Source: Oxalicibacterium solurbis (GTDB lineage: Bacteria; Pseudomonadota; Gammaproteobacteria; Burkholderiales; Burkholderiaceae_D). Taken from it: 64,000 nucleotides of DNA. The notes beneath the pieces are model-generated. The model was not told the origin of the DNA. It saw nothing but the letters and a program-made list of their open reading frames with translations, and searched no databases. The DNA lies in assembly GCF_014635845.1 (NCBI RefSeq), contig NZ_BMDP01000004.1, positions 62,001 through 126,000 of the forward strand, read 5' to 3'. Shown here one piece after another: positions 1-64,000 of the stretch (positions are counted from its first letter, which is position 1; each line of letters opens with the position of its first letter). The position numbers were made by a program, and so were the translations under genes.

Positions 1-201
1 CAAACCAACTCGCTTCGCTCAAACATGTTTGCGCCCTTTATCCGTCTGATCATCGCCTGCCTTGGCAACGTCTCCAGCGGGGAAAGACGCTAATCCTCGC
101 CTGCGGCATCGGGATTGGCTAAAAAACAGAACCGTTGTTCGCAGTTTTGGATGGCAATGCCGAAGGCGAGCCGTCCAGGAAGTCTCCGCTGGGGCGCTGC
201 C

Positions 202-291
202 GATTGGGCAATACGGAAAATGGAAAAAGAAACGGGCGTTGTCTGAGCGAAGCGAGTTTCGCCCGTTTCCCATTTTTCGCATTGCTCAATC
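202..291. repeat. Long imperfect inverted repeat
   Basis: The left arm (202-238) and the reverse complement of the right arm (260-291) share almost all bases, apart from a few mismatches and a short insertion. Both arms start from GATTG(G/A)GCAAT and end at AAACGGGCG. The 21-base spacer carries the GAGCGAAGCGAG word that also occurs inverted at 7-24. If transcribed, it would fold into a hairpin of about 30 base pairs. Confidence 0.65.
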
Positions 292-336
292 GGGCACCCC
301 GAAGGGGCAGCGTCTTGCGGTCGCCTTCTTTGGCTT

Positions 337-362
337 ACTTTTCTTGGCGAGACAAGAAAAGT
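337..362. repeat. Perfect 10-bp hairpin ACTTTTCTTG/CAAGAAAAGT
   Basis: The arms at 337-346 and 353-362 are perfectly complementary around the loop GCGAGA. No T-run follows on either side, so it is not an obvious intrinsic terminator. A GC-rich inverted word, GCCGGGCCGCCCCCGGC, follows at about 369-385. The combination resembles dispersed intergenic repeats that I recall from Oxalobacteraceae and Xanthomonadaceae genomes; that comparison is from memory. Confidence 0.55.
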
Positions 363-448
363 GAGCGGCTGCCGGGCCGCCCCCGGCAACTCCATTTCCT
401 ACGAAGAAATAACGCTCTTGTTATCGCAAGCCGCAAGAAGAAAAACAG

Positions 449-1000
449 TCATCTTTCCCTCTCCCGCTCCCACAAAACATCCCCACCACCCCCAAACCGA
501 TTCAACACCCTCGCCACCACAAACATCAAATCCGACAACCGATTCAAATATCGTCGCGGATTCTCGTTCAACGTCTCCACACGCCCTAAAGCCACAACCA
601 TCCGCTCAGCACGCCGACAAACCGTCCGGCAAACATGCGCCTGCGATGCCGCCCGCGACCCGGCCGGCAGAATGAATTCCTTCAGCGGCGGCAGATCCGC
701 GTTGTACTTCGCCAGCAATGCATCGAGTCGCGCCACATGCGCATCGTCGATCAGCGCATAACCGGGAATGCACAGCTCCCCGCCGAGATCGAACAGATCG
801 TGCTGGATCGATACCAGCTCCTCGCGCAGCGCAGCAGGCAGTTCTTCGCACAACAACAGGCCGACATGCGAATTCAGTTCGTCCACGTCGCCCATCGCCT
901 GCACGCGCAAGGCATCCTTGCCGGTGCGGCTGCCGTCGCCCAGGCCGGTCGTGCCGTCATCGCCGGTGCGTGTGGCGATCTTTGAAAGTCGGTTACCCAT
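449..1000 (-). CDS. Cob(I)alamin adenosyltransferase, PduO type
   Basis: The 183-residue cytoplasmic enzyme transfers the adenosyl group of ATP to cob(I)alamin to make adenosylcobalamin. The start at 1000 gives the family N-terminus MGNRLSKIATRTGDDGTTGL, in which TRTGDDGTTGL forms part of the ATP site. The C-terminal half has CRRAERMVVAL, matching the conserved arginine/glutamate stretch of PduO trimers. An upstream in-frame extension of 40 residues has no family similarity and was not used. It is divergent from the LysR gene at 1191. No cobalamin biosynthesis genes are nearby, so it probably serves salvage. Confidence 0.9.
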   Translation of the reverse strand: MGNRLSKIATRTGDDGTTGLGDGSRTGKDALRVQAMGDVDELNSHVGLLLCEELPAALREELVSIQHDLFDLGGELCIPGYALIDDAHVARLDALLAKYNADLPPLKEFILPAGSRAASQAHVCRTVCRRAERMVVALGRVETLNENPRRYLNRLSDLMFVVARVLNRFGGGGDVLWERERER

Positions 1001-1190
1001 GATGCAGTAGAGTTGGTTGCAGAGAATGCGAGGATACGGGAAAACCGCCGGAAAAACTGCAGGGAAAGCTGCCATCGCGGCCATGCGATGCATGCCTAAA
1101 ATGACAGTTTCCGACTGCAAAACCGGGGCGCAGAACGATGTTGCCGCCGAACCGGTAAAATCCTGTTATTAATCACTAACGCAGGATGCA

Positions 1191-2087
1191 ATGGCCATCA
1201 GACTTCCTCCCGTTCATGCTCTTTCCGCATTCGAGGCAGCGGCACGTCACGGTTCGTTCGCGATCGCCGCTGAAGAGTTGTGCATTACACCATCGGCCTT
1301 TTCGCATCGTATCCGCCTGCTCGAGGAATTCGTCGGCGAACGCCTGTTCGTGCGCGACGGCCGCAGCGTCAGCCTGACTGAATTCGGTCGGCGCTATCTG
1401 GATGTGGTGCGCGATGCGCTGCGTTCGCTGGCCGAATTTCCGCTGCCGTATCGCAATGCGCCGGCGCAGCCACGCGTCAAGGTGACGGTGCCGCCGACGT
1501 TTGCACGCTATCTGTTCCTGCCGCATCTGCATGAGTTCATGGCGCAGCAATCGGACGTGACGATCGAAACCTATCTGTCGGTGCCGCTGTACGACATGAG
1601 CTTGTCCGAAACCGACGTCGAGGTACGTTTCGGTGCCGGCAAGTATCCGGACATGGTGACGGAAAAACTGTTCGAAGAACCGGTGTTCCCGGTGGCCAGT
1701 CCTGCGTATCTGGAGAAGATCGGCGGCCTGGAAAAGCCGATCGATCTGAAGAAAGCGCAATTGCTGCGTTCCGCGCTGGAACCATGGCAATCGTGGTTCG
1801 AGGCAGCCGGTCTCGATTGGCCTGAGCCGGTGAACGGTTTGCGCTTCGACGATCTCGGTCTGCTGCTGGAAGCCGTGCGCCATGGTTATGGTGTCGCACT
1901 GGCGCGCGGACACTTTGCCAGCGAGATGATTCGCAAGGGCGAGATGGTGCCGTTGTTCGATATCAAGCTTGCCACACCGCAGCATGCCTACTATCTCGTC
2001 TACGAACGCAATGCGCGCGACCGGCCTGAAGTGGCAGCGATGCTCGACTGGATGAAGGGTCGCTTCATCACGCAACGACTGAAGTAG
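1191..2087 (+). CDS. LysR-family transcriptional regulator (GcvA-like)
   Basis: A 298-residue DNA-binding regulator. The N-terminal winged helix-turn-helix covers about residues 6-65 (LPPVHALSAFEAAARHGSFA, then AAEELCITPSAFSHRIRLLE) and is followed by the usual linker and a LysR substrate-binding domain. The opening LPPVHALSAFEAAARHGSF resembles GcvA and AmpR-type members. A TAAAAT hexamer at 1156-1161 could be its -10 element. It is divergent from the adenosyltransferase gene and precedes glcDEF by about 190 bases, so control of glcDEF is possible but not shown. The effector is unknown. Confidence 0.88.
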   Translation: MAIRLPPVHALSAFEAAARHGSFAIAAEELCITPSAFSHRIRLLEEFVGERLFVRDGRSVSLTEFGRRYLDVVRDALRSLAEFPLPYRNAPAQPRVKVTVPPTFARYLFLPHLHEFMAQQSDVTIETYLSVPLYDMSLSETDVEVRFGAGKYPDMVTEKLFEEPVFPVASPAYLEKIGGLEKPIDLKKAQLLRSALEPWQSWFEAAGLDWPEPVNGLRFDDLGLLLEAVRHGYGVALARGHFASEMIRKGEMVPLFDIKLATPQHAYYLVYERNARDRPEVAAMLDWMKGRFITQRLK

Positions 2088-2110
2088 TTCTCTGCAGGTC
2101 TCCCTTCTTT

Positions 2111-2160
2111 CTGCCGCGCCTGATGCCCAATACGGCGCGGCAGTGCCGATTCCGGCACTC
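2111..2160. repeat. Two adjacent hairpins after the LysR gene
   Basis: CTGCCGCGCC (2111-2120) pairs perfectly with GGCGCGGCAG (2134-2143). Immediately after, AGTGCCG and CGGCACT form a second hairpin at about 2142-2159. No T-run follows, so termination is uncertain. They separate the LysR gene from glcD. Confidence 0.45.
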
Positions 2161-2278
2161 CATGAGTTGAATATTTTTCACCCGTGCGCGATGGTGCCAT
2201 CGTTACACTCTAGTTCCGTCGAATAACGGTGCGCACGGTTGCGCGCCGCGGTTGCAACGCGCACAACATCGCATCGTC

Positions 2279-3766
2279 ATGAACGCCATTTCCGCTCCAT
2301 CTTTCACCGCCGAATATCAACGCACCGTCGTCGACGCGCTGCGTGCCGTTCTGCCGGAACGCAGCGTGCTGTTCGACGAGGAAGATACGCGTCCCTATGA
2401 ATGCGACGGACTGGCTGCCTATAGCAGGCTGCCGATGGTCGTCGTCTTGCCGGAAAGCGAAGAGCAGGTGATCGCTGCGCTGAAGGTGTGCAATGCGCTG
2501 CAGGTGAAGATCGTGCCGCGCGGCGCGGGCACCGGGCTTTCGGGCGGTGCAATGCCGATCGCCGATGGCGTCGTGCTGTCGACGGCGCGCATGAACCGCA
2601 TTCTTTCGATGGATCTGTATTCGCGTACCGCAGTCGTGCAACCTGGCGTGCGCAATCTGGCGATCTCGGAAGCGGTTGCGCCGCTGGGTTTGTATTACGC
2701 GCCCGATCCGTCGTCGCAGATCGCCTGCTCGATCGGCGGCAACGTCGCGGAGAATTCCGGCGGCGTGCATTGCCTCAAATACGGATTGACCGTGCACAAC
2801 GTGATGCGCGTGCGCATGGTGACGATCGAAGGCGATGTCGTCGAACTCGGCGGCACTGCGCTTGATGCGCCAGGCCTCGATCTGCTGGCTGTCTTCATTG
2901 GCTCGGAAGGCATGCTCGGCGTGGTGACCGAAGTCACGGTCAAGCTGATTCCGAAACCGCAGCAGGCACGCGTGATCCTCGCATCGTTCGACGACGTTGC
3001 GCGCGGCGGCGATGCCGTGGCGAAGGTGATCGCCGCCGGCATCATTCCGGCCGGACTGGAGATGATGGACAAGACCTCGTCGCGCATGGTCGAACCGTTC
3101 GTGAAGGCCGGTTACGACATCGATGCCGAAGCCTTGCTGCTGTGCGAATCGGACGGCATCCCGGAAGAAGTCGACGAAGAAATCGCGCGCATGATTGCGG
3201 TGCTCGAAGCATCCGGCGCGACGGCGATCTCGGTGTCGCGCGACGAAGCCGAGCGATTGAAATTCTGGTCGGGCCGCAAGAACGCCTTTCCTGCTGCGGG
3301 CCGTATTTCACCCGATTACTACTGCATCGACGGCACGATTCCGCGCCGTGCGCTGGCGGAAGTGCTGCTCGGTATCCAGAAGATGGAAGAGAAGTACGGC
3401 TTGCGCTGTGCGAACGTCTTCCACGCCGGCGACGGCAATTTGCATCCGCTGATCCTGTTCGATGCCAACATCGCCGACGAATTTCATCGCGCCGAACTGT
3501 TCGGTGCCGAGATTCTGGAAATGTGCGTCGCCGTCGGCGGCACGATCACCGGCGAGCACGGTGTTGGCCTCGAAAAAATCAACCAGATGTGCGTGCAGTT
3601 TTCGCGCGCGGAAATGGATGTTTTCTTCGGCGTCAAGGCGGCCTTCGATCCGCCGCGCCTGCTGAACCCGGACAAGGCCATTCCGACGCTGCAACGCTGC
3701 GCCGAATACGGAAAAATGCATGTGCGTCGCGGCATGCTGAAGTTCCCCGATTTGCCACGCTTCTGA
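2279..3766 (+). CDS. glcD: Glycolate oxidase FAD subunit GlcD
   Basis: The 495-residue flavoprotein subunit of glycolate oxidase oxidises glycolate to glyoxylate and passes electrons through GlcF, probably to quinone. The N-terminal FAD-binding domain includes KIVPRGAGTGLSGGAMP (about residues 80-96). The FAD-linked oxidase C-terminal domain carries HAGDGNLHP near residue 381 and GEHGVG further on, both hallmarks of the D-lactate/glycolate oxidase family. I start at ATG 2279 (MNAISAPS); an in-frame start 27 bases upstream gives no family match. It is the first gene of glcDEF. Its product, glyoxylate, is the substrate of Gcl at 41139. Confidence 0.95.
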   Translation: MNAISAPSFTAEYQRTVVDALRAVLPERSVLFDEEDTRPYECDGLAAYSRLPMVVVLPESEEQVIAALKVCNALQVKIVPRGAGTGLSGGAMPIADGVVLSTARMNRILSMDLYSRTAVVQPGVRNLAISEAVAPLGLYYAPDPSSQIACSIGGNVAENSGGVHCLKYGLTVHNVMRVRMVTIEGDVVELGGTALDAPGLDLLAVFIGSEGMLGVVTEVTVKLIPKPQQARVILASFDDVARGGDAVAKVIAAGIIPAGLEMMDKTSSRMVEPFVKAGYDIDAEALLLCESDGIPEEVDEEIARMIAVLEASGATAISVSRDEAERLKFWSGRKNAFPAAGRISPDYYCIDGTIPRRALAEVLLGIQKMEEKYGLRCANVFHAGDGNLHPLILFDANIADEFHRAELFGAEILEMCVAVGGTITGEHGVGLEKINQMCVQFSRAEMDVFFGVKAAFDPPRLLNPDKAIPTLQRCAEYGKMHVRRGMLKFPDLPRF

Positions 3767-3782
3767 TTTTGCCCTTCAATCG

Positions 3783-4850
3783 ATGGAACAGATACTCGCC
3801 CAATTTCGCGACCAGATTCTGGCCGCCAGCCACAACCAGCCGCTGCGCATCCGTGGCGGCGGCAGCAAGGACTGGTACGGCCGTCATCCGGTCGGCGACG
3901 TGCTCGATACGCGCGCCTATGCCGGTATCGTCAATTACGATCCGACCGAGCTGGTCGTCACCGTGCGTGCCGGCACGAAGCTGACGGACGTCGAACAGAC
4001 GCTGGCCGCACAGAACCAGATGCTGGCTTTCGAGCCGCCGCATTTCGGCGCCGGTGCGACGGTCGGCGGCATGGTGGCGGCAGGGCTTTCGGGGCCGCGT
4101 CGTGTGGCGGTCGGCGCGGTGCGCGATTTCGTGCTGGGCGCCGCACTGATGGACGGCAAGGGCGAACTGCTGCAGTTCGGCGGACAGGTGATGAAGAATG
4201 TGGCGGGCTACGACGTCTCGCGCCTGCTGGCTGGCTCGCTCGGTGTGCTGGGCCTGATCCTGGAAGTCTCGCTGAAAGTGCTGCCGCGTCCGGTGGCGGA
4301 AACCACATTGCGTCTGCAACTGACGGAAGAAGAAGCGATTCGCCGTCTGAACGAATGGGGCGGCAAGCCGCTGCCGATTTCGGCCAGTGCCTGGTGCGAC
4401 GGCGTGCTGGCGGTGCGCCTGTCTGGTGCGCAGGCGGCGATCGTTGCGGCACGCACTGCGATTGGCGGCGAAGAGATGCCGGATGCGACGGATTTCTGGC
4501 TGGCGTTGCGTGAGCAGCGCAATGCCTATTTCGATCGCCCTGGCGCGCTGTGGCGTCTGTCGGTGCCGTCGGTAGCGCCACAGCTGAACCTCGACGGTGA
4601 ACAACTGATCGAGTGGGGCGGTGCGCAGCGCTGGCTGCATGTTGCCGATGCATCGCCGCAGTTCGCGCAGATTGTGCGCGATGCAGTGACCGCCACTGGC
4701 GGTCATGCGACGCTGTTCCGCGGCGGCGACCGTGACGGCGAACTCTTCCAGCCGCTGGCACCGGCCGTGGCGCGCATCCATCACAATCTGAAGAGTGCCT
4801 TCGACCCGCAACGCATCTTCAATCCGGGCCGCATGTACGCGCAGCTCTAG
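3783..4850 (+). CDS. glcE: Glycolate oxidase FAD-binding subunit GlcE
   Basis: The 355-residue second flavin-type subunit resembles the N-terminal FAD-binding half of GlcD. Visible motifs are RIRGGGSKDWYG (about residues 21-32) and the glycine-rich stretch FGAGATVGGMVAAGLSGPRR (about residues 89-108), followed by MKNVAGYDVSRL. It begins 16 bases after glcD and ends 20 bases before glcF, so the three genes form one operon. The length is normal for GlcE, and its role is inferred from the family and its position. Confidence 0.94.
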   Translation: MEQILAQFRDQILAASHNQPLRIRGGGSKDWYGRHPVGDVLDTRAYAGIVNYDPTELVVTVRAGTKLTDVEQTLAAQNQMLAFEPPHFGAGATVGGMVAAGLSGPRRVAVGAVRDFVLGAALMDGKGELLQFGGQVMKNVAGYDVSRLLAGSLGVLGLILEVSLKVLPRPVAETTLRLQLTEEEAIRRLNEWGGKPLPISASAWCDGVLAVRLSGAQAAIVAARTAIGGEEMPDATDFWLALREQRNAYFDRPGALWRLSVPSVAPQLNLDGEQLIEWGGAQRWLHVADASPQFAQIVRDAVTATGGHATLFRGGDRDGELFQPLAPAVARIHHNLKSAFDPQRIFNPGRMYAQL

Positions 4851-4870
4851 CCGTATCGGGAAACGAACAC

Positions 4871-6100
4871 ATGCAAACCAATTTGGCCGATTTCATCAAG
4901 GACACACGCGAAGGCAGCGAGGCAGATGCAATTTTGCGCAAATGCGTGCATTGCGGTTTCTGCACCGCGACTTGTCCGACATACCAGTTGCTGGGCGACG
5001 AACTCGACGGCCCGCGCGGTCGCATCTACCTGATCAAGCAGGTACTGGAAGGCAAGGAGCCGACCGCGAAGACGCAACTGCATCTGGACCGCTGCCTGAC
5101 TTGCCGCAATTGCGAAACGACCTGTCCGTCCGGCGTGCAATACGGACGCTTGGTCGACATCGGCCGCAAGGTCGTATCGGAACGTGTCGAGTACACGTTC
5201 GGCGAAAAACTGAAACGCACGGCGCTGAAGGAATTGCTGCCGCGTAAATGGCTGTTCGCGCCCGCGATGAAGACGGGCCAGTTGTTCCGTCCATTGCTGC
5301 CGAAAAAATTGAAGGACAAGGTGCCGCGCGCACAGCATGCGGGAACTTGGCCGACGGCTGCGCATGCACGCCGCATGCTGCTGCTGGACGGCTGCGTACA
5401 GCCTGCGATGTCGCCCAATATCAACGCGGCGACGGCACGCGTGTTCGATGCGCTGGATGTACAGTTGATTGTCGCCCCCAAGGCAGGCTGCTGCGGCGCG
5501 ATCCGTTATCACCTGAACGATCATGAAGCGGCACGCGACGATGCGCGCCGGAATATCGATGCATGGTGGCCGCATGTGGAAGACGGCGCGGAAGCGATCG
5601 TGATGACGGCATCCGGCTGCGGCGTGATGGTCAAGGATTACGGCCATCTGCTGATCGACGACCCAGTTTATGCGGAAAAGGCGCGGCGTATCACCGAACT
5701 GACGAAAGACCTCAGCGAAATCTTGCCGCAGTTCGAGCAGGAACTTGCCGGCAGATTGGCAGGCAAGATGACGCAGCGTGTCGCCTGGCATCCGCCATGC
5801 ACGCTGCAGCATGGCCAACAGATACGTGGCAAGGTCGAACAGTTGCTGCGCGTTGCCGGCGTCGATGTGCAGCTGTGTGCGGAAAGCCATCTCTGCTGCG
5901 GTTCGGCCGGTACTTATTCGGTATTGCAGCCGGAATTGTCGTACAGCCTGCGCGACCGCAAGCTGGCAAATCTGGAAGCGACCGGTGCAGAGACCATCGT
6001 TTCGGCCAACATCGGTTGCATCACGCATCTGCAATCCGGTACGGACAAGCCGGTGCGGCACTGGATCGAATTGGTCGACGATGCATTACGCAGTGCTTAG
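4871..6100 (+). CDS. glcF: Glycolate oxidase iron-sulfur subunit GlcF
   Basis: The 409-residue electron-transfer subunit has two [4Fe-4S] motifs near the N-terminus: C25, C28, C31, C35 (CVHCGFCTATC) and C75, C78, C81, C85 (CLTCRNCETTC). Two cysteine-rich CCG domains follow, seen as AGCCGAIRYH and CCGSAGTY. It is the last gene of glcDEF and is followed by a strong palindromic terminator at 6122. No glcC-type GntR regulator is adjacent. Confidence 0.95.
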   Translation: MQTNLADFIKDTREGSEADAILRKCVHCGFCTATCPTYQLLGDELDGPRGRIYLIKQVLEGKEPTAKTQLHLDRCLTCRNCETTCPSGVQYGRLVDIGRKVVSERVEYTFGEKLKRTALKELLPRKWLFAPAMKTGQLFRPLLPKKLKDKVPRAQHAGTWPTAAHARRMLLLDGCVQPAMSPNINAATARVFDALDVQLIVAPKAGCCGAIRYHLNDHEAARDDARRNIDAWWPHVEDGAEAIVMTASGCGVMVKDYGHLLIDDPVYAEKARRITELTKDLSEILPQFEQELAGRLAGKMTQRVAWHPPCTLQHGQQIRGKVEQLLRVAGVDVQLCAESHLCCGSAGTYSVLQPELSYSLRDRKLANLEATGAETIVSANIGCITHLQSGTDKPVRHWIELVDDALRSA

Positions 6101-6121
6101 TGCATTAGCGCATGTATCGCA

Positions 6122-6159
6122 TCAAGAAAAACGCCGGCAATTGCCGGCGTTTTTCTTGA
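6122..6159. terminator. Bidirectional terminator: loopless 38-bp palindrome
   Basis: Each half is 19 bases (6122-6140 and 6141-6159) and the two are exactly complementary. The core is GCCGGCAATTGCCGGC, flanked by AAAAAC on the left and GTTTTT on the right. Because the sequence is its own reverse complement, it has a U-tract in both directions and suits termination of the convergent glcF and glutathione peroxidase genes. Confidence 0.85.
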
Positions 6160-6237
6160 GCGGAACAGATGAAAGAAAAGGTCAAAGCGGAAAGCTGAGC
6201 GACAAGGCGTGATTCGTCGCTTCATTTATTCGGGAAA

Positions 6238-6723
6238 CTACTCATCCAGCAATTGTGCGATGTCCGTCGTCAGTTCCTCGGGTTTGGTCTGCGGCGCATA
6301 ACGCTTGAATACGCTGCCATCCTTGCGGATCAGGAATTTAGTGAAATTCCATTTGATCGCTTCGCTGCCCAGTAAGCCCGGTGCGGCATGCTTCAGGTAT
6401 TTGAACAACGGTTCGGCATCGCTGCCGTTCACGTCGATTTTCTCGAGCAGCGAAAACGACACGCCGTAATTCTTTTCGCAGAATGCGCCGATCTCGTCGG
6501 CATCGCCCGGTTCCTGCCCGCCGAATTGATTGCAGGGAAAGCCCAGCACTTCCAGACCGCGTTCGCCGAATTGTTGATGCAATGCTTCCAGCCCCTTGTA
6601 CTGCGGCGTGAAGCCGCATTTGCTCGCGGTATTGACGATCAGCATGACCTTGCCCCGATACTGCGACAGATCAACGGGTGCGCCGGTCAGAGCGGTAACG
6701 GTGAAATCATGGACGTTGCTCAT
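6238..6723 (-). CDS. Glutathione/thioredoxin peroxidase (GPx family)
   Basis: The 161-residue thiol peroxidase reduces hydroperoxides. The catalytic cysteine is C36 in NTASKCGFTPQY. The other tetrad residues are visible as Q70 in FGGQEPG, W125 and N126 in KWNFTKFL. C64 in FPCNQF is the family's second conserved cysteine. This is a Cys-type bacterial GPx (BtuE-like), without selenocysteine. It has no signal peptide, so it is probably cytoplasmic. It lies 39 bases downstream of pilU on the same strand but is unlikely to be functionally linked. Confidence 0.93.
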   Translation of the reverse strand: MSNVHDFTVTALTGAPVDLSQYRGKVMLIVNTASKCGFTPQYKGLEALHQQFGERGLEVLGFPCNQFGGQEPGDADEIGAFCEKNYGVSFSLLEKIDVNGSDAEPLFKYLKHAAPGLLGSEAIKWNFTKFLIRKDGSVFKRYAPQTKPEELTTDIAQLLDE

Positions 6724-6762
6724 GCTGCCTCCTGCCTTTCATGCCGCGATTTACATCGCCGC

Positions 6763-7899
6763 CTACACGATACCCAGATGCTCGGTGCCCTTGGACAGAT
6801 CGCGTCCGTGCGCTTCCTTGCCGTGCAGCTTGATCGACAGCCGCAAGTCGTTGACCGAATCGGCATTGCGTAGCGCGTCTTCATAGGAAATCTTGCCGGC
6901 TTCGTACAGATCGAACAGCGCCTGGTCGAAAGTCTGCATGCCGAGTTCGCGCGACTTCTTCATGATTTCCTTGATCTCGTGCACGTCGCCCTTGAAGATC
7001 AGGTCCGAGATCAGCGGTGAGTTCAGCATGATCTCGACGGCCACGCAGCGGCCCTTCGTATCCTTCAGCGGGATCAGGCGCTGCGACAGCATCGCCTTCA
7101 GGTTCAGCGACAGATCCATCAGCAGCTGCTGGCGGCGTTCCTCGGGGAAGAAGTTGATGATGCGGTCCAGCGCCTGGTTGGAACTGTTTGCGTGCATCGT
7201 CGCCAGGCACAGGTGGCCGGTCTCGGCGAAAGCGATCGCATAGTCCATCGTCTCGCGGTCGCGGATCTCGCCGATGAAAATCACGTCCGGCGCCTGGCGC
7301 AGCGTGTTCTTCAGTGCAATCGCCCAGTCTTCGGTATCGACGCCGATCTCGCGCTGCGTGATCACGCAATTCTTGTGCGGATGCACGTATTCGACCGGGT
7401 CCTCGATCGTGATGATGTGACCGTAGCTGTTCTCGTTGCGATAGCCGAGCATGCCGGCCAGCGTCGTCGATTTGCCGGAGCCGGTGGCGCCGACCATGAT
7501 GACGAGGCCACGCTTGGTCATCACGATGTCCTTCAGCGTATCCGGCACGCCGAGGTCTTCCAGTTTCGGGATCGCCGTCGTGATGGTCCGTAGCACCATG
7601 CCGACCTTGCCCTGCTGCACGAAGGCGGAGACGCGGAAGCGGCCGATGCCGCCGGGGCTGATCGCGAAGTTGCATTCCTTGGTGGCTTCGAATTCGGCAG
7701 CCTGCTTGTCGCTCATGATGGCGCGCGCGAGTTCGACCGTATGCTGCGGCGTCAACGGCTGGTTCGATACCTGCGTCATCTTGCCGTCGATCTTGAAGGC
7801 CGGCGGGAATTCGGCGGTGATGAAAAGATCGGAACCGTTCTTGCTGAGCATCAGGCGCAGCAAGTCGTACATGAATTTGGTGGCCTGATCGCGTTCCAT
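6763..7899 (-). CDS. pilU: Type IV pilus retraction ATPase PilU
   Basis: A 378-residue PilT paralogue of the GspE/PilT secretion ATPase family. The Walker A motif is GATGSGKSTT, with Asp-box IITIEDPVEYVH, Walker B and GEIRDRETMD, and the His-box HLCLATMHANSS. PilU assists PilT in pilus retraction as a hexameric motor at the inner-membrane base. It follows pilT on the same strand after a 175-base gap, the usual pilT-pilU order. The length matches the family. Confidence 0.95.
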   Translation of the reverse strand: MERDQATKFMYDLLRLMLSKNGSDLFITAEFPPAFKIDGKMTQVSNQPLTPQHTVELARAIMSDKQAAEFEATKECNFAISPGGIGRFRVSAFVQQGKVGMVLRTITTAIPKLEDLGVPDTLKDIVMTKRGLVIMVGATGSGKSTTLAGMLGYRNENSYGHIITIEDPVEYVHPHKNCVITQREIGVDTEDWAIALKNTLRQAPDVIFIGEIRDRETMDYAIAFAETGHLCLATMHANSSNQALDRIINFFPEERRQQLLMDLSLNLKAMLSQRLIPLKDTKGRCVAVEIMLNSPLISDLIFKGDVHEIKEIMKKSRELGMQTFDQALFDLYEAGKISYEDALRNADSVNDLRLSIKLHGKEAHGRDLSKGTEHLGIV

Positions 7900-8014
7900 G
7901 GTGGGCCTTTCTCTATCGATTCTTTATTCGTAGATTCGCGTTTGTCGTATGCGCTAAAACGGCTTTGTTCGTTGCCTTAAAACGGTAAGCCAAGCACATC
8001 TTTTCTTCCACCTC

Positions 8015-8063
8015 GCAGCTTGCAAGCTGCTCGGATTCGTGTGGCGCAAAGCAATGCTTTGCG
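8015..8063. repeat. Two hairpins between pilT and pilU
   Basis: GCAGCTTGCAAGCTGC (8015-8030) is a perfect palindrome. CGCAAAGCA (8045-8053) and TGCTTTGCG (8055-8063) form a second stem around a single base. They lie just after the pilT stop on the minus strand. Without a T-run they may act as mRNA processing or partial attenuation structures between pilT and pilU. Confidence 0.4.
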
Positions 8064-8074
8064 AAACCCCACAC

Positions 8075-9118
8075 TCATCCAGGGAAGTTTTCCGGTGTCT
8101 TCGCCGCCGAACGCGCGGTCGCGCCGGAGATGACGTTGCGCTTCACCAGTTCTGTCAGGTTGTTGTCCAGCGTCTGCATGCCGACGTTGGCGCCGGTCTG
8201 GATCGCCGAATACATCTGCGCGATCTTTGCTTCGCGGATCAGGTTGCGGATCGCCGGCGTGCCGAGCATGATCTCGTGCGCGGCGACGCGGCCGCTGCCG
8301 TCCTTGGTTTTCAGCAGCGTCTGCGAGATCACGGCCTGCAGCGATTCGGACAGCATCGCGCGCACCATTTCCTTTTCCTCGCCGGGGAAGACGTCGATGA
8401 TACGGTCGATCGTCTTGGCGGCCGACGAGGTGTGCAGTGTGCCGAATACGAGGTGGCCGGTTTCCGCCGCCGTTAGTGCGAGACGGATCGTTTCCAGATC
8501 GCGCAATTCGCCGACCAGCACGATGTCCGGATCTTCGCGCAGCGCTGAACGCAGTGCGTTCTCGAACGAATGCGTGTGCGGGCCGACTTCGCGCTGGTTG
8601 ATCAGGCATTTCTTCGAGTCGTGCACGAATTCGATCGGGTCCTCGATCGTCAGAATGTGCGCGTATTCGTTTTCGTTGATGTGGTTGACCATCGCTGCCA
8701 GCGTGGTCGATTTGCCGGAGCCGGTCGGGCCGGTCACCAGCACCAGGCCGCGCGGCTTCAATGCCAGTTCGGCGAAGATCTTGGGTGCGTGCAGGTCTTC
8801 CAGCGTCAGAATCTTCGACGGAATCGTCCGCAGCACGGCGGCCGCGCCGCGATCCTGGTTGAAGGCGTTGACACGGAAACGCGACAGACCGGGGATTTCG
8901 AACGAGAAGTCGATTTCCAGACGCTCTTCGTAGGTCTTGCGCTGACCGTCGTTCATGATGTCGTAGATCATCGCGTGCACGTCCTTGTGTTCCAGGGGCG
9001 GCAGGTTGATGCGGCGTACGTCGCCGTTGACACGGATCATCGGCGGCAGGCCGGCGGACAGATGCAGGTCGGAAGCCTTGTTCTTGACGGAGAACGCGAG
9101 TAGTTCGGAAATGTCCAT
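8075..9118 (-). CDS. pilT: Type IV pilus retraction ATPase PilT
   Basis: The 347-residue hexameric ATPase drives pilus retraction and twitching motility. Features in order: N-terminal SDLHLSAGLPPMIRVNGDVR, Walker A GPTGSGKSTT, Asp-box LTIEDPIEFVH, Walker B with GELRDLETI, His-box HLVFGTLHTSSA, and the C-terminal AIRNLIREAKIAQM segment typical of PilT (AIRNLIRE motif). It diverges from yggS-proC, the arrangement common in proteobacteria. Confidence 0.96.
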   Translation of the reverse strand: MDISELLAFSVKNKASDLHLSAGLPPMIRVNGDVRRINLPPLEHKDVHAMIYDIMNDGQRKTYEERLEIDFSFEIPGLSRFRVNAFNQDRGAAAVLRTIPSKILTLEDLHAPKIFAELALKPRGLVLVTGPTGSGKSTTLAAMVNHINENEYAHILTIEDPIEFVHDSKKCLINQREVGPHTHSFENALRSALREDPDIVLVGELRDLETIRLALTAAETGHLVFGTLHTSSAAKTIDRIIDVFPGEEKEMVRAMLSESLQAVISQTLLKTKDGSGRVAAHEIMLGTPAIRNLIREAKIAQMYSAIQTGANVGMQTLDNNLTELVKRNVISGATARSAAKTPENFPG

Positions 9119-9219
9119 TTATAATCCCTGAGCCCGCCCTGACGGGAAAAGTGCCTGCTGCGCCTGATGCGGCGGCAATTGCAAAATATCGCGAAACCTT
9201 GCTTTAAAGAACTTTGATT

Positions 9220-9927
9220 ATGTCTGCAATACGCCAGAACTTGCAAGCCGTGCGCAAGCAGATCGCCGAGGCTGCAGACAACGCGCAACGCGCGGCGGAT
9301 GATGTGGCCCTGCTGGCGGTTTCCAAGACCTTCGGTGCCGATGCGGTGATCGATGCGGCCGAGACCGGCCAGCAGGCGTTTGGCGAGAACTACCTGCAGG
9401 AAGCGCTGGACAAGATGGCAACGGTGCGCGCGCAGCGGCCGGACCTGCAGCTGCAATGGCACTTCATCGGCCCGATCCAGAGTAACAAGACGCGGCCGAT
9501 CGCCGAACATTTCGACTGGGTGCATTCGGTCGATCGCGAAAAGATTGCGCAACGTCTGTCCGATCAGCGCCCCGAAAAACTGCCACCGCTGAACGTCTGC
9601 CTGCAGGTCAACGTCAGCGGCGAAGCGAGCAAGAGCGGCGTGCCGCCGGAAGAGGTGGCGGCCGTGGCGAAGGCGATTGCCGCAATGCCACGGCTGCGGC
9701 TGCGCGGACTGATGGCGATTCCCGAACCGGAGGACGATGCAGCGCGGCAGCGTGCGCCGTTCAGGAAGATGCACGACCTTTTCACGCAGCTGCAGGCCGA
9801 CGGTCTGCAGCTGGATACGCTGTCAATGGGCATGTCGGCCGACATGCCGGCGGCCATTGCCGAAGGCGCCACTATCGTGCGCATCGGTTCGGCCATTTTC
9901 GGAACCAGGAACTATGCAAAAGAATGA
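9220..9927 (+). CDS. yggS: YggS/PROSC pyridoxal phosphate homeostasis protein
   Basis: A 235-residue single-domain PLP-binding protein of the alanine racemase N-terminal fold. The PLP lysine is K36 in LLAVSKTF. Further family motifs are GENYLQEA, WHFIGPIQSNK and LSMGMSADMPAAI. The family is implicated in vitamin B6 and amino/keto-acid homeostasis rather than a single reaction. I use ATG 9220; a TTG six bases upstream is also in frame. It overlaps proC by 14 bases, so the two genes are translationally coupled. Confidence 0.94.
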   Translation: MSAIRQNLQAVRKQIAEAADNAQRAADDVALLAVSKTFGADAVIDAAETGQQAFGENYLQEALDKMATVRAQRPDLQLQWHFIGPIQSNKTRPIAEHFDWVHSVDREKIAQRLSDQRPEKLPPLNVCLQVNVSGEASKSGVPPEEVAAVAKAIAAMPRLRLRGLMAIPEPEDDAARQRAPFRKMHDLFTQLQADGLQLDTLSMGMSADMPAAIAEGATIVRIGSAIFGTRNYAKE

Positions 9928-10741
9928 ATTGAAAATCTGTTTCATCGGCGGCGGCAACATGGCGGCTGCACTGATCGGCGGTCTTGCCGGCAAGATGACG
10001 GCCGGCGCCAACATCCACGTCGTCGATCTCAACGCCGATGCGTTGCAAAAACTGCAGCAGCAGTTTGGCGTGTGTACGGCAACTGCCATCGACGATGTGG
10101 TCGTGCAGAGCGACGTCATCGTGCTGGCGGTCAAGCCGCAGCAGATGAAGGATGTGGTCGCGCAGTTGAAGCCGCATGTGCGCGCACAACTGGTGCTGTC
10201 GATCGCCGCCGGCATTCGCGCGGCCGACCTGTCGCGCTGGCTGGGTGGCCACGATGCGATCGTGCGCACGATGCCGAATACGCCGGCGCTGATCGGCAAG
10301 GGTGTGACCGGCATGGCGGCGACGGCCGGCGTCAGCGCTGCGCAGCGCGATGCAGCCGATGCGATCCTGCGCGCGGTCGGCGAGACGGTGTGGCTGGACG
10401 ACGAAACGCTGATCGATCCGGTCACCGCCGTTTCCGGCAGCGGCCCGGCGTATGTCTTCTACTTCCTCGAAGCGATGCAGCAGGCAGCGCGGGAAATGGG
10501 CCTGACTGCAGAGCAGGGTAATGCGCTGGCGATTTCTACCTTCGTCGGCGCGGCGCAACTGGCGGCGCAGTCGGACGATCCGGTTTCGGTGTTGCGCGAA
10601 CGCGTGACGTCCAAGGGCGGCACTACCTATGCGGCGCTGACCAGCATGGAGCAGAGCGGTGTGAAAGACGCGATCGTCAAGGCGATGAAAGCGGCGGCGG
10701 CGCGCGGCCGCGAACTGGGCGAGGAATTCGGACGCGACTGA
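9914..10741 (+). CDS. proC: Pyrroline-5-carboxylate reductase ProC
   Basis: The 275-residue cytoplasmic enzyme reduces 1-pyrroline-5-carboxylate to proline with NAD(P)H, the last step of proline synthesis. The Rossmann motif is ICFIGGGNMAAALIGGL at the N-terminus. The signature SGSGPAYVFYFLEAMQQAA and the C-terminal VTSKGGTTYAAL are both clear. The start at 9914 lies within the 3' end of yggS. A strong terminator follows at 10759. Confidence 0.96.
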   Translation: MQKNELKICFIGGGNMAAALIGGLAGKMTAGANIHVVDLNADALQKLQQQFGVCTATAIDDVVVQSDVIVLAVKPQQMKDVVAQLKPHVRAQLVLSIAAGIRAADLSRWLGGHDAIVRTMPNTPALIGKGVTGMAATAGVSAAQRDAADAILRAVGETVWLDDETLIDPVTAVSGSGPAYVFYFLEAMQQAAREMGLTAEQGNALAISTFVGAAQLAAQSDDPVSVLRERVTSKGGTTYAALTSMEQSGVKDAIVKAMKAAAARGRELGEEFGRD

Positions 10742-10758
10742 ACGTCATGACGGAAACG

Positions 10759-10791
10759 AAAAAAGGGGCTGCAGATGCAGCCCCTTTTTTT
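10759..10791 (+). terminator. Intrinsic terminator after proC
   Basis: GGGGCTGC and GCAGCCCC form the stem (about 10765-10784), with an A-run upstream and seven T residues downstream. The flanking A and T runs would also let it work for the convergent gene ending at 10822. Confidence 0.88.
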
Positions 10792-10821
10792 GATGGGTGC
10801 GACGCAATGGGCGGCGCACTA

Positions 10822-11205
10822 TCAGTTGCTCAGCACGATCTGCGCGATGATGCCGGTTGCGATCGCGACCAGCACATAATCCGGGCCGGTCTGCACCCAG
10901 TGGTAGCCGCGCGGCGGTGCGCTCAGGCGGTGATAGCGCCAGTTATCGACGATGTATTCGTGCCGGCGGTATTCGGCCGACAAGTGTTGACCGCGATAGA
11001 AGTCGTGATGCGGGCCGGCGCCGCGGCCGTTGTGATAGTAGCGATGGTCGTCGCGTTGATCATGACGGTCATGACGATCGTGGCGATCATCGTAACGGTA
11101 CGATTTATCGTGACCGCGGCCATGACCATGATCGTCGGCGAAGGCAGAACCCTGCGCCGCCAGTGCGGCAGCGATGAGCGTACAGGCGATGAGACGTTTC
11201 TTCAT
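10822..11205 (-). CDS. RcnB-family periplasmic protein
   Basis: A 127-residue exported protein. The start at 11205 is preceded by GAAAGGA and gives a signal peptide (MKKRLIACTLIAAALAAQ, cleavage probably near GSAFA). Residues about 24-55 are very rich in His, Asp and Arg, with tandem DRHDRHDRHD. The C-terminal half has the RcnB signature: RGQHLSAEYR, YIVDNWRYHRLSAPPRGYHW and YVLVAIATGII. RcnB affects nickel/cobalt homeostasis in E. coli; the His/Asp segment fits metal binding. No RcnA exporter is adjacent. The metal is unknown. Confidence 0.82.
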   Translation of the reverse strand: MKKRLIACTLIAAALAAQGSAFADDHGHGRGHDKSYRYDDRHDRHDRHDQRDDHRYYHNGRGAGPHHDFYRGQHLSAEYRRHEYIVDNWRYHRLSAPPRGYHWVQTGPDYVLVAIATGIIAQIVLSN

Positions 11206-11397
11206 GTTTTTTCCTTTCGTTGATGCGGCATGTGCCGGCAGCTTGTTCGTCGGCATCGTCCTGACGAATGACGCCTGCAGATGACAACGCCATTAAAGGC
11301 GATTCGGTTGTCAGGAACCAGCCCGATTTCGGTAAGCGCTGTTACAGAATGTATCGATAGAGGGGCGGCAAGCGTGCCGGCGGGTCGCAAGGCGGAT

Positions 11398-12843
11398 TCA
11401 GGCGGATTGCCGTGTGGCGACCTGGCCGCGGCTGACGCTGTCGCCGTCGTGCGGACGCAACGTCCAGAACGACAGCGACGAAAGGATGGTGATGGCGCCC
11501 AGTGTCAGGAAGGCGTGATGCAGCGCTCCCATCACGGCGACGTGATTGGATTGCGGCAGGCCACCCAGGAACCAGCCGGCGATGAGCGAGCCGAACGCGA
11601 GCCCGAAGCTCATCGACATCTGCTGCATCGAACTGGCGATCGTGCTGGCCATGCTGGAATCCTCGCCCTTGATATCGGCATAGGCCATCGAATTCATGCT
11701 GGAGAACTGCAGCGAGTTGAAAAAGCCCTGCGTCAGGCCGAGCAGCACGATCAGGAGGATGGGCGTATTCGGCGTGATCTGCGAGAACAATGAAATCGTC
11801 AGGCCGATCATCACGGTATTGACGATCAGCACGCTGCGGTAGCCGAAGCGCCGCAGCACGCGTACTGCGATCAGTTTCATTCCCATCGCCGCGACTGCCG
11901 CCGGCATCATCAGCATGCCGGACTGCCAGGCCGGCAGGCCCAGTCCGATCTGGTACAGCAGTGGCAGAAGGAATGGCATGCCGCCCAGCCCCAATCGCGT
12001 GATGAAACCGCCGACGACGGAAACACGGAAGGTACGCACGCGGAACAGTGCCAACTGCAGCAGTGGATGCAGCGCCGTGCGCGCGTGCAGCACGTAGGCG
12101 GCCAGCAGCGCCAATGACAGTGCGAAGAGGATGGATGCCGACGTTGCATCCAGATAGTGTTCGCCGAAGATTTCCAGAAGCCACGACAGCAGCGCGACGC
12201 CCGAGCCGAACAGTACGAGGCCGATCACGTCCAGCGGACGCGTCGCTTCGGCGCGGTAGTCGGGCATATGGCGGCGAATCATCCACAGCGCACCCAGTCC
12301 GACCGGCACGTTGACGAAGAAGATCGCCTGCCACGGCAGCCAGTGCACGATCAACCCGCCTATCGTCGGCCCCAGTAGCGGACCGATCAGCGCCGGAATG
12401 ATGACGAAGTTCATCGCCGTCAGCAGTTCGGACTTTGGGAAGGTGCGAATGATCGCGAGGCGGCCGACCGGCAGCATCATTGCCGCGCTGATGCCTTGCA
12501 GGATGCGCGCTGCCACCAGCATCGGCACGTTGACCGACAGTCCGCACAGGATGGACGACAGCGTGAACAGCGTGACGGCGATGCTGAACACACGGCGCGT
12601 GCCGAAGCGATCGGCCATCCAGCCGCTGATCGGGATACAGACGGCCAGGCTCAGGATGTAGCTGCTGACGACGGCTTTCAGGCTCAGCGGCGTCACGTGC
12701 AGGCTGGCTGCCATGGCCGGCACGGCGGTGTTGATGATGGTCGAATCCAACTGTTCCATGAACAGCGCAATGGCCACGACCCACGGCAGGTAGCGTTTGA
12801 CGTTGGCGTCGCCGCCTTGCGGTTCAGTGGTGGTCGGCGTCAT
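11398..12843 (-). CDS. MFS multidrug exporter, DHA2 (EmrB/QacA) family
   Basis: A 481-residue inner-membrane proton-driven exporter, predicted to have 14 membrane segments. Motif A appears as GWMADRFGTRRVF after TM2, and motif D1 as FMEQLDSTIINTAVP in TM1. It begins nine bases after the VOC gene stop, suggesting one unit of VOC then exporter. No EmrA-type periplasmic adaptor is nearby. Substrate unknown; the family commonly exports drugs or toxic organic compounds. Confidence 0.88.
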   Translation of the reverse strand: MTPTTTEPQGGDANVKRYLPWVVAIALFMEQLDSTIINTAVPAMAASLHVTPLSLKAVVSSYILSLAVCIPISGWMADRFGTRRVFSIAVTLFTLSSILCGLSVNVPMLVAARILQGISAAMMLPVGRLAIIRTFPKSELLTAMNFVIIPALIGPLLGPTIGGLIVHWLPWQAIFFVNVPVGLGALWMIRRHMPDYRAEATRPLDVIGLVLFGSGVALLSWLLEIFGEHYLDATSASILFALSLALLAAYVLHARTALHPLLQLALFRVRTFRVSVVGGFITRLGLGGMPFLLPLLYQIGLGLPAWQSGMLMMPAAVAAMGMKLIAVRVLRRFGYRSVLIVNTVMIGLTISLFSQITPNTPILLIVLLGLTQGFFNSLQFSSMNSMAYADIKGEDSSMASTIASSMQQMSMSFGLAFGSLIAGWFLGGLPQSNHVAVMGALHHAFLTLGAITILSSLSFWTLRPHDGDSVSRGQVATRQSA

Positions 12844-12852
12844 GAGGTTGTG

Positions 12853-13266
12853 TCATGAAAGGGCGTCATAGCCTTGTTCTGAAAGTTGTACGAAACAGAA
12901 GCCGTGGCCGAAAGGATCGGCCATCAATGCCAGCTTGCCCCACGCGTGAATCGAAATCGCTTCTTCGAGAAACGCACCGGCTGCCACGGCACGTTGCACT
13001 GCCGCTTCGATGTCGTCGACGACGATATCCAGATGCAGCGGCGACCAGTGGCGCGTGTAGCTGCGTGTGCAATGTTGTCGCTCGTCAGTCGCGGCCGTGG
13101 CAAGAGTGCCGGCCTGTTTGTGCAGCAGATGAACAGGCACCGCGCCACCCAGCATCTCGATGCCGGCTTCGCCCAGCTTGCGGCCGGCTTGCAAGCCGAA
13201 CGCCGCACCATAGAACTGTACGGCCTTGTCGAGATCGTCGACGTCGATGTTGACGATGAATTGCAT
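12853..13266 (-). CDS. VOC-superfamily (glyoxalase/bleomycin-resistance-like) protein
   Basis: A 137-residue vicinal-oxygen-chelate fold protein with two beta-alpha-beta-beta-beta modules: MQFIVNIDVDDLDKAVQFYG at the start and PLHLDIVVDDIEAAVQRAVA in the middle, ending in MADPFGHGFCFVQLSE. Members include glyoxalases, dioxygenases and drug-binding resistance proteins. The pairing with an exporter gene hints at handling a toxic small molecule, but the substrate is not recognisable. The ATG at 13266 matches the usual family N-terminus. Confidence 0.82.
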   Translation of the reverse strand: MQFIVNIDVDDLDKAVQFYGAAFGLQAGRKLGEAGIEMLGGAVPVHLLHKQAGTLATAATDERQHCTRSYTRHWSPLHLDIVVDDIEAAVQRAVAAGAFLEEAISIHAWGKLALMADPFGHGFCFVQLSEQGYDALS

Positions 13267-13352
13267 GGCGGCACTCCATTCCACGGTTGATGCAGTTGGC
13301 ACCGTTGGATGGCAAGACAGCAGGAAAATTCCTTTGCCGCGACGGCGAGATC

Positions 13353-14213
13353 TCAGCGCAGCAGGTAATCGAGCAGCACGCCGCCGAATACTGCGCCGCC
13401 CAGCCAGTTGTTGTGCCGGAATGCGTAGAAGCAGCGGTCGCGGTCGCGCGTGCGGATCAATGTGTAGTGGTACAGCGCGCAGCCGGCCGCAGCCAGCATG
13501 CCGGCTGCGAACCATAGCCGCAGTCCGTACTGCCAGCCGACGGCGAAGATGATGCCGAGCGATGCCGCATAGCACAGCATGATGGCGGCGACGTCGTAGC
13601 GGCCGAAGGTGATGGCGGATGTCTTCATGCCGATCTTCAGGTCGTCGTCGCGGTCGACCATCGCGTAGGCGGTGTCGTAGGCGATCGACCAGAACACGTT
13701 CGCCAGCAGCAGCCACCAGGCGGCTGCGGGAACCGTGTTCTGCACGGCGGCGAACGCCATCGGGATGCCGAAGCCGAATGCGATGCCGAGATAGGCCTGC
13801 GGGATCGCGAAGAAGCGCTTGAAGTAGGGATAGGTGCCGGCGATGATGACGGCGGCGATCGACAGCTGCTTGGTCAGCGCATTCAGCGGCAGGATCAGGC
13901 AGAAGGCCAAAATTGCGAGCACAGCCGCAACGATCAGCGCTTCCTTCGGCTTGATCAGACCGGACGTGATCGGCCGGTCTTTCGTGCGTCTGACGTGCAG
14001 GTCGAAATCGCGATCCGCGTAATCGTTGATCGCACAGCCGGCCGAACGCATCAGGAAGGTGCCGACGATGAAGATGACGAGCAGCCGCCAGTCGGGCACG
14101 CCATTCGATGCCAGCCACAGTGCGACCAGCGTCGGCCACAGCAGCAGCAGCGTGCCGATCGGTTTGTCGAGGCGGACCAGCCGCAGGTAGAGATGCAGGC
14201 GATTCTGTTGCAC
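13353..14213 (-). CDS. ubiA: 4-hydroxybenzoate octaprenyltransferase UbiA
   Basis: A 286-residue integral membrane prenyltransferase of ubiquinone synthesis that attaches the polyprenyl chain to 4-hydroxybenzoate. The two Mg-binding aspartate motifs are NDYADRDFD and DRDDDLKIG, with the UbiA signature [20 protein letters not shown] region starting near residue 59. About eight or nine membrane helices are predicted. It starts six bases after the oxyR stop, so it may be cotranscribed with oxyR and recG. Confidence 0.96.
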
Positions 14214-14219
14214 GGCGGA

Positions 14220-15167
14220 TCAGGTCTCCAGCGGCGGTTCGTCGGCCAGCATCGTCACGCCGTTCAACTCGCACGACAGCAATGCCTGGCGCACCGCCTC
14301 GATCGCCGCGCCGCGCGTGAAGCTCTTGCGCCATGCCAGCACGACGCGGCGCGACGGCGTCGGTTCGTCGAACGGCACGTAACGCAGCATGCCGTCGGTC
14401 GGATGCATGTCCGGCACCGAGCCGCGCGGCAGCACCGTGATGCCGATGCCGGACGACACCATGTGACGGATCGTTTCCAGCGACGAACCTTCGAAAGTGC
14501 GCGCGATGCCGTCGCCGGAGGTCGAGAAGCGCGACATTTCCGGGCACACTTCCAGCACCTGGTCGCGGAAGCAGTGGCCGTTGCCGAGCAGCAGCATGGT
14601 TTCGGATTTCAGGGCATCGCTGGGAATGTGATCGCGTTTGGCCCATTCGTGATCCTTCGGCACGGCGACGACGAAGGGTTCGTCGTAGACCGGTTGCACC
14701 ATCAAGCCCTGATCGGGGAAGGGCAGCGCGACGATGATCGCGTCCAGCTCGCCCTGGCGCAGCAGCTCCAGCAGCTTGACGGTGAAATTTTCCTGCAGCA
14801 CCAGCGGCATCTGCGGCACGTTTTCGATCAGCGTCTTGACCAGCGGCGGCAGCAGATAGGGCGCGATCGTGTAGATGATGCCGAGGCGGAACGGGCCGAC
14901 CAGCGGGTCCTTGTTCTGCTTGGCGATTTCCTTGATGGCCGCGGTCTGTTCCAGCACGCGTTCGGCCTGCGCGACGATCTGCGTGCCCAGCGGCGTCATC
15001 GAGATTTCGCTGCCGCCGCGTTCGAACAGCGTCACGCCCAGTTCGTCTTCCAGTTTCTTGATCGCGACGGACAGCGTCGGCTGTGCGACGAAACAGGCTT
15101 CGGCCGCACGGCCGAAATGCTTTTCGCGGGCGACGGCGACGATGTATTTGAGTTCGGTGAGAGTCAT
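14220..15167 (-). CDS. oxyR: Hydrogen peroxide sensor regulator OxyR
   Basis: A 315-residue LysR-type regulator. The redox cysteines sit at C199 and C208 (GNGHCFRDQVLEVC), exactly the E. coli numbering. The N-terminal DNA-binding domain reads MTLTELKYIVAVAREKHFGR. Peroxide oxidation to the C199-C208 disulfide activates genes such as katG and ahpC in other bacteria. It sits between recG and ubiA, a common betaproteobacterial order. Targets are not visible in this window, although the nearby peroxidases and bfr are plausible. Confidence 0.95.
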   Translation of the reverse strand: MTLTELKYIVAVAREKHFGRAAEACFVAQPTLSVAIKKLEDELGVTLFERGGSEISMTPLGTQIVAQAERVLEQTAAIKEIAKQNKDPLVGPFRLGIIYTIAPYLLPPLVKTLIENVPQMPLVLQENFTVKLLELLRQGELDAIIVALPFPDQGLMVQPVYDEPFVVAVPKDHEWAKRDHIPSDALKSETMLLLGNGHCFRDQVLEVCPEMSRFSTSGDGIARTFEGSSLETIRHMVSSGIGITVLPRGSVPDMHPTDGMLRYVPFDEPTPSRRVVLAWRKSFTRGAAIEAVRQALLSCELNGVTMLADEPPLET

Positions 15168-15238
15168 GTCGTTGGCTGGGCGATGGTAGAACGATGGTGG
15201 AGCGATATCGTGAAGCGATAGGGCGCGAGGCGTTTATT

Positions 15239-17347
15239 CTATACCTTCAGGAAATCTTCCCGTGACCCCAGCCAGCGCGCCAGATGCGCTTCGACGGTTG
15301 CCGGATCGTTGTGCAGCAATTGCTGTGCCGCATCGCGCGCGCGTTCGACCAGCCACTGGTCCGTTTCCAGATCGGCGAAACGCAGCATCGCCTGGCCCGA
15401 CTGGCGCGCGCCGAGGAATTCGCCGGGGCCGCGCAATTCCAGATCCTTGCGGGCGATCTCGAAACCGTCGGTCGATTCGCGCATGATGCGCAGCCGCTCC
15501 TTGGCGACCGGGCCCAGCGGCGACTGGTACAGCAGCAGGCAGACGCTGGCCGCCGAGCCACGCCCGACACGCCCGCGCAACTGGTGCAGCTGCGACAGGC
15601 CGAAGCGTTCCGCATGCTCGATCACCATCAGCGACGCATTTGGTACATCGACGCCGACCTCGATCACGGTAGTGGCGACCAGCACGTGCACATCGCCGCG
15701 CGTGAAGGCATCCATCGTTTCCTGTTTTTCTGCCGGCTTCATGCGGCCGTGCACGAGGCCCACGCGCAGGTCGGGTAATGCGGTCGACAGCGCTGCATGC
15801 GTATCGGTCGCGGTCTGCAGCTGCAGCGCTTCCGATTCCTCGATCAGCGGACAGACCCAATAGACCTGCCGGCCTTCCAGCGCGGCGGCGTGCACGCGTT
15901 CGATGACTTCGTCGCGCCGGTTCTGGTCGATCACGCGTGTGACGATGGGCGTGCGGCCCGGCGGCAGTTCGTCGATGACCGAGACTTCGAGATCGGCGTA
16001 ATACGTCATCGCCAGCGTGCGCGGGATCGGCGTGGCCGACATCATCAACTGATGCGGCACGGTCGCGGTACCGTCGCCGACGCCCTTGTTGCGCAGCGTC
16101 AGGCGCTGGCCGACGCCGAAGCGGTGCTGCTCGTCGACGATCGCCAGCCCCAGTTTCGGAATCTGCACGTCGTCCTGGATCACCGCATGTGTGCCGATGA
16201 TCAGCTGCGCGACGCCGGTTTCGATGCGTTCCTTGGCCTCGCGCTTTTCCTTCACCTTCAGGCTGCCGGTCAGCCACGCGACGTTGATGCCCAGCGGCTC
16301 CATCCAGCCGGCGATCTTGCGGAAATGCTGGTCGGCGAGGATTTCGGTCGGCGCCATCAGTACCGCCTGGTAGCCGCTGTCGATCGCCTGCGCTGCGGCG
16401 AGTGCGGCGACCACCGTCTTGCCGCTGCCGACGTCGCCCTGCAACAGGCGCTGCATCGGATACGGTTGCTGCAGGTCGTGGCGAATTTCCTGCAGCACGC
16501 GCTGCTGCGCGCTTGTCAGTTTGAACGGCAGTTGCTGCAGGAAAGCTTGCGATAACGAACCGACCTTGTTTAATACTGCAGCGCCTTTCGCGCGGCGTGC
16601 TTCCTGTGCACGCTTCATCGACAGTTGCTGCGCCAGCAGTTCGTCGAACTTCATTCTTGTCCAGGCCGGATGTGAACGATCGGCCAGCGCGTGTTCGGAA
16701 ATATCCGGCGGCGGATTGTGCAGCAGCTTCACTGCCGGTTCGAACGGCAGCAGGTCGTGCGCGGTGCGCAGCGCTTCCGGCAAGGTGTCATGCCAGTCTA
16801 AGCGTGCCATCGCGTCGGCGATGGTCTTGCGCAGAATCGCTTGCGACACGCCTTCGCCGGCCGGATAGACGGGCGTCAGGCCGGTCGGCAGCGGCGCGCC
16901 TTCGTTCACCATTTTGTATGTCGGATGCACCATCTCCGCGCCGAAGAAGCCGTGCCGCACTTCGCCGCGCGCACGCACGCGATTGCCTTCGGCCAGCTGC
17001 TTGACCTGGCTGCCGTAGAAATTCAGGAAGCGCATCGTCAGCGGCCCGCTGTCGTCGGCGATCGTGACGACCAGTTGCCGGCGCGGGCGGAACGCGACTT
17101 CGCAGGCCGTGACCACGCCTTCGACCTGCACCGGGCGGCCGAATGCGCGGCTGGCATCGGCGATATGCAGAATTTGCGTCTCGTCCTCGTAGCGCAGCGG
17201 CAGGTGCAGTACCTTGTCGATGTCGCTGCGCAGCCCGAGCCGCGCCAGCTTGTCGGCGATGCGGTTCGCTGGCGTCTGCGCGGGCGCCTTCTTTGCTGCC
17301 TTCTTGGCGGCGACAGCGGTGGCGGGCTTTTTCCTCGGTGCGGGCAT
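15239..17347 (-). CDS. recG: ATP-dependent DNA helicase RecG
   Basis: A branch-migrating helicase of about 702 residues that rescues stalled forks and processes Holliday junctions. Order: basic Lys/Ala-rich N-terminus, wedge/OB domain, Walker A GDVGSGKTVVA, the RecG-type DEQH box VDEQHRFGVGQRL, motif III MSATPIPRTLA, and C-terminal helicase motifs VATTVIEVGVDVPNA and QLRGRVGRG. I use ATG 17347; an in-frame TTG at 17359 would add four residues. It is divergent from queA and possibly cotranscribed with oxyR and ubiA. Confidence 0.95.
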   Translation of the reverse strand: MPAPRKKPATAVAAKKAAKKAPAQTPANRIADKLARLGLRSDIDKVLHLPLRYEDETQILHIADASRAFGRPVQVEGVVTACEVAFRPRRQLVVTIADDSGPLTMRFLNFYGSQVKQLAEGNRVRARGEVRHGFFGAEMVHPTYKMVNEGAPLPTGLTPVYPAGEGVSQAILRKTIADAMARLDWHDTLPEALRTAHDLLPFEPAVKLLHNPPPDISEHALADRSHPAWTRMKFDELLAQQLSMKRAQEARRAKGAAVLNKVGSLSQAFLQQLPFKLTSAQQRVLQEIRHDLQQPYPMQRLLQGDVGSGKTVVAALAAAQAIDSGYQAVLMAPTEILADQHFRKIAGWMEPLGINVAWLTGSLKVKEKREAKERIETGVAQLIIGTHAVIQDDVQIPKLGLAIVDEQHRFGVGQRLTLRNKGVGDGTATVPHQLMMSATPIPRTLAMTYYADLEVSVIDELPPGRTPIVTRVIDQNRRDEVIERVHAAALEGRQVYWVCPLIEESEALQLQTATDTHAALSTALPDLRVGLVHGRMKPAEKQETMDAFTRGDVHVLVATTVIEVGVDVPNASLMVIEHAERFGLSQLHQLRGRVGRGSAASVCLLLYQSPLGPVAKERLRIMRESTDGFEIARKDLELRGPGEFLGARQSGQAMLRFADLETDQWLVERARDAAQQLLHNDPATVEAHLARWLGSREDFLKV

Positions 17348-17444
17348 AGTGGGCGGCAAGAGCCGATATCGTTGCGACCGATGTCAAAGCGATATCGGTT
17401 TGCGATGTCGCTTCGTCCTGTCGATTCGAATCGGTGTCAGGGCG

Positions 17445-17450
17445 TAAAAT
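17445..17450 (+). promoter_or_regulatory. Candidate -10 element for queA
   Basis: TAAAAT lies about 98 bases before the queA start in the recG-queA divergent region. The same GTAAAATAGC-type context recurs before yajC (TAAAAT at 19772-19777). No convincing -35 hexamer was found, so this is only suggestive. Confidence 0.3.
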
Positions 17451-17547
17451 AGCGGGTTTTGCGAAGTTCGGTGCGCGACTGTCGGTCAGCCCTGAACAAT
17501 CCTGCAACCATAGCAGTTCCGCTGCCCGTTTTCCATCCATCCGACGC

Positions 17548-19720
<2,173 letters not shown>

Positions 19721-19815
19721 AAGCGCAGGTTCTCCGGGGCGTCGAACGGCAGACAGCGTATTTTCCAGTGCTAAAATAGCCGACCACTTTTCATTACTAC
19801 AACCTGGAGCAACCC

Positions 19816-20145
19816 GTGTTTATTTCCAACGCATACGCAGCAACGGCTGCGGCCCCTGGCGGTTTCCTGGGCAGCCTGACCCAGTTCATCCCTATCATCC
19901 TGATGTTCGTGGCGCTGTACTTCCTGATGATTCGTCCGCAGATGAAACGCCAGAAGGAACATCGCACCATGATGGAAGCGGTGACGCGCGGCGACGAAAT
20001 CGTGACGTCCGGCGGCATGCTGGGCAAGGTCACCAAGGTTTCCGACGTCTACCTGGCCATCGAAGTACAGGAAGGTACCGAAATCGTCATCCAGAAGAGC
20101 GCCGTCTCGACGCTGCTGCCAAAGGGCACGATCAAGTCGCTGTAA
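19816..20145 (+). CDS. yajC: Sec translocon accessory subunit YajC
   Basis: A 109-residue protein with one N-terminal membrane segment (about residues 15-38, FLGSLTQFIPIILMFVALYF), then FLMIRPQMKRQKEH and a cytoplasmic beta-rich domain (RGDEIVTSGGMLGKVTKV). YajC associates with SecDF and YidC at the SecYEG translocon. The start codon is GTG, preceded by TGGAGCAACCC. A -10-like TAAAAT lies at 19772-19777. Confidence 0.95.
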   Translation: MFISNAYAATAAAPGGFLGSLTQFIPIILMFVALYFLMIRPQMKRQKEHRTMMEAVTRGDEIVTSGGMLGKVTKVSDVYLAIEVQEGTEIVIQKSAVSTLLPKGTIKSL

Positions 20146-20153
20146 TGAATACG

Positions 20154-20191
20154 AACCCCGCCTCCGCAGTATGGACGCGGGGTTTGATTTT
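20154..20191 (+). terminator. Terminator-like hairpin between yajC and secD
   Basis: AACCCCGC (20154-20161) pairs with GCGGGGTT (20177-20184), followed by TGATTTT. It lies between yajC and secD, normally one transcript, so it may only partly terminate and set the YajC to SecD ratio. Confidence 0.6.
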
Positions 20192-20223
20192 CGCCTGACG
20201 CTTCACCAGAACACCGAACAAAC

Positions 20224-22083
20224 ATGAATCGCTATCCCCTCTGGAAGTACATAACGATCGCTGTCGCGCTGTTGCTGGGCATGCTGTACACGATACCGAA
20301 CTTCTTCGGTGAGTCGCCGGCAGTCCAGATCAGCAGCGGCAAGGCGACCGTCAAGATCGACAGCTCGTTGATGACGCAAGTCGAAGACGTCCTGAAACGA
20401 AACAACCTGCAGGCGGATGGCGTCTACTACGAAACGATCGGTACGCAAGGCACGGTGCGCGTGCGCTTTGCTGACACCGATACGCAGTTCAAGGCCAAGG
20501 GCGTGCTGGAGAAGGCGCTCAATACCGATCCGGCCGATCCGACTTACCTGGTCGCCTTCAACCTGTTGCCGAACACGCCGTCGTGGCTGCAAAGCCTGAA
20601 TGCGCATCCGATGTTCCTCGGCCTCGACTTGCGCGGTGGCGTGCACTTCCTGATGCAGGTCGATACCAAGGCCATCATGAACAAGCGCGTTACCGGCCTG
20701 CAGAGCAGCATCCGCGCCGTGCTGCGCGACAAGGACGTGCGCCATAGCGGTATCGCGCGCGAGGGTGACAACATCGAGGTTTCCTTCCGCGATGCCGCCA
20801 CGCGCGATCGTGCGCGTACCGTGCTGACCGACGAATTGCGTGAGCTGACGCTGGTCGATGCCGGCAGCGGCAGCGACCTGAAACTGGTTGCCACGCTGCA
20901 ACCGGCCGCGCTGAAGCAGACCATCGACGATGCAGTCCAGCAGAACATCACGACGCTGTCGAACCGCGTCAACGAACTGGGCGTGACCGAACCGATCATC
21001 CAGCGCGAAGGCGCGAACCGCATCGTCGTGCAGATGCCGGGTGTGCAGGACGTCTCGCGCGCGAAAGACATCATCGGCAAGACCGCAACGCTGGAAGTAC
21101 GCCTGGTCGATGAATCGGTGATGCGCGGCACGGAGGAAACCGCGACCATCCCGTTCGGTTCCGAACTGTTCAAGGTCGGCCGCGGTGCGCCGGTCGTGCT
21201 GTACAAGGACCCGATCATTACCGGCGAATACATTTCAAGTGCATCTGCCGCGTTCGACCAGAACCACCAGCCGGCAGTGGCGATCGATCTGAATGGCGAC
21301 GGCGGTCGCCGCATGCGCGAAGCGACGCGTTCTCGCGTCGGCAAGGCCATGGCGATCGTGCTGTTCGAAAAGGGCAAGGGCGAAGTGCTGACGGTGGCAA
21401 CGATCCGCGACGAACTCGGTTCGCGCTTCCAGATCACCGGCATGGGTACGCCGGAAGCCGCCAGCGATCTGGCGCTGCTGCTGCGTGCCGGTTCGCTGGC
21501 GGCGCCGATGGAAATCATCGAGGAACGTACCATCGGACCGCAGCTCGGCGCCGAGAACATCAGGAAGGGCTTCGACGCGGTGCTGTACGGCTTCCTCGCG
21601 ATCGCTGCCTTCATGATCGTCTACTACCGCATGTTCGGCTTCTTCAGCGTGTTTGCGCTGGCGGTCAACCTGATGCTGCTGGTGGCGCTGTTGTCGCTAC
21701 TGCAGGCGACGCTGACCTTGCCGGGTATCGCCGCTATCGCGCTGACGCTGGGTATGGCGATCGATGCCAACGTGCTGATCAATGAACGCATACGCGAGGA
21801 ATTGCGCGCCGGGCATGCGCCGCATACGGCGATCTCGGTGGGCTTCGAGCGCGCATGGGCGACGATTCTGGATTCCAACGTGACGACGCTGATCGCCGGT
21901 CTGGCGCTGCTGATCTTCGGTTCCGGCGCGGTGCGCGGTTTTGCGGTCGTGCACTGCCTTGGCATCCTGACGTCGATCTTCTCGTCGGTCATCGTGTCGC
22001 GCGGCGCGGTCAACCTGTGGTACGGCCGCAAGAAGAAGCTGCAATCGATTTCGATCGGCCAGGTCTGGAAGGCCAAGGAATAA
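20224..22083 (+). CDS. secD: Protein translocase subunit SecD
   Basis: A 619-residue inner-membrane protein with six predicted membrane segments and a large periplasmic domain after TM1. It uses the proton gradient to pull exported proteins through SecYEG together with SecF. Seen: LGLDLRGGVHFLMQVD, the family D1 motif after TM1, and the transmembrane block ALTLGMAIDANVLINERIRE. The length matches family members. It is followed by secF after 91 bases. Confidence 0.97.
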   Translation: MNRYPLWKYITIAVALLLGMLYTIPNFFGESPAVQISSGKATVKIDSSLMTQVEDVLKRNNLQADGVYYETIGTQGTVRVRFADTDTQFKAKGVLEKALNTDPADPTYLVAFNLLPNTPSWLQSLNAHPMFLGLDLRGGVHFLMQVDTKAIMNKRVTGLQSSIRAVLRDKDVRHSGIAREGDNIEVSFRDAATRDRARTVLTDELRELTLVDAGSGSDLKLVATLQPAALKQTIDDAVQQNITTLSNRVNELGVTEPIIQREGANRIVVQMPGVQDVSRAKDIIGKTATLEVRLVDESVMRGTEETATIPFGSELFKVGRGAPVVLYKDPIITGEYISSASAAFDQNHQPAVAIDLNGDGGRRMREATRSRVGKAMAIVLFEKGKGEVLTVATIRDELGSRFQITGMGTPEAASDLALLLRAGSLAAPMEIIEERTIGPQLGAENIRKGFDAVLYGFLAIAAFMIVYYRMFGFFSVFALAVNLMLLVALLSLLQATLTLPGIAAIALTLGMAIDANVLINERIREELRAGHAPHTAISVGFERAWATILDSNVTTLIAGLALLIFGSGAVRGFAVVHCLGILTSIFSSVIVSRGAVNLWYGRKKKLQSISIGQVWKAKE

Positions 22084-22174
22084 CAAAACAGTTGTAAAAG
22101 TCCTCGCCACGAATAGGGCGCGGACCTGCGAATGACATCACGCGGCGCAGAAGGCGTCGCATCGAGAGGAAGCA

Positions 22175-23119
22175 ATGGAATTTTTCCGCATCAAGAAAGA
22201 CATTCCGTTCATGCGCCACGCGTTGGTCTTCAACGTGATTTCCGCATTGACGTTCGTCGCCGCCGTGTTCTTCCTGTTCCACCGCGGCCTGCATCTGTCG
22301 ATCGAATTCACCGGCGGCACGGTGATGGAAGTCGAGTATTCGCAGGCAGCCGACGTGGACGGTGTACGCACGGCGATCGAGGACTTGGGTTATACCGACA
22401 TGCAGGTGCAGAGCTTCGGCACCGCGCATGACGTGCTGATCCGCCTGCCGGCCAAGCAGGGTATGGATTCCGGCGCACTGAGCCAGAAGGTGATCGGTGC
22501 GTTGAAGGCGCAGCATCCAGACGTCATACTAAAGCGCGTGGAATTCGTCGGCCCGCAGGTCGGCGACGAGCTGACGCATGACGGCCTGATGGCGCTGGGC
22601 ATGCTGGTGATCGGCATCGTCATCTATCTGGCGTTCCGCTTCGAATGGAAATACGCAGTCTCGGCGATTCTGGCCAACCTGCATGACGTCGTCATCATTC
22701 TCGGCTTCTTCGCTTTCTTCCAGTGGGAATTCTCGCTGACGGTGCTGGCGGCGGTGCTGGCCGTGCTCGGCTATTCGGTCAACGAATCGGTGGTCGTGTT
22801 CGACCGTGTGCGCGAAACCTTCCGCGACCGAAAGCATGGCAAGATGGCCGTGCCCGATGTGTTGAACCATGCGATCACCAGCACGATCTCGCGCACCATC
22901 ATCACACACGGCTCGACGCAGCTGGTCGTGCTGTCGATGCTGTTCTTCGGCGGCCCGACGCTGCATTACTTCGCGATGGCACTGACGATCGGTATCTGCT
23001 TCGGTATCTATTCCTCCGTGTTCGTTGCGGCGGCGCTGGCGATGTGGCTGGGTGTCAAGCGTGAGGATTTGCTGAAGCCGGCAAAGGAAAAAGTGGAGAA
23101 CGACGGCGCAGTCGTTTGA
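22175..23119 (+). CDS. secF: Protein translocase subunit SecF
   Basis: A 314-residue membrane partner of SecD. Motifs include the periplasmic start IEFTGGTVMEVEYS and the transmembrane block VLAVLGYSVNESVVVFDRVR with RTIITHGSTQLVVLSML. Six membrane segments are expected. It ends the queA-secF run and is followed by a strong terminator at 23147. Confidence 0.97.
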   Translation: MEFFRIKKDIPFMRHALVFNVISALTFVAAVFFLFHRGLHLSIEFTGGTVMEVEYSQAADVDGVRTAIEDLGYTDMQVQSFGTAHDVLIRLPAKQGMDSGALSQKVIGALKAQHPDVILKRVEFVGPQVGDELTHDGLMALGMLVIGIVIYLAFRFEWKYAVSAILANLHDVVIILGFFAFFQWEFSLTVLAAVLAVLGYSVNESVVVFDRVRETFRDRKHGKMAVPDVLNHAITSTISRTIITHGSTQLVVLSMLFFGGPTLHYFAMALTIGICFGIYSSVFVAAALAMWLGVKREDLLKPAKEKVENDGAVV

Positions 23120-23146
23120 GAGCAGCCTTCGGGCAGGCATCTTTAG

Positions 23147-23181
23147 AAAAAGCCGCGTTTCGAGAGAAGCGCGGCTTTTTT
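23147..23181 (+). terminator. Intrinsic terminator after secF
   Basis: AAAAAGCCGCG (23147-23157) pairs with CGCGGCTTTTT (from 23170), giving a GC stem followed by a run of T residues. It isolates the fluoride-responsive unit that starts about 30 bases later. Confidence 0.88.
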
Positions 23182-23210
23182 CTTGGCATCTGACGAGACT
23201 GAGGCAGGTA

Positions 23211-23216
23211 TATAAT
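23211..23216 (+). promoter_or_regulatory. Candidate -10 element of the crcB transcript
   Basis: A consensus TATAAT begins ten bases before the first riboswitch residues, which is the right spacing for a start of transcription just ahead of the aptamer. A good -35 at ideal distance is not evident; TTGGCA at 23183-23188 is too far away. Confidence 0.5.
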
Positions 23217-23225
23217 CGCCCTTCA

Positions 23226-23278
23226 GGAGATGGCATTCCTCCTCGAACCGCCCGGCGCCTGCCGGGCTGATGATGCCT
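23226..23278 (+). promoter_or_regulatory. Fluoride riboswitch (crcB motif) aptamer
   Basis: The stretch matches the fluoride aptamer: GGAGATGG (23226-23233), TTCCTCC, AACCGCC, a P3 hairpin CCCGGC/GCCGGG (23251-23256 and 23261-23266) and CTGATGATGCCT ending at 23278. GGCAT near 23232-23236 can pair with ATGCC at 23273-23277 to form the family pseudoknot. It sits upstream of crcB, the fluoride channel gene. Fluoride binding should stabilise the pseudoknot. Confidence 0.93.
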
Positions 23279-23310
23279 GCGGAACCCGGTGACGGGGCTG
23301 CGGGCGTTTT
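23275..23310 (+). terminator. Expression-platform terminator of the fluoride riboswitch
   Basis: GCCTGC (23275-23280) pairs with GCGGGC (23300-23305) around an inner CCC/GGG stem, followed by GTTTT. The 5' arm overlaps the 3' pseudoknot strand of the aptamer, so fluoride binding and terminator formation should exclude each other. This predicts an ON switch. The remaining leader up to crcB, about 200 bases, shows nothing else that I recognise. Confidence 0.72.
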
Positions 23311-23517
23311 CCTGACGTTCTCGTTGCCGGGATGGTGAAAAACTCAACCACTCGGTCATATGAAACGCTCTCTCTCTTTCCCGTCTTTTTCTTTCCTGCG
23401 CTCCGCATCGCCGTGTCGACGGTCTTGCGGCTGCCCTGTCTCGCTTTCTTTCGCTGGACCCGTCCGGGCAGATCTTGCCGACACCGCAGGTGAGGCATCG
23501 TCACGCAAGGAGCCATC

Positions 23518-23895
23518 ATGCTGAAATCCATTCTGGTCGTCAGTGCCGGCGGCGCAATCGGTTGTGTGGCACGCTGGGTCGTGGGCGCGAAGTTGAACAG
23601 CGTGCTGCCGTCGATTCCGCTCGGCACCTTGCTCGCCAATCTTGCCGGCTGTTACCTGATCGGCCTGGCGATCGCCTATCTCGGTGCGCGTCCCGAACTT
23701 GCGCCGGAGTGGCGCTTGTTCATCGTGACGGGTTTCCTGGGCGGGTTGACGACGTTTTCCACCTTGTCTGCCGAGGTGGCGATTGCCTTGCAGGCAGGAC
23801 GTCTGGCAACGGCTTTCGGCGAACTGGCCTTGCATGTCGGCGGCGGTTTGCTGCTGGTTTTTCTCGGCATGGCGACGGCCGTGTCCTTGCGTTGA
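23518..23895 (+). CDS. crcB: Fluoride channel CrcB/FluC
   Basis: A 125-residue inner-membrane protein with four predicted helices that works as a dual-topology dimer exporting fluoride. Conserved motifs: [10 protein letters not shown] near the N-terminus, [14 protein letters not shown] with the family asparagine, and [12 protein letters not shown] with the phenylalanine-box. The start ATG follows AAGGAGCCATC. It lies downstream of a fluoride riboswitch and 12 bases before a DUF190 gene. Confidence 0.94.
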
Positions 23896-23907
23896 AAGGA
23901 GAGGGCA

Positions 23908-24231
23908 ATGAAAGGATTTCAGATCACGTTTTTCACGCAGCAGGATCGCAAGCACAAAGGTCAGTCGCTGGCGGAATGGCTGCTGGCGTTCGCGCATCGG
24001 CACGGTGTGCAGGAAGCGGTGCTGGCTGCCGATGGCGAAGGATATGACGATAAGGGGCGCTTCCATTCTGCGCATTTTTTCGAATTGGCGGATCAGCCGG
24101 TGGAAGTGCGCGTGGCGGTGGATGAAGAGACGGCAGAGCGCTTGTTCGCTGCGCTGGCACAGGAAGATGTGGCGGTGTTCTACGTGAAGACGCCGGTGGA
24201 GTTCGGCCTGATAGGACGCGCCGCCTGTTGA
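23908..24231 (+). CDS. DUF190 family protein
   Basis: A 107-residue cytoplasmic protein of the DUF190 family, ferredoxin-like and related in fold to PII proteins. It shows MKGFQITFFTQQDRKHKGQS at the start and VKTPVEFGLIG at the end. DUF190 genes often sit beside crcB. Here the start lies 12 bases after the crcB stop, behind an AAAGGAGAGGGCA ribosome-binding site, so it shares the fluoride-regulated transcript. Its biochemical role is not known. Confidence 0.82.
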   Translation: MKGFQITFFTQQDRKHKGQSLAEWLLAFAHRHGVQEAVLAADGEGYDDKGRFHSAHFFELADQPVEVRVAVDEETAERLFAALAQEDVAVFYVKTPVEFGLIGRAAC

Positions 24232-24261
24232 AGAAAATACAGGCGGTGATGAAGTCGGAAA

Positions 24262-24711
24262 TCAGTAGCGCGGCTTGGGATCGTTGCCGGTCAGGTTGCG
24301 GTACAGCCGCGTCAATTCCTGTTCGAGTGCGTCGAAATCCTTGTCCGCATAGTGGGCGAAAGCCTGTTTGCCGAACGCGATCTGCGGCGCAAAGACGCGC
24401 TTGAATTCCGCCTCGCCTTTCTTCGTCAGCTTCACGATCGTGCTGCGTCGGTCTTCCTGCTGTGTGACGCGCACGACGAGATCCTTCTCCTGCAGCCGAT
24501 CGACGACGCCGGTCAGTGTGCCCTTGGTGATCAGCGTCTTTTCGCCCAGTTCCTTGAACGTCATGCCGTCGGTGTTACCCAGCGTGGCGACGATATCGAA
24601 CTGCGAAGGCGTCAGGCCGGTGCGGCTGCGGATATTGGCACCGGACTGGCGGCCGAATGCGTGATAGCACTCTGCCAGCAGGCGGATGCTGCGGAGGTAG
24701 CGTTCTGTCAT
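24262..24711 (-). CDS. MarR-family transcriptional regulator
   Basis: A 149-residue winged-helix dimeric repressor. The helix-turn-helix region includes LTPSQFDIVATLGNTDGMTF, KTLITKGTLTGVVDRLQEK and the wing RVTQQEDRRSTIVKLTKKG. I start at 24711 (MTERYLRSIRLL); the next in-frame ATG at 24747 lies inside a terminator hairpin and is unlikely. It lies downstream of the YceI/cytochrome b561 genes on the same strand but is separated from them by that terminator. Its ligand is unknown. Confidence 0.88.
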   Translation of the reverse strand: MTERYLRSIRLLAECYHAFGRQSGANIRSRTGLTPSQFDIVATLGNTDGMTFKELGEKTLITKGTLTGVVDRLQEKDLVVRVTQQEDRRSTIVKLTKKGEAEFKRVFAPQIAFGKQAFAHYADKDFDALEQELTRLYRNLTGNDPKPRY

Positions 24712-24723
24712 GGCGTATGCGGG

Positions 24724-24752
24724 ATAAAAAGGCCGATGCTTGCGCATCGGCC
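24724..24752 (-). terminator. Intrinsic terminator of the YceI gene (minus strand)
   Basis: GGCCGATGC (24731-24739) and GCATCGGCC (24744-24752) form a perfect 9-bp stem with a 4-base loop. On the minus strand a TTTTTAT tail follows. It sits 18 bases after the YceI stop codon. Confidence 0.9.
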
Positions 24753-24769
24753 CGATCGGTCTTGCCGTA

Positions 24770-25336
24770 TCAATCGGCTTTCACGGCTTCGACCTGGATC
24801 GCCAGTTTCACTTCCGGCGAGAAGGCGGGCAGGCCGTAATTCATGCCGAAGTCGCTGCGCTTGAATTCGGCCGAGGCGTCGGCGCCGCAAACTTCGCGCT
24901 TCAGCATCGGGTGCTGGATGCATTTGAACTTGTTGATCGTCAGCGTCAGCGGCTTGGTCACACCGAGCAGCGTGAATTCGCCATCGACAGCTACCGGTGT
25001 ATCGCCGTCGAAGCGCACCTTGGTGCTCTTGAAGGTGGCAGTCGGATATTGTGCGACGTTGAACAGATCCTTGCCGCGCGCATGCTCGTTCATCTTGGCG
25101 TGACCGAAATCGACGGAGCTGGCATCGACCGTGATGTCGACCGAGCCGGTCTTGGCTGCACGATCCAGCACGACGGTACCGCTGGTTTTCGTGAACTTGC
25201 CGCGCCAGGTCGAGATGCCGAAGTGGTCGGCTTCGAAGCTCGGATACGTGTGGTTGGGCTCGATGTTGTAGGTTGCCGGTGCTGCATGGACGGCGCCTGC
25301 GACGAGCAGGCCGGCCAGGATGAGACTGGATTTCAT
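24770..25336 (-). CDS. YceI-family periplasmic protein 1
   Basis: A 188-residue exported lipocalin-like protein. The signal peptide is [18 protein letters not shown]. The mature part has the YceI layout: [40 protein letters not shown] and the C-terminal [20 protein letters not shown]. The start at 25336 follows AAGGAGTCC. YceI proteins bind isoprenoid-type ligands and are often induced by base or linked to cytochrome b561 genes, as here. The third gene after b561 and a second YceI. Confidence 0.92.
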
Positions 25337-25425
25337 GCGTGGACTCCTTGGTTGAGAAAACTGCGTTGATCGTTGTTGCATTGATGCGTTACTGCGTTTT
25401 TGCTGCGTGCTTTATTACTGCATGC

Positions 25426-25992
25426 TTATTGCGCGACGACACGGAACTTGATCGTGACTTCATCCGCGACCATGCTGGTGTCTTTCCATTCGCCTTCGCC
25501 GATGTTATAGGTCAGACGCTTGATAGGCAGTGCTCCTTCGAAGACTTGCGCGTTGCCGTCTTTCTTCACGGTCATCGGGAAGCTGACGTCGGCCGTCTTG
25601 CCCTTGATCGTTAGCTTGCCGGTTACGTCGAGCTTGCCGCCTGTGCCCGATTTGATCTGGCTGGAAACGAAAGTGGCTTTCGGAAATTGCGCGGCGTTGA
25701 ACCATTCCTTCTTCAGCACTTCCTTGTTGTAGTCGGGATCGCCGAGATCGAAGCTGGCGACATCGATCTCCACGTTTGCTTTCGATGCATCCGGCTTGGC
25801 AGCGTCATAGACGATTTGCGCATCGAATTTCCTGAACTTGGCGTCGACCGGTACGTTCAGCTGCTTGAAGGTGGCGGTGATGCCGCTCTTGGCCGTATCG
25901 GCCTTCAGCGTGGCGGCGAGTACCGGTAATGCAATGAAAACCGCTGCGATGGCGGTGGTGCGGAGTGTGCGGGAAAACGTGTGAACAAGCAT
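25426..25992 (-). CDS. YceI-family periplasmic protein 2
   Basis: A 188-residue paralogue of the neighbouring YceI protein with a signal peptide (MLVHTFSRTLRTTAIAAVFI, then ALPVLA). The mature domain shows ADTAKSGITATFKQLNVPVD, NKEVLKKEWFNAAQFPKATF and LTYNIGEGEWKDTSMVADEV. The divergence from the other copy indicates an old duplication or different ligands. It starts 20 bases after cytochrome b561 ends, consistent with a b561-YceI-YceI operon. Confidence 0.92.
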   Translation of the reverse strand: MLVHTFSRTLRTTAIAAVFIALPVLAATLKADTAKSGITATFKQLNVPVDAKFRKFDAQIVYDAAKPDASKANVEIDVASFDLGDPDYNKEVLKKEWFNAAQFPKATFVSSQIKSGTGGKLDVTGKLTIKGKTADVSFPMTVKKDGNAQVFEGALPIKRLTYNIGEGEWKDTSMVADEVTIKFRVVAQ

Positions 25993-26012
25993 GGCGATCC
26001 TTTCGGTGGAAA

Positions 26013-26549
26013 TTATGGAAGCATGCGTTGCAGCGTGCGGTCGCGATCGATGAACTGATGCTTGAGCGCCGCCAGTACATGCAGGCAGAACAGGAACAGC
26101 AAGGTCATGTTGAGGACGTAATGCAACTGGCGCAGCGCAGCCTTCAGTTCAGGATCGGGCGCGATCCATACCGGCAGCGGCACGATACCCAGATAGACAA
26201 CCGGTACGCCAGCCGCGAGGCTGAAGAAATAGCCGGACAGCGGAATCGCGAAAATCAGCAGATACAGCAGGCCATGCACGGCATGCGCCGAGTTTTTCTG
26301 CCAGCGCGGCATGCTGTCGGGATAGGGCGGCGCCTTGTGCGTCAGGCGCCACAACACGCGCAAGCAGGCAAAGCCGAAAACGGTCACGCCCATCCATTTG
26401 TGCCATGAGAAATACTTGAGCTTGGTCGGCGTCAGGCCGGGAATACTCACCATCGTCAATCCCAGCAGAAAGGTGGCGATGATCAGCAGCGCGATCAGCC
26501 AGTGCAGCGCAATGGCGGGCAACGTGTAGCGGGCGACAGGATGGCGCAT
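26013..26549 (-). CDS. Cytochrome b561 (YceJ-like)
   Basis: A 178-residue inner-membrane dihaem cytochrome of the bacterial b561 family with four predicted helices. Conserved haem-ligand histidines are visible in IALHWLIALLI, YFSWHKWMGV, HAVHGLLYLL and CLHVLAALKHQFIDRD. It may carry electrons between ubiquinol and an acceptor such as superoxide or a YceI-bound quinone. The start ATG 26549 gives MRHPVARYTLPAIALHW, typical of the family. It leads the two YceI genes. Confidence 0.92.
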   Translation of the reverse strand: MRHPVARYTLPAIALHWLIALLIIATFLLGLTMVSIPGLTPTKLKYFSWHKWMGVTVFGFACLRVLWRLTHKAPPYPDSMPRWQKNSAHAVHGLLYLLIFAIPLSGYFFSLAAGVPVVYLGIVPLPVWIAPDPELKAALRQLHYVLNMTLLFLFCLHVLAALKHQFIDRDRTLQRMLP

Positions 26550-26589
26550 GTCAGTTTTGCCAATAAGTTCTAATTCGAACAAATATAGC

Positions 26590-26628
26590 AAAATAAAAGG
26601 AAGCGTGCCGATGCTGGCGAACGCTTCC
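26590..26628 (-). terminator. Intrinsic terminator of purB (minus strand)
   Basis: GGAAGCGT (26599-26606) and ACGCTTCC (26621-26628) form the stem. On the minus strand it is followed by TTTTATTTTGC. It lies 28 bases after the purB stop. Confidence 0.78.
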
Positions 26629-26656
26629 TAGTGATGTTAGCGCGTACTGATTAACG

Positions 26657-28114
<1,458 letters not shown>

Positions 28115-28187
28115 TTACCACTGTCGCGCGTCGCAAAACCGCCACGTTGCCAGAGGGGGAATCGCCGTCTTCCAGGGGGCTGCGATG

Positions 28188-28193
28188 TATAAT
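28188..28193 (+). promoter_or_regulatory. Candidate -10 element for the glutathione transferase gene
   Basis: A consensus TATAAT lies 28 bases before the GST start codon. No clear -35 hexamer is seen at the expected distance. Confidence 0.4.
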
Positions 28194-28220
28194 CGCCTTC
28201 CAATTTCGAAGCAGGTATTT

Positions 28221-28829
28221 ATGAAACTGATTGGTTCTCTCGCCAGCCCGTACGTGCGGAAAGTACGTATTGTCATGCTGGAAAAAAAAATCGATTACGA
28301 CTTTGTTCTCGAAAATGTATGGTCGTCGGAAACGACGATTCAGGAATCGAATCCGCTGGGCAAGGTGCCTTGCCTGGTGATGGAAGACGGCGGTGCGATG
28401 TTCGATTCTCGCGTGATCGTCGAATATCTGGATACGCTGACGCCGGTCGGCAAACTGATCCCGCCGAATGGCCGCGAACGTGCGGAAGTCAAGTGCTGGG
28501 AAGCGTTGGCCGATGGCGTGGCGGATGCCGCGATGCTGGCGCGTCTGGAAACGACGATGCGGCCGGAAGCGCAGCGCAGCAAGGAATCGGTGGCCCGTCA
28601 GATGAAGAAGGTTCATGCCGGCCTGCAGGCGATGTCCGCCGGATTGAAGGAAACCTCCTTCTGCGCAGGTAACCAGTACACGCTGGCGGATGTGGCGGTG
28701 GGTTGCGTGCTGGGCTGGCTGTCGTTCCGCTTCCCGGAAATCGGCTGGCGTGCGGATTATCCGAATCTGGAGCGTTTGTACGACAAGCTGTGCGAGCGCC
28801 CGTCGTTCAAGGAAACCGCGCCGCAGTGA
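28221..28829 (+). CDS. Glutathione S-transferase family protein
   Basis: A 202-residue cytoplasmic protein. The N-terminal thioredoxin fold begins MKLIGSLASPYVRKVRIVML, with the cis-proline motif NPLGKVPCLV and the gamma-Glu binding FDSRVIVEYLD. The C-terminal helical domain has the N-capping box YTLADVAVGC. It is closest in type to the E. coli YibF-like class. The substrate is not predictable. It is divergent from purB, with a -10-like TATAAT close upstream and a strong terminator downstream. Confidence 0.92.
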   Translation: MKLIGSLASPYVRKVRIVMLEKKIDYDFVLENVWSSETTIQESNPLGKVPCLVMEDGGAMFDSRVIVEYLDTLTPVGKLIPPNGRERAEVKCWEALADGVADAAMLARLETTMRPEAQRSKESVARQMKKVHAGLQAMSAGLKETSFCAGNQYTLADVAVGCVLGWLSFRFPEIGWRADYPNLERLYDKLCERPSFKETAPQ

Positions 28830-28843
28830 TGTGTGCTTGATGT

Positions 28844-28873
28844 AAAAAAGGGACGCGTGTGCGTCCCTTTTTT
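28844..28873 (+). terminator. Intrinsic terminator after the GST gene
   Basis: AAAAAAGGGACGC (28844-28856) and GCGTCCCTTTTTT (28861-28873) form a stem with loop GTGT. The A and T runs allow action in both directions, which suits the convergent bfr gene. Confidence 0.9.
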
Positions 28874-28920
28874 ATTGGCGCTGCCGATGCGGTTGTTGTC
28901 ATCCGCATCGCGTTGCGCGC

Positions 28921-29394
28921 TTATTCTTCGATCATCTGCGCCTGCAGGTAATTCTGGATGCCGACCTTCTCGATCAGGTCCAGCTGCGTTTCCAGCCAGT
29001 CGATGTGCTCTTCGGTATCGTCGAGAATCAACTGGAACAGTTCGCGCGATACGTAATCGCCGACCTCTTCACAGGCTGCGATGCCTTGCTTCACCGTTTT
29101 TTGCGCGCCTTGCTCCAGTTTCAGATCGCAGCCGAGCATTTCCTGCGTGTTCTCGCCGATCATCAGCTTGTGCAGCGCCTGCAGGTTCGGCAGGCCGTCC
29201 AGCATCAGGATGCGATCGATCAGTTTGTCGGCATGTTTCATTTCGCCGATCGATTCTTCGTATTCCTTCTTGGCGATCTTTTCGAAGCCCCAGTGCTTGT
29301 ACATGCGCGCATGCAGGAAGTACTGGTTGATGGCGGTCAGTTCGTTGGTGAGCTGCGCATTGAGCAGCTTGATGATGTTGCTGTCGCCTTTCAT
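28921..29394 (-). CDS. bfr: Bacterioferritin Bfr
   Basis: The 157-residue subunit of the 24-mer haem-containing iron-storage shell. Ferroxidase residues E18, E51, H54, E94 and H130 and haem-ligand M52 sit at canonical positions. At 127, where E. coli has Glu, this protein has Thr (LDDTEEH), with Glu at 128 and 129. The start ATG 29394 gives MKGDSNIIKLLNAQLTNELT. It lies downstream of exbD in the iron block, and bfd at 31549 encodes its electron donor. Confidence 0.95.
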   Translation of the reverse strand: MKGDSNIIKLLNAQLTNELTAINQYFLHARMYKHWGFEKIAKKEYEESIGEMKHADKLIDRILMLDGLPNLQALHKLMIGENTQEMLGCDLKLEQGAQKTVKQGIAACEEVGDYVSRELFQLILDDTEEHIDWLETQLDLIEKVGIQNYLQAQMIEE

Positions 29395-29611
29395 GGGAAC
29401 CTCGATGTCGAATGGGGTGAGTGGCCGGGGCAATCGCATGCATGATCGTGCCGCCGTGAAGTGCGCTCATGATAGCCGATGCCTGGTGGTTTTCGTAGGG
29501 TAGGGCTGCATTTCGTTAGCTGGAATCATTCGTATTTTCATTGAATGAAAAGGGCGAACGCGCGGATGAAAGTGCAGATGCAAGCGCAGATAAAAGCGGC
29601 GGTGCAGAAAT

Positions 29612-29678
29612 AAAAACGCGCCAGCGGCAAGCCGTGGCGCGTTGATGTGATGCCGTGCGGAATGTTGCGCATTCCGCA
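29612..29678 (-). terminator. Terminator of the tonB-exbBD operon (minus strand)
   Basis: Just after the exbD stop on the minus strand lies a 9-bp stem (TGCGGAATG 29656-29664 with CATTCCGCA 29670-29678). It is followed by a GC-rich hairpin at about 29617-29641 (CGCGCCA with TGGCGCG) and a TTTTTATTT tail. The second hairpin is the more likely terminator. The remaining stretch to bfr (29395-29611) shows no gene. Confidence 0.75.
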
Positions 29679-29686
29679 TGTAGGGA

Positions 29687-30097
29687 TTACTTCGGTATTT
29701 CGGTGACGAAGCCCATCTTGGTCAAGCCGCCTGTCTGCGCAGCCGACATGACCTGCGCCACTTTTTCGTATGGCGTGATGCGATCCGCACGCAGATGCAA
29801 TTCCGGTTGCGGTGTGACTTTCGCTGCGTCGGCGATGCGGGTGGCGAGCTGGGTTTCATCCATCAACTCGTTGTTCCAGAAAACCTGGCCTTGCGCATCG
29901 ATCGACAGGTTGATCGTTTCCGGCTTGGTGTCGTTCGGCTGGCTGGTCGCGCGCGGCAGGTCCAGCTTGACCGCGTGATTGATCACCGGAATCGTCATGA
30001 TGAAGATGATCAGCAACACCAGCATCACGTCGACCAGCGGCGTGGTGTTGATCTCCGGGTTGAAGTCGTCGTCGTCCGACAGGGAACCCATTGCCAT
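29687..30097 (-). CDS. exbD: Biopolymer transport protein ExbD
   Basis: A 136-residue inner-membrane protein with one N-terminal membrane helix and a periplasmic domain. The conserved membrane aspartate lies in INTTPLVDVMLVLLIIFIMT. ExbD joins ExbB as the proton channel energising TonB for outer-membrane iron-siderophore and haem transport. It overlaps exbB by one base (30097), so the two are translationally coupled. Confidence 0.94.
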   Translation of the reverse strand: MAMGSLSDDDDFNPEINTTPLVDVMLVLLIIFIMTIPVINHAVKLDLPRATSQPNDTKPETINLSIDAQGQVFWNNELMDETQLATRIADAAKVTPQPELHLRADRITPYEKVAQVMSAAQTGGLTKMGFVTEIPK

Positions 30098-30822
30098 TAT
30101 TTGCCTCCGACGGCGACCAGTTTGGAGCCGCTTGCGCTATTGCCGCCGTCTTTCGCACGGGAACCCGTGACGAACAGTGCGTGCAGATCGAAGCCGAACT
30201 TGTTCATCTTTGCGATGACAGCCTTGTTGCCGCGTACCAGCGCGTTGTAGCCGAAGGTGGCGGGGATCGCGACGGCGAGGCCGAGCGCGGTCATGATCAG
30301 CGCTTCGCCGACCGGGCCGGCGACCTTGTCGATGCTGGCCTGGCCGGACGTGCCGATGGCGACCAGTGCGTGATAGATGCCCCAGACGGTGCCGAACAGG
30401 CCGACGAACGGCGCGGTGGAGCCGACCGATGCCAGCACGGCCATGCCGGTTTGCAGGCGCGCCTGGGTTTCGTCGATGGCCTGACGCAGCGACAGCGTGA
30501 TCCAGTCGCTGACCGACAGTTCGTCATGCAGATGGCCCTTGTGCGCAACATGGTGATCCATCGCGGTGACGCCGGCCTTGGCGATGTCGGCAAACGGATT
30601 GCCGTTGCCCAATGTGGCCATGCCGGCCTGCAGGCTGGTGGCATCCCAGAATTCGTGCCCGGCGGCACGTGCGGATTTGCGGTACTGGAACAACTGCAGC
30701 GCCTTGGTCACGATGACGTACCACGATGCGATCGACATTGCGATCAGCAGGACGGCCACGCCTTTGGTGACGAGGTCGCCTTGCGCCCACAGACTTTCCA
30801 AACCGTACGGACTGACTTCCAT
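30097..30822 (-). CDS. exbB: Biopolymer transport protein ExbB (MotA/TolQ/ExbB family)
   Basis: A 241-residue inner-membrane protein with three predicted membrane helices and the family signature LASVGSTAPFVGLFGTVWGI followed by ALIMTALGLAVAIPA. It forms the pentameric proton channel with ExbD. It begins 14 bases after the tonB stop. The tonB neighbour supports ExbB rather than TolQ. Confidence 0.94.
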   Translation of the reverse strand: MEVSPYGLESLWAQGDLVTKGVAVLLIAMSIASWYVIVTKALQLFQYRKSARAAGHEFWDATSLQAGMATLGNGNPFADIAKAGVTAMDHHVAHKGHLHDELSVSDWITLSLRQAIDETQARLQTGMAVLASVGSTAPFVGLFGTVWGIYHALVAIGTSGQASIDKVAGPVGEALIMTALGLAVAIPATFGYNALVRGNKAVIAKMNKFGFDLHALFVTGSRAKDGGNSASGSKLVAVGGK

Positions 30823-30835
30823 GATGTTTCCTTCT

Positions 30836-31528
30836 TTATCTATTCAACGTGAAATTGATCGGCACGATGGCATAGGCCGGGGCCGGTCTGCCATCCTCCA
30901 GGTAAGGCTTGAACAGTGCGCGCATCACGGCCTGGCGGGCGGCATCGTCCATGCGCAGCGAGCCGGACGATTTCTGCACTTCCACGCGCTCGGCGCGGCC
31001 TTGTTCATTGATCAGCACGCGCAGGGTCACGGTGCCCTCGTTGCCCATGCGAGCATCCAGAGGCGGATAGACCGGGCGCGGCGGATTGATGTACGACACG
31101 CCTGAAATCAGTTTCGGCATGGCCGGCGCCGGCGGCGCGGAAGGGGCGGCGGTCGGCGGCGCATCGGACGGTGGTTCCTTCGATGGCGGTTCCGGCGGCG
31201 GCGCTTCCTCGGTGATTGCCTGCGGTGCCGGCTTATCCGTAATGATAGGACGCGGTTTCGGTTTTGCTACCGGTTTTTTCACGACCGGAACGGTCTTCGG
31301 TTTCGGTTGCGGCTTGGGTTCCGGTGCGGGCGGTTGCAGCGTGATGAGGGAGGCGGTGATTTCACGCGGCATCATCTGTGCGACCTGATGCACGAGGCCG
31401 CTGCGCAATGCGTAAAACAGGGCGATATGCAACCCGATGATGATGATCAACGGGAGGAAGCGTCTCAACTGCTGGCTCAGAAAAGGGGAGGAAAGCGGCG
31501 CCGTCGACGGCATGGGTATTGCACTCAT
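30836..31528 (-). CDS. tonB: Energy transducer TonB
   Basis: A 230-residue protein with a single N-terminal membrane anchor (about residues 20-45, RFLPLIIIIGLHIALFYALR). A Pro/Lys-rich periplasmic spacer (PEPKPQPKPKTVPVVKKP and following) comes next, then a C-terminal TonB domain (YPPLDARMGNEGTVTLRVLI, then GSLRMDDAARQAVMRALFKP). It transmits proton-motive energy to outer-membrane receptors. I use ATG 31528 (MSAIPMPS); no good ribosome-binding site is visible, and an ATG 15 bases downstream is possible. Confidence 0.93.
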   Translation of the reverse strand: MSAIPMPSTAPLSSPFLSQQLRRFLPLIIIIGLHIALFYALRSGLVHQVAQMMPREITASLITLQPPAPEPKPQPKPKTVPVVKKPVAKPKPRPIITDKPAPQAITEEAPPPEPPSKEPPSDAPPTAAPSAPPAPAMPKLISGVSYINPPRPVYPPLDARMGNEGTVTLRVLINEQGRAERVEVQKSSGSLRMDDAARQAVMRALFKPYLEDGRPAPAYAIVPINFTLNR

Positions 31529-31548
31529 AAAAACTTGGGAACTGCTAA

Positions 31549-31779
31549 TTATGCAGCCAGGGCGTTCAGCTGGAACAAGACGGGTTGTGGGATCGCGACA
31601 GACGCGGGTTGGGCCTCGGCCAGGCATTCGCGCAGCACGCGCTTGGCGCAGGAATGGCATTTGCCGCAGCAGGTGCCGACTTCAAGCTCGTCGCGCAATT
31701 CGGACATGCGCGTGATACCGCTATCGACCGCCTGGCGGATTTTTCGTTCCGACACATTATTGCAAACGCAAACAATCAT
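31549..31779 (-). CDS. bfd: Bacterioferritin-associated ferredoxin Bfd
   Basis: A 76-residue [2Fe-2S] protein that donates electrons to Bfr haem to release stored iron. The cluster cysteines are C4 and C6 (IVCVCNNVSE) and the pair in GTCCGKCHSCAK, the BFD-domain pattern. The tail after residue 56 is longer than in minimal Bfd proteins and is hydrophobic. It stands immediately upstream of tonB, which places iron release and iron import in one transcription unit. Confidence 0.94.
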   Translation of the reverse strand: MIVCVCNNVSERKIRQAVDSGITRMSELRDELEVGTCCGKCHSCAKRVLRECLAEAQPASVAIPQPVLFQLNALAA

Positions 31780-31846
31780 CGATGCCTCTTGCGACTTTCC
31801 TGAAGGTTGACTATCAAAAAACGCCTAAAAAACATTTCCTGCATGC

Positions 31847-31873
31847 ATCCCGGTTTGCACCGGGATTTTTATT
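31847..31873 (+). terminator. Terminator-like hairpin facing the plus strand
   Basis: ATCCCGGT (31847-31854) and ACCGGGAT (31859-31866) form a perfect stem around TTGC, followed by TTTTATT on the plus strand. The surrounding genes are all on the minus strand. On that strand it follows the small unknown gene ending at 31873 but lacks a T-run there. Confidence 0.6.
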
Positions 31874-32196
31874 CAATTGATGCTGCGTCCGCCTGCCACC
31901 AGCCGTGTCAAGCGCCGCAATTTTTCCGGCTGCGGCATCGTGCGTTCGACGACGGTTGCCCACTGTTCCGACAACTGCTGGCAGGTGGCCCGCAACACAG
32001 GCGCCAGATCCGGCAAATCCGCCAGTGCCTTTAAATGCCGTTCGATGACCGAAGCCAGCTTGAGGCAGGCGCTGGATTCCTGATTGTTCGTCGTGTAGTG
32101 CGACATCAAGTGCAGCACGGCGGAAACCAGCAACTCCGGTTGTGCCGGCATCCGGTTCGGTTCCTGCAAGGCTTGGTCCGCTTTATCGATTGCCAT
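31873..32196 (-). CDS. Conserved small protein of unknown function in the iron block
   Basis: A 107-residue protein that I do not recognise. The start ATG 32196 is preceded by a strong CAAAGGAGAG ribosome-binding site, which supports it as a real gene. It has no signal peptide or membrane segment. The sequence reads as a mostly alpha-helical soluble domain (ELLVSAVLHLMSHYTTNNQE, then LKLASVIERHLKALADLPDL), with a basic tail (KLRRLTRLVAGGR). It lies between hemP and bfd on the same strand, so it is probably iron-regulated. Confidence 0.75.
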   Translation of the reverse strand: MAIDKADQALQEPNRMPAQPELLVSAVLHLMSHYTTNNQESSACLKLASVIERHLKALADLPDLAPVLRATCQQLSEQWATVVERTMPQPEKLRRLTRLVAGGRSIN

Positions 32197-32287
32197 CAAA
32201 CTCTCCTTTGAAGGTGGTTCGGCTGGCTGGCGCAACGTCGGTTGCTGTCGTCATGCGGGCTGGCTTCGTTCGGAATCGCTGATTCGG

Positions 32288-32485
32288 TTATGCCGTCAAA
32301 ATCAATTTATTCAACTGCGTCAATCGCAGGCGGTAAATCCGCCCTTCGTGCGCGATTTCCACCTCGCGCATTTGCCGGAACAAGTCCCGGCTGTTGATTC
32401 TCGGTACCGCCTGTCCAGCCACAACATCAGGACGTGCGGCAGAGGGTGTATTTTCCTGTGCATTGCGTGGTGTCGAGATCGTCAT
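32288..32485 (-). CDS. hemP: Haemin uptake protein HemP
   Basis: A 65-residue HemP/HmuP family protein. The C-terminal family core is plain: RINSRDLFRQMREVEIAHEG and then YRLRLTQLNKLILT. HemP proteins support haem uptake and in several betaproteobacteria and rhizobia act as regulators of haem receptor genes. It begins the bfd-tonB-exbBD-bfr block and lies 18 bases downstream of a Fur-box-like site. Confidence 0.9.
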   Translation of the reverse strand: MTISTPRNAQENTPSAARPDVVAGQAVPRINSRDLFRQMREVEIAHEGRIYRLRLTQLNKLILTA

Positions 32486-32502
32486 GACGAACCTTTGCTG
32501 TG

Positions 32503-32521
32503 AATGAGAACAATTCTTGTT
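32503..32521 (-). promoter_or_regulatory. Fur-box-like operator upstream of hemP
   Basis: The 19 bases AATGAGAACAATTCTTGTT closely follow the Fur dyad pattern AATGAGAATNATTCTCATT. The site is directly upstream of hemP. It predicts iron repression of hemP and possibly of the genes after it. Confidence 0.6.
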
Positions 32522-32616
32522 TAGATTATCAGTGATCTGTTCGAGGATTGCAAGCTTTTTCTGCGGGGTGTCGCAAGGAGGGGAAATTATCCGGAAGGCA
32601 ACGGAAAAACATGGCT

Positions 32617-32648
32617 TTCCGGCACCTCCTATATAGGAAGCGCCGGAA
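32617..32648. terminator. Nested palindrome after the glutamate-synthase-like gene
   Basis: TTCCGGC (32617-32623) pairs with GCCGGAA (32642-32648), and the interior holds the 12-base palindrome TCCTATATAGGA (32627-32638). On the minus strand an AGCCATGTTTTT tail follows, so it may terminate the gene ending at 32672. Confidence 0.5.
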
Positions 32649-32671
32649 GATCGGAATGTGTGGAAGGGATG

Positions 32672-34309
32672 TTACGAAGCCAGTGCGGCAGGCTGGAAGG
32701 AGTCGGCTTGGGCAATCGGCCAGTAGCGGGCGAAGACTTCCGGCAGCGGACGCTCTTCGTCGGCTTCGCCCAGCAGCCGGCCGGCTTCCAGATAGGGCAG
32801 CAGTGCGGAAGCGAGCTTGATCTGACTGGTCGATACGCGCCGCACCAGATGATGCGGTTTCAGTTGCGATGGGTGCGTCAAGCCGGCGGCGGCGATCAGT
32901 TCGGCCAGCGCCTTCAGCGTATTGCGATGGAAGGCAGCGACGCGCTCGGCCTTGTCGGGCACGATCAATGCGCGCTGGCGTAGTGCATCCTGCGTGGCGA
33001 TGCCGGTCGGGCAGCGATCGGTATGGCAGCTTTGCGACTGGATGCAGCCGAGCGCGAACATGAAGCCGCGGGCGGAATTGCACCAGTCGGCCCCCAGCGC
33101 CAGTGTGCGCACGATGTCGAAGGCGGAGACGATCTTGCCGGATGCGCCGATCTTGATCTTGTCGCGCAGGTTGGCGCCGACCAGCGTGTTGTGCACCAGC
33201 AGCAGCGCTTCCTGTAGCGGCACGCCGACGTGATCGGTGAATTCGACAGGCGCGGCGCCGGTGCCGCCTTCACCACCGTCGACGACGATGAAGTCCGGCG
33301 TGATGCCGGTCTGCAGCATGGCTTTCGCGATGCCAAAGAATTCCCACGGATGGCCGATCGCCAGTTTGAAGCCGGTGGGTTTGCCGCCTGACAGCGTGCG
33401 CAATTGCTCGACGAAGTGCAGCAAGCCGATCGGCGAATCGAAGGCCGAATGCGACGACGGCGAGATGCAATCGATGCCTTGCACGATACCGCGCGCATGG
33501 GCGATTTCTGCCGATACTTTCGCGCCCGGCAGCACGCCGCCATGGCCGGGCTTGGCGCCTTGCGACAGTTTGATTTCGATCATCTTCACCTGCGGCAGCG
33601 TGGCTTGCGCAGCGAACTTCTCCGGTGAGAACGTGCCGTCGTCGTTGCGGCAACCGAAATAGCCGGAGGCGATTTGCCAGACCAGATCGCCGCCCGGTTC
33701 GTTATCGTCCTGCGGGCGATGATGACGGCTGATGCTGCCTTCGCCGGTGTCGTGCATGAAGCCGCCGAGTTGCGCGCCGCGATTGAGCGCGCGGATCGCA
33801 TTGCCCGACAGCGCGCCGAAGCTCATGCCGGAGATATTGAAGACGCTGGCCGAATACGGCTGTGCGCGATCGGCGCCGATCGTGATGCGGAAATCGTAGC
33901 TGCCGACCTTGGCCGGTGCGATCGAATGGTTGATCCATTCGTAATCGCTTTGATAGACATCCATCTGCGTGCCGAACGGTCGCTTGTCGATAACCTGCTT
34001 GGCGCGTTGATAGACGAGCGAGCGCTGGTTGCGCGAAAACGGTGTGGCGGCCGCATCTTCTTCCAGAAAATATTGACGGATTTCTGGTCGGATCGATTCC
34101 AGCAGATAGCGGAAGTGCGCGAGGATCGGATAGTTGCGCAGCAGCGCATGTTCCTTCTGGCGCATGTCGACGATGCCGACCGCAATCAGAATGCTCGACA
34201 GGATCAACAGCCACCAGCCCGCATGCAGCCATACCACTGTCAACAGCGAGATGGCGAAAGCGAAGGCCGCTGCCGCCAGGCCCAGGTAGCGTAGTGGGAA
34301 GTTGCGCAT
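32672..34309 (-). CDS. Membrane-anchored FMN-binding glutamate synthase-like protein
   Basis: A 545-residue protein. Two N-terminal hydrophobic segments (about residues 7-50) anchor it. The rest is the FMN-binding TIM barrel of the glutamate synthase large subunit: SFGALSGNAIRALNRGAQLG, KPGHGGVLPG, VDGGEGGTGAAP and a cysteine motif C-x5-C-x4-C (CIQSQSCHTDRC) that matches the 3Fe-4S ligands of GltB. It has no amidotransferase domain, so it is not a full glutamate synthase. The start at 34309 follows TCGGAGAGAAT. Reaction unknown; the family is common in proteobacteria. Confidence 0.85.
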   Translation of the reverse strand: MRNFPLRYLGLAAAAFAFAISLLTVVWLHAGWWLLILSSILIAVGIVDMRQKEHALLRNYPILAHFRYLLESIRPEIRQYFLEEDAAATPFSRNQRSLVYQRAKQVIDKRPFGTQMDVYQSDYEWINHSIAPAKVGSYDFRITIGADRAQPYSASVFNISGMSFGALSGNAIRALNRGAQLGGFMHDTGEGSISRHHRPQDDNEPGGDLVWQIASGYFGCRNDDGTFSPEKFAAQATLPQVKMIEIKLSQGAKPGHGGVLPGAKVSAEIAHARGIVQGIDCISPSSHSAFDSPIGLLHFVEQLRTLSGGKPTGFKLAIGHPWEFFGIAKAMLQTGITPDFIVVDGGEGGTGAAPVEFTDHVGVPLQEALLLVHNTLVGANLRDKIKIGASGKIVSAFDIVRTLALGADWCNSARGFMFALGCIQSQSCHTDRCPTGIATQDALRQRALIVPDKAERVAAFHRNTLKALAELIAAAGLTHPSQLKPHHLVRRVSTSQIKLASALLPYLEAGRLLGEADEERPLPEVFARYWPIAQADSFQPAALAS

Positions 34310-34390
34310 ATTCTCTCCGAAGCGTGCTCGTGCCGACTGCACCGAGCAGCGGCACAGTGTACAACGAGGGAGAGGTGTTTTCAGGAGAGC

Positions 34391-34411
34391 GGAGCGAGAC
34401 GCTCTCGCTCC
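34391..34411. terminator. Hairpin after mnmA
   Basis: GGAGCGAGA (34391-34399) pairs perfectly with TCTCGCTCC (34403-34411). It sits 18 bases after the mnmA stop on the minus strand. There is no T-run, so termination is uncertain. Confidence 0.45.
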
Positions 34412-34428
34412 GTTTGCGATGCTGTTGT

Positions 34429-35541
34429 TTAAGCCGCGGCTGTGTTGATGATGCCGCCGCCGAGGCAGACGTCGCCCTGATACAGCACGGCCGACTGCCC
34501 TGGCGTGACGGCCCATTGCGGTGCAGTGAAGGTCAGCGAAAAATCGTTGCTGTGCATTTGCTGCGTGCAGTCGACATCGGCCTGGCGATAACGCGTCTTT
34601 GCCGAAACGTGTTCTTCGCGTGGTGGTTCGCCCGCGATCCAGCTCATCTGACCGGCCGTCAGTTCCGACGACAGCAGCCATGGATGGTCGTGGCCCTGCA
34701 CGACGTACAGCGTGTTGTTTTCGACATCCTTGCGTGCGACGTACCACGGCTCGCTGTTGCCGTCGGCATTCTTGTGCGTTTTCATGCCGCCGATGCCGAT
34801 GCCCTTGCGCTGGCCCAGCGTGTAGAAGCTCAGGCCGACGTGTTCGCCGACGATCTGTCCTTCCGGCGTTTTCATCGGCCCCGGTTTGTACGACAGATAC
34901 CGATTCAGGAAGTCGCGGAACGGGCGCTCGCCGATGAAGCAGATGCCGGTCGAATCCTTCTTCTTCGCATTCGGCAGTTGCAGTTGTTCGGCGATGCGGC
35001 GCACTTCGCTCTTCTTGATTTCGCCGAGCGGAAACAGCGTCTTCGACAATTGCGCCTGATTCAGCCGGTGCAGGAAATAACTCTGGTCCTTGCTGGCATC
35101 AACCGCCTTCAGCAATTCGAACCTGCCGATATCCGGGCCGGCCGCCACTTCGCGCACGCGCGCGTAATGGCCGGTCGCGATCATGTCGGCGCCGAGCAGC
35201 ATCGCGTGATCGAGGAAAGCCTTGAACTTGATTTCGGCATTGCACAGCACATCAGGATTCGGTGTGCGGCCGGCTTCGTATTCGCGCAGGAATTCGGCGA
35301 ACACGCGATCCTTGTATTCGGAAGCGAAATTGACGGCTTCGATATCGACACCGACGACGTCGGCCACGCTGGCCGCATCGATCCAGTCCTGGCGCGTCGA
35401 GCAGTATTCGGAATCGTCGTCGTCTTCCCAGTTCTTCATGAACAGGCCGATGACTTCATAGCCCTGTTCTTTCAGCAGCCATGCGGACACTGATGAATCG
35501 ACGCCGCCGGACATGCCGATGACGACGCGCTTCTTAGCCAT
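34429..35541 (-). CDS. mnmA: tRNA 2-thiouridylase MnmA
   Basis: The 370-residue enzyme inserts sulfur at U34 of Lys, Glu and Gln tRNAs, using ATP and a persulfide relay. The PP-loop is MSGGVDSS (residues 10-17). The catalytic pair is C100 ([12 protein letters not shown]) and C201 ([10 protein letters not shown]). ATG 35541 is used; an in-frame TTG six bases upstream also exists. It overlaps the Nudix gene by eight bases, so the two are translationally coupled, as in E. coli nudJ-mnmA. Confidence 0.96.
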
Positions 35542-36019
35542 TGGCAACCTCGTAGACGGACGAATGCGTGGAGATGAACGACAGCGGCAGGCGTTTGCCC
35601 GCCAGGTAATCGTCCACGCGCTGCAGCACCGACGGGCTGCGATGGCGATCGCTGCAGGCGACCAGTTCGTCGTAGTTCATCCACACGGCGCGCAGGATGC
35701 CGGTATCGAGTGGACGATCGTGCTGACGACCCGGTTCGCCGCAGAAGGTGAAGCTCAGATAGGTGATGTCATGGCCGGTGCGCTGCGAAACGTAACGCGA
35801 CATGTACATGCCGACCAGCGCGGTCGGCGTGAAATCGTGTGCGGTTTCCTCCAGCGTTTCGCGTACGACAGCCTGTTCCAGCGATTCGCCCGGATCGAGG
35901 TGGCCGGCCGGCTGGTTGAAGCGGATGCCTTCGCTGGTTTCTTCTTCGACCAGCAAGAATCGGCCTTCGCGCTCGATGATCGCGGCTACGGTCACGGATG
36001 GTTTCCACACATCGGTCAT
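35534..36019 (-). CDS. nudJ: Nudix hydrolase NudJ (phosphatase of thiamine/nucleoside pyrophosphates)
   Basis: A 161-residue Nudix protein. The Nudix box reads [20 protein letters not shown], then TA, with Ala at the last conserved Gly position. E. coli NudJ hydrolyses HMP-PP, nucleoside diphosphates and isopentenyl pyrophosphate. The start at 36019 has GAAGGAGCATC before it. The coupling to mnmA supports the NudJ assignment. Confidence 0.88.
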
Positions 36020-36475
36020 GATGCTCCTTCGAAAGAGGCGACATTCTACCGTGTCGTCCGTCTTCCTGCCTTGCCGTTGGAATGGCGAAAGCATGCATAA
36101 AGGCAATAATATGGTGGGTTTGATATGTCAAAACGACAATGTGGGGAAGTTTTTCGCAAAAAGTTGAGGCAGGTAGTTGGTGATTAGAAAAAAAAACGGC
36201 AGAATCGCGAACTTTGCTTGACGGGCATTTGGCCTTATCCTTGCTGTTTGGCTTTCTTCACGGCCCGACAGCGCCGATAGGATCAGATCTAGACAATCAG
36301 GCAACGGGCGCCTGTCCGATATCGGGATCGAATTTTCCTCGCCGCGTGTATATGTAGGCAACGCATGCGCTACGGGATCAGCCGGCAATTCATGGAAATG
36401 CCGGCTCGGGAAAACATGATTGATATGCCTTCGCCGGTTTGGCGTCGAGGCAGTTTTTAAGTAAACGGAAAAAAC
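36020..36475. other. Gene-free stretch upstream of panD
   Basis: The 456 bases between nudJ and panD contain no convincing gene. A hairpin GCCGGCA/TGCCGGC (36381-36387 with 36399-36405) and A/T-rich tracts near 36145-36195 are the only structures noted. The region presumably holds the divergent promoters of nudJ-mnmA and panD. Confidence 0.5.
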
Positions 36476-36841
36476 ATGCAGCGCATCATGCTCAGGGCCA
36501 AGCTTCATCGCGTCACCGTGACGCAGGCCGATCTGCACTATGAAGGTTCGTGCGGAATCGATGAGGATCTGCTGGAAGCGGCCGACATCAAGGTCAACGA
36601 GAAAATCGAGCTTTACAACGTCAATAACGGCGAGCGCTTTTCCACGTATGCCATTCCGGGCAAGCGTGGCAGCGGCGAAATTTCGCTGAACGGGGCCGCC
36701 GCACGCCGTGCGCACCTGGGAGATTTGCTGATTATCTGCACCTACGGTCCGATGTCGGACGAAGAGATTGCAACGTATGTGCCGAAAATTGTTTTCGTCG
36801 ACGAGAACAATCGCATCACGGGACTGAAGCACCAACAATAA
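36476..36841 (+). CDS. panD: Aspartate 1-decarboxylase PanD
   Basis: The 121-residue pyruvoyl enzyme makes beta-alanine from aspartate for pantothenate and CoA. The proenzyme cleaves itself at G24-S25 (YEGSCGID), and S25 becomes the pyruvoyl group; position and context are canonical. The motif INGAAARR-type ([20 protein letters not shown]) is present. It stands alone between terminators, away from panB and panC. Confidence 0.96.
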
Positions 36842-36856
36842 CAAGCAGTCGTACAG

Positions 36857-36898
36857 AAAACCCGGTCGCGCCTTTTGTGCTGCTAGAACCGGGTTTTT
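36857..36898 (+). terminator. Intrinsic terminator after panD
   Basis: AAAACCCGGT (36857-36866) and ACCGGGTTTT (36888-36897) form a stem with a 21-base loop and a T-run. It separates panD from pntA. Confidence 0.8.
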
Positions 36899-36954
36899 GT
36901 TCGCGTGCAGTCGCGTGATCGACCAAAGAATTTAAACAACTTGAGAGAGAAGTC

Positions 36955-38556
36955 ATGTCTTTAGTTATCGGAGTGCCGCGGGAAATATTCCCAGGCGAAA
37001 AACGGGTGGCGACTGTCCCTGAAGTCGTAGAAAAGCTGATCAAACTGGGCTTTTCCGTCAGCGTCGAATCCGGCGCCGGCGATGAAGCGAACTTCAGCGA
37101 CGATACCTACCGCGCCGCTGGCGCGCAGATCGTGCAAGGTGCCGCCAACTTGTGGGCCGCTTCCGATATCGTCTTCAAGGTGCGTGCTCCCAGCGCCGAG
37201 GAAGTCGGCCTGATCCGTGAAGGCAGCACCCTGATCGGCTTCATCTGGCCGGCACAGAATCCTGACTTGATGCAGCAGCTTGCCGCCAAGAAAGTGACCG
37301 TTCTGGCGATGGACTCGCTGCCGCGCACGCTGTCCCGCGCGCAGAAGATGGATGCATTGACTTCTACGGCCGGCGTCAGCGGCTATCGCGCCGTCATCGA
37401 AGCTGCCAATGCCTTCGGTCGTTTTTTCAACGGCCAGATTACGGCTGCGGGCAAGGTTCCTCCTGCCAAGGTCTTCATCGCAGGTGCCGGCGTGGCCGGC
37501 CTGGCTGCGATCGGTACGGCCGCCAACCTGGGCGCCATCGTGCGCGCCAACGATACGCGTGCCGAAGTGGCCGACCAGGTCGTGTCGCTGGGCGGCGAAT
37601 TCGTGAAGGTCGATTATGACGAAGAAGGTTCGGGCGGCGGCGGCTATGCCAAGGTCATGTCCGAAGGCTTCCAGGCTGCGCAGCGCGAGATGTACGCCCA
37701 GCAGGCCAAGGAATGCGACATCATCATCACCACCGCGCTGATCCCGGGCAAACCAGCGCCGAAACTGATCACCGCCGACATGGTGCAGTCCATGAAACCC
37801 GGTAGCGTGATCGTCGACATGGCGGCCGAGCAGGGCGGCAACTGCGAACTGACCGAACCTGGCAAGGTCGTGGTGAAACACGGCGTGACCATCATCGGTT
37901 ACACCGATCTGCCGAGCCGCCTGCCGAAGCAGGCCAGCACGCTGTACGCTACTAACCTGCTGCGCCTGACCGAAGAGCTGTGCAAGGACGCCGAAGGTAA
38001 AAAGACGACTGACGGCACCGTCAACGTCAACATGGAAGACGAAGCCATTCGCGGGCTGACCGTCATCAAGGAAGGTAACATCACCTGGCCGCCGCCACCG
38101 CCGAAACCAGTGGCTGCTCCGGCTGCCAAGCCGGCCGCGCCGGCGCCTGCGCCAGCGCACGGCCATGGCCCGAGCGGCAATGTGTCGTCGCCGAAGCGCG
38201 TGGTGACCATGTTCATCTTCGCTGCAGTGCTGTTCTGGCTGATCGGCATGGGTGCACCGACCGCTTTCCTCGGTCACTTCACCGTGTTCGTTTTGGGTTG
38301 CTTCATCGGCTACATGGTCGTTTGGAACGTCACGCCGGCATTGCACACGCCGCTGATGAGCGTGACGAACGCCATTTCGTCGATCATCGTGCTTGGCGCG
38401 CTGGTCCAGGTTGCTCCTCCGCTTGCGGATGGCATTACGCGTCCCGAGATGCTGATCAAGTGTCTCGCCGCCGTCGCTATTGCTCTTACCGCGATCAACA
38501 TGTTCGGTGGCTTTGCCGTCACCCGTCGCATGCTTGATATGTTCCGCAAGAATTAA
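36955..38556 (+). CDS. pntA: NAD(P) transhydrogenase subunit alpha PntA
   Basis: A 533-residue single-chain PntA. The N-terminal NAD(H)-binding domain (MSLVIGVPREIFPGEKRVAT, then VFIAGAGVAGLAAIGTAANL) covers about residues 1-380. A Pro/Ala-rich linker follows (PPPPPKPVAAPAAKPAAPAP), then a C-terminal membrane part of about four helices. With PntB it couples proton entry to hydride transfer from NADH to NADP, giving NADPH. It lies 11 bases before pntB. NADPH supply may matter for the reductive steps encoded further right. Confidence 0.96.
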   Translation: MSLVIGVPREIFPGEKRVATVPEVVEKLIKLGFSVSVESGAGDEANFSDDTYRAAGAQIVQGAANLWAASDIVFKVRAPSAEEVGLIREGSTLIGFIWPAQNPDLMQQLAAKKVTVLAMDSLPRTLSRAQKMDALTSTAGVSGYRAVIEAANAFGRFFNGQITAAGKVPPAKVFIAGAGVAGLAAIGTAANLGAIVRANDTRAEVADQVVSLGGEFVKVDYDEEGSGGGGYAKVMSEGFQAAQREMYAQQAKECDIIITTALIPGKPAPKLITADMVQSMKPGSVIVDMAAEQGGNCELTEPGKVVVKHGVTIIGYTDLPSRLPKQASTLYATNLLRLTEELCKDAEGKKTTDGTVNVNMEDEAIRGLTVIKEGNITWPPPPPKPVAAPAAKPAAPAPAPAHGHGPSGNVSSPKRVVTMFIFAAVLFWLIGMGAPTAFLGHFTVFVLGCFIGYMVVWNVTPALHTPLMSVTNAISSIIVLGALVQVAPPLADGITRPEMLIKCLAAVAIALTAINMFGGFAVTRRMLDMFRKN

Positions 38557-38567
38557 GGAGACCCTGA

Positions 38568-39974
38568 ATGTCTGCAAATCTGGCTACTGTCTCCTACATC
38601 GGAGCAACCATCCTCTTTATCCTCAGTCTGGGCGGCTTGTCGCACCCGGAAACCTCACGCCGCGGCAATCTGTACGGCATGATCGGTATGGGTGTTGCCG
38701 TGATCGCCACGGTTTTTGGCCCACGCGTTACCCCGGAAGGCTACGCATGGATCATCATCGCGTTGCTGATCGGTGCTGCCGTTGGTCTGTACGCTGCCAA
38801 GAAGGTCAAGATGACCGAAATGCCGGAGCTGGTCGCATTGATGCACAGCTTCGTCGGTCTGGCTGCCTGTCTGGTCGGTTTCGCCAGCTATATCGATCCG
38901 TCGATGCATTACGAAGGTGCCGAGAAGATCATCCACGAAGTGGAAATCTATATCGGTATCCTGATCGGTGCCGTGACCTTCTCGGGATCGCTGATTGCAT
39001 TCGGCAAGCTCAATGGCAAGGTCGGTGGCAAGCCGTTGCTGTTGCCGGCTCGCCATTTCATCAATCTGATTGGCTTGCTGGTCGTGATCTGGTTTGGTCG
39101 CGAGTTCATCAATGCACCATCGCCGGCTGAAGGCATGATGCCGTTGATCGTCATGACGGTCATTGCACTGCTGTTCGGCATCCATATGGTGATGGCGATC
39201 GGTGGCGCCGACATGCCGGTCGTGGTGTCGATGCTCAACAGCTATTCCGGTTGGGCGGCTTCGGCTACCGGCTTCATGCTCGGCAATGACTTGCTGATCG
39301 TGACCGGCGCGCTGGTTGGTTCGTCCGGTGCGATTCTGTCGTACATCATGTGCAAGGCAATGAACCGCAATTTCTTCAGCGTGATCGCCGGCGGTTTCGG
39401 CGGCGGTGCTCCGAAGGCGGGCGGTGCTGTCAAGGAACAGGTTGGCGAAGCAACGCCGGTCTCTGCACAGGAAACCGCAGAACTGCTGCGTGAAGCAAAA
39501 AGCGTCGTCATCGTGCCGGGCTACGGTATGGCAGTGGCGCAAGCTCAGCACACCGTGAACGAAATCACCAAGTTCCTGCGTGCAAAAGGCACCAATGTGC
39601 GTTTCGCGATTCACCCTGTCGCCGGCCGTATGCCTGGCCACATGAACGTGTTGCTGGCTGAAGCGAAAGTGCCGTACGACATCGTGCTGGAGATGGACGA
39701 GATCAACGAAGATTTCCCTGATACCGACGTCGTCATGGTCATCGGCGCGAACGACATCGTGAATCCGGACGCGCAGGATGATCCGGACAGCCCGATCGCT
39801 GGCATGCCGGTGCTGGAAGTCTGGAAGGCAGAAACCTCGATTGTGATGAAACGTTCGATGGCTTCCGGTTACGCTGGTGTCGACAACCCGCTGTTCTACA
39901 AAGAGAACAACCGCATGTTGTTCGGCGATGCGAAGAAGATGCTGGACGAAGTGCTGGCAACGCTGAAGGCCTGA
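38568..39974 (+). CDS. pntB: NAD(P) transhydrogenase subunit beta PntB
   Basis: A 468-residue protein with about eight or nine membrane helices over residues 1-260 ([20 protein letters not shown] at the start). The NADP(H)-binding dIII domain follows ([50 protein letters not shown]). It completes the transhydrogenase. A strong terminator follows at 39994. Confidence 0.97.
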
Positions 39975-39993
39975 GGCAGATAGGTCGATGTTC

Positions 39994-40025
39994 AAAAAGC
40001 CGCATCGCAGGATGCGGCTTTTTTG
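39994..40025 (+). terminator. Intrinsic terminator after pntB
   Basis: AAAAAGCCGCATC pairs with GATGCGGCTTTTT around a short loop, with T residues continuing. It is symmetric enough to serve the convergent LysR gene as well. Confidence 0.9.
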
Positions 40026-40079
40026 TTTTATGGCGCAGATGATTATGTATGCGGGGATTGTCTGCCGTACGAAAGATAA

Positions 40080-41033
40080 TCAGGCAGGCAGATCGAACGG
40101 CGTCTGCGGCTGTGAGTCCGCCGGTGATTCGCGGCTCCAGTAGCCGGCCTGGCTGTACATCGCCTTTAGATGCCAGATGAACAGGCGCACCTTGGCCGGC
40201 ACATTTCGCTGCTGCGGATAGACCGCCATGATGTCGTATTCGGGAATCGCGTATTCGTCGAGCACGGTTTCCAGCGTGCCGTCTTCCAGCTGACGCTGGA
40301 TTTCCCACACCGAACGCCATGCGATGCCGAGTCCTTCGGTCATCCAGCGGTGCAGCAGTTCGCCGTCGTTGCAGTCGAGGCTGCCGTTGGCGCGGACGGA
40401 AACCGTCTTGCCGCGCACATTGAAATACCAGCCGCGCTGTTGTCCACCTTGCAAGTTGAAGGCAAGACAATTGTGCTTGGTCAGATCGTCCAGCGTTTTC
40501 GGTCGGCCATGTTTCTTGAAGTATTCCGGCGTACCGCAGACCACGCGTTTGTTGGAGGCCAGTTTGACGGCGACGAAGTTGGGTTCGATGGTGCCGCCGA
40601 TGCGGATACCCATGTCGTAGCCTTCCTGCACCAGATCGACGACGCGATCGGTCAGGTTGAACGACATCTTCAATTCAGGGTGCTGCAACAGGAAGGACGG
40701 CGCGTAGGGCGCCACGTGCTGGCGGCCGAATGAAGCAGGGGCCGAAACGATCAGATGGCCGGTGACCTTGTGGCGGCCGACCGAGATGGCGCTTTCGGCC
40801 TGATCCAGTTCGGTCAGTAACTTGCGGCAATGTTCGAGGAAAACGGAGCCTTCTTCTGTCAACGCCAGCTTGCGTGTCGAACGATGCAGCAAGCGCACGC
40901 CCAAACGTTTCTCCAGGGTATCGATTCTTCGGCCGACCATTACAGGCGTGACCTGCAACGCTAGGGCTGCGGCGGCGAAGCTGCTGTGATCGACGGCGGT
41001 CACGAAGGCTTCAATTTGTTTGAGCTTATCCAT
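40080..41033 (-). CDS. LysR-family regulator divergent from gcl
   Basis: A 317-residue regulator with the N-terminal helix-turn-helix MDKLKQIEAFVTAVDHSSFA and then AAALALQVTPVMVGRRIDTL, followed by a substrate-binding domain of the CrgA/AaeR-like group (YDMGIRIGGTIEPNFVAVKL). It is transcribed away from gcl, and the 105-base region between them holds a perfect 8-bp inverted repeat, so it most likely controls gcl-hyi-garR. Glyoxylate or a related acid is a plausible effector, by inference. Confidence 0.88.
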   Translation of the reverse strand: MDKLKQIEAFVTAVDHSSFAAAALALQVTPVMVGRRIDTLEKRLGVRLLHRSTRKLALTEEGSVFLEHCRKLLTELDQAESAISVGRHKVTGHLIVSAPASFGRQHVAPYAPSFLLQHPELKMSFNLTDRVVDLVQEGYDMGIRIGGTIEPNFVAVKLASNKRVVCGTPEYFKKHGRPKTLDDLTKHNCLAFNLQGGQQRGWYFNVRGKTVSVRANGSLDCNDGELLHRWMTEGLGIAWRSVWEIQRQLEDGTLETVLDEYAIPEYDIMAVYPQQRNVPAKVRLFIWHLKAMYSQAGYWSRESPADSQPQTPFDLPA

Positions 41034-41050
41034 TCGATACCTGAGGTATT

Positions 41051-41098
41051 TAATTGGTTAAGTAAAATTTCTATTCTCAAATTATTGCATACCAATTA
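41051..41098. promoter_or_regulatory. Candidate LysR operator between the regulator and gcl
   Basis: TAATTGGT (41051-41058) is repeated inverted as ACCAATTA (41091-41098) with a 32-base A/T-rich spacer. The arrangement in a divergent LysR promoter region suggests two regulator half-sites that could be looped by a tetramer. Confidence 0.5.
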
Positions 41099-41138
41099 CC
41101 ATACGCGTCAGTAAAAATTTCACCACTGGAGGTAGATG

Positions 41139-42887
41139 ATGGCAAAGATGACAGCAGCCCAGGCAGCAGTCTGGGTTATGCAGAAGGAAGGTATTGATCA
41201 GGCGTTCGGCGTTCCGGGTGCAGCAATCAATCCGTTTTACGCTGCACTGCAAAAGAATGGCACGATCAAGCACATTCTGGCGCGCCACGTTGAAGGCGCT
41301 TCGCACATGGCCGAAGGCTACACCCGCGCAAAAGCCGGCAATATCGGCGTTTGCCTGGGCACCTCGGGTCCTGGCGGCACCGACATGATCACCGGCCTGT
41401 ATTCCGCACAAGCCGACTCGATCCCAATTCTGTGCGTGACCGGTCAAGCACCGCGTGCGCGTGTTCACAAGGAAGACTTCCAGGCTGTCGATATCGAATC
41501 GATCTCGAAGCCAGTGACCAAATGGTCCGTGATGGTTCGCGAACCGGCCCTGGTTCCGATGGTGTTCCAGCAAGCTTTCCACATCATGCGCTCCGGCCGT
41601 CCAGGCCCAGTGCTGATCGACTTGCCGTTCGACGTGCAAGTTGCCGAGATCGAATTTGATCCGGACCTGTACGAACCATTGCCAGTCTACAAACCAGCAG
41701 CAACGCGCAAGCAGATCGAACGTGCGCTGAACATGCTGAACGAAGCAGAGCGTCCATTGCTGGTTTCCGGCGGCGGCGTCATCAATGCAGACGCAACCCC
41801 GCTGATGCAGGAATTCGCTGAACTGGTCAACGTGCCAGTCGTGCCAACCCTGATGGGCTGGGGCACCGTTCCTGACGATCACCCGCTGATGGTCGGCATG
41901 GTCGGCTTGCAAACGTCGCATCGCTACGGCAATGCCACGATGCTGGCTTCGGACTTCGCATTCGGTATCGGTAACCGTTGGGCAAACCGTTTCACCGGTT
42001 CGATCGACGTCTTCACCAAAGACCGCAAATTCGTGCACATCGACATCGAGCCGACCCAAATTGGTCGCGTGTTCGGCCCTGACCTCGGTATCGTTTCCGA
42101 CGCAAAAGCAGCACTGAAATTGCTGATCGAAGTTGCGAAAGAAATGAAAGCAGCCGGCAAGCTGAAAAACCGCGATGCATGGCTGGCTGAGTGCCAACAG
42201 CGCAAACGCACGATGCTGCGCAAGACCGACTTCGACAACACGCCGATCAAGCCGCAACGTGTCTATCAAGAGATGAACAACGTGTTCGGCAAGGACACGC
42301 GTTACGTCTCGAACATCGGCCTGTCGCAAATCGCTGCCGGTCAGTTCCTGCACGTGTACAAAGAGCGCAACTGGATCAACTGCGGCCAGGCTGGCCCGCT
42401 GGGCTGGACCGTTCCGGCTGCACTGGGTGTTCGCGCTGCAGACCCGACCAGCCCGATCGTTGCGATCACCGGCGATTATGACTTCCAGTTCCTGATCGAA
42501 GAACTGGGCGCAGGCGCGCAGTTCAACCTGCCGTACATCCACGTGCTGGTGAACAACTCGTACCTCGGTCTGATCCGTCAGGCACAGCGCATGTTCACGA
42601 TGGACTATTGCGTCTCGCTGGCATTCGACAACATCAACTCGACCGAAAACGCGTCGTACGGTGTTGACCACGTGAAGGTCACCGAAGGCTTCGGCTGCAA
42701 GGCGATCCGCGTGTTCGATCCGAACGAAATCGCTCCGGCCTTCAAGAAGGCGCAGGAAATGATCAAGGAATTCAAGGTGCCGGTCGTCGTCGAAATCATC
42801 CTCGAGCGCGTGACCAACATCGCCATGGGTACCGAGATCAACGCGGTTAACGAATTCGAAGAAATCCTGGACGTGAAGGAAGCCTAA
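41139..42887 (+). CDS. gcl: Glyoxylate carboligase Gcl
   Basis: The 582-residue ThDP- and FAD-dependent enzyme joins two glyoxylate molecules to tartronate semialdehyde and CO2. It shows the three domains of the acetolactate synthase family. The N-terminal [12 protein letters not shown] has Val where other ThDP enzymes have the catalytic Glu, the hallmark of Gcl. The ThDP-binding [19 protein letters not shown] region is in the C-terminal third. ATG 41139 is favoured over ATG 41136 because of its spacing from GGAGG at 41128. The codons use CCA and GCA more than the neighbours, suggesting high expression. Confidence 0.97.
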
Positions 42888-42888
42888 G

Positions 42889-43668
42889 ATGACGAAACTC
42901 GCTGCCAACCTGACGATGCTGTTCAACGAGGTTCCATTCATGGACCGCTTTGAACAAGCTGCAAAGAATGGTTTCAAGGGTGTGGAATTCCTGTTTCCGT
43001 ACGACTTCCCGGCGGCTGATGTCGCTGCGAAGCTGAAGGAAAACAACCTGGAAATGGTGCTGCACAACCTGCCGGCTGGTAACTGGGGCGGTGGCGAGCG
43101 CGGTATTGCCTGCCACCCGGATCGCGTGGCCGAGTTCAAGGAAGGCGTCGACAAGGCGCTGGAATACGCGAAGGTGCTCGGCACCCAGCGTATCAACTGC
43201 CTGGCCGGCATCGTGCCGGCTGGCGTGTCCTACGAACAGGCTGAAGCGACCTTCGTGTCGAACCTGAAGTACGCTGCCGAGAAGCTGAAAGCAACTGGCA
43301 TTCCGCTGCTGATCGAAGCGATCAACACGTTCGACATTCCGGGCTTCTTCCTGTCGGGCACCAAGCAGACGCTGGACATCATCGCCAAAGTCGGTTCCGA
43401 CAATCTGTTCTACCAGTACGACATCTATCACATGCAACGCATGGAAGGCGAACTGGCGAGCACGATGAAGAACAACCTGGCTGTCATCGCCCACCTGCAA
43501 CTGGCAGACAATCCGGGTCGTTTCGAGCCGGGCACCGGCGAGATCAACTACGGTTTCCTGTTCAAGTTCATCGACGAGATCGGCTACAAGGGCTGGATCG
43601 GTTGCGAATACAAACCGAAAGCCGGCACCGTTGAAGGTCTGGGCTGGCGCGCAGCACACGGCGTTTGA
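42889..43668 (+). CDS. hyi: Hydroxypyruvate isomerase Hyi
   Basis: The 259-residue TIM-barrel enzyme of the xylose isomerase-like family interconverts hydroxypyruvate and tartronate semialdehyde. Seen: NLTMLFNEVPFMDRFEQAAK, EAINTFDIPGFFL, YQYDIYHMQRMEGE and the C-terminal GCEYKPKAGTVEGLGW. It starts one base after the gcl stop, so it is tightly coupled. The length equals the family norm. Confidence 0.95.
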   Translation: MTKLAANLTMLFNEVPFMDRFEQAAKNGFKGVEFLFPYDFPAADVAAKLKENNLEMVLHNLPAGNWGGGERGIACHPDRVAEFKEGVDKALEYAKVLGTQRINCLAGIVPAGVSYEQAEATFVSNLKYAAEKLKATGIPLLIEAINTFDIPGFFLSGTKQTLDIIAKVGSDNLFYQYDIYHMQRMEGELASTMKNNLAVIAHLQLADNPGRFEPGTGEINYGFLFKFIDEIGYKGWIGCEYKPKAGTVEGLGWRAAHGV

Positions 43669-43680
43669 TGCATTGAAGCT

Positions 43681-43702
43681 GAGCGGTCCGATCGGGCCGC
43701 TC
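43681..43702 (+). repeat. Hairpin between hyi and garR
   Basis: GAGCGGTCCGA is complementary to TCGGGCCGCTC apart from one G-T pair, forming a self-complementary 22-base element. It may reduce read-through or stabilise the upstream mRNA; there is no strong T-run. Confidence 0.5.
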
Positions 43703-43776
43703 GGCCTTTAGGACGCAGCCTTCGTCCGCAGCAACACCTCACTACATAATCACACCAAATTTCAGGAGTCATCATC

Positions 43777-44664
43777 ATGGCAAAAGTCGGTTTTATCGGT
43801 CTGGGCATCATGGGTGCGCCGATGGCGCTCAACCTGCAAAAGGGCGGCCACAAGCTGTATCTGCACGACGTCAAGAACCCACCTGCTGAACTGATCGACG
43901 GCGGTGCAACGTCCTGCACGTCCGGCGCCGAAGTCGCCAAGCGCGCCGATATCATCATCACGATGGTGCCGGATACCCCGCACGTCGAAGCTGTGCTGTT
44001 CGGTGAAGAAGGCGTTGCCGCCGGCCTGACCGCCGGCAAGATCGTCGTCGACATGAGCTCGATCTCGCCGATCGCCACCAAAGGCTTCGCCAAGAAGATC
44101 AACGATCTGGGTTGCGAATACCTGGACGCGCCGGTTTCCGGTGGTGAAGTCGGCGCGAAAGCCGCTTCGCTGACGATCATGATCGGCGGTTCGCAAAAGG
44201 CATTCGACGAAGTCAAGCCACTGTTCGAACTGATGGGCAAGAACATCACGCTGGTCGGCGGTAACGGCGACGGCCAAACCACCAAGGTTGCGAACCAGAT
44301 CATCGTCGCACTGAACATTCAGGCTGTTTCCGAAGCGCTGCTGTTTGCATCGAAGGCTGGTGCAAATCCTGCCAAGGTGCGTGAAGCGCTGATGGGCGGC
44401 TTCGCGAACTCGCGCATTCTGGAAGTGCACGGCGAGCGCATGGTCAAGCGTACGTTCAACCCGGGCTTCCGTATCGAACTGCATCAGAAAGACCTGAACC
44501 TGGCACTGCAAGGCGCCAAGTCGATGGGCGTGTCGCTGCCGAACACCGCAGCAACGCAAGAGCTGATGAACGCATGCGCAGCCAACGGCATGAGCGGCCT
44601 GGATCACTCGGCACTGTGCCGCGCGATCGAGATCATGTCGAACCACGAAATCGCCAAGGCGTAA
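43777..44664 (+). CDS. garR: 2-hydroxy-3-oxopropionate (tartronate semialdehyde) reductase
   Basis: A 295-residue beta-hydroxyacid dehydrogenase that reduces tartronate semialdehyde to D-glycerate with NAD(P)H. The Rossmann start is KVGFIGLGIMGAPMALNLQK. The substrate motif is DAPVSGGEVGAKAASLTIM, and the catalytic lysine is in GQTTKVANQIIVALN. The family name GarR/GlxR follows from its place after gcl and hyi. Confidence 0.95.
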   Translation: MAKVGFIGLGIMGAPMALNLQKGGHKLYLHDVKNPPAELIDGGATSCTSGAEVAKRADIIITMVPDTPHVEAVLFGEEGVAAGLTAGKIVVDMSSISPIATKGFAKKINDLGCEYLDAPVSGGEVGAKAASLTIMIGGSQKAFDEVKPLFELMGKNITLVGGNGDGQTTKVANQIIVALNIQAVSEALLFASKAGANPAKVREALMGGFANSRILEVHGERMVKRTFNPGFRIELHQKDLNLALQGAKSMGVSLPNTAATQELMNACAANGMSGLDHSALCRAIEIMSNHEIAKA

Positions 44665-44687
44665 TCGTTCTTCGACATTTGTACCGG

Positions 44688-44728
44688 CCGGCATTGCGCT
44701 TTCCCGGCGCAATGCCGGTTTGATTTCC
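44688..44728 (+). terminator. Intrinsic terminator after garR
   Basis: The 12-base arms at 44688-44699 (CCGGCATTGCGC) and 44707-44718 are perfectly complementary around a 7-base loop, followed by TTTGATTT. It ends the gcl-hyi-garR unit before the glycerate kinase gene. Confidence 0.82.
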
Positions 44729-44765
44729 GTCATTCCAGTTAAATATTTCACCGTATTCTTGCCAC

Positions 44766-46031
44766 ATGTCGATCGATCCACGCCAGTTTTTGAATGACCT
44801 GTATGCCACCGCAGTCGAGGCCGTGAGCCCGCAGAAGTGCATGCCCGCTTATTTGCCCAAGCAGCCGGCCAAGGGCCGCACGCTGGTCATCGGTGCCGGT
44901 AAAGGCGCCGCCGCCATGGCAAAGGTCGTCGAAGACAACTGGCCTGGCAAGGTCGAAGGCCTGGTCGTCACGCGCTACGAACACGGCGCGGATTGCAGGC
45001 AGATCGAAGTGGTCGAAGCTGCGCACCCGGTGCCGGATGAGGCCGGTCGTGCCGCTGCCGGCCGTATGCTGGAAATGGTCAAGGGTTTGACCGAAGACGA
45101 TCTGGTGCTGTGCCTGATCACCGGCGGCGGCTCCGCATTGTTGAGCCTGCCGGGCGAAGGCATCACGCTGGAACAAAAACAGGCATTGAACAAGGCGTTG
45201 CTGAAGAGCGGTGCCACGATTTCCGAAATGAATTGCGTGCGCAAGCACCTGTCCGCGATCAAGGGTGGTCGCCTGGCACTGGCTTGCGCACCGGCACGCG
45301 TCGTCACGCTGCTGATCTCCGACGTGCCGGGCGACGATCCGGGCGTGATCGCATCCGGCCCGACGCTGCCGGATCCGACGACCTGCGAACAGTCGCTCGC
45401 GATCCTGAAGAAATACAACATCGAGATTCCTGAAAACGTGCGCAAGCATCTGGAATCCGGCGCGGGCGAAACGCCGAAGCCGGGCGATGCGCGTTTTGCA
45501 CGCAACGAACATCACGTGATGGCGACTGCGCAGCATGCGCTGGAAGCCGCTGCCGCGAAAGCGCGTGCCGCGGGCATTACGCCGTACATCCTGTCCAACG
45601 ATCTGGAAGGCGAATCGCGCGACGTCGGCATGGTGCACGCCGCATTGGCGAAACAAGTCGCAGCCTACGGACAGCCGTTCGCGAAACCATGCGTGATCCT
45701 GTCGGGCGGCGAAACCACCGTGACGGTGCGCGGCAAGGGCCGCGGTGGTCGCAATGCCGAATTCCTGTTGAGCCTGGCGGTGACGCTGAACGGCCAGCAA
45801 GGCATTCATGCGCTGGCCTGCGACACCGACGGCATTGATGGTTCGGAAGACAACGCCGGCGCGATCTATCAGCCGGATTCGATGCAACGCGCCGCCGACA
45901 AGGGCCTGAGCGCGAAAGCCATGCTGGAAAACAATGACGGCTACGGTTTTTTCAGCGCGCTGAATGATCTGATCGTCAGCGGCCCGACGCGTACCAACGT
46001 TAATGACTTCCGGGCCATCCTGATCCTGTAA
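44766..46031 (+). CDS. ttuD: Glycerate 2-kinase (MOFRL family, TtuD/GckA type)
   Basis: A 421-residue class II glycerate kinase that phosphorylates D-glycerate, giving 2-phosphoglycerate in characterised members. It has the N-terminal DUF4147 domain (LVIGAGKGAAAMAKVVEDNW, CLITGGGSALLSLPGEGITL) and the C-terminal MOFRL domain (ILSGGETTVTVRGKGRGGRN, ACDTDGIDGSEDNAGA). It stands between garR and pyk, which matches the flow from glycerate toward pyruvate. Confidence 0.94.
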   Translation: MSIDPRQFLNDLYATAVEAVSPQKCMPAYLPKQPAKGRTLVIGAGKGAAAMAKVVEDNWPGKVEGLVVTRYEHGADCRQIEVVEAAHPVPDEAGRAAAGRMLEMVKGLTEDDLVLCLITGGGSALLSLPGEGITLEQKQALNKALLKSGATISEMNCVRKHLSAIKGGRLALACAPARVVTLLISDVPGDDPGVIASGPTLPDPTTCEQSLAILKKYNIEIPENVRKHLESGAGETPKPGDARFARNEHHVMATAQHALEAAAAKARAAGITPYILSNDLEGESRDVGMVHAALAKQVAAYGQPFAKPCVILSGGETTVTVRGKGRGGRNAEFLLSLAVTLNGQQGIHALACDTDGIDGSEDNAGAIYQPDSMQRAADKGLSAKAMLENNDGYGFFSALNDLIVSGPTRTNVNDFRAILIL

Positions 46032-46038
46032 CGCATTC

Positions 46039-46090
46039 GTCGTCATGCTTGTATCAATCATTGCCAGCATGACGACACACTAGTTTTTTA
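46039..46090 (+). terminator. Intrinsic terminator after glycerate kinase
   Basis: GTCGTCATGCT (46039-46049) and AGCATGACGAC (46066-46076) form an 11-bp stem, followed after a few bases by a TTTTTTA run. The pyk start is 23 bases beyond, so part of the transcription may continue. Confidence 0.6.
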
Positions 46091-46112
46091 TTCTTACTTT
46101 TAGAAAGCTGTC

Positions 46113-47528
46113 ATGAGACGCAATCGCAAAGCAAAAATCGTCGCCACTCTGGGTCCTGCCAGCGGCGATCTGGAAACCATTACCGCGTTGTTCGAAGCGG
46201 GCGTGGACATGTTCCGCTTCAACTTCAGCCACGGTTCGCATGAAGATCACCGCGGACGTCACCAGATCGTGCGCAGCCTGGAAGAAAAGTATGGCCGTCC
46301 GGTCGCCATCCTGGCCGATCTGCAAGGCCCGAAAATTCGTCTCGGTACCTTCAATGGCGATTCCACGATGCTGGTTGCTGGCGAGCAGTTCGTGCTCGAT
46401 CGCGATGAAACCCCGGGCGATGCAACGCGCGTCTACCTGCCGCATCCGGAACTGTTCGCAGCTGTTGGCGCCGGTCAGACGCTGCTGCTGGACGACGGCA
46501 AGATCCGCCTGTCCGTCGAAAGCAACAAGGACAATCGCATCGTCACCAAGGTCGCCGTTGGTGGCAAGATTTCGAACCGCAAGGGCGTCAACGTTCCTGA
46601 TGCGATCCTGCCGATCCCGGCAATGACCGCCAAGGATCTGGTCGACCTGGAATTCGCGCTGTCGTTGGGCGTGGACTGGGTTGCACTGTCGTTCGTGCAA
46701 CAGGTTTCCGACATCGAAGACGCACGCAAGATCATCGGCGATCGTGCGCTGATCCAGTCGAAGATCGAGAAGCCGGCTGCGATGATCGATATCGACGGCA
46801 TCTGCAAGGCATCGGACTCCGTGATGGTTGCCCGTGGCGACCTCGGCGTTGAACTGCCGATCTCGCAAGTACCGCGTGCGCAGAAAGAGATCATCCGCGC
46901 TGCACGCAAGTATGGCCGTCCGACCATCGTCGCCACGCACATGCTGGAATCGATGACCGAATCGCCGATGCCGACGCGCGCGGAAGCCTCCGACGTCGCC
47001 AACGCGATCTACGAAGGCGCCGACGCCGTCATGCTGTCGGCCGAATCGGCCAGCGGCAAGAACCCGGTGCGTGCCGTCCAGATGATGGACAGCATCATCA
47101 AGGAAGTCGAAGCCGATCCGACCTACCGTACGCTGCTGGATGCGCAGCAAGTCGCGCCGCTGCCGACGCCGGAAGATGCGATTGTCACCGCACTGCGCGA
47201 TGTGACGACGGTCGTCAACGCAGCCGGCATCGTGACCTACACGAAATCGGGCCACACCAGCATGTTCGGTGCGCGCGTGCGTCCGAATGCGTCGATCCTG
47301 AGCATTACGCCGGACATCAAGATTGCACGTCGTCTGGCATGGGTCTGGGGCATTCACTCGATCGTCGGCAAGGACGTCACGTCGGTCGACGAGATGGTGC
47401 AGGTCGCTGTCAGCTCCGCAATGCGCGAAGGCTTTGCGAAAGTCGGCGAATACCTGACGATCACGGCCGGCCTGCCGTTCGGTGAATCGGGTACGACCAA
47501 CCTGTTGCATATCGCGACGGTGAAGTAA
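46113..47528 (+). CDS. pyk: Pyruvate kinase Pyk
   Basis: The 471-residue glycolytic enzyme forms pyruvate and ATP from phosphoenolpyruvate. Seen: MRRNRKAKIVATLGPASGDL, FRFNFSHGSHEDH, ADLQGPKIRLG, the signature around SKIEKPAAMIDIDGICKASD with VMVARGDLGVELP, and ESASGKNPVRAV. It is a type II, PykA-like enzyme by length. Its position after glycerate kinase completes a glyoxylate-to-pyruvate block, although enolase is not in this window. Confidence 0.95.
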   Translation: MRRNRKAKIVATLGPASGDLETITALFEAGVDMFRFNFSHGSHEDHRGRHQIVRSLEEKYGRPVAILADLQGPKIRLGTFNGDSTMLVAGEQFVLDRDETPGDATRVYLPHPELFAAVGAGQTLLLDDGKIRLSVESNKDNRIVTKVAVGGKISNRKGVNVPDAILPIPAMTAKDLVDLEFALSLGVDWVALSFVQQVSDIEDARKIIGDRALIQSKIEKPAAMIDIDGICKASDSVMVARGDLGVELPISQVPRAQKEIIRAARKYGRPTIVATHMLESMTESPMPTRAEASDVANAIYEGADAVMLSAESASGKNPVRAVQMMDSIIKEVEADPTYRTLLDAQQVAPLPTPEDAIVTALRDVTTVVNAAGIVTYTKSGHTSMFGARVRPNASILSITPDIKIARRLAWVWGIHSIVGKDVTSVDEMVQVAVSSAMREGFAKVGEYLTITAGLPFGESGTTNLLHIATVK

Positions 47529-47532
47529 TCCG

Positions 47533-50008
<2,476 letters not shown>

Positions 50009-50134
50009 GTCGCCCGTGCCGGTGCGGCACTTGCCACCCGGCTTTTGATCATGCCTGCAGCATTCTGCAATTTTTGCAATGCGGGCCGCGGCGGACTTGC
50101 GACAAGGTCCGTACCGAAGAATACGGAAATCATC

Positions 50135-50947
50135 ATGAGCCAATCCGCTCCACAATCCACGCCATTTGCCGATCAACCATTCGTCGTTGCCGGCAAGACC
50201 TATCGTTCGCGCCTGCTGGTCGGCAGCGGTAAATACAAGGACCTGACCGAAACGCGCGAAGCCAGTCTCGCCAGCGGCGCCGAGATCGTCACCGTCGCGA
50301 TCCGCCGTGTCAACATCGGTCAGGATCCGAATGCGCCCAGCCTGCTCGACGCGCTGCCGCCATCCGAATTCACGCTGCTGCCGAATTCTGCCGGCTGCTA
50401 CAACGCGGCTGACGCCGTCTACACGCTGCAGCTCGGTCGCGAACTGCTCGGCGGCCACAAGCTGTGCAAGCTGGAAGTGCTGGGCGACGAGAAAACGCTG
50501 TTCCCCAACATGCCGGAAACGCTGAAGGCGGCCGAGACGCTGGTGAAAGACGGCTTCGACGTGATGGTGTATTGCAGCGACGATCCGATTCAGGCGCGTA
50601 TGCTGGAAGACATCGGTTGCGCCGCGATCATGCCGCTGGCATCGCTGATCGGTTCCGGCATGGGCATCCTGAATCCGTGGAACCTGTCGCTGATCATCGA
50701 ACAATCGAAAGTGCCGGTGATCGTCGATGCCGGTGTCGGTACGGCATCCGATGCGGCGATTGCAATGGAACTCGGTTGCGATGGCGTGCTGATGAACACG
50801 GCAATCGCTGGTGCGCAGGACCCGGTGCGCATGGCCTATGCGATGAAGCTCGGCATCGAAGCCGGCCGCAACGCGTATCTGGCCGGCCGCATCGCACGCA
50901 AATTCGCCGCTTCGCCATCGTCGCCGATGGCCGGTCGCGTCGTCTGA
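50135..50947 (+). CDS. thiG: Thiazole synthase ThiG
   Basis: The 270-residue TIM-barrel enzyme makes the thiazole phosphate from deoxyxylulose 5-phosphate, ThiS-thiocarboxylate and dehydroglycine. Seen: [20 protein letters not shown], the Schiff-base lysine region [14 protein letters not shown], and [23 protein letters not shown] 50135 fits the family start. It lies 126 bases after thiS. The source of dehydroglycine (ThiO or ThiH) is not encoded in this operon. Confidence 0.96.
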
Positions 50948-50966
50948 TCTCACAAGGAGAGTGAAT

Positions 50967-51596
50967 ATGGACAAGAAAGCAAATCTGCGCGGCTTGTATC
51001 TGGTCACGCCCGACTGGGACGATACCCGCAAGCTGCTGGAAATTTCCGAACTGGCATTGAAGGGCGGCCATATCGCGCTGCTGCAGTATCGCCACAAGAC
51101 GGCAGACGAAGCGCAGCGTCGCGAACAGGCCGAATGCCTGCAAGCCTTGTGCCGCAGCTACCAGACGCCGTTCATCATCAACGACTATGTCGACCTGTGC
51201 CTCGCCCTCGATGCGGATGGCATCCACGTCGGCGGCACCGATGCAACGGTGGCCGAAGTGCGCAAGCAGGTTGGTGCGGACAAGATTGTCGGCGCATCCT
51301 GTTACGGCAGCCTGGAACGTGCGCAGGCGTCGGAAGCGGCTGGTGCCAGCTATGTCGCTTTCGGCGGTTTCTATCCGTCGCGCGTGAAGAAATATGAAGT
51401 CACGACCAAGCCGACCATCGTCAGCGACTGGAAAGCGCAAGGCAAGGTGCCGAGCGTTGTCATCGGCGGTATGACGAAAGACAACGCCGCGCCGCTGGTC
51501 GTCAACGGTGCAGATATGGTCGCTGCGATCAGCAGTGTGTATTTGGCCGGCGATCCGCAACGTGCGGTGCAGGAATTCAACGCACTGTTCGACTGA
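50967..51596 (+). CDS. thiE: Thiamine-phosphate synthase ThiE
   Basis: A 209-residue TIM-barrel enzyme that couples HMP-PP with thiazole phosphate to thiamine phosphate. Seen: LRGLYLVTPDWDDT, ALLQYRHKT, FIINDYVDLCLALDADGIHV, VGASCYGS and VVIGGMT. ATG 50967 lies about seven bases after AAGGAGA; a GTG six bases upstream is also in frame. It ends the thiC-thiS-thiG-thiE operon. ThiD is not present here. Confidence 0.94.
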   Translation: MDKKANLRGLYLVTPDWDDTRKLLEISELALKGGHIALLQYRHKTADEAQRREQAECLQALCRSYQTPFIINDYVDLCLALDADGIHVGGTDATVAEVRKQVGADKIVGASCYGSLERAQASEAAGASYVAFGGFYPSRVKKYEVTTKPTIVSDWKAQGKVPSVVIGGMTKDNAAPLVVNGADMVAAISSVYLAGDPQRAVQEFNALFD

Positions 51597-51634
51597 TTCT
51601 TGAGTGAGGCGTCGCCTGATGCGGTGCTGCAGGG

Positions 51635-51650
51635 AGTCGAATAATCGACT
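51635..51650. promoter_or_regulatory. Dyad AGTCGA-ATAA-TCGACT before the quinone oxidoreductase
   Basis: A perfect 6-bp inverted repeat with a 4-base spacer lies 43 bases before the oxidoreductase start, partly over a possible -10 TATTCT (51650-51655). Its place at a promoter suggests an operator for an unknown regulator. Confidence 0.35.
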
Positions 51651-51692
51651 ATTCTTGCCGCCTTCAAAGCAATAAAGACAAAGGATTTTTTC

Positions 51693-52673
51693 ATGCGTGC
51701 GATCGAGATTACCCAGCCGGGCGGACCGGAAGTGCTGCAACTGTGCGAGCGCCCGATGCCGGAAGCGAAAGCCGGCGAAGTGCTGATCAAGGTGCATGCA
51801 GCCGGCGTCAATCGCCCCGATGTGCTGCAGCGTACTGGCAACTATCCGGTGCCGAAAGGTGCGTCCGATCTGCCGGGTCTGGAAGTGGCCGGGCAAATTG
51901 TCGGCGGCGACTTGGCAGGCAGCGGCTTCAATCAGGGCGACATGGTTTGTGCACTGGTGCAAGGTGGCGGTTACGCCGAATACTGCACGGCACCGGCCGA
52001 ACAATGCCTGCCGATTCCGAAAGGGCTGGATGCAGTGGAAGCCGCATCGCTGCCGGAAACCTTCTTCACCGTCTGGAGCAACGTCTTTGATCGCTGCCAT
52101 CTGTCCGGCGACGAAACCTTTCTCGTACAGGGCGGTACCTCCGGCATCGGCGTGACGGCGATCCAGATTGCGGCGGCGATGGGACATCGCGTGTTCGCCA
52201 CCGCCGGCAGCGACGACAAGGCGCGTGCCTGCGAAGTGCTGGGTGCCGAGCGCGGCATCAATTACAAGACCGAAGACTTCGGCGAAGTCGTCAAGGCCGC
52301 CACCAATGGCAAGGGCGTTGACGTGATTCTCGACATGGTCGGCGGCGAATATACGGATCGCGAAATTCGTTGCCTGGCCGACGACGGCCGCCTGGTCTTC
52401 ATCGCACTGCTGGGTGGCAACAAGGCCAATATCAGTCTCGGCCAGGTGCTGCTGCGCCGGTTGACGATCACCGGTTCCACGCTGCGTCCGCGTCCGGTCG
52501 CGTTCAAGGCGGCGATTGCGCACCAGCTGCGCGCCAAGGTCTGGCCGCTGATCGCTGCCGGCAAGATCAAGCCGGTCGTGTATCAGACCTTCACGCTGGA
52601 AGAAGCGGCGCAAGCACATGTGCTGATGGAAAGCAGCACGCATATCGGCAAGATCGTGCTGAAAGTGGTTTGA
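51693..52673 (+). CDS. NAD(P)H-quinone oxidoreductase, PIG3/zeta-crystallin type
   Basis: A 326-residue zinc-free medium-chain dehydrogenase. The GroES-like N-terminal domain begins MRAIEITQPGGPEVLQLCER, and the Rossmann domain has VQGGTSGIGVTAIQIAAAMG. The PIG3 group reduces quinones and related carbonyls with NADPH. It is flanked by a promoter dyad and a strong terminator, so it is probably monocistronic. The physiological substrate is not known. Confidence 0.9.
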   Translation: MRAIEITQPGGPEVLQLCERPMPEAKAGEVLIKVHAAGVNRPDVLQRTGNYPVPKGASDLPGLEVAGQIVGGDLAGSGFNQGDMVCALVQGGGYAEYCTAPAEQCLPIPKGLDAVEAASLPETFFTVWSNVFDRCHLSGDETFLVQGGTSGIGVTAIQIAAAMGHRVFATAGSDDKARACEVLGAERGINYKTEDFGEVVKAATNGKGVDVILDMVGGEYTDREIRCLADDGRLVFIALLGGNKANISLGQVLLRRLTITGSTLRPRPVAFKAAIAHQLRAKVWPLIAAGKIKPVVYQTFTLEEAAQAHVLMESSTHIGKIVLKVV

Positions 52674-52686
52674 TGCGATTGCGTTG

Positions 52687-52719
52687 AATAAAAAACCCGG
52701 CATATGCCGGGGTTTTTTA
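52687..52719. terminator. Intrinsic terminator after the quinone oxidoreductase
   Basis: AAAAAACCCGGCA pairs with TGCCGGGGTTTTTT (52705-52718) with one extra G. It carries A and T runs on both sides and lies between convergent genes. Confidence 0.85.
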
Positions 52720-52822
52720 TGCGCATCACTTTGCGGTTATTGGAAGCGATCGAATCGTCAGGATCGAATTTTTACCGCGATCGGAGAAGGGATATGCCGA
52801 TTGGCGGCGGCGAAAGGCGGTT

Positions 52823-53788
52823 TCATTGCCCGGCGATTTGCTTCAGTTCGTTAGCCTGCTTGCCGGGTTTCGGGTTGTAGCGGACGAGGCGTTCGATCAA
52901 TATCGGGCCTTCTTCCAGCAGGAAATCATGAAACGCTTGCGCCACCGGTGGCAGGCGCTTGTTCCGGCGATGCACGACATACCAGTTCAGCATCACCGGG
53001 AATCCCACCACGTCCAGCACGGCCAGGCTGCCGGCCTGCAATTCCAGGCTGATCGTGTGTGCGGACAGGAAGCTGATGCCCATGCCGGCGATGACGGCCT
53101 GCTTGATGGTTTCCGTGCTGCGGATCTCCATCACGACGTTTTTCGGCATGTTGCCGGCCAATCCTTCTTCCATCGAGATCCACGTGTCCGAACCTTTTTC
53201 GCGGACGACGAAAGGCTCGTTCAGCAGCGCACTCAGCGGTATGTTTTTCTGCGATACCAGATGATGATCAGGGGCGGCAACGATCACGTACGGGTGCGGG
53301 GCGAATGCCTCGTTTTGCGTATCGATATCCAGCGGCGGACGTACCATGATCGCCAGATCGGTCAGATTGTTTGCCAATTGGTTCAGTAAACCTTCGCGAT
53401 TGTGTACCGACAGATTCAGCGTCACGCCCGGATGGCTGCGCGCGAATTCGACCAGCAGGCGTGGGAAAAAGTAGTCGCCCGCGCTGATCACGGCAACGTT
53501 CAACTTGCCGCCGGTGATTCCCTTGAATTGCGTCATCGCATCTTCGGCTTCCTGGAATTGCTGGATGATCGTGCGGCTGTAATGCAGCAATTCTGCGCCG
53601 CCGGGCGTCAGGTAGATTTTCTTGCCGAGTTGCTCGAACAAGGGCAGGCCGGCGTGTTCTTCCAGCTTTTTGACTTGCGTCGAGACGGCAGGCTGCGTCA
53701 GGTGCAGTTCTTCGGCGGCGCGCGAAAAGCTCAAATGGCGGGCAACGGTTTCAAAAACCTTTAATTGCCGCAGCGTTGCATTTTTCAT
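52823..53788 (-). CDS. LysR-family regulator (CbbR-like)
   Basis: A 321-residue regulator. The N-terminal region MKNATLRQLKVFETVARHLS and SRAAEELHLTQPAVSTQVKK resembles CbbR/RbcR-type activators, and the substrate-binding domain includes KLNVAVISAGDYFFPRLLVE. No carbon-fixation genes are in the window. An inverted repeat ATGATTA/TAATCAT (53823-53829, 53847-53853) just upstream may be its own operator. Target genes are unknown. Confidence 0.88.
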   Translation of the reverse strand: MKNATLRQLKVFETVARHLSFSRAAEELHLTQPAVSTQVKKLEEHAGLPLFEQLGKKIYLTPGGAELLHYSRTIIQQFQEAEDAMTQFKGITGGKLNVAVISAGDYFFPRLLVEFARSHPGVTLNLSVHNREGLLNQLANNLTDLAIMVRPPLDIDTQNEAFAPHPYVIVAAPDHHLVSQKNIPLSALLNEPFVVREKGSDTWISMEEGLAGNMPKNVVMEIRSTETIKQAVIAGMGISFLSAHTISLELQAGSLAVLDVVGFPVMLNWYVVHRRNKRLPPVAQAFHDFLLEEGPILIERLVRYNPKPGKQANELKQIAGQ

Positions 53789-54436
53789 ATTGCAGTCCAG
53801 CTATAAGTTCAAGGGAATTATTATGATTAATTACTTTAACTATGCCTAATCATTTTTTGTCCCTAAGATCAGCGAAATCACGAATAAACTTCGGGATTGG
53901 CAGTGAACCGGCATGTCGTGCGTCTGGCGCGCAAGGAGCTTTTGATCCGACGACCCGGTCACTACCATGATGGCGATATCGCGCATTTCCATAAATCAAC
54001 TTTTGGAGCATTGCGGGGGAATCGACATCGAGCATGGCGTCGCACACGGTTGCCTCATGATCTGGCGCAACGGTGATCGCGATGCGAAGTGCTGCACTGC
54101 GCATGTCAGCTGACCTGCTGGATATCGCGCCGCGTGTAGCATGCCGCTCATTTCATTTTTTGCTCAAACGCGAAGATGATTGGTTGTTTCCGGCAGTGTG
54201 CCGCTCTGCGGATCAAGTTGTGCAGGGTGCTGCAATGCGCAGATTTTCGAATCTTAACCGAGGTCAAGGCGTTCGGACGGCGCATCCCCGACAATCCCGG
54301 CACCGTTTAAATTCGAGTCGAGAATTGCTAGAATGGCTGTCTTTTTGCTGAGAATATCGACGGTTTTTGCGTGGATGAAATGCAAAAAATATCGTAGCGA
54401 ATCGCTGCTAAAAATTGGTTATCAATAAGGACGATC
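53789..54436. other. Gene-poor stretch between the LysR gene and sucC
   Basis: About 650 bases without a convincing gene. Small open frames exist on both strands (53850-54104 minus, 54073-54351 plus), but they have no recognisable family, no good ribosome-binding site and unusual composition. The LysR-type inverted repeat at 53823-53853 lies at the left end. A possible sucC -10 (TAGAAT near 54329) lies at the right end. The middle could be a decayed gene. Confidence 0.45.
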
Positions 54437-55603
54437 ATGAATATCCACGAGTATCAAGGGAAAGAAATCCTGCGCAAGTACGGTGTCACGACACCGAAAG
54501 GCTTTCCATGTTTCTCCGTAGACGAGGCTGTGCAGGCTGCTGAAAAACTGGGCGGCAAGGTATGGGTTGTCAAGGCGCAGATCCATGCAGGCGGTCGCGG
54601 TAAAGGAGGCGGTGTCAAGGTTGCGAAATCGCTGGACGAAGTTCGCAAATACGCAAACGACATTCTGGGCATGACGCTGGTGACGCACCAGACCGGTCCG
54701 GAAGGCCGTCTGGTCAAGCGTTTGCTGATCGAAGAAGGCGCGGATATCAAGAAAGAACTGTACGTGGGTATGGTCGTCGATCGTGGCAGCCAGCGCGTTG
54801 CGCTGATGGCGTCGAGCGAAGGCGGCATGGACATCGAGCACGTCGCAGAACACACGCCTGAAAAAATTCACAAGGTATTCATCGATCCGGTCAAAGGTCT
54901 GCTCGACAGCGAAGCCGACGACATCGCTCGCAAGATCGGTGTGCCTGAAGGTTCTATCGGCCAGGCTCGTGCATTCATGCAAGGCCTGTACAAGGCGTTC
55001 GACGAGTCCGACGCATCGCTGGCTGAAATCAACCCGCTGATCGTGACCGGCGACGACCGTATCGTTGCGCTGGACGCGAAATTCAACTTCGACTCCAACG
55101 CGATGTATCGTCATCCTGAAATCCAGGAAATGCGCGATCTGGACGAAGAAGACGCAGCTGAAATCGAAGCATCGAAATTCGACCTGACCTACATCTCGCT
55201 CGACGGCAACATCGGCTGCCTCGTCAACGGCGCTGGTCTGGCGATGGCAACCATGGACGTCATCAAGCTGTACGGCGGCGAACCAGCCAACTTCCTCGAC
55301 GTCGGCGGCGGTGCGACGACCGAGAAAGTGACCGAAGCATTCAAGATCATGTTGAAAAACCCGGACATCAAGGCGATTCTGGTCAACATCTTCGGCGGCA
55401 TCATGCGTTGCGACGTGATCGCAAACGGCGTGATCGCAGCGGCAAAGCAGGTTGATCTGCAGGTTCCTCTGGTCGTTCGCATGGCGGGCACCAACGAAGA
55501 GCTCGGCAAGAAAATTCTGGCTGAATCCGGCCTCCCGATCATCACGGCTAACAACATGGCTGAAGCGGCTGAGAAAGTCGTCAAAGCAGCACAGGGGAAA
55601 TAA
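54437..55603 (+). CDS. sucC: Succinyl-CoA synthetase beta subunit SucC
   Basis: The 388-residue TCA-cycle subunit has an N-terminal ATP-grasp domain ([33 protein letters not shown]) and a C-terminal CoA-ligase domain ([30 protein letters not shown]). With SucD it interconverts succinyl-CoA and succinate with ATP or GTP formation. It lies three bases before sucD. Confidence 0.97.
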
Positions 55604-55606
55604 TCA

Positions 55607-56482
55607 ATGTCTATCCTGATCAACAAAGACACCAAGGTCATCACCCAAGGTATCACCGGCAAGACCGGTCAGTTTCACACCAAGATGTGCATCGAGTATG
55701 CGAACGGTAAGAACTGCTTCGTCGCCGGTGTGAACCCGAAAAAAGCGGGTGAATCGTTCGAAGGCGTGCCAATCTATGGCACGGTTGCTGAAGCGAAGGC
55801 CGAAACCGGCGCCACCGTTTCCGTCATCTACGTTCCGCCGCCATTCGCTGCCGCTGCAATCGACGAGGCTGTCGACGCAGGCGTCGATCTGGTGATCTGC
55901 ATTACCGAAGGCATTCCTGTGCGCGACATGATCCGTACCAAGCAGCGCATGGAAGGCAAGAAAACCCTGCTGCTCGGACCGAACTGCCCAGGCCTGATCA
56001 CTCCAGACGAAATCAAGATCGGCATCATGCCGGGTCATATCCACAAGAAAGGTCGCATCGGCGTCGTTTCGCGTTCGGGTACGTTGACCTATGAAGCCGC
56101 TGGTCAGCTGGCTGAATTCGGCCTCGGTCAATCGACCGTCGTCGGTATCGGCGGCGATCCGGTTTCGGGTCTGAAGCACGTCGACGTGCTGCGCATGTTC
56201 AATGATGATCCTGATACCGATGCCGTCATCATGGTCGGTGAAATCGGCGGTGATGCAGAGGAAACCTGTGCACGCTGGATCAAGGACAACATGAAGAAAC
56301 CGGTTGTCGGCTTCATCGCTGGCGTTACCGCGCCTCCGGGCAAGCGCATGGGCCACGCCGGTGCGATCATTTCCGGCGGTAAAGGTACGGCGCAAGAGAA
56401 GCTGGCAGTCATGGAAGCTTGCGGCATCAAAGTGACGAAGAATCCGTCCGAAATGGGCCGCCTGCTGAAGTCGGTTCTGTAA
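55607..56482 (+). CDS. sucD: Succinyl-CoA synthetase alpha subunit SucD
   Basis: The 291-residue CoA-binding subunit. The Rossmann start is [20 protein letters not shown]. The phosphorylated histidine lies in [18 protein letters not shown] near residue 246. GPNCPGLI is the family signature. It is followed by a strong hairpin terminator. Confidence 0.97.
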
Positions 56483-56510
56483 GCAAGTACCTGCTCTGCA
56501 ATAGAGCGCA

Positions 56511-56548
56511 GCATCCGCGGAAGAAATGTTTCCGCGGATGCGGTTTTC
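56511..56548 (+). terminator. Intrinsic terminator after sucD
   Basis: The 12-base arms GCATCCGCGGAA (56511-56522) and TTCCGCGGATGC (56530-56541) form a perfect stem with a 7-base loop, followed by GGTTTTC. Confidence 0.8.
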
Positions 56549-56650
56549 ATTCATTGCCGATCGGCTGCATGCCTGAGTGCAACGGCTGCTTCCGATGGAC
56601 GCGACACCCTGCCGCGTTTATAATTTCGGCTCATTTATAGAAAGTCAAAA

Positions 56651-57418
56651 ATGTCACAACGTTGGGTCCGTTTCAGCCACGCCGGCAACACGCAATTTGG
56701 TACGCTCGAAGGCGACAATATCCAGGTGCACACCGGCGACATGTTCAACAATCCGGTCAAGACCGACACGGTGCTGAACATCAATGACGTCAAGGTGCTG
56801 ATGCCGGCCCAGCCGACCAAGATCATCGCGATGTGGAACAACTTCCACGCCCTCGCGAAAAAACTGAACCTGGCAGATCCGGCCGAGCCGCTGTATCTGA
56901 TCAAGGCACCGAATTCCTATCTGAATCCTGGCGAGACGATCGAGAAGCCGCCGACCGATGAAAAAATCGTGTTCGAAGGCGAGCTCGGCATCGTGATCGG
57001 CAAGACCGCAAAACGCGTGTCCGAGGCGGACGCGTTGAACCATGTGTTCGGCTACACGGTGGCAAACGATGTGACCGTCGCCGACATCCTGTTCCGCGAT
57101 TCCTCGTTCCCGCAGTGGGTGCGCGCAAAGGGCCTGGACACGTTCTGCCCGTTCGGCCCGGTCATTGCAACCGATCTCGATCCGACGATCCTGGTCGTTA
57201 AAACCATCCTCAACGGCGACGTTCGACAAGACTACCCGATCAGCGACATGCGCTTCTCGGTGCAACAACTGGTCAGTCTGATTTCCGCCGACATGACGCT
57301 GTACCCGGGCGACATCATCCTCTGCGGCACCTCTGTCGGTGTCGGCTCGATGAAGCCGAACAGCACGATTGAGGTCGAGATTGCCGGCATCGGCAAGCTC
57401 ACAAACAGTTTCAAATAA
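56651..57418 (+). CDS. Fumarylacetoacetate hydrolase-family protein
   Basis: A 255-residue FAH-fold enzyme. The metal-binding acid cluster is seen in IVFEGELGIVIGKTAKRVSE (the E-x-E motif) and ANDVTVADILFRD, and the family block GDIILCGTSVGVG lies near the C-terminus. Relatives include acylpyruvases, oxaloacetate decarboxylases and HpcE-type hydratase/isomerases. It begins a unit with the PanE-like gene 16 bases downstream. This context points to keto-acid or dicarboxylate metabolism, but the substrate is not determined. Confidence 0.85.
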   Translation: MSQRWVRFSHAGNTQFGTLEGDNIQVHTGDMFNNPVKTDTVLNINDVKVLMPAQPTKIIAMWNNFHALAKKLNLADPAEPLYLIKAPNSYLNPGETIEKPPTDEKIVFEGELGIVIGKTAKRVSEADALNHVFGYTVANDVTVADILFRDSSFPQWVRAKGLDTFCPFGPVIATDLDPTILVVKTILNGDVRQDYPISDMRFSVQQLVSLISADMTLYPGDIILCGTSVGVGSMKPNSTIEVEIAGIGKLTNSFK

Positions 57419-57434
57419 AACTGAGGTAATGAGT

Positions 57435-58445
57435 ATGAAAATTGCAGTTATCGGAGCCGGTGCAATCGGCGGATATGTTGCCGTGAAACTGGCATTGGCA
57501 GGCGACGATGTCACCTGTATCGTGCGTGGCGCCAATCTGGAAGCCATCAGCAAGAACGGTCTGAAACTGATCATGGATGACGGCACCGAACACGTCGCAT
57601 CCAACGTCAAGGCGACGAACGATTACGACAAGGCAGGCCAGCAGGACATGATCATCCTGGCGATGAAAGCACACCAGCTGGAAGCGATCGCCGACGACCT
57701 GCACAAGCTGATCGGCCCGGAAACCGTCATCGTCACGATGCAAAACGGTATCCCGTTCTGGTACTTCCACAAGCACGGCGGCAAGCTGGCCGGTACGCGC
57801 GTTTCCAGCGTCGATCCGACTGGCAAGATTACCGAGAAGATTCCTGCTGACCGTGTCATCGGTTGCGTCGTGTATCCGGCTTCGGAATTGATCGCTCCGG
57901 GCGTTATCAAGCACATCGAAGGCGACCGCTTCCCGGTGGGCGAGCTGGATGGCTCGATCAGCGAGCGTGTCACCCGCGTTTCCGAATGCTTCACGAAGGG
58001 CGGCTTCAAGGCGCCTGTGCTGGACAACATCCGTGCTGAAATGTGGTTGAAGCTGTGGGGTAACCTGACGTTCAACCCGATCAGCGCATTGTCGCATTCG
58101 ACATTGCAGGACATCTGCCAATTCCCGCTGACGCACGAACTGGCCGCTGCAATGATGACCGAGGCGAAAACGATCGCCAACAAGCTGGGCATCGAATTCC
58201 GCGTGCCGCTCGAGAAGCGTATCGCCGGCGCAGAAAAGGTCGGCAAGCACAAGACTTCGATGCTGCAGGACGTCGAAGCTGGTCGCGATCCGGAAATCGA
58301 CGCGCTGGTGGGTTCCGTTGTCGAACTCGGTCGTCTGACCGAAACGCCGACGCCGCATATCAACACCGTCTACTCGCTGGTCAAATTGCTGGCGAAGACG
58401 ATGGGCGAGGAAACCGGCCACGTCAAGATGCAGAAATGTGCCTGA
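57435..58445 (+). CDS. Ketopantoate reductase (PanE/ApbA) family protein; candidate oxalyl-CoA reductase
   Basis: A 336-residue NADPH-dependent reductase. The Rossmann motif is KIAVIGAGAIGGYVAVKLAL. The family active-site lysine region is AEMWLKLWGNLTFNP (K206, N210). It is longer than E. coli PanE (about 303). ATG 57435 lies eight bases after GAGG; ATG 57429 is also possible. It is far from panD and has no panB or panC nearby. It sits beside an FAH protein, the tct transporter and oxc. PanE2 of Methylobacterium extorquens reduces oxalyl-CoA to glyoxylate, so the same role is proposed here; that is inference. Confidence 0.85.
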   Translation: MKIAVIGAGAIGGYVAVKLALAGDDVTCIVRGANLEAISKNGLKLIMDDGTEHVASNVKATNDYDKAGQQDMIILAMKAHQLEAIADDLHKLIGPETVIVTMQNGIPFWYFHKHGGKLAGTRVSSVDPTGKITEKIPADRVIGCVVYPASELIAPGVIKHIEGDRFPVGELDGSISERVTRVSECFTKGGFKAPVLDNIRAEMWLKLWGNLTFNPISALSHSTLQDICQFPLTHELAAAMMTEAKTIANKLGIEFRVPLEKRIAGAEKVGKHKTSMLQDVEAGRDPEIDALVGSVVELGRLTETPTPHINTVYSLVKLLAKTMGEETGHVKMQKCA

Positions 58446-58463
58446 TAGGGTAAATCGCAGGTA

Positions 58464-58502
58464 AGAAACGCCCATGTCGATCTGATCGCATGGGCGTTTT
58501 TA
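58464..58502 (+). terminator. Intrinsic terminator after the PanE-like gene
   Basis: AAACGCCCATG (from 58466) and CATGGGCGTTT (from 58489) form an 11-bp stem with a 12-base loop, followed by TT and AATAT. Confidence 0.85.
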
Positions 58503-59163
58503 ATATGCGCGCTGACATGTCTGTCATCTGAGGGATTTTTGATTGCGTGAAGCCCGCGTAGCTTCATTGCTAATGGGGTGTAATTGACGCGCGAGAGTTC
58601 TATTTGTCTTGGCGGAGGGTTTTCTGACTGATTCTTAACCTGAATCAAGGAAACAGGGGCGCGCATCTCGCAAAATCCGCGGCTAATACGTATTAACACG
58701 TACTGGACGCAGAGCGCACAGTGTGTGAATATCGCCCACGGACAAGCATTATTTTTCCCACAGCTGTCCGCTAAGGTGGCACACTCTCGCAATTATTTGC
58801 GGTGGCCCCAAAAATACTAGGGAAAACTGAATTCGAGGTACTGTTGTTCAGATGTGCGTTCGATACGTCGAACAGACAGCTACCAGCAGGTTTGCAGATT
58901 GCGGAAAAAGGAGCCGCATGACGCAAGCCCATAATTTGAGAATGTTACATGGACATCGGGAATGCTCTCGAAGTCCAAAAACTTGATCCAGATCAAGAGA
59001 ATTTTCGAAAAAAAGACACACCATCATTTTCGAAAAATATAAAAAGTAACTGCAGGTTATGTTTCGGTGCATCGAAGTCGCACGATGCCAGTGCTCACGA
59101 GGCGCTCAATAAAAGCGGCAGAAGTAAAAAAGTATCAAAATTATTATTCACAGGAGACAGTAA
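58503..59163. other. Long regulatory region upstream of tctC
   Basis: About 660 bases with no convincing gene but several perfect palindromes: TAATACGTATTA (58684-58695), GTTCGA-TACG-TCGAAC (58858-58873), CTTGATC-CA-GATCAAG (58982-58997) and two direct copies of ATTTTCGAAAAA 25 bases apart (59001-59012, 59026-59037). A TATAAA at about 59038-59043 could serve as -10. The tctC gene has a CAGGAGACAG ribosome-binding site. Confidence 0.6.
58983..58996. promoter_or_regulatory. Consensus FNR-type box TTGATCCAGATCAA
   Basis: The sequence is an exact TTGAT-N4-ATCAA dyad, the consensus for Fnr/Anr-type regulators with an E..SR recognition helix. It is about 175 bases before tctC. If TATAAA at 59038 is the -10, the centre lies near -60, a usual class I activator position. 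The Fnr-like regulator encoded at 62620 is a natural candidate to bind it. Confidence 0.65.
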
Positions 59164-60186
59164 ATGATCAAGGAATTCATTTCTAAAGGCGGTATTGCAA
59201 AAGCAACTCTGGGTGCCTTTGCTGCTGCAGCTCTGACAGCAACCCCGGCATTTGCCGCATGGAAGCCAACCAAACCGGTTGAATTCGTCGTTCCAGCCGG
59301 TACCGGTGGTGGCGCTGACCAGATGGCACGTCTGATCCAGGGTGCGGTCATCAAAAACAAACTGATGGATCAGCCGCTGATCGTCGTCAACCGTTCCGGT
59401 GGCGCTGGCGCTGAAGGTTTCCTTGACGTGAAGAACTCGAAAGGCGATGCACACAAGATTGTCATCACCCTGTCGAACTTGTTCACCACGCCGATGGCAA
59501 CGGGTGTTCCGTTCAACTGGAAAGACATGACCCCGGTCGCCATGCTGGCACTGGATCAGTTCGTCCTGTGGACCAACGCTGAGAAGCCATACAAGTCCGC
59601 AAAAGATTACATCGATGCTGTGAAGGCTGCTGGCCCGAACAAATTCAAGATGGGCGGTACGGGTTCCAAGCAGGAAGATCAGATCATCACGGCTGGTCTG
59701 GAGAAAGCAACCGGCACTAAGTTCATCTACATTCCGTTCAAAGGCGGCGGCACGGTTGCTGTTCAGCTGGTCGGTAACCACATCGATTCTTCGGTGAACA
59801 ACCCGATCGAAGCAGTCTCGCAATGGCGTGCGGGCAAATTGAATGCGCTGTGCGTGTTCGATACCGAACGTATGCCATACAAGGCAAAGATCACCGAAAC
59901 CCAATCGTGGAACGACGTTCCTACCTGTAAAGAAGCCGGCATTCCGACCGACTACACGATGCTGCGTGGCATTTTCATGCCGCCAGGTGTAACGGCCGAC
60001 CAACTGGCTTTCTATGTCGATCTGTTCAAAAAAGTGCGTGAAACGCCGGAATGGAAAGATTACATGGAGAAAGGCGCGTTCAACACGTCTTTCAAAACTG
60101 GCGACGACTTCAAGGCCTGGCTCGAAAATGCAGAGAAGCAGCACGCAACTCTGATGGAAGAAGCCGGCTTCATGGCCAAGAAGTAA
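59164..60186 (+). CDS. tctC: Tripartite tricarboxylate transporter substrate-binding protein TctC
   Basis: A 340-residue periplasmic binding protein of the Bug/TctC family. The signal peptide ends near A31 (GAFAAAALTATPAFA). The mature start WKPTKPVEFVVPAGTGGGAD is the family mark, and the anion-binding loops follow. It captures a carboxylate and hands it to TctAB. Location next to oxc and the PanE-like gene suggests oxalate or another small dicarboxylate, which the sequence alone cannot decide. Confidence 0.93.
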   Translation: MIKEFISKGGIAKATLGAFAAAALTATPAFAAWKPTKPVEFVVPAGTGGGADQMARLIQGAVIKNKLMDQPLIVVNRSGGAGAEGFLDVKNSKGDAHKIVITLSNLFTTPMATGVPFNWKDMTPVAMLALDQFVLWTNAEKPYKSAKDYIDAVKAAGPNKFKMGGTGSKQEDQIITAGLEKATGTKFIYIPFKGGGTVAVQLVGNHIDSSVNNPIEAVSQWRAGKLNALCVFDTERMPYKAKITETQSWNDVPTCKEAGIPTDYTMLRGIFMPPGVTADQLAFYVDLFKKVRETPEWKDYMEKGAFNTSFKTGDDFKAWLENAEKQHATLMEEAGFMAKK

Positions 60187-60279
60187 TCATAGGGCGCAAT
60201 AGCTGATACTGCCCGCCGTACGCGGCGGCAGTATCAGTCCTCTGCCCGCACTCAAGTAAAAATTTCAGGAGCATTCCTC

Positions 60280-60801
60280 ATGGATCAGAATTTGGAATCC
60301 GGCGATGGCGTTCGTACGGGCGTGGCTACTTACGTAGTCGATGCTGTGGTCGCCGCAATTCTATTGGCACTTGGCATCCTCATTATCGTGACTAGTTGGC
60401 GTCTCGGTGCTGGTTGGACGTCTACCGGCCCAGGCTCGGGTTATTTCCCTTTCGGCATGGGCGTTCTTATCGCACTCTCCGGTGGTGTTACCTTGGGCCA
60501 AGCCCTGTTCGGTAAAAACAAGAATATGGAAATATTCGCCGACAAGGAACAGATTACGCGCGTACTGCAGGTTTTTATTCCTTCGATCATCTATGTTGGC
60601 GGTATCGAGATTTTCGGCGTGTATGTCGCGTCCGCAGTTTTCGTCGCCTTGTTCATGATTTTCCTGGGCAAATATTCGGCCATCAAGGCAATCATTATTG
60701 CGTTCGCGGTTAATGCCGTGTTCTTCCTGATGTTCGAAGTATGGTTCAAGGTCCCACTGTTTAAAGGGTTATTGGATCCTCTGGCATTCCTCGGCTATTA
60801 A
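60280..60801 (+). CDS. tctB: Tripartite tricarboxylate transporter small membrane subunit TctB
   Basis: A 173-residue protein with four predicted membrane helices (VVDAVVAAILLALGILIIVT first). Family features are GPGSGYFPFGMGVLIALSG after helix 1 and a C-terminal FLMFEVWFKVPL segment. It supports TctA in sodium-coupled uptake. It starts 93 bases after tctC with AGGAG before the ATG. Confidence 0.92.
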   Translation: MDQNLESGDGVRTGVATYVVDAVVAAILLALGILIIVTSWRLGAGWTSTGPGSGYFPFGMGVLIALSGGVTLGQALFGKNKNMEIFADKEQITRVLQVFIPSIIYVGGIEIFGVYVASAVFVALFMIFLGKYSAIKAIIIAFAVNAVFFLMFEVWFKVPLFKGLLDPLAFLGY

Positions 60802-60858
60802 GCCTGGGCGGTCGAGGTGGCTGTTTAGTCAGAAGGAATTCAAGGAGTTTTAGTCAAA

Positions 60859-62388
60859 ATGGATGAACTTAATTCACTATTTCACGGGTTCGCAGTACTA
60901 ATGACCCCGGCCAACTTTTTGCTGATGATTGTCGGCATTACGTTGGGTGTTCTGGTCGGTGTTCTGCCGGGTCTGGGTGGCGCAAACGGTGTTGCCATTC
61001 TGTTGCCGTTGACGTTCTCGATGTCACCGACTTCGGCAATCATCATGTTGTCGTGCCTTTACTGGGGTGCGTTGTTCGGTGGTGCAATCACTTCCGTGCT
61101 TTTCAATATTCCGGGCGAGCCGTGGTCGGTTGCGACGACATTCGACGGGTATCCGATGGCGCAGAAGGGTGAGGCTGGAGCCGCACTGACTACCGCATTT
61201 ACGTCGTCTTTCGTTGGTGCATTCCTGGCGGTCATCATGATCACCTTCCTGGCGCCGCTGGTTGCGAGCTTTGCACTCGAATTCGGTGCGCCTGAATTCT
61301 TCTCGGTTTACCTGTTGACGTTCTGCAGCTTTGTCGGCATGGGTAAAGGTTCGCCGATGAAGATTCTGGGTTCGATGGCACTGGGCTTTGCCCTGGCATG
61401 CGTCGGTCTGGATACGGTGACGGGTCAATTGCGTCTGACCTTCGGCTTCGAAGAGTTCATGCGCGGTTTCGACTTCCTGATCGCAGTTATCGGCTTGTTC
61501 GGTATCGGCGAAATCCTGTTGTCGATGGAAGAAGGCCTGGCATTCTCCGGTAAAAACGCGAAGATCAACCCAGCGGTTGTGTTCCAGACCTGGAAACGCC
61601 TGCCGCAGTTCTGGGTCACGTCGCTGCGTAGTGCGGCTGTCGGTATCTGGATGGGTATTACCCCGGGTGGTGCAACGCCGGCTTCGTTCATGTCCTATGG
61701 CCTGGCCAAGAAGATGGGCAAGAACGGTGCAAACTTCGGCAAGGGTGAAATCGAAGGCGTGGTCGCACCGGAAACCGCTGCGCACGCTGCGGGTACTTCG
61801 GCACTGCTGCCAATGCTGGCACTCGGTATCCCAGGTTCGCCGACGGCAGCTGTTCTGTTGGGTGGTCTGCTGATCTGGGGCCTGCAACCTGGTCCGTTGC
61901 TGTTCGTCGAGCAGCACGACTTCGTGTGGGGCCTGATCGCCAGTATGTACCTGGGTAACCTGGTTGGCCTGCTGGTTGTGTTGACCACCGTTCCGCTGTT
62001 TGCATCGATCCTGCGTATTCCGTTCTCGATCATCGCTCCGGTCATTATCGTGATTTGCGGTATCGGCGCGTACACGGTCGGCAATGCAATGTTCGATACC
62101 TGGCTGATGCTGATCTTTGGTATCGTTGGCTATCTGTTCAAGAAGCTCGACTATCCGCTCGCACCGCTGGTTCTGGCGCTGGTTCTGGGTCGTAATGCAG
62201 AAGACTCGTTCCGTCAGGCAATGCTGTCGTCGCAAGGCGACGTGATGATCATGTTCTCGAATGGTCTGGTCGGCAGCATTACCACGCTGGCATTGATCAT
62301 GCTGTTCTGGCCGCTGATCTCGAAGATCATCGCAAAGATCCGTCCACCGAAAGAGGACGAATTTGCGGCGCATCGCGAAGCAGAATAA
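60859..62388 (+). CDS. tctA: Tripartite tricarboxylate transporter large membrane subunit TctA
   Basis: A 509-residue channel subunit with about 11 or 12 membrane helices. Signature sequences: LGVLVGVLPGLGGANGVAIL in the first half and the repeat ALGIPGSPTAAVLLGGLLIW in the second, both typical of TctA. LYWGALFGGAITSVLFNIPG is the family's Pro-Gly loop. It ends the tctC-tctB-tctA operon before a strong terminator. Confidence 0.95.
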   Translation: MDELNSLFHGFAVLMTPANFLLMIVGITLGVLVGVLPGLGGANGVAILLPLTFSMSPTSAIIMLSCLYWGALFGGAITSVLFNIPGEPWSVATTFDGYPMAQKGEAGAALTTAFTSSFVGAFLAVIMITFLAPLVASFALEFGAPEFFSVYLLTFCSFVGMGKGSPMKILGSMALGFALACVGLDTVTGQLRLTFGFEEFMRGFDFLIAVIGLFGIGEILLSMEEGLAFSGKNAKINPAVVFQTWKRLPQFWVTSLRSAAVGIWMGITPGGATPASFMSYGLAKKMGKNGANFGKGEIEGVVAPETAAHAAGTSALLPMLALGIPGSPTAAVLLGGLLIWGLQPGPLLFVEQHDFVWGLIASMYLGNLVGLLVVLTTVPLFASILRIPFSIIAPVIIVICGIGAYTVGNAMFDTWLMLIFGIVGYLFKKLDYPLAPLVLALVLGRNAEDSFRQAMLSSQGDVMIMFSNGLVGSITTLALIMLFWPLISKIIAKIRPPKEDEFAAHREAE

Positions 62389-62405
62389 ACGGCTGCAGTC
62401 GTTAT

Positions 62406-62442
62406 AAAAAATCCCGCAAGGTTTGCCTTGCGGGATTTTTTT
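62406..62442 (+). terminator. Intrinsic terminator after tctA
   Basis: A 16-bp stem (arms at 62406-62421 and 62426-62441) with loop TTTG and core TCCCGCAAGG/CCTTGCGGGA, ending in a T-run. The flanking A-run would let it act on the convergent regulator gene too. Confidence 0.92.
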
Positions 62443-62619
62443 ATTTCACGAAAGACAATGCTGTCGTACTGAAAGATGGCACAGGGGTTGCGACATCTAT
62501 AACGATGCACTAATGCTTGTATGGAGGTTCGCGAGAATGCTGGCTTTTTGCCATTAAAGCCAAAAGAATCCGATAGCGAAATATTCACGTCGCGAATGAA
62601 ATATTCGCATTTGCCAAGG

Positions 62620-63228
62620 CTAGATTTTTCCCTGATGCTTCAGTCTGCTGAGCGTTTCGGGTGACAGATTGAGGTAGGAGGCCAGCTCCTTCTTGGGGAT
62701 CCGGTCGAACAACTCCGGATGTTTGCGCAAGAAGCGCTGTACGCGTCCTGGGGCGTCCAGCAGGTGCAGGGTAATGGTATGCGCCATGATGTCGCTCATG
62801 ACTTGCATGACGTCATATTCGAAAGCATGTTTGACATGCTCATGCTTGTCCATGAATGCAATCCATTGCTGGAGTGGCAATTTTGCGACACGTGCCTTCG
62901 TGACGCAGATGATGCTGTAGGGCGTAGGAGTTTTAAGACGCCAGGCGGCGTAACTGGTTTCCATGTTGCGCTCATCGGCGAAGCGCAAAATCATTTCCTT
63001 GGCTTGCTGATTGGTAACAACCCGTTTGAGAATGCCGTCAAGGATGAAATATTGCTCCATTTCATGTACACCTTGATGCAACAGGAAGTCGCCCTTGGGG
63101 CAATCAACGATGACGAGATGCGGTTCCAGTTCCGCCCATTCGCTATCCGTTATGTCCTTTAAGCCCAGATTCTGCCTTAGTTGAACGCGGATCACGTTTT
63201 TTTCGGGATGGCTGTCGACAGTCGGCAT
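62620..63228 (-). CDS. Crp/Fnr-family transcriptional regulator
   Basis: A 202-residue protein with an N-terminal cyclic-nucleotide-binding-like barrel (about residues 25-115) and a C-terminal helix-turn-helix (IPKKELASYLNLSPETLSRL). E191, S194 and R195 give the E..SR pattern that reads TTGAT half-sites in Fnr. The only cysteines are C43 and C108, so the Fe-S sensing cysteines of Fnr are absent and the signal must be different. ATG 63228 is used; an in-frame TTG lies nine bases upstream. It is divergent from oxc and convergent with tctA, so it probably regulates this cluster. Confidence 0.9.
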   Translation of the reverse strand: MPTVDSHPEKNVIRVQLRQNLGLKDITDSEWAELEPHLVIVDCPKGDFLLHQGVHEMEQYFILDGILKRVVTNQQAKEMILRFADERNMETSYAAWRLKTPTPYSIICVTKARVAKLPLQQWIAFMDKHEHVKHAFEYDVMQVMSDIMAHTITLHLLDAPGRVQRFLRKHPELFDRIPKKELASYLNLSPETLSRLKHQGKI

Positions 63229-63283
63229 TGGCGGCAAGAAGCAGAATTAGGGGCTGCACGGGGAGTGAATCATGCGATGAAAA

Positions 63284-63297
63284 TTGACCGGGGTCAA
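63284..63297. promoter_or_regulatory. Dyad TTGACCGGGGTCAA between the Fnr-like gene and oxc
   Basis: A TTGAC-N4-GTCAA dyad, one base per half off the Fnr consensus, lies in the divergent region about 56 bases from the regulator start. Extended, ATTGACCGGGGTCAAT has 6-base arms. Likely operator for the neighbouring regulator. It shares 16 of 17 bases with the site before thiC. Confidence 0.55.
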
Positions 63298-63363
63298 TGA
63301 TAGATGCGCAGGCAGATCGATATGATACCCCCACTTGGTTAACGATGCGTATAGAGCACGTTT

Positions 63364-63469
63364 AAAGGGTATCTCTAAAAGTCCGCTTTGGATTTTTAGA
63401 GATGCCTTTCAAGTAACGAAACAACCGTGAAAGCACGGTTTTTCAACGGCAGGTGTTGAGCTTGGCTCA
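63364..63469 (+). promoter_or_regulatory. Structured leader of oxc
   Basis: Three hairpins stand in series before oxc. The first has nearly 20-bp imperfect arms at 63364-63384 and 63390-63409 (core ATCTCTAAAA with TTTTAGAGAT). The second has AACCGTG (63423-63429) and CACGGTT (63434-63440) around AAAG, followed by TTT, like a small intrinsic terminator. The third is TGAGC/GCTCA (63457-63469). The set could be an attenuator or unknown cis-acting RNA, or one element could be the end of a short leader transcript. Confidence 0.45.
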
Positions 63470-63502
63470 GCCTAATTCGCAATCAACGAAGAGAACATCA
63501 TT

Positions 63503-64000
63503 ATGAAAAACGACATTCAAGCAACAGCAGCCGACGTCGAGCTGACTGATGGCTTCCATCTGCTGATGGATGCGCTGGAAATGAACGGCATCAAGAACAT
63601 TTACGGTCTGCTCGGTATTCCGGTGACCGAAGTTGGTCGCATGTGGCAAGCCCGCGGCAACAACTTCTACAGCTTCCGCAACGAACAGAACGCTGGCTAC
63701 GCCGCGTCGGTTGCCGGTTACCTGACCAAGAAGCCTGGTATCTGCGTTACTGTTTCGGCGCCTGGCTTCCTGAACGGCCTGACCGCACTGGCAAATGCCA
63801 CGACGAACTGCTTCCCGATGATCCTGATCTCGGGTTCGTCCGAGCGTGAAATCGTCGACCTGCAGCAAGGCGACTACGAAGAAATGGATCAGTTGAACAT
63901 CGCTCGTCCGCACTGCAAGGCTTCCTTCCGTATCAACCGTGTTGAAGATATCGGCGTTGCAGTCGTTCGTGCAATCCGTACCGCATTGTCCGGTCGTCCG
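63503..64000 (+). CDS. oxc: Oxalyl-CoA decarboxylase Oxc (5' part, cut by window end)
   Basis: The first 166 codons of a ThDP-dependent enzyme that decarboxylates oxalyl-CoA to formyl-CoA and CO2. The frame is open to the last base, so the gene continues outside. Recognisable family sequence: [74 protein letters not shown] and [20 protein letters not shown], almost as in Oxalobacter formigenes OXC. The conserved ThDP-activating Glu is in FRNEQ. The start ATG 63503 lies after an AACGAAGAGAAC stretch with a weak ribosome-binding site. A formyl-CoA transferase gene is expected nearby, outside the window. Confidence 0.96.

Follow-up and report, generated by a model that had tools for sequence, protein, structure and literature searches.

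The window analyzed here, a stretch of 64,000 nucleotides from Oxalicibacterium solurbis, has the apparent content of an oxalate-utilization cluster, with a near-complete gene set for living on oxalate, and in its midst lies a gene for a PanE-family protein whose annotated relatives are named 2-dehydropantoate 2-reductase, a pantothenate enzyme. This raises the question of whether the protein belongs to pantothenate synthesis or to the metabolism of oxalate. The initial annotation had favored the latter on account of an FAH-family gene, tctCBA and oxc nearby, and profile matches recover all of these genes, and the PanE-family gene itself, where it had placed them. It had also remarked that no pantothenate genes adjoin the PanE-family gene; this is borne out, as there is no pan neighbor and panB lies on another contig. 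The features considered below are as follows (window positions, strand, description):

36955..38556, +, pntA, NAD(P) transhydrogenase alpha (TIGR00561, 734.7 bits, cut-off 444.4)
38568..39974, +, pntB, NAD(P) transhydrogenase beta (NF006974, 728.2 bits, cut-off 689)
41136..42887, +, gcl, glyoxylate carboligase (TIGR01504, 1132.7 bits, cut-off 711.2)
42889..43668, +, hyi, hydroxypyruvate isomerase (TIGR03234, 382.1 bits, cut-off 353.5)
43777..44664, +, garR, tartronate semialdehyde reductase (TIGR01505, 426.3 bits, cut-off 340.8)
44766..46031, +, glycerate kinase, initially annotated as ttuD (NF041176 glycerate 2-kinase, 244 bits, below the cut-off of 550)
46113..47528, +, pyk, pyruvate kinase (TIGR01064, 500.2 bits, cut-off 306.4)
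52823..53788, -, LysR-type regulator, divergent from sucCD
54437..55603, +, sucC of the oxalate-cluster lineage (NF001913, 595.7 bits, cut-off 370)
55607..56482, +, sucD of the same lineage (NF004230, 479.3 bits, cut-off 336; phosphohistidine motif GHAGA intact)
56511..56541, +, terminator-like hairpin after sucD (13-pair stem; shuffles of the region yield such sites at least as often)
56596..56624, +, promoter-like site before FAH-PanE (10/12 consensus matches; as a class not above chance)
56651..57418, +, FAH-superfamily enzyme, gene partner of PanE (FAH_hydrolase, PF01557, 190 bits)
57435..58445, +, PanE-family protein, probable NADPH-dependent oxalyl-CoA reductase (ApbA and ApbA_C domains)
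59164..60186, +, TctC binding protein, possible oxalate uptake (PF03401, 105.5 bits)
60280..60801, +, TctB (PF07331, 65 bits)
60859..62388, +, TctA permease (PF01970, 486.6 bits)
62620..63237, -, Crp/Fnr-type regulator (PF00027, 33.5 bits)
63503..64000, +, oxc, oxalyl-CoA decarboxylase, 5' part, running on to G000:C4:127212 (TIGR03254 for the whole gene)

The oxc gene begins about 5 kb downstream of the PanE-family gene. Its first 166 codons, from a product of 569 aa, fall inside the window, and for the whole gene the match to TIGR03254, the oxalyl-CoA decarboxylase equivalog, reaches 891 bits (cut-off 739.4; G000:C4:125542-127185). Further on, just past the window end, come two copies of frc (L010:1464-2717 and L010:3211-4461; 744.9 and 727.4 bits against the TIGR03253 cut-off of 504.2), and the same locus also holds a LivK-like gene, a formate dehydrogenase and an fdhD-like gene downstream of oxc. 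Relatives of the two regulators were found in 22 (Crp/Fnr-type, 59-91% identity) and 28 (LysR-type, 53-89%) of the 170 loci searched.

The PanE-family protein and its subfamily

The product of the gene at 57435 contains an ApbA (PF02558, 106.5 bits) and an ApbA_C domain (PF08546, 104.6 bits), both above cut-off, and its ATG stands 16 nt past the FAH stop. It retains eight positions (R31, K78, N104, K206, N210, N214, S275 and E287) which in E. coli PanE bind NADPH or take part in catalysis. Residues on the substrate side, for example H272, Y147 and P148, are unlike those of E. coli PanE and of the lower-identity homologues.

A single contig scan met at least 589 relatives of this protein. Counting as linkage the presence of frc, oxc, a divergent ThDP enzyme, oxlT or an oxalyl-CoA synthetase near PanE, with marker thresholds chosen after the locus data had been viewed, 85 of 142 distinct PanE rows at 45% identity or above are linked to oxalate genes, as against 1 of 25 below this value. 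The order sample alone gives 21/46 versus 1/25 (Fisher p 1.6e-4, kinship ignored), and the one row below the threshold that does have a core gene nearby, L101_6705, comes from a locus that also encodes a subfamily PanE (L101_7660). Kinship-corrected pair tests of the mutually exclusive gene patterns described below agreed with those patterns, none of them significantly, the independent pairs being too few. At the level of whole genomes, oxc is present in 26 of the 52 that have the subfamily (here at least 49% identity, the G049 fragment being left out), in 23 of the 42 whose PanE homologues are all of lower identity, and in 2 of the 206 that have no homologue of either kind; co-occurrence of this kind (26/52 versus 25/248, p 5e-10) was discarded as proof for the subfamily, since 23 of those 25 genomes have lower-identity homologues. 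The nearest relatives without canonical oxc (G036 and G007) do not serve as counter-evidence, as a divergent ThDP enzyme adjoins Frc there. The oxalyl-CoA synthetase was never found together with frc or oxc in 142 loci, and a weak ligase match (32%) accompanies oxc and sucCD in L208. Among PDB entries, the one ligase tested (from L116) matched oxalate-CoA ligases best.

Phylogenetic trees tend to set the window protein apart from other PanE proteins, the opposite grouping being what the initial annotation had named as contrary evidence. In these trees Cupriavidus relatives stand in for ApbA2 of Cupriavidus necator H16, and Methylobacterium proteins presumed to be PanE2 for that of Methylobacterium extorquens AM1. 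With FastTree, 148 rows including the window fall on one side (support 95), and E. coli PanE and 22 of the 25 lower-identity homologues fall outside it; three long-branch lower-identity rows (L257, L258 and L260) lie inside. An IQ-TREE analysis of 60 chosen rows recovers a split of 43 versus 17 (support 88/85, not starred) and supports the window's own group at 99/99. Ligase-type PanE rows do not form one clade in the latter tree, and an exclusive clade of window-type and ligase-type PanE was rejected (p-AU 0.009). The PanE proteins of loci L127 and L121 (53-54% identity to the window) belong to a separate 13-row subclade; the window subfamily includes Cupriavidus proteins of the ApbA2 kind.

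Work by Schneider from 2012 reportedly established PanE2 of M. extorquens AM1 as an oxalyl-CoA reductase. The proteins of M. bullatum (L126) and M. goesingense (L132), presumed here to be PanE2, are 60% identical to that of the window; they are accompanied by an oxalyl-CoA synthetase and OxlT, whereas the window has Frc/Oxc, SucCD and TctCBA. Among the 80 loci kept from the contig scan, Methylobacterium is represented by M. goesingense, M. oxalidis and Methylobacterium sp. Leaf123. PanE2 of AM1, which shares with the window protein its family and oxalate context, is characterized in print as a putative oxalyl-CoA reductase (PMC8411744). A study on C. necator H16 describes apbA2 as lying near frc-oxc, like the window gene of the same family, as encoding a protein 51% identical to M. 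extorquens PanE2, and as supporting growth on oxalate, which its deletion slows (PMC7486775). The stand-ins for H16, the C. metallidurans cluster (L127) and that of G158 (L121), also contain FAH and a SucCD paralogue. Oxalobacter formigenes shares Oxc and Frc with the window; an O. formigenes MAG (L184 = G304) and G342, of the same genus code, encode a 74-75% identical PanE ortholog and SucCD of the same lineage, but their PanE does not stand beside core oxalate genes as it does in the window, where formate dehydrogenase and TctCBA are added. Subfamily, trees, gene context and the ApbA2 precedent support the proposal in the initial annotation that the protein at 57435 is an oxalyl-CoA reductase, one that most likely diverts some of the oxalate into cell material. 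Reassigning the subfamily would provide a gene marker that distinguishes oxalate assimilation from mere degradation. It would also suggest which gene may account for oxalyl-CoA reduction in Oxalobacter, which lives in the gut and draws interest in connection with kidney stones.

The FAH partner, TctCBA and other roles for PanE

Of 73 FAH genes examined, 63 have PanE no more than 300 nt away. An acylpyruvase-type hydrolase was rejected as its identity: the Glu of the HxxE pair known from FAHD1 was not seen, and A, G, V or S stands in its place in 71 of 74 rows. TctC, TctB and TctA each score over their family cut-offs, and the system may import oxalate. Across 142 loci TctA and OxlT were never found together (TctA only in 31, OxlT only in 29, neither in 82), and four other OxlT-family genes above cut-off lie elsewhere in the genome.

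The conserved PanE positions are also what would be expected if the protein were an ordinary ketopantoate reductase placed by chance among oxalate genes, or if it catalyzed both reactions. It is the sole ApbA_C protein of a genome that has panB, and so could have a second role in pantothenate synthesis; the other full-length ApbA-like match (C2:258396), considered as a second genuine PanE, is a prephenate dehydrogenase. However, among 60 family genomes panB is present in 59 and ApbA_C in 42 (52 and 36 of the 53 good ones, of which only G314 lacks panB while having ApbA_C), and 17 of the 53 have panB without any ApbA_C protein, which indicates that the family commonly does without PanE. IlvC is a known stand-in for PanE, and ilvC is present in this genome. 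Together with the divergent substrate-side residues and the recurrence of FAH-PanE pairs beside oxalate genes, this makes the pantothenate reading improbable. We regard as still more remote the notion that TctCBA imports some other keto acid for PanE and FAH to process, independently of the neighboring oxalate genes. FAH enzymes do act on keto acids, and no reaction of oxalate is known to us that would call for one. FAH-PanE occurs at several loci that lack core oxalate genes; among 104 loci of at least 13 kb, 35 encode a subfamily PanE but none of these genes. The kinship-corrected test of FAH against any core gene had no clear direction (2.6 same, 1.8 opposite). Against this, FAH and PanE occur with two unrelated oxalate-activating systems, FAH being present in 27 of the 48 loci with a ligase and in 17 of the 18 with Oxc.

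A SucCD lineage of oxalate clusters

Directly upstream of FAH-PanE lies sucCD (54437-56482), which the initial annotation had left out. In a SucCD tree the window lineage (16 rows) is separated from 29 other rows with a support of 99, and FAH, OxlT, PanE, Frc, ThDPx or TctA occur in the flanks of 14 of the 16 as against 1 of the 29 (L293, beside oxc). sucC and the ligase never share a locus (sucC only in 12, ligase only in 48), and among 16 genomes that follow the Frc/SucCD design no ligase match exceeds 35% identity. A substrate switch was considered on the strength of 17 lineage-specific positions and set aside; to our knowledge none of these has a known meaning.

The window sucC is the only match in its genome (E 1e-5), so the enzyme also has to serve the TCA cycle. 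It could accordingly be a housekeeping enzyme moved by chance into the cluster, which is compatible with the reductase reading and which we rate as a serious possibility, though clearly below an even chance. The normal motif and family scores would fit this, as would the terminator-like and promoter-like sites between sucD and FAH-PanE. The lineage split and its oxalate-type flanks argue otherwise, as does a second sucC besides the housekeeping copy in 6 of the 15 genomes searched (G158, G301, G317, G321, G352 and G353). A distinct lineage in Frc/Oxc-type clusters, here the sole SucCD, fits a CoA-thioester debt made by the reductase. In Pseudomonas fluorescens, one report has succinyl-CoA synthetase working with an oxalate CoA-transferase towards ATP and oxalate (PMC2752808); the coupling of SucCD to oxalyl-CoA through succinyl-CoA resembles that proposed here, whereas the proposed direction is the reverse and the genes are clustered.

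Predicted fate of oxalyl-CoA

Gene identities and order, the subfamily, the cluster types and the SucCD lineage are read from sequence; from them we infer all the reactions, the TctCBA substrate and the role of SucCD. We consider it quite likely that the cluster imports oxalate, probably via TctCBA, activates it to oxalyl-CoA with Frc-type CoA transferases and divides the product between energy and carbon. One part would be converted by Oxc to formyl-CoA and oxidized via formate dehydrogenase; the other would be reduced to glyoxylate by the PanE-family protein with NADPH. As this reduction releases CoA without formyl-CoA, it would leave the transferase cycle short of a CoA donor, which SucCD, encoded upstream, most likely restocks with succinyl-CoA at the cost of ATP.

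More tentatively, and a little short of an even chance, oxalate assimilators might follow two designs. In one, an oxalyl-CoA synthetase feeds a PanE-type reductase; in the other, a Frc/Oxc cycle has its own SucCD lineage that repays the CoA thioester lost per reduction, via succinyl-CoA and a transferase or by acting on oxalate directly. In the genus of the window, and probably in Oxalobacter, the oxalate SucCD would have displaced the TCA copy, linking both pathways, and the clustered FAH would perform a further undescribed step or repair in both designs. Such CoA book-keeping offers a possible reason for SucCD in these clusters and a testable claim on how oxalotrophs pay for carbon.

Glyoxylate would pass through Gcl, GarR, glycerate kinase, enolase and pyruvate kinase to central metabolism. 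The initial annotation had described a complete oxalate-to-pyruvate route in one neighborhood: gcl, garR, the kinase and pyk are all present (41136-47528), but an E. coli enolase query (E 1e-3) matched nothing in the window or in the 34 kb that follow it, so the route is incomplete in one place and enolase would be encoded elsewhere. PntAB is a possible source of NADPH for the reductase; pntA and pntB also lie near PanE in L124, L128, L129 and L172.

Gene content of the oxalate cluster

Family searches of the window recovered the genes of the initial annotation in their places, together with a sucC-sucD pair that it had left uncounted.

Features around the PanE-family gene (hairpins and promoter-like sites are no more frequent here than in shuffled sequence)
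54437-56482: sucC and sucD, directly upstream of FAH-PanE
56511-56541: 13-pair hairpin between sucCD and FAH-PanE
56596-56624: promoter-like site between sucCD and FAH-PanE
ending at 57418: FAH-family gene, directly before PanE
57435: ATG of PanE, preceded by TGAGGT, which resembles a ribosome-binding site

The oxc gene is interrupted by the window edge and its remainder lies in the adjoining sequence (L010), followed by two frc genes with 71% mutual identity, each scoring above the Frc cut-off. L010 also contains a gene that we read as LivK-like (no family match at E 1e-30), a formate dehydrogenase whose alpha subunit scores above the cut-off and whose NuoF-like partner falls below its cut-offs, and an fdhD-like gene with a score below the cut-off. 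Further upstream the window carries pntAB, gcl, hyi, garR, a gene for glycerate kinase and pyk, and then thiC. The oxalate-to-pyruvate route that had been placed in this one neighbourhood stands as regards gcl, garR, glycerate kinase and pyk, but a search of the window and the 34 kb that follow it found no enolase. Between the blocks of gcl and sucCD, a TPP riboswitch (47699-47801, 60.6 bits) precedes thiC, Gcl and Oxc being ThDP enzymes, and a fluoride riboswitch is present at 23217-23286 (52.6 bits). The same gene order, from a LysR gene through frc, is found in Herminiimonas contaminans (L173) as far as that locus extends, with identities to the window of 97% for sucC, 89% for FAH, 87% for PanE and 88% for Oxc, which suggests an origin of the window in this group or close to it.

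The PanE-family protein and probable oxalyl-CoA reduction

It is very probable that these genes form an oxalate cluster in which the 57435 product would act as an oxalyl-CoA reductase; the core of the initial annotation holds, as an already known kind of enzyme and pathway. Published work places apbA2 of C. necator near frc-oxc, its product being 51% identical to M. extorquens PanE2, and reports that a strain lacking apbA2 doubles in 10 h on oxalate instead of 6.5 h (PMC7486775); two further papers characterise PanE2 as a putative oxalyl-CoA reductase (PMC8411744) and employ it as such in yeast (PMC12686821).

The window protein scores 479 bits against the PanE subfamily model NF005089 (cut-off 223), and PanE matches at E 1e-30 or better occur in 94 of 300 genomes sampled from the order. 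We examined the neighbourhoods of 169 homologous rows (flanks up to about 10 kb, often shorter) for at least one core oxalate gene, namely frc, oxc, a divergent ThDP enzyme, oxalyl-CoA synthetase or oxlT. Such a gene flanks 86/144 rows at least 45% identical to the window protein (hereafter the subfamily) versus 1/25 lower-identity homologues; the subfamily figure becomes 85/142 when duplicate sequences are removed, and 69/104 for loci of at least 13 kb, again versus 1/25. As many rows stem from a scan started with a Methylobacterium query, the order sample alone gives the fairer figure (21/46 versus 1/25; Fisher p 1.6e-4, kinship ignored). Linkage is common, not universal, with 35 of the 104 long loci having no core oxalate gene. 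Genome-wide, oxc is found in 26/52 of the order genomes with a subfamily member (for this count at least 49% identical), 23/42 with only lower-identity homologues and 2/206 with neither, and thus tracks PanE homologues generally rather than the subfamily specifically. Counting this co-occurrence and a paired test on FAH (see below) fully makes the reductase reading slightly less sure and slightly raises its rivals.

The phylogeny called for by the initial annotation is consistent with this reading. In a FastTree analysis the window protein falls on a 148-row side (support 95) comprising all 145 rows at or above 45% identity, the window counted, and three long-branch lower-identity rows (L257, L258, L260). 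This side includes two clades. One, of 13 rows (99), contains the Cupriavidus proteins, a Phyllobacterium plasmid row and the second copies of Oxalobacter and of a neighbour. The other, of 135 rows (98), contains the 39-row clade of the window itself (97) and one of 52 rows (97), Methylobacterium among them, in which most genes adjoin oxalyl-CoA synthetase. IQ-TREE on 60 chosen rows, the long-branch ones and the E. coli enzyme not among them, splits 43 from 17 (88/85), with 99/99 for the window's group. The ApbA2 type has 77/53, and the rows of the ligase type do not form a single clade.

Eight E. coli PanE positions that serve NADPH binding and catalysis (R31, K72, N98, K176, N180, N184, S244 and E256) are unchanged in the window protein, and they hardly vary in the subfamily or in the lower-identity homologues. 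At H272, Y147, P148, Y110 and F213, among other positions, the subfamily differs from the 25 lower-identity homologues; E. coli PanE has N at the place of H272. The O. solurbis genome encodes panB, ilvC and one ApbA_C protein, the 57435 product, which may have a double role, pantothenate included. Among 60 genomes of the family, panB is present in 59 and ApbA_C in 42; for the 53 good ones the counts are 52 and 36, so that 17 good genomes possess panB without PanE. The protein is probably not for pantothenate.

SucCD and ligase cluster designs

In a tree of 45 SucC+SucD rows, 16 including the window split from the other 29 with support 99 (30 of 62 family matches had their loci covered; the tree omits L295, whose SucD is truncated where its contig ends, and L129, a long-branch copy from Phyllobacterium). 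FAH, OxlT, PanE, Frc, the divergent ThDP enzyme or TctA flanks 14 of the 16; of the remaining two, L221 is at a contig end and L299 has only LysR in its short flank, yet lies inside the oxalate cluster L121. Among the other 29, one has such a gene (L293, beside oxc), and 28 have none of the chosen markers in their flanks, which measure 1.5 kb or less. More than one sucC was found in 6/15 genomes searched (G158, G301, G317, G321 and the Variovorax G352 and G353), and only the oxalate kind in G000 (O. solurbis), G318, G349, G354, G320, G342, G334 and G304; G304 is the Oxalobacter formigenes MAG of L184 (PanE identical), G342 has the same genus code and G334 another. In G301, L272 (G301:C49) has OxlT-sucCD-PanE-Crp without FAH, and a second set, OxlT-sucCD-FAH-PanE, is in L273. 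L263 (G320:C25, a 6,452-base contig) has oxalate-type sucCD with FAH and TctAB, and G320 has no ApbA_C match; its reductase could be another one, lost, or unassembled.

CoA book-keeping supplies a reason for a dedicated SucCD: were a fraction x of oxalyl-CoA reduced, formyl-CoA would restore only 1-x of the Frc donors, and a different CoA donor would have to provide x. For gut bacteria, succinyl-CoA is named in print as such a donor and sucCD as where it comes from (PMC12188714); in P. fluorescens SucCD is coupled to oxalyl-CoA in the direction opposite to that proposed here (PMC2752808). With succinyl-CoA and oxalate, neither E. coli YfdE nor UctC formed a product (PMC3720670), and succinyl-CoA use by Frc here is therefore putative. 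The titles and abstract openings of the literature matches listed describe no sucCD inside oxalate clusters, which is no proof of absence; we regard the design with its own SucCD as new.

The second design uses an AMP-forming ligase, at least 45% identical to the L116 protein in 48 of 142 subfamily loci. The best solved relatives of that protein are four chains named oxalate-CoA ligase or oxalyl-CoA synthetase; the NCBI library holds no oxalyl-CoA synthetase model, its best match being a FadD-type ligase below cut-off. Schneider (2012) reportedly paired oxalyl-CoA synthetase with the reductase. No locus combines the ligase with frc (48 ligase only, 30 frc only), oxc (48 and 18) or sucC (48 and 12), and this mutual exclusion of the two designs, in the loci seen, is also new; independent-pair tests agree in direction and are never significant. 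L208 has a weaker ligase (32%) together with oxc and sucCD. Ligase matches at E 1e-60 or better occur in 7 of 16 genomes with the Frc/SucCD design, with identities of 32-35% throughout; a search of the O. solurbis genome gave none at that level.

Transport, FAH and further oxalate enzymes

TctA and OxlT never share a locus (31 TctA only, 29 OxlT only, 82 neither, of 142), which suggests that TctCBA imports oxalate; four OxlT-family genes above cut-off elsewhere in the O. solurbis genome count against this argument. In 63/73 cases FAH is no more than 300 nt from PanE, and it occurs with both designs (27/48 ligase loci, 17/18 Oxc loci); its substrate may hence be oxalate, oxalyl-CoA or glyoxylate, or it may serve to repair a by-product. 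A structure of FAHD1 with bound oxalate is described (PMC8398924). Within the subfamily, a paired test did not tie FAH presence to core oxalate genes.

Divergent ThDP enzymes adjoining Frc
L073:8583-10304, - strand
L075:12085-13866, + strand
L127, about 16633
L129:18829-20643, - strand
L264, about 5714
also L159, L170, L188 and L195

These enzymes, which share 24-26% identity with Oxc or Gcl of the window, occupy the usual place of Oxc beside Frc, and no locus has both (18 Oxc only, 8 ThDP enzyme only). The best solved relatives of the L075 protein are 2-hydroxyacyl-CoA lyases, and neither the L073 nor the L075 protein reaches the cut-off of any NCBI model. The enzymes may represent another type of oxalyl-CoA decarboxylase, or a formyl-CoA lyase.

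Among L196, L209, L137 and L193 are ligase-PanE pairs from two cyanobacteria, one of them Nostoc, an OxlT-PanE pair from a Gemmatimonadetes MAG and PanE-Frc from a Vicinamibacterales MAG, pointing to a wide spread of the putative reductase. Oxalobacter (G342, G304) and the neighbouring genus (G334) each have two PanE homologues, the first (L265, L271, L268) 74-78% and the second (L266, L279, L269) 48-50% identical to the window protein, neither being beside core oxalate genes. These are candidates for oxalyl-CoA reduction, and a candidate gene for this reductase in Oxalobacter is new.
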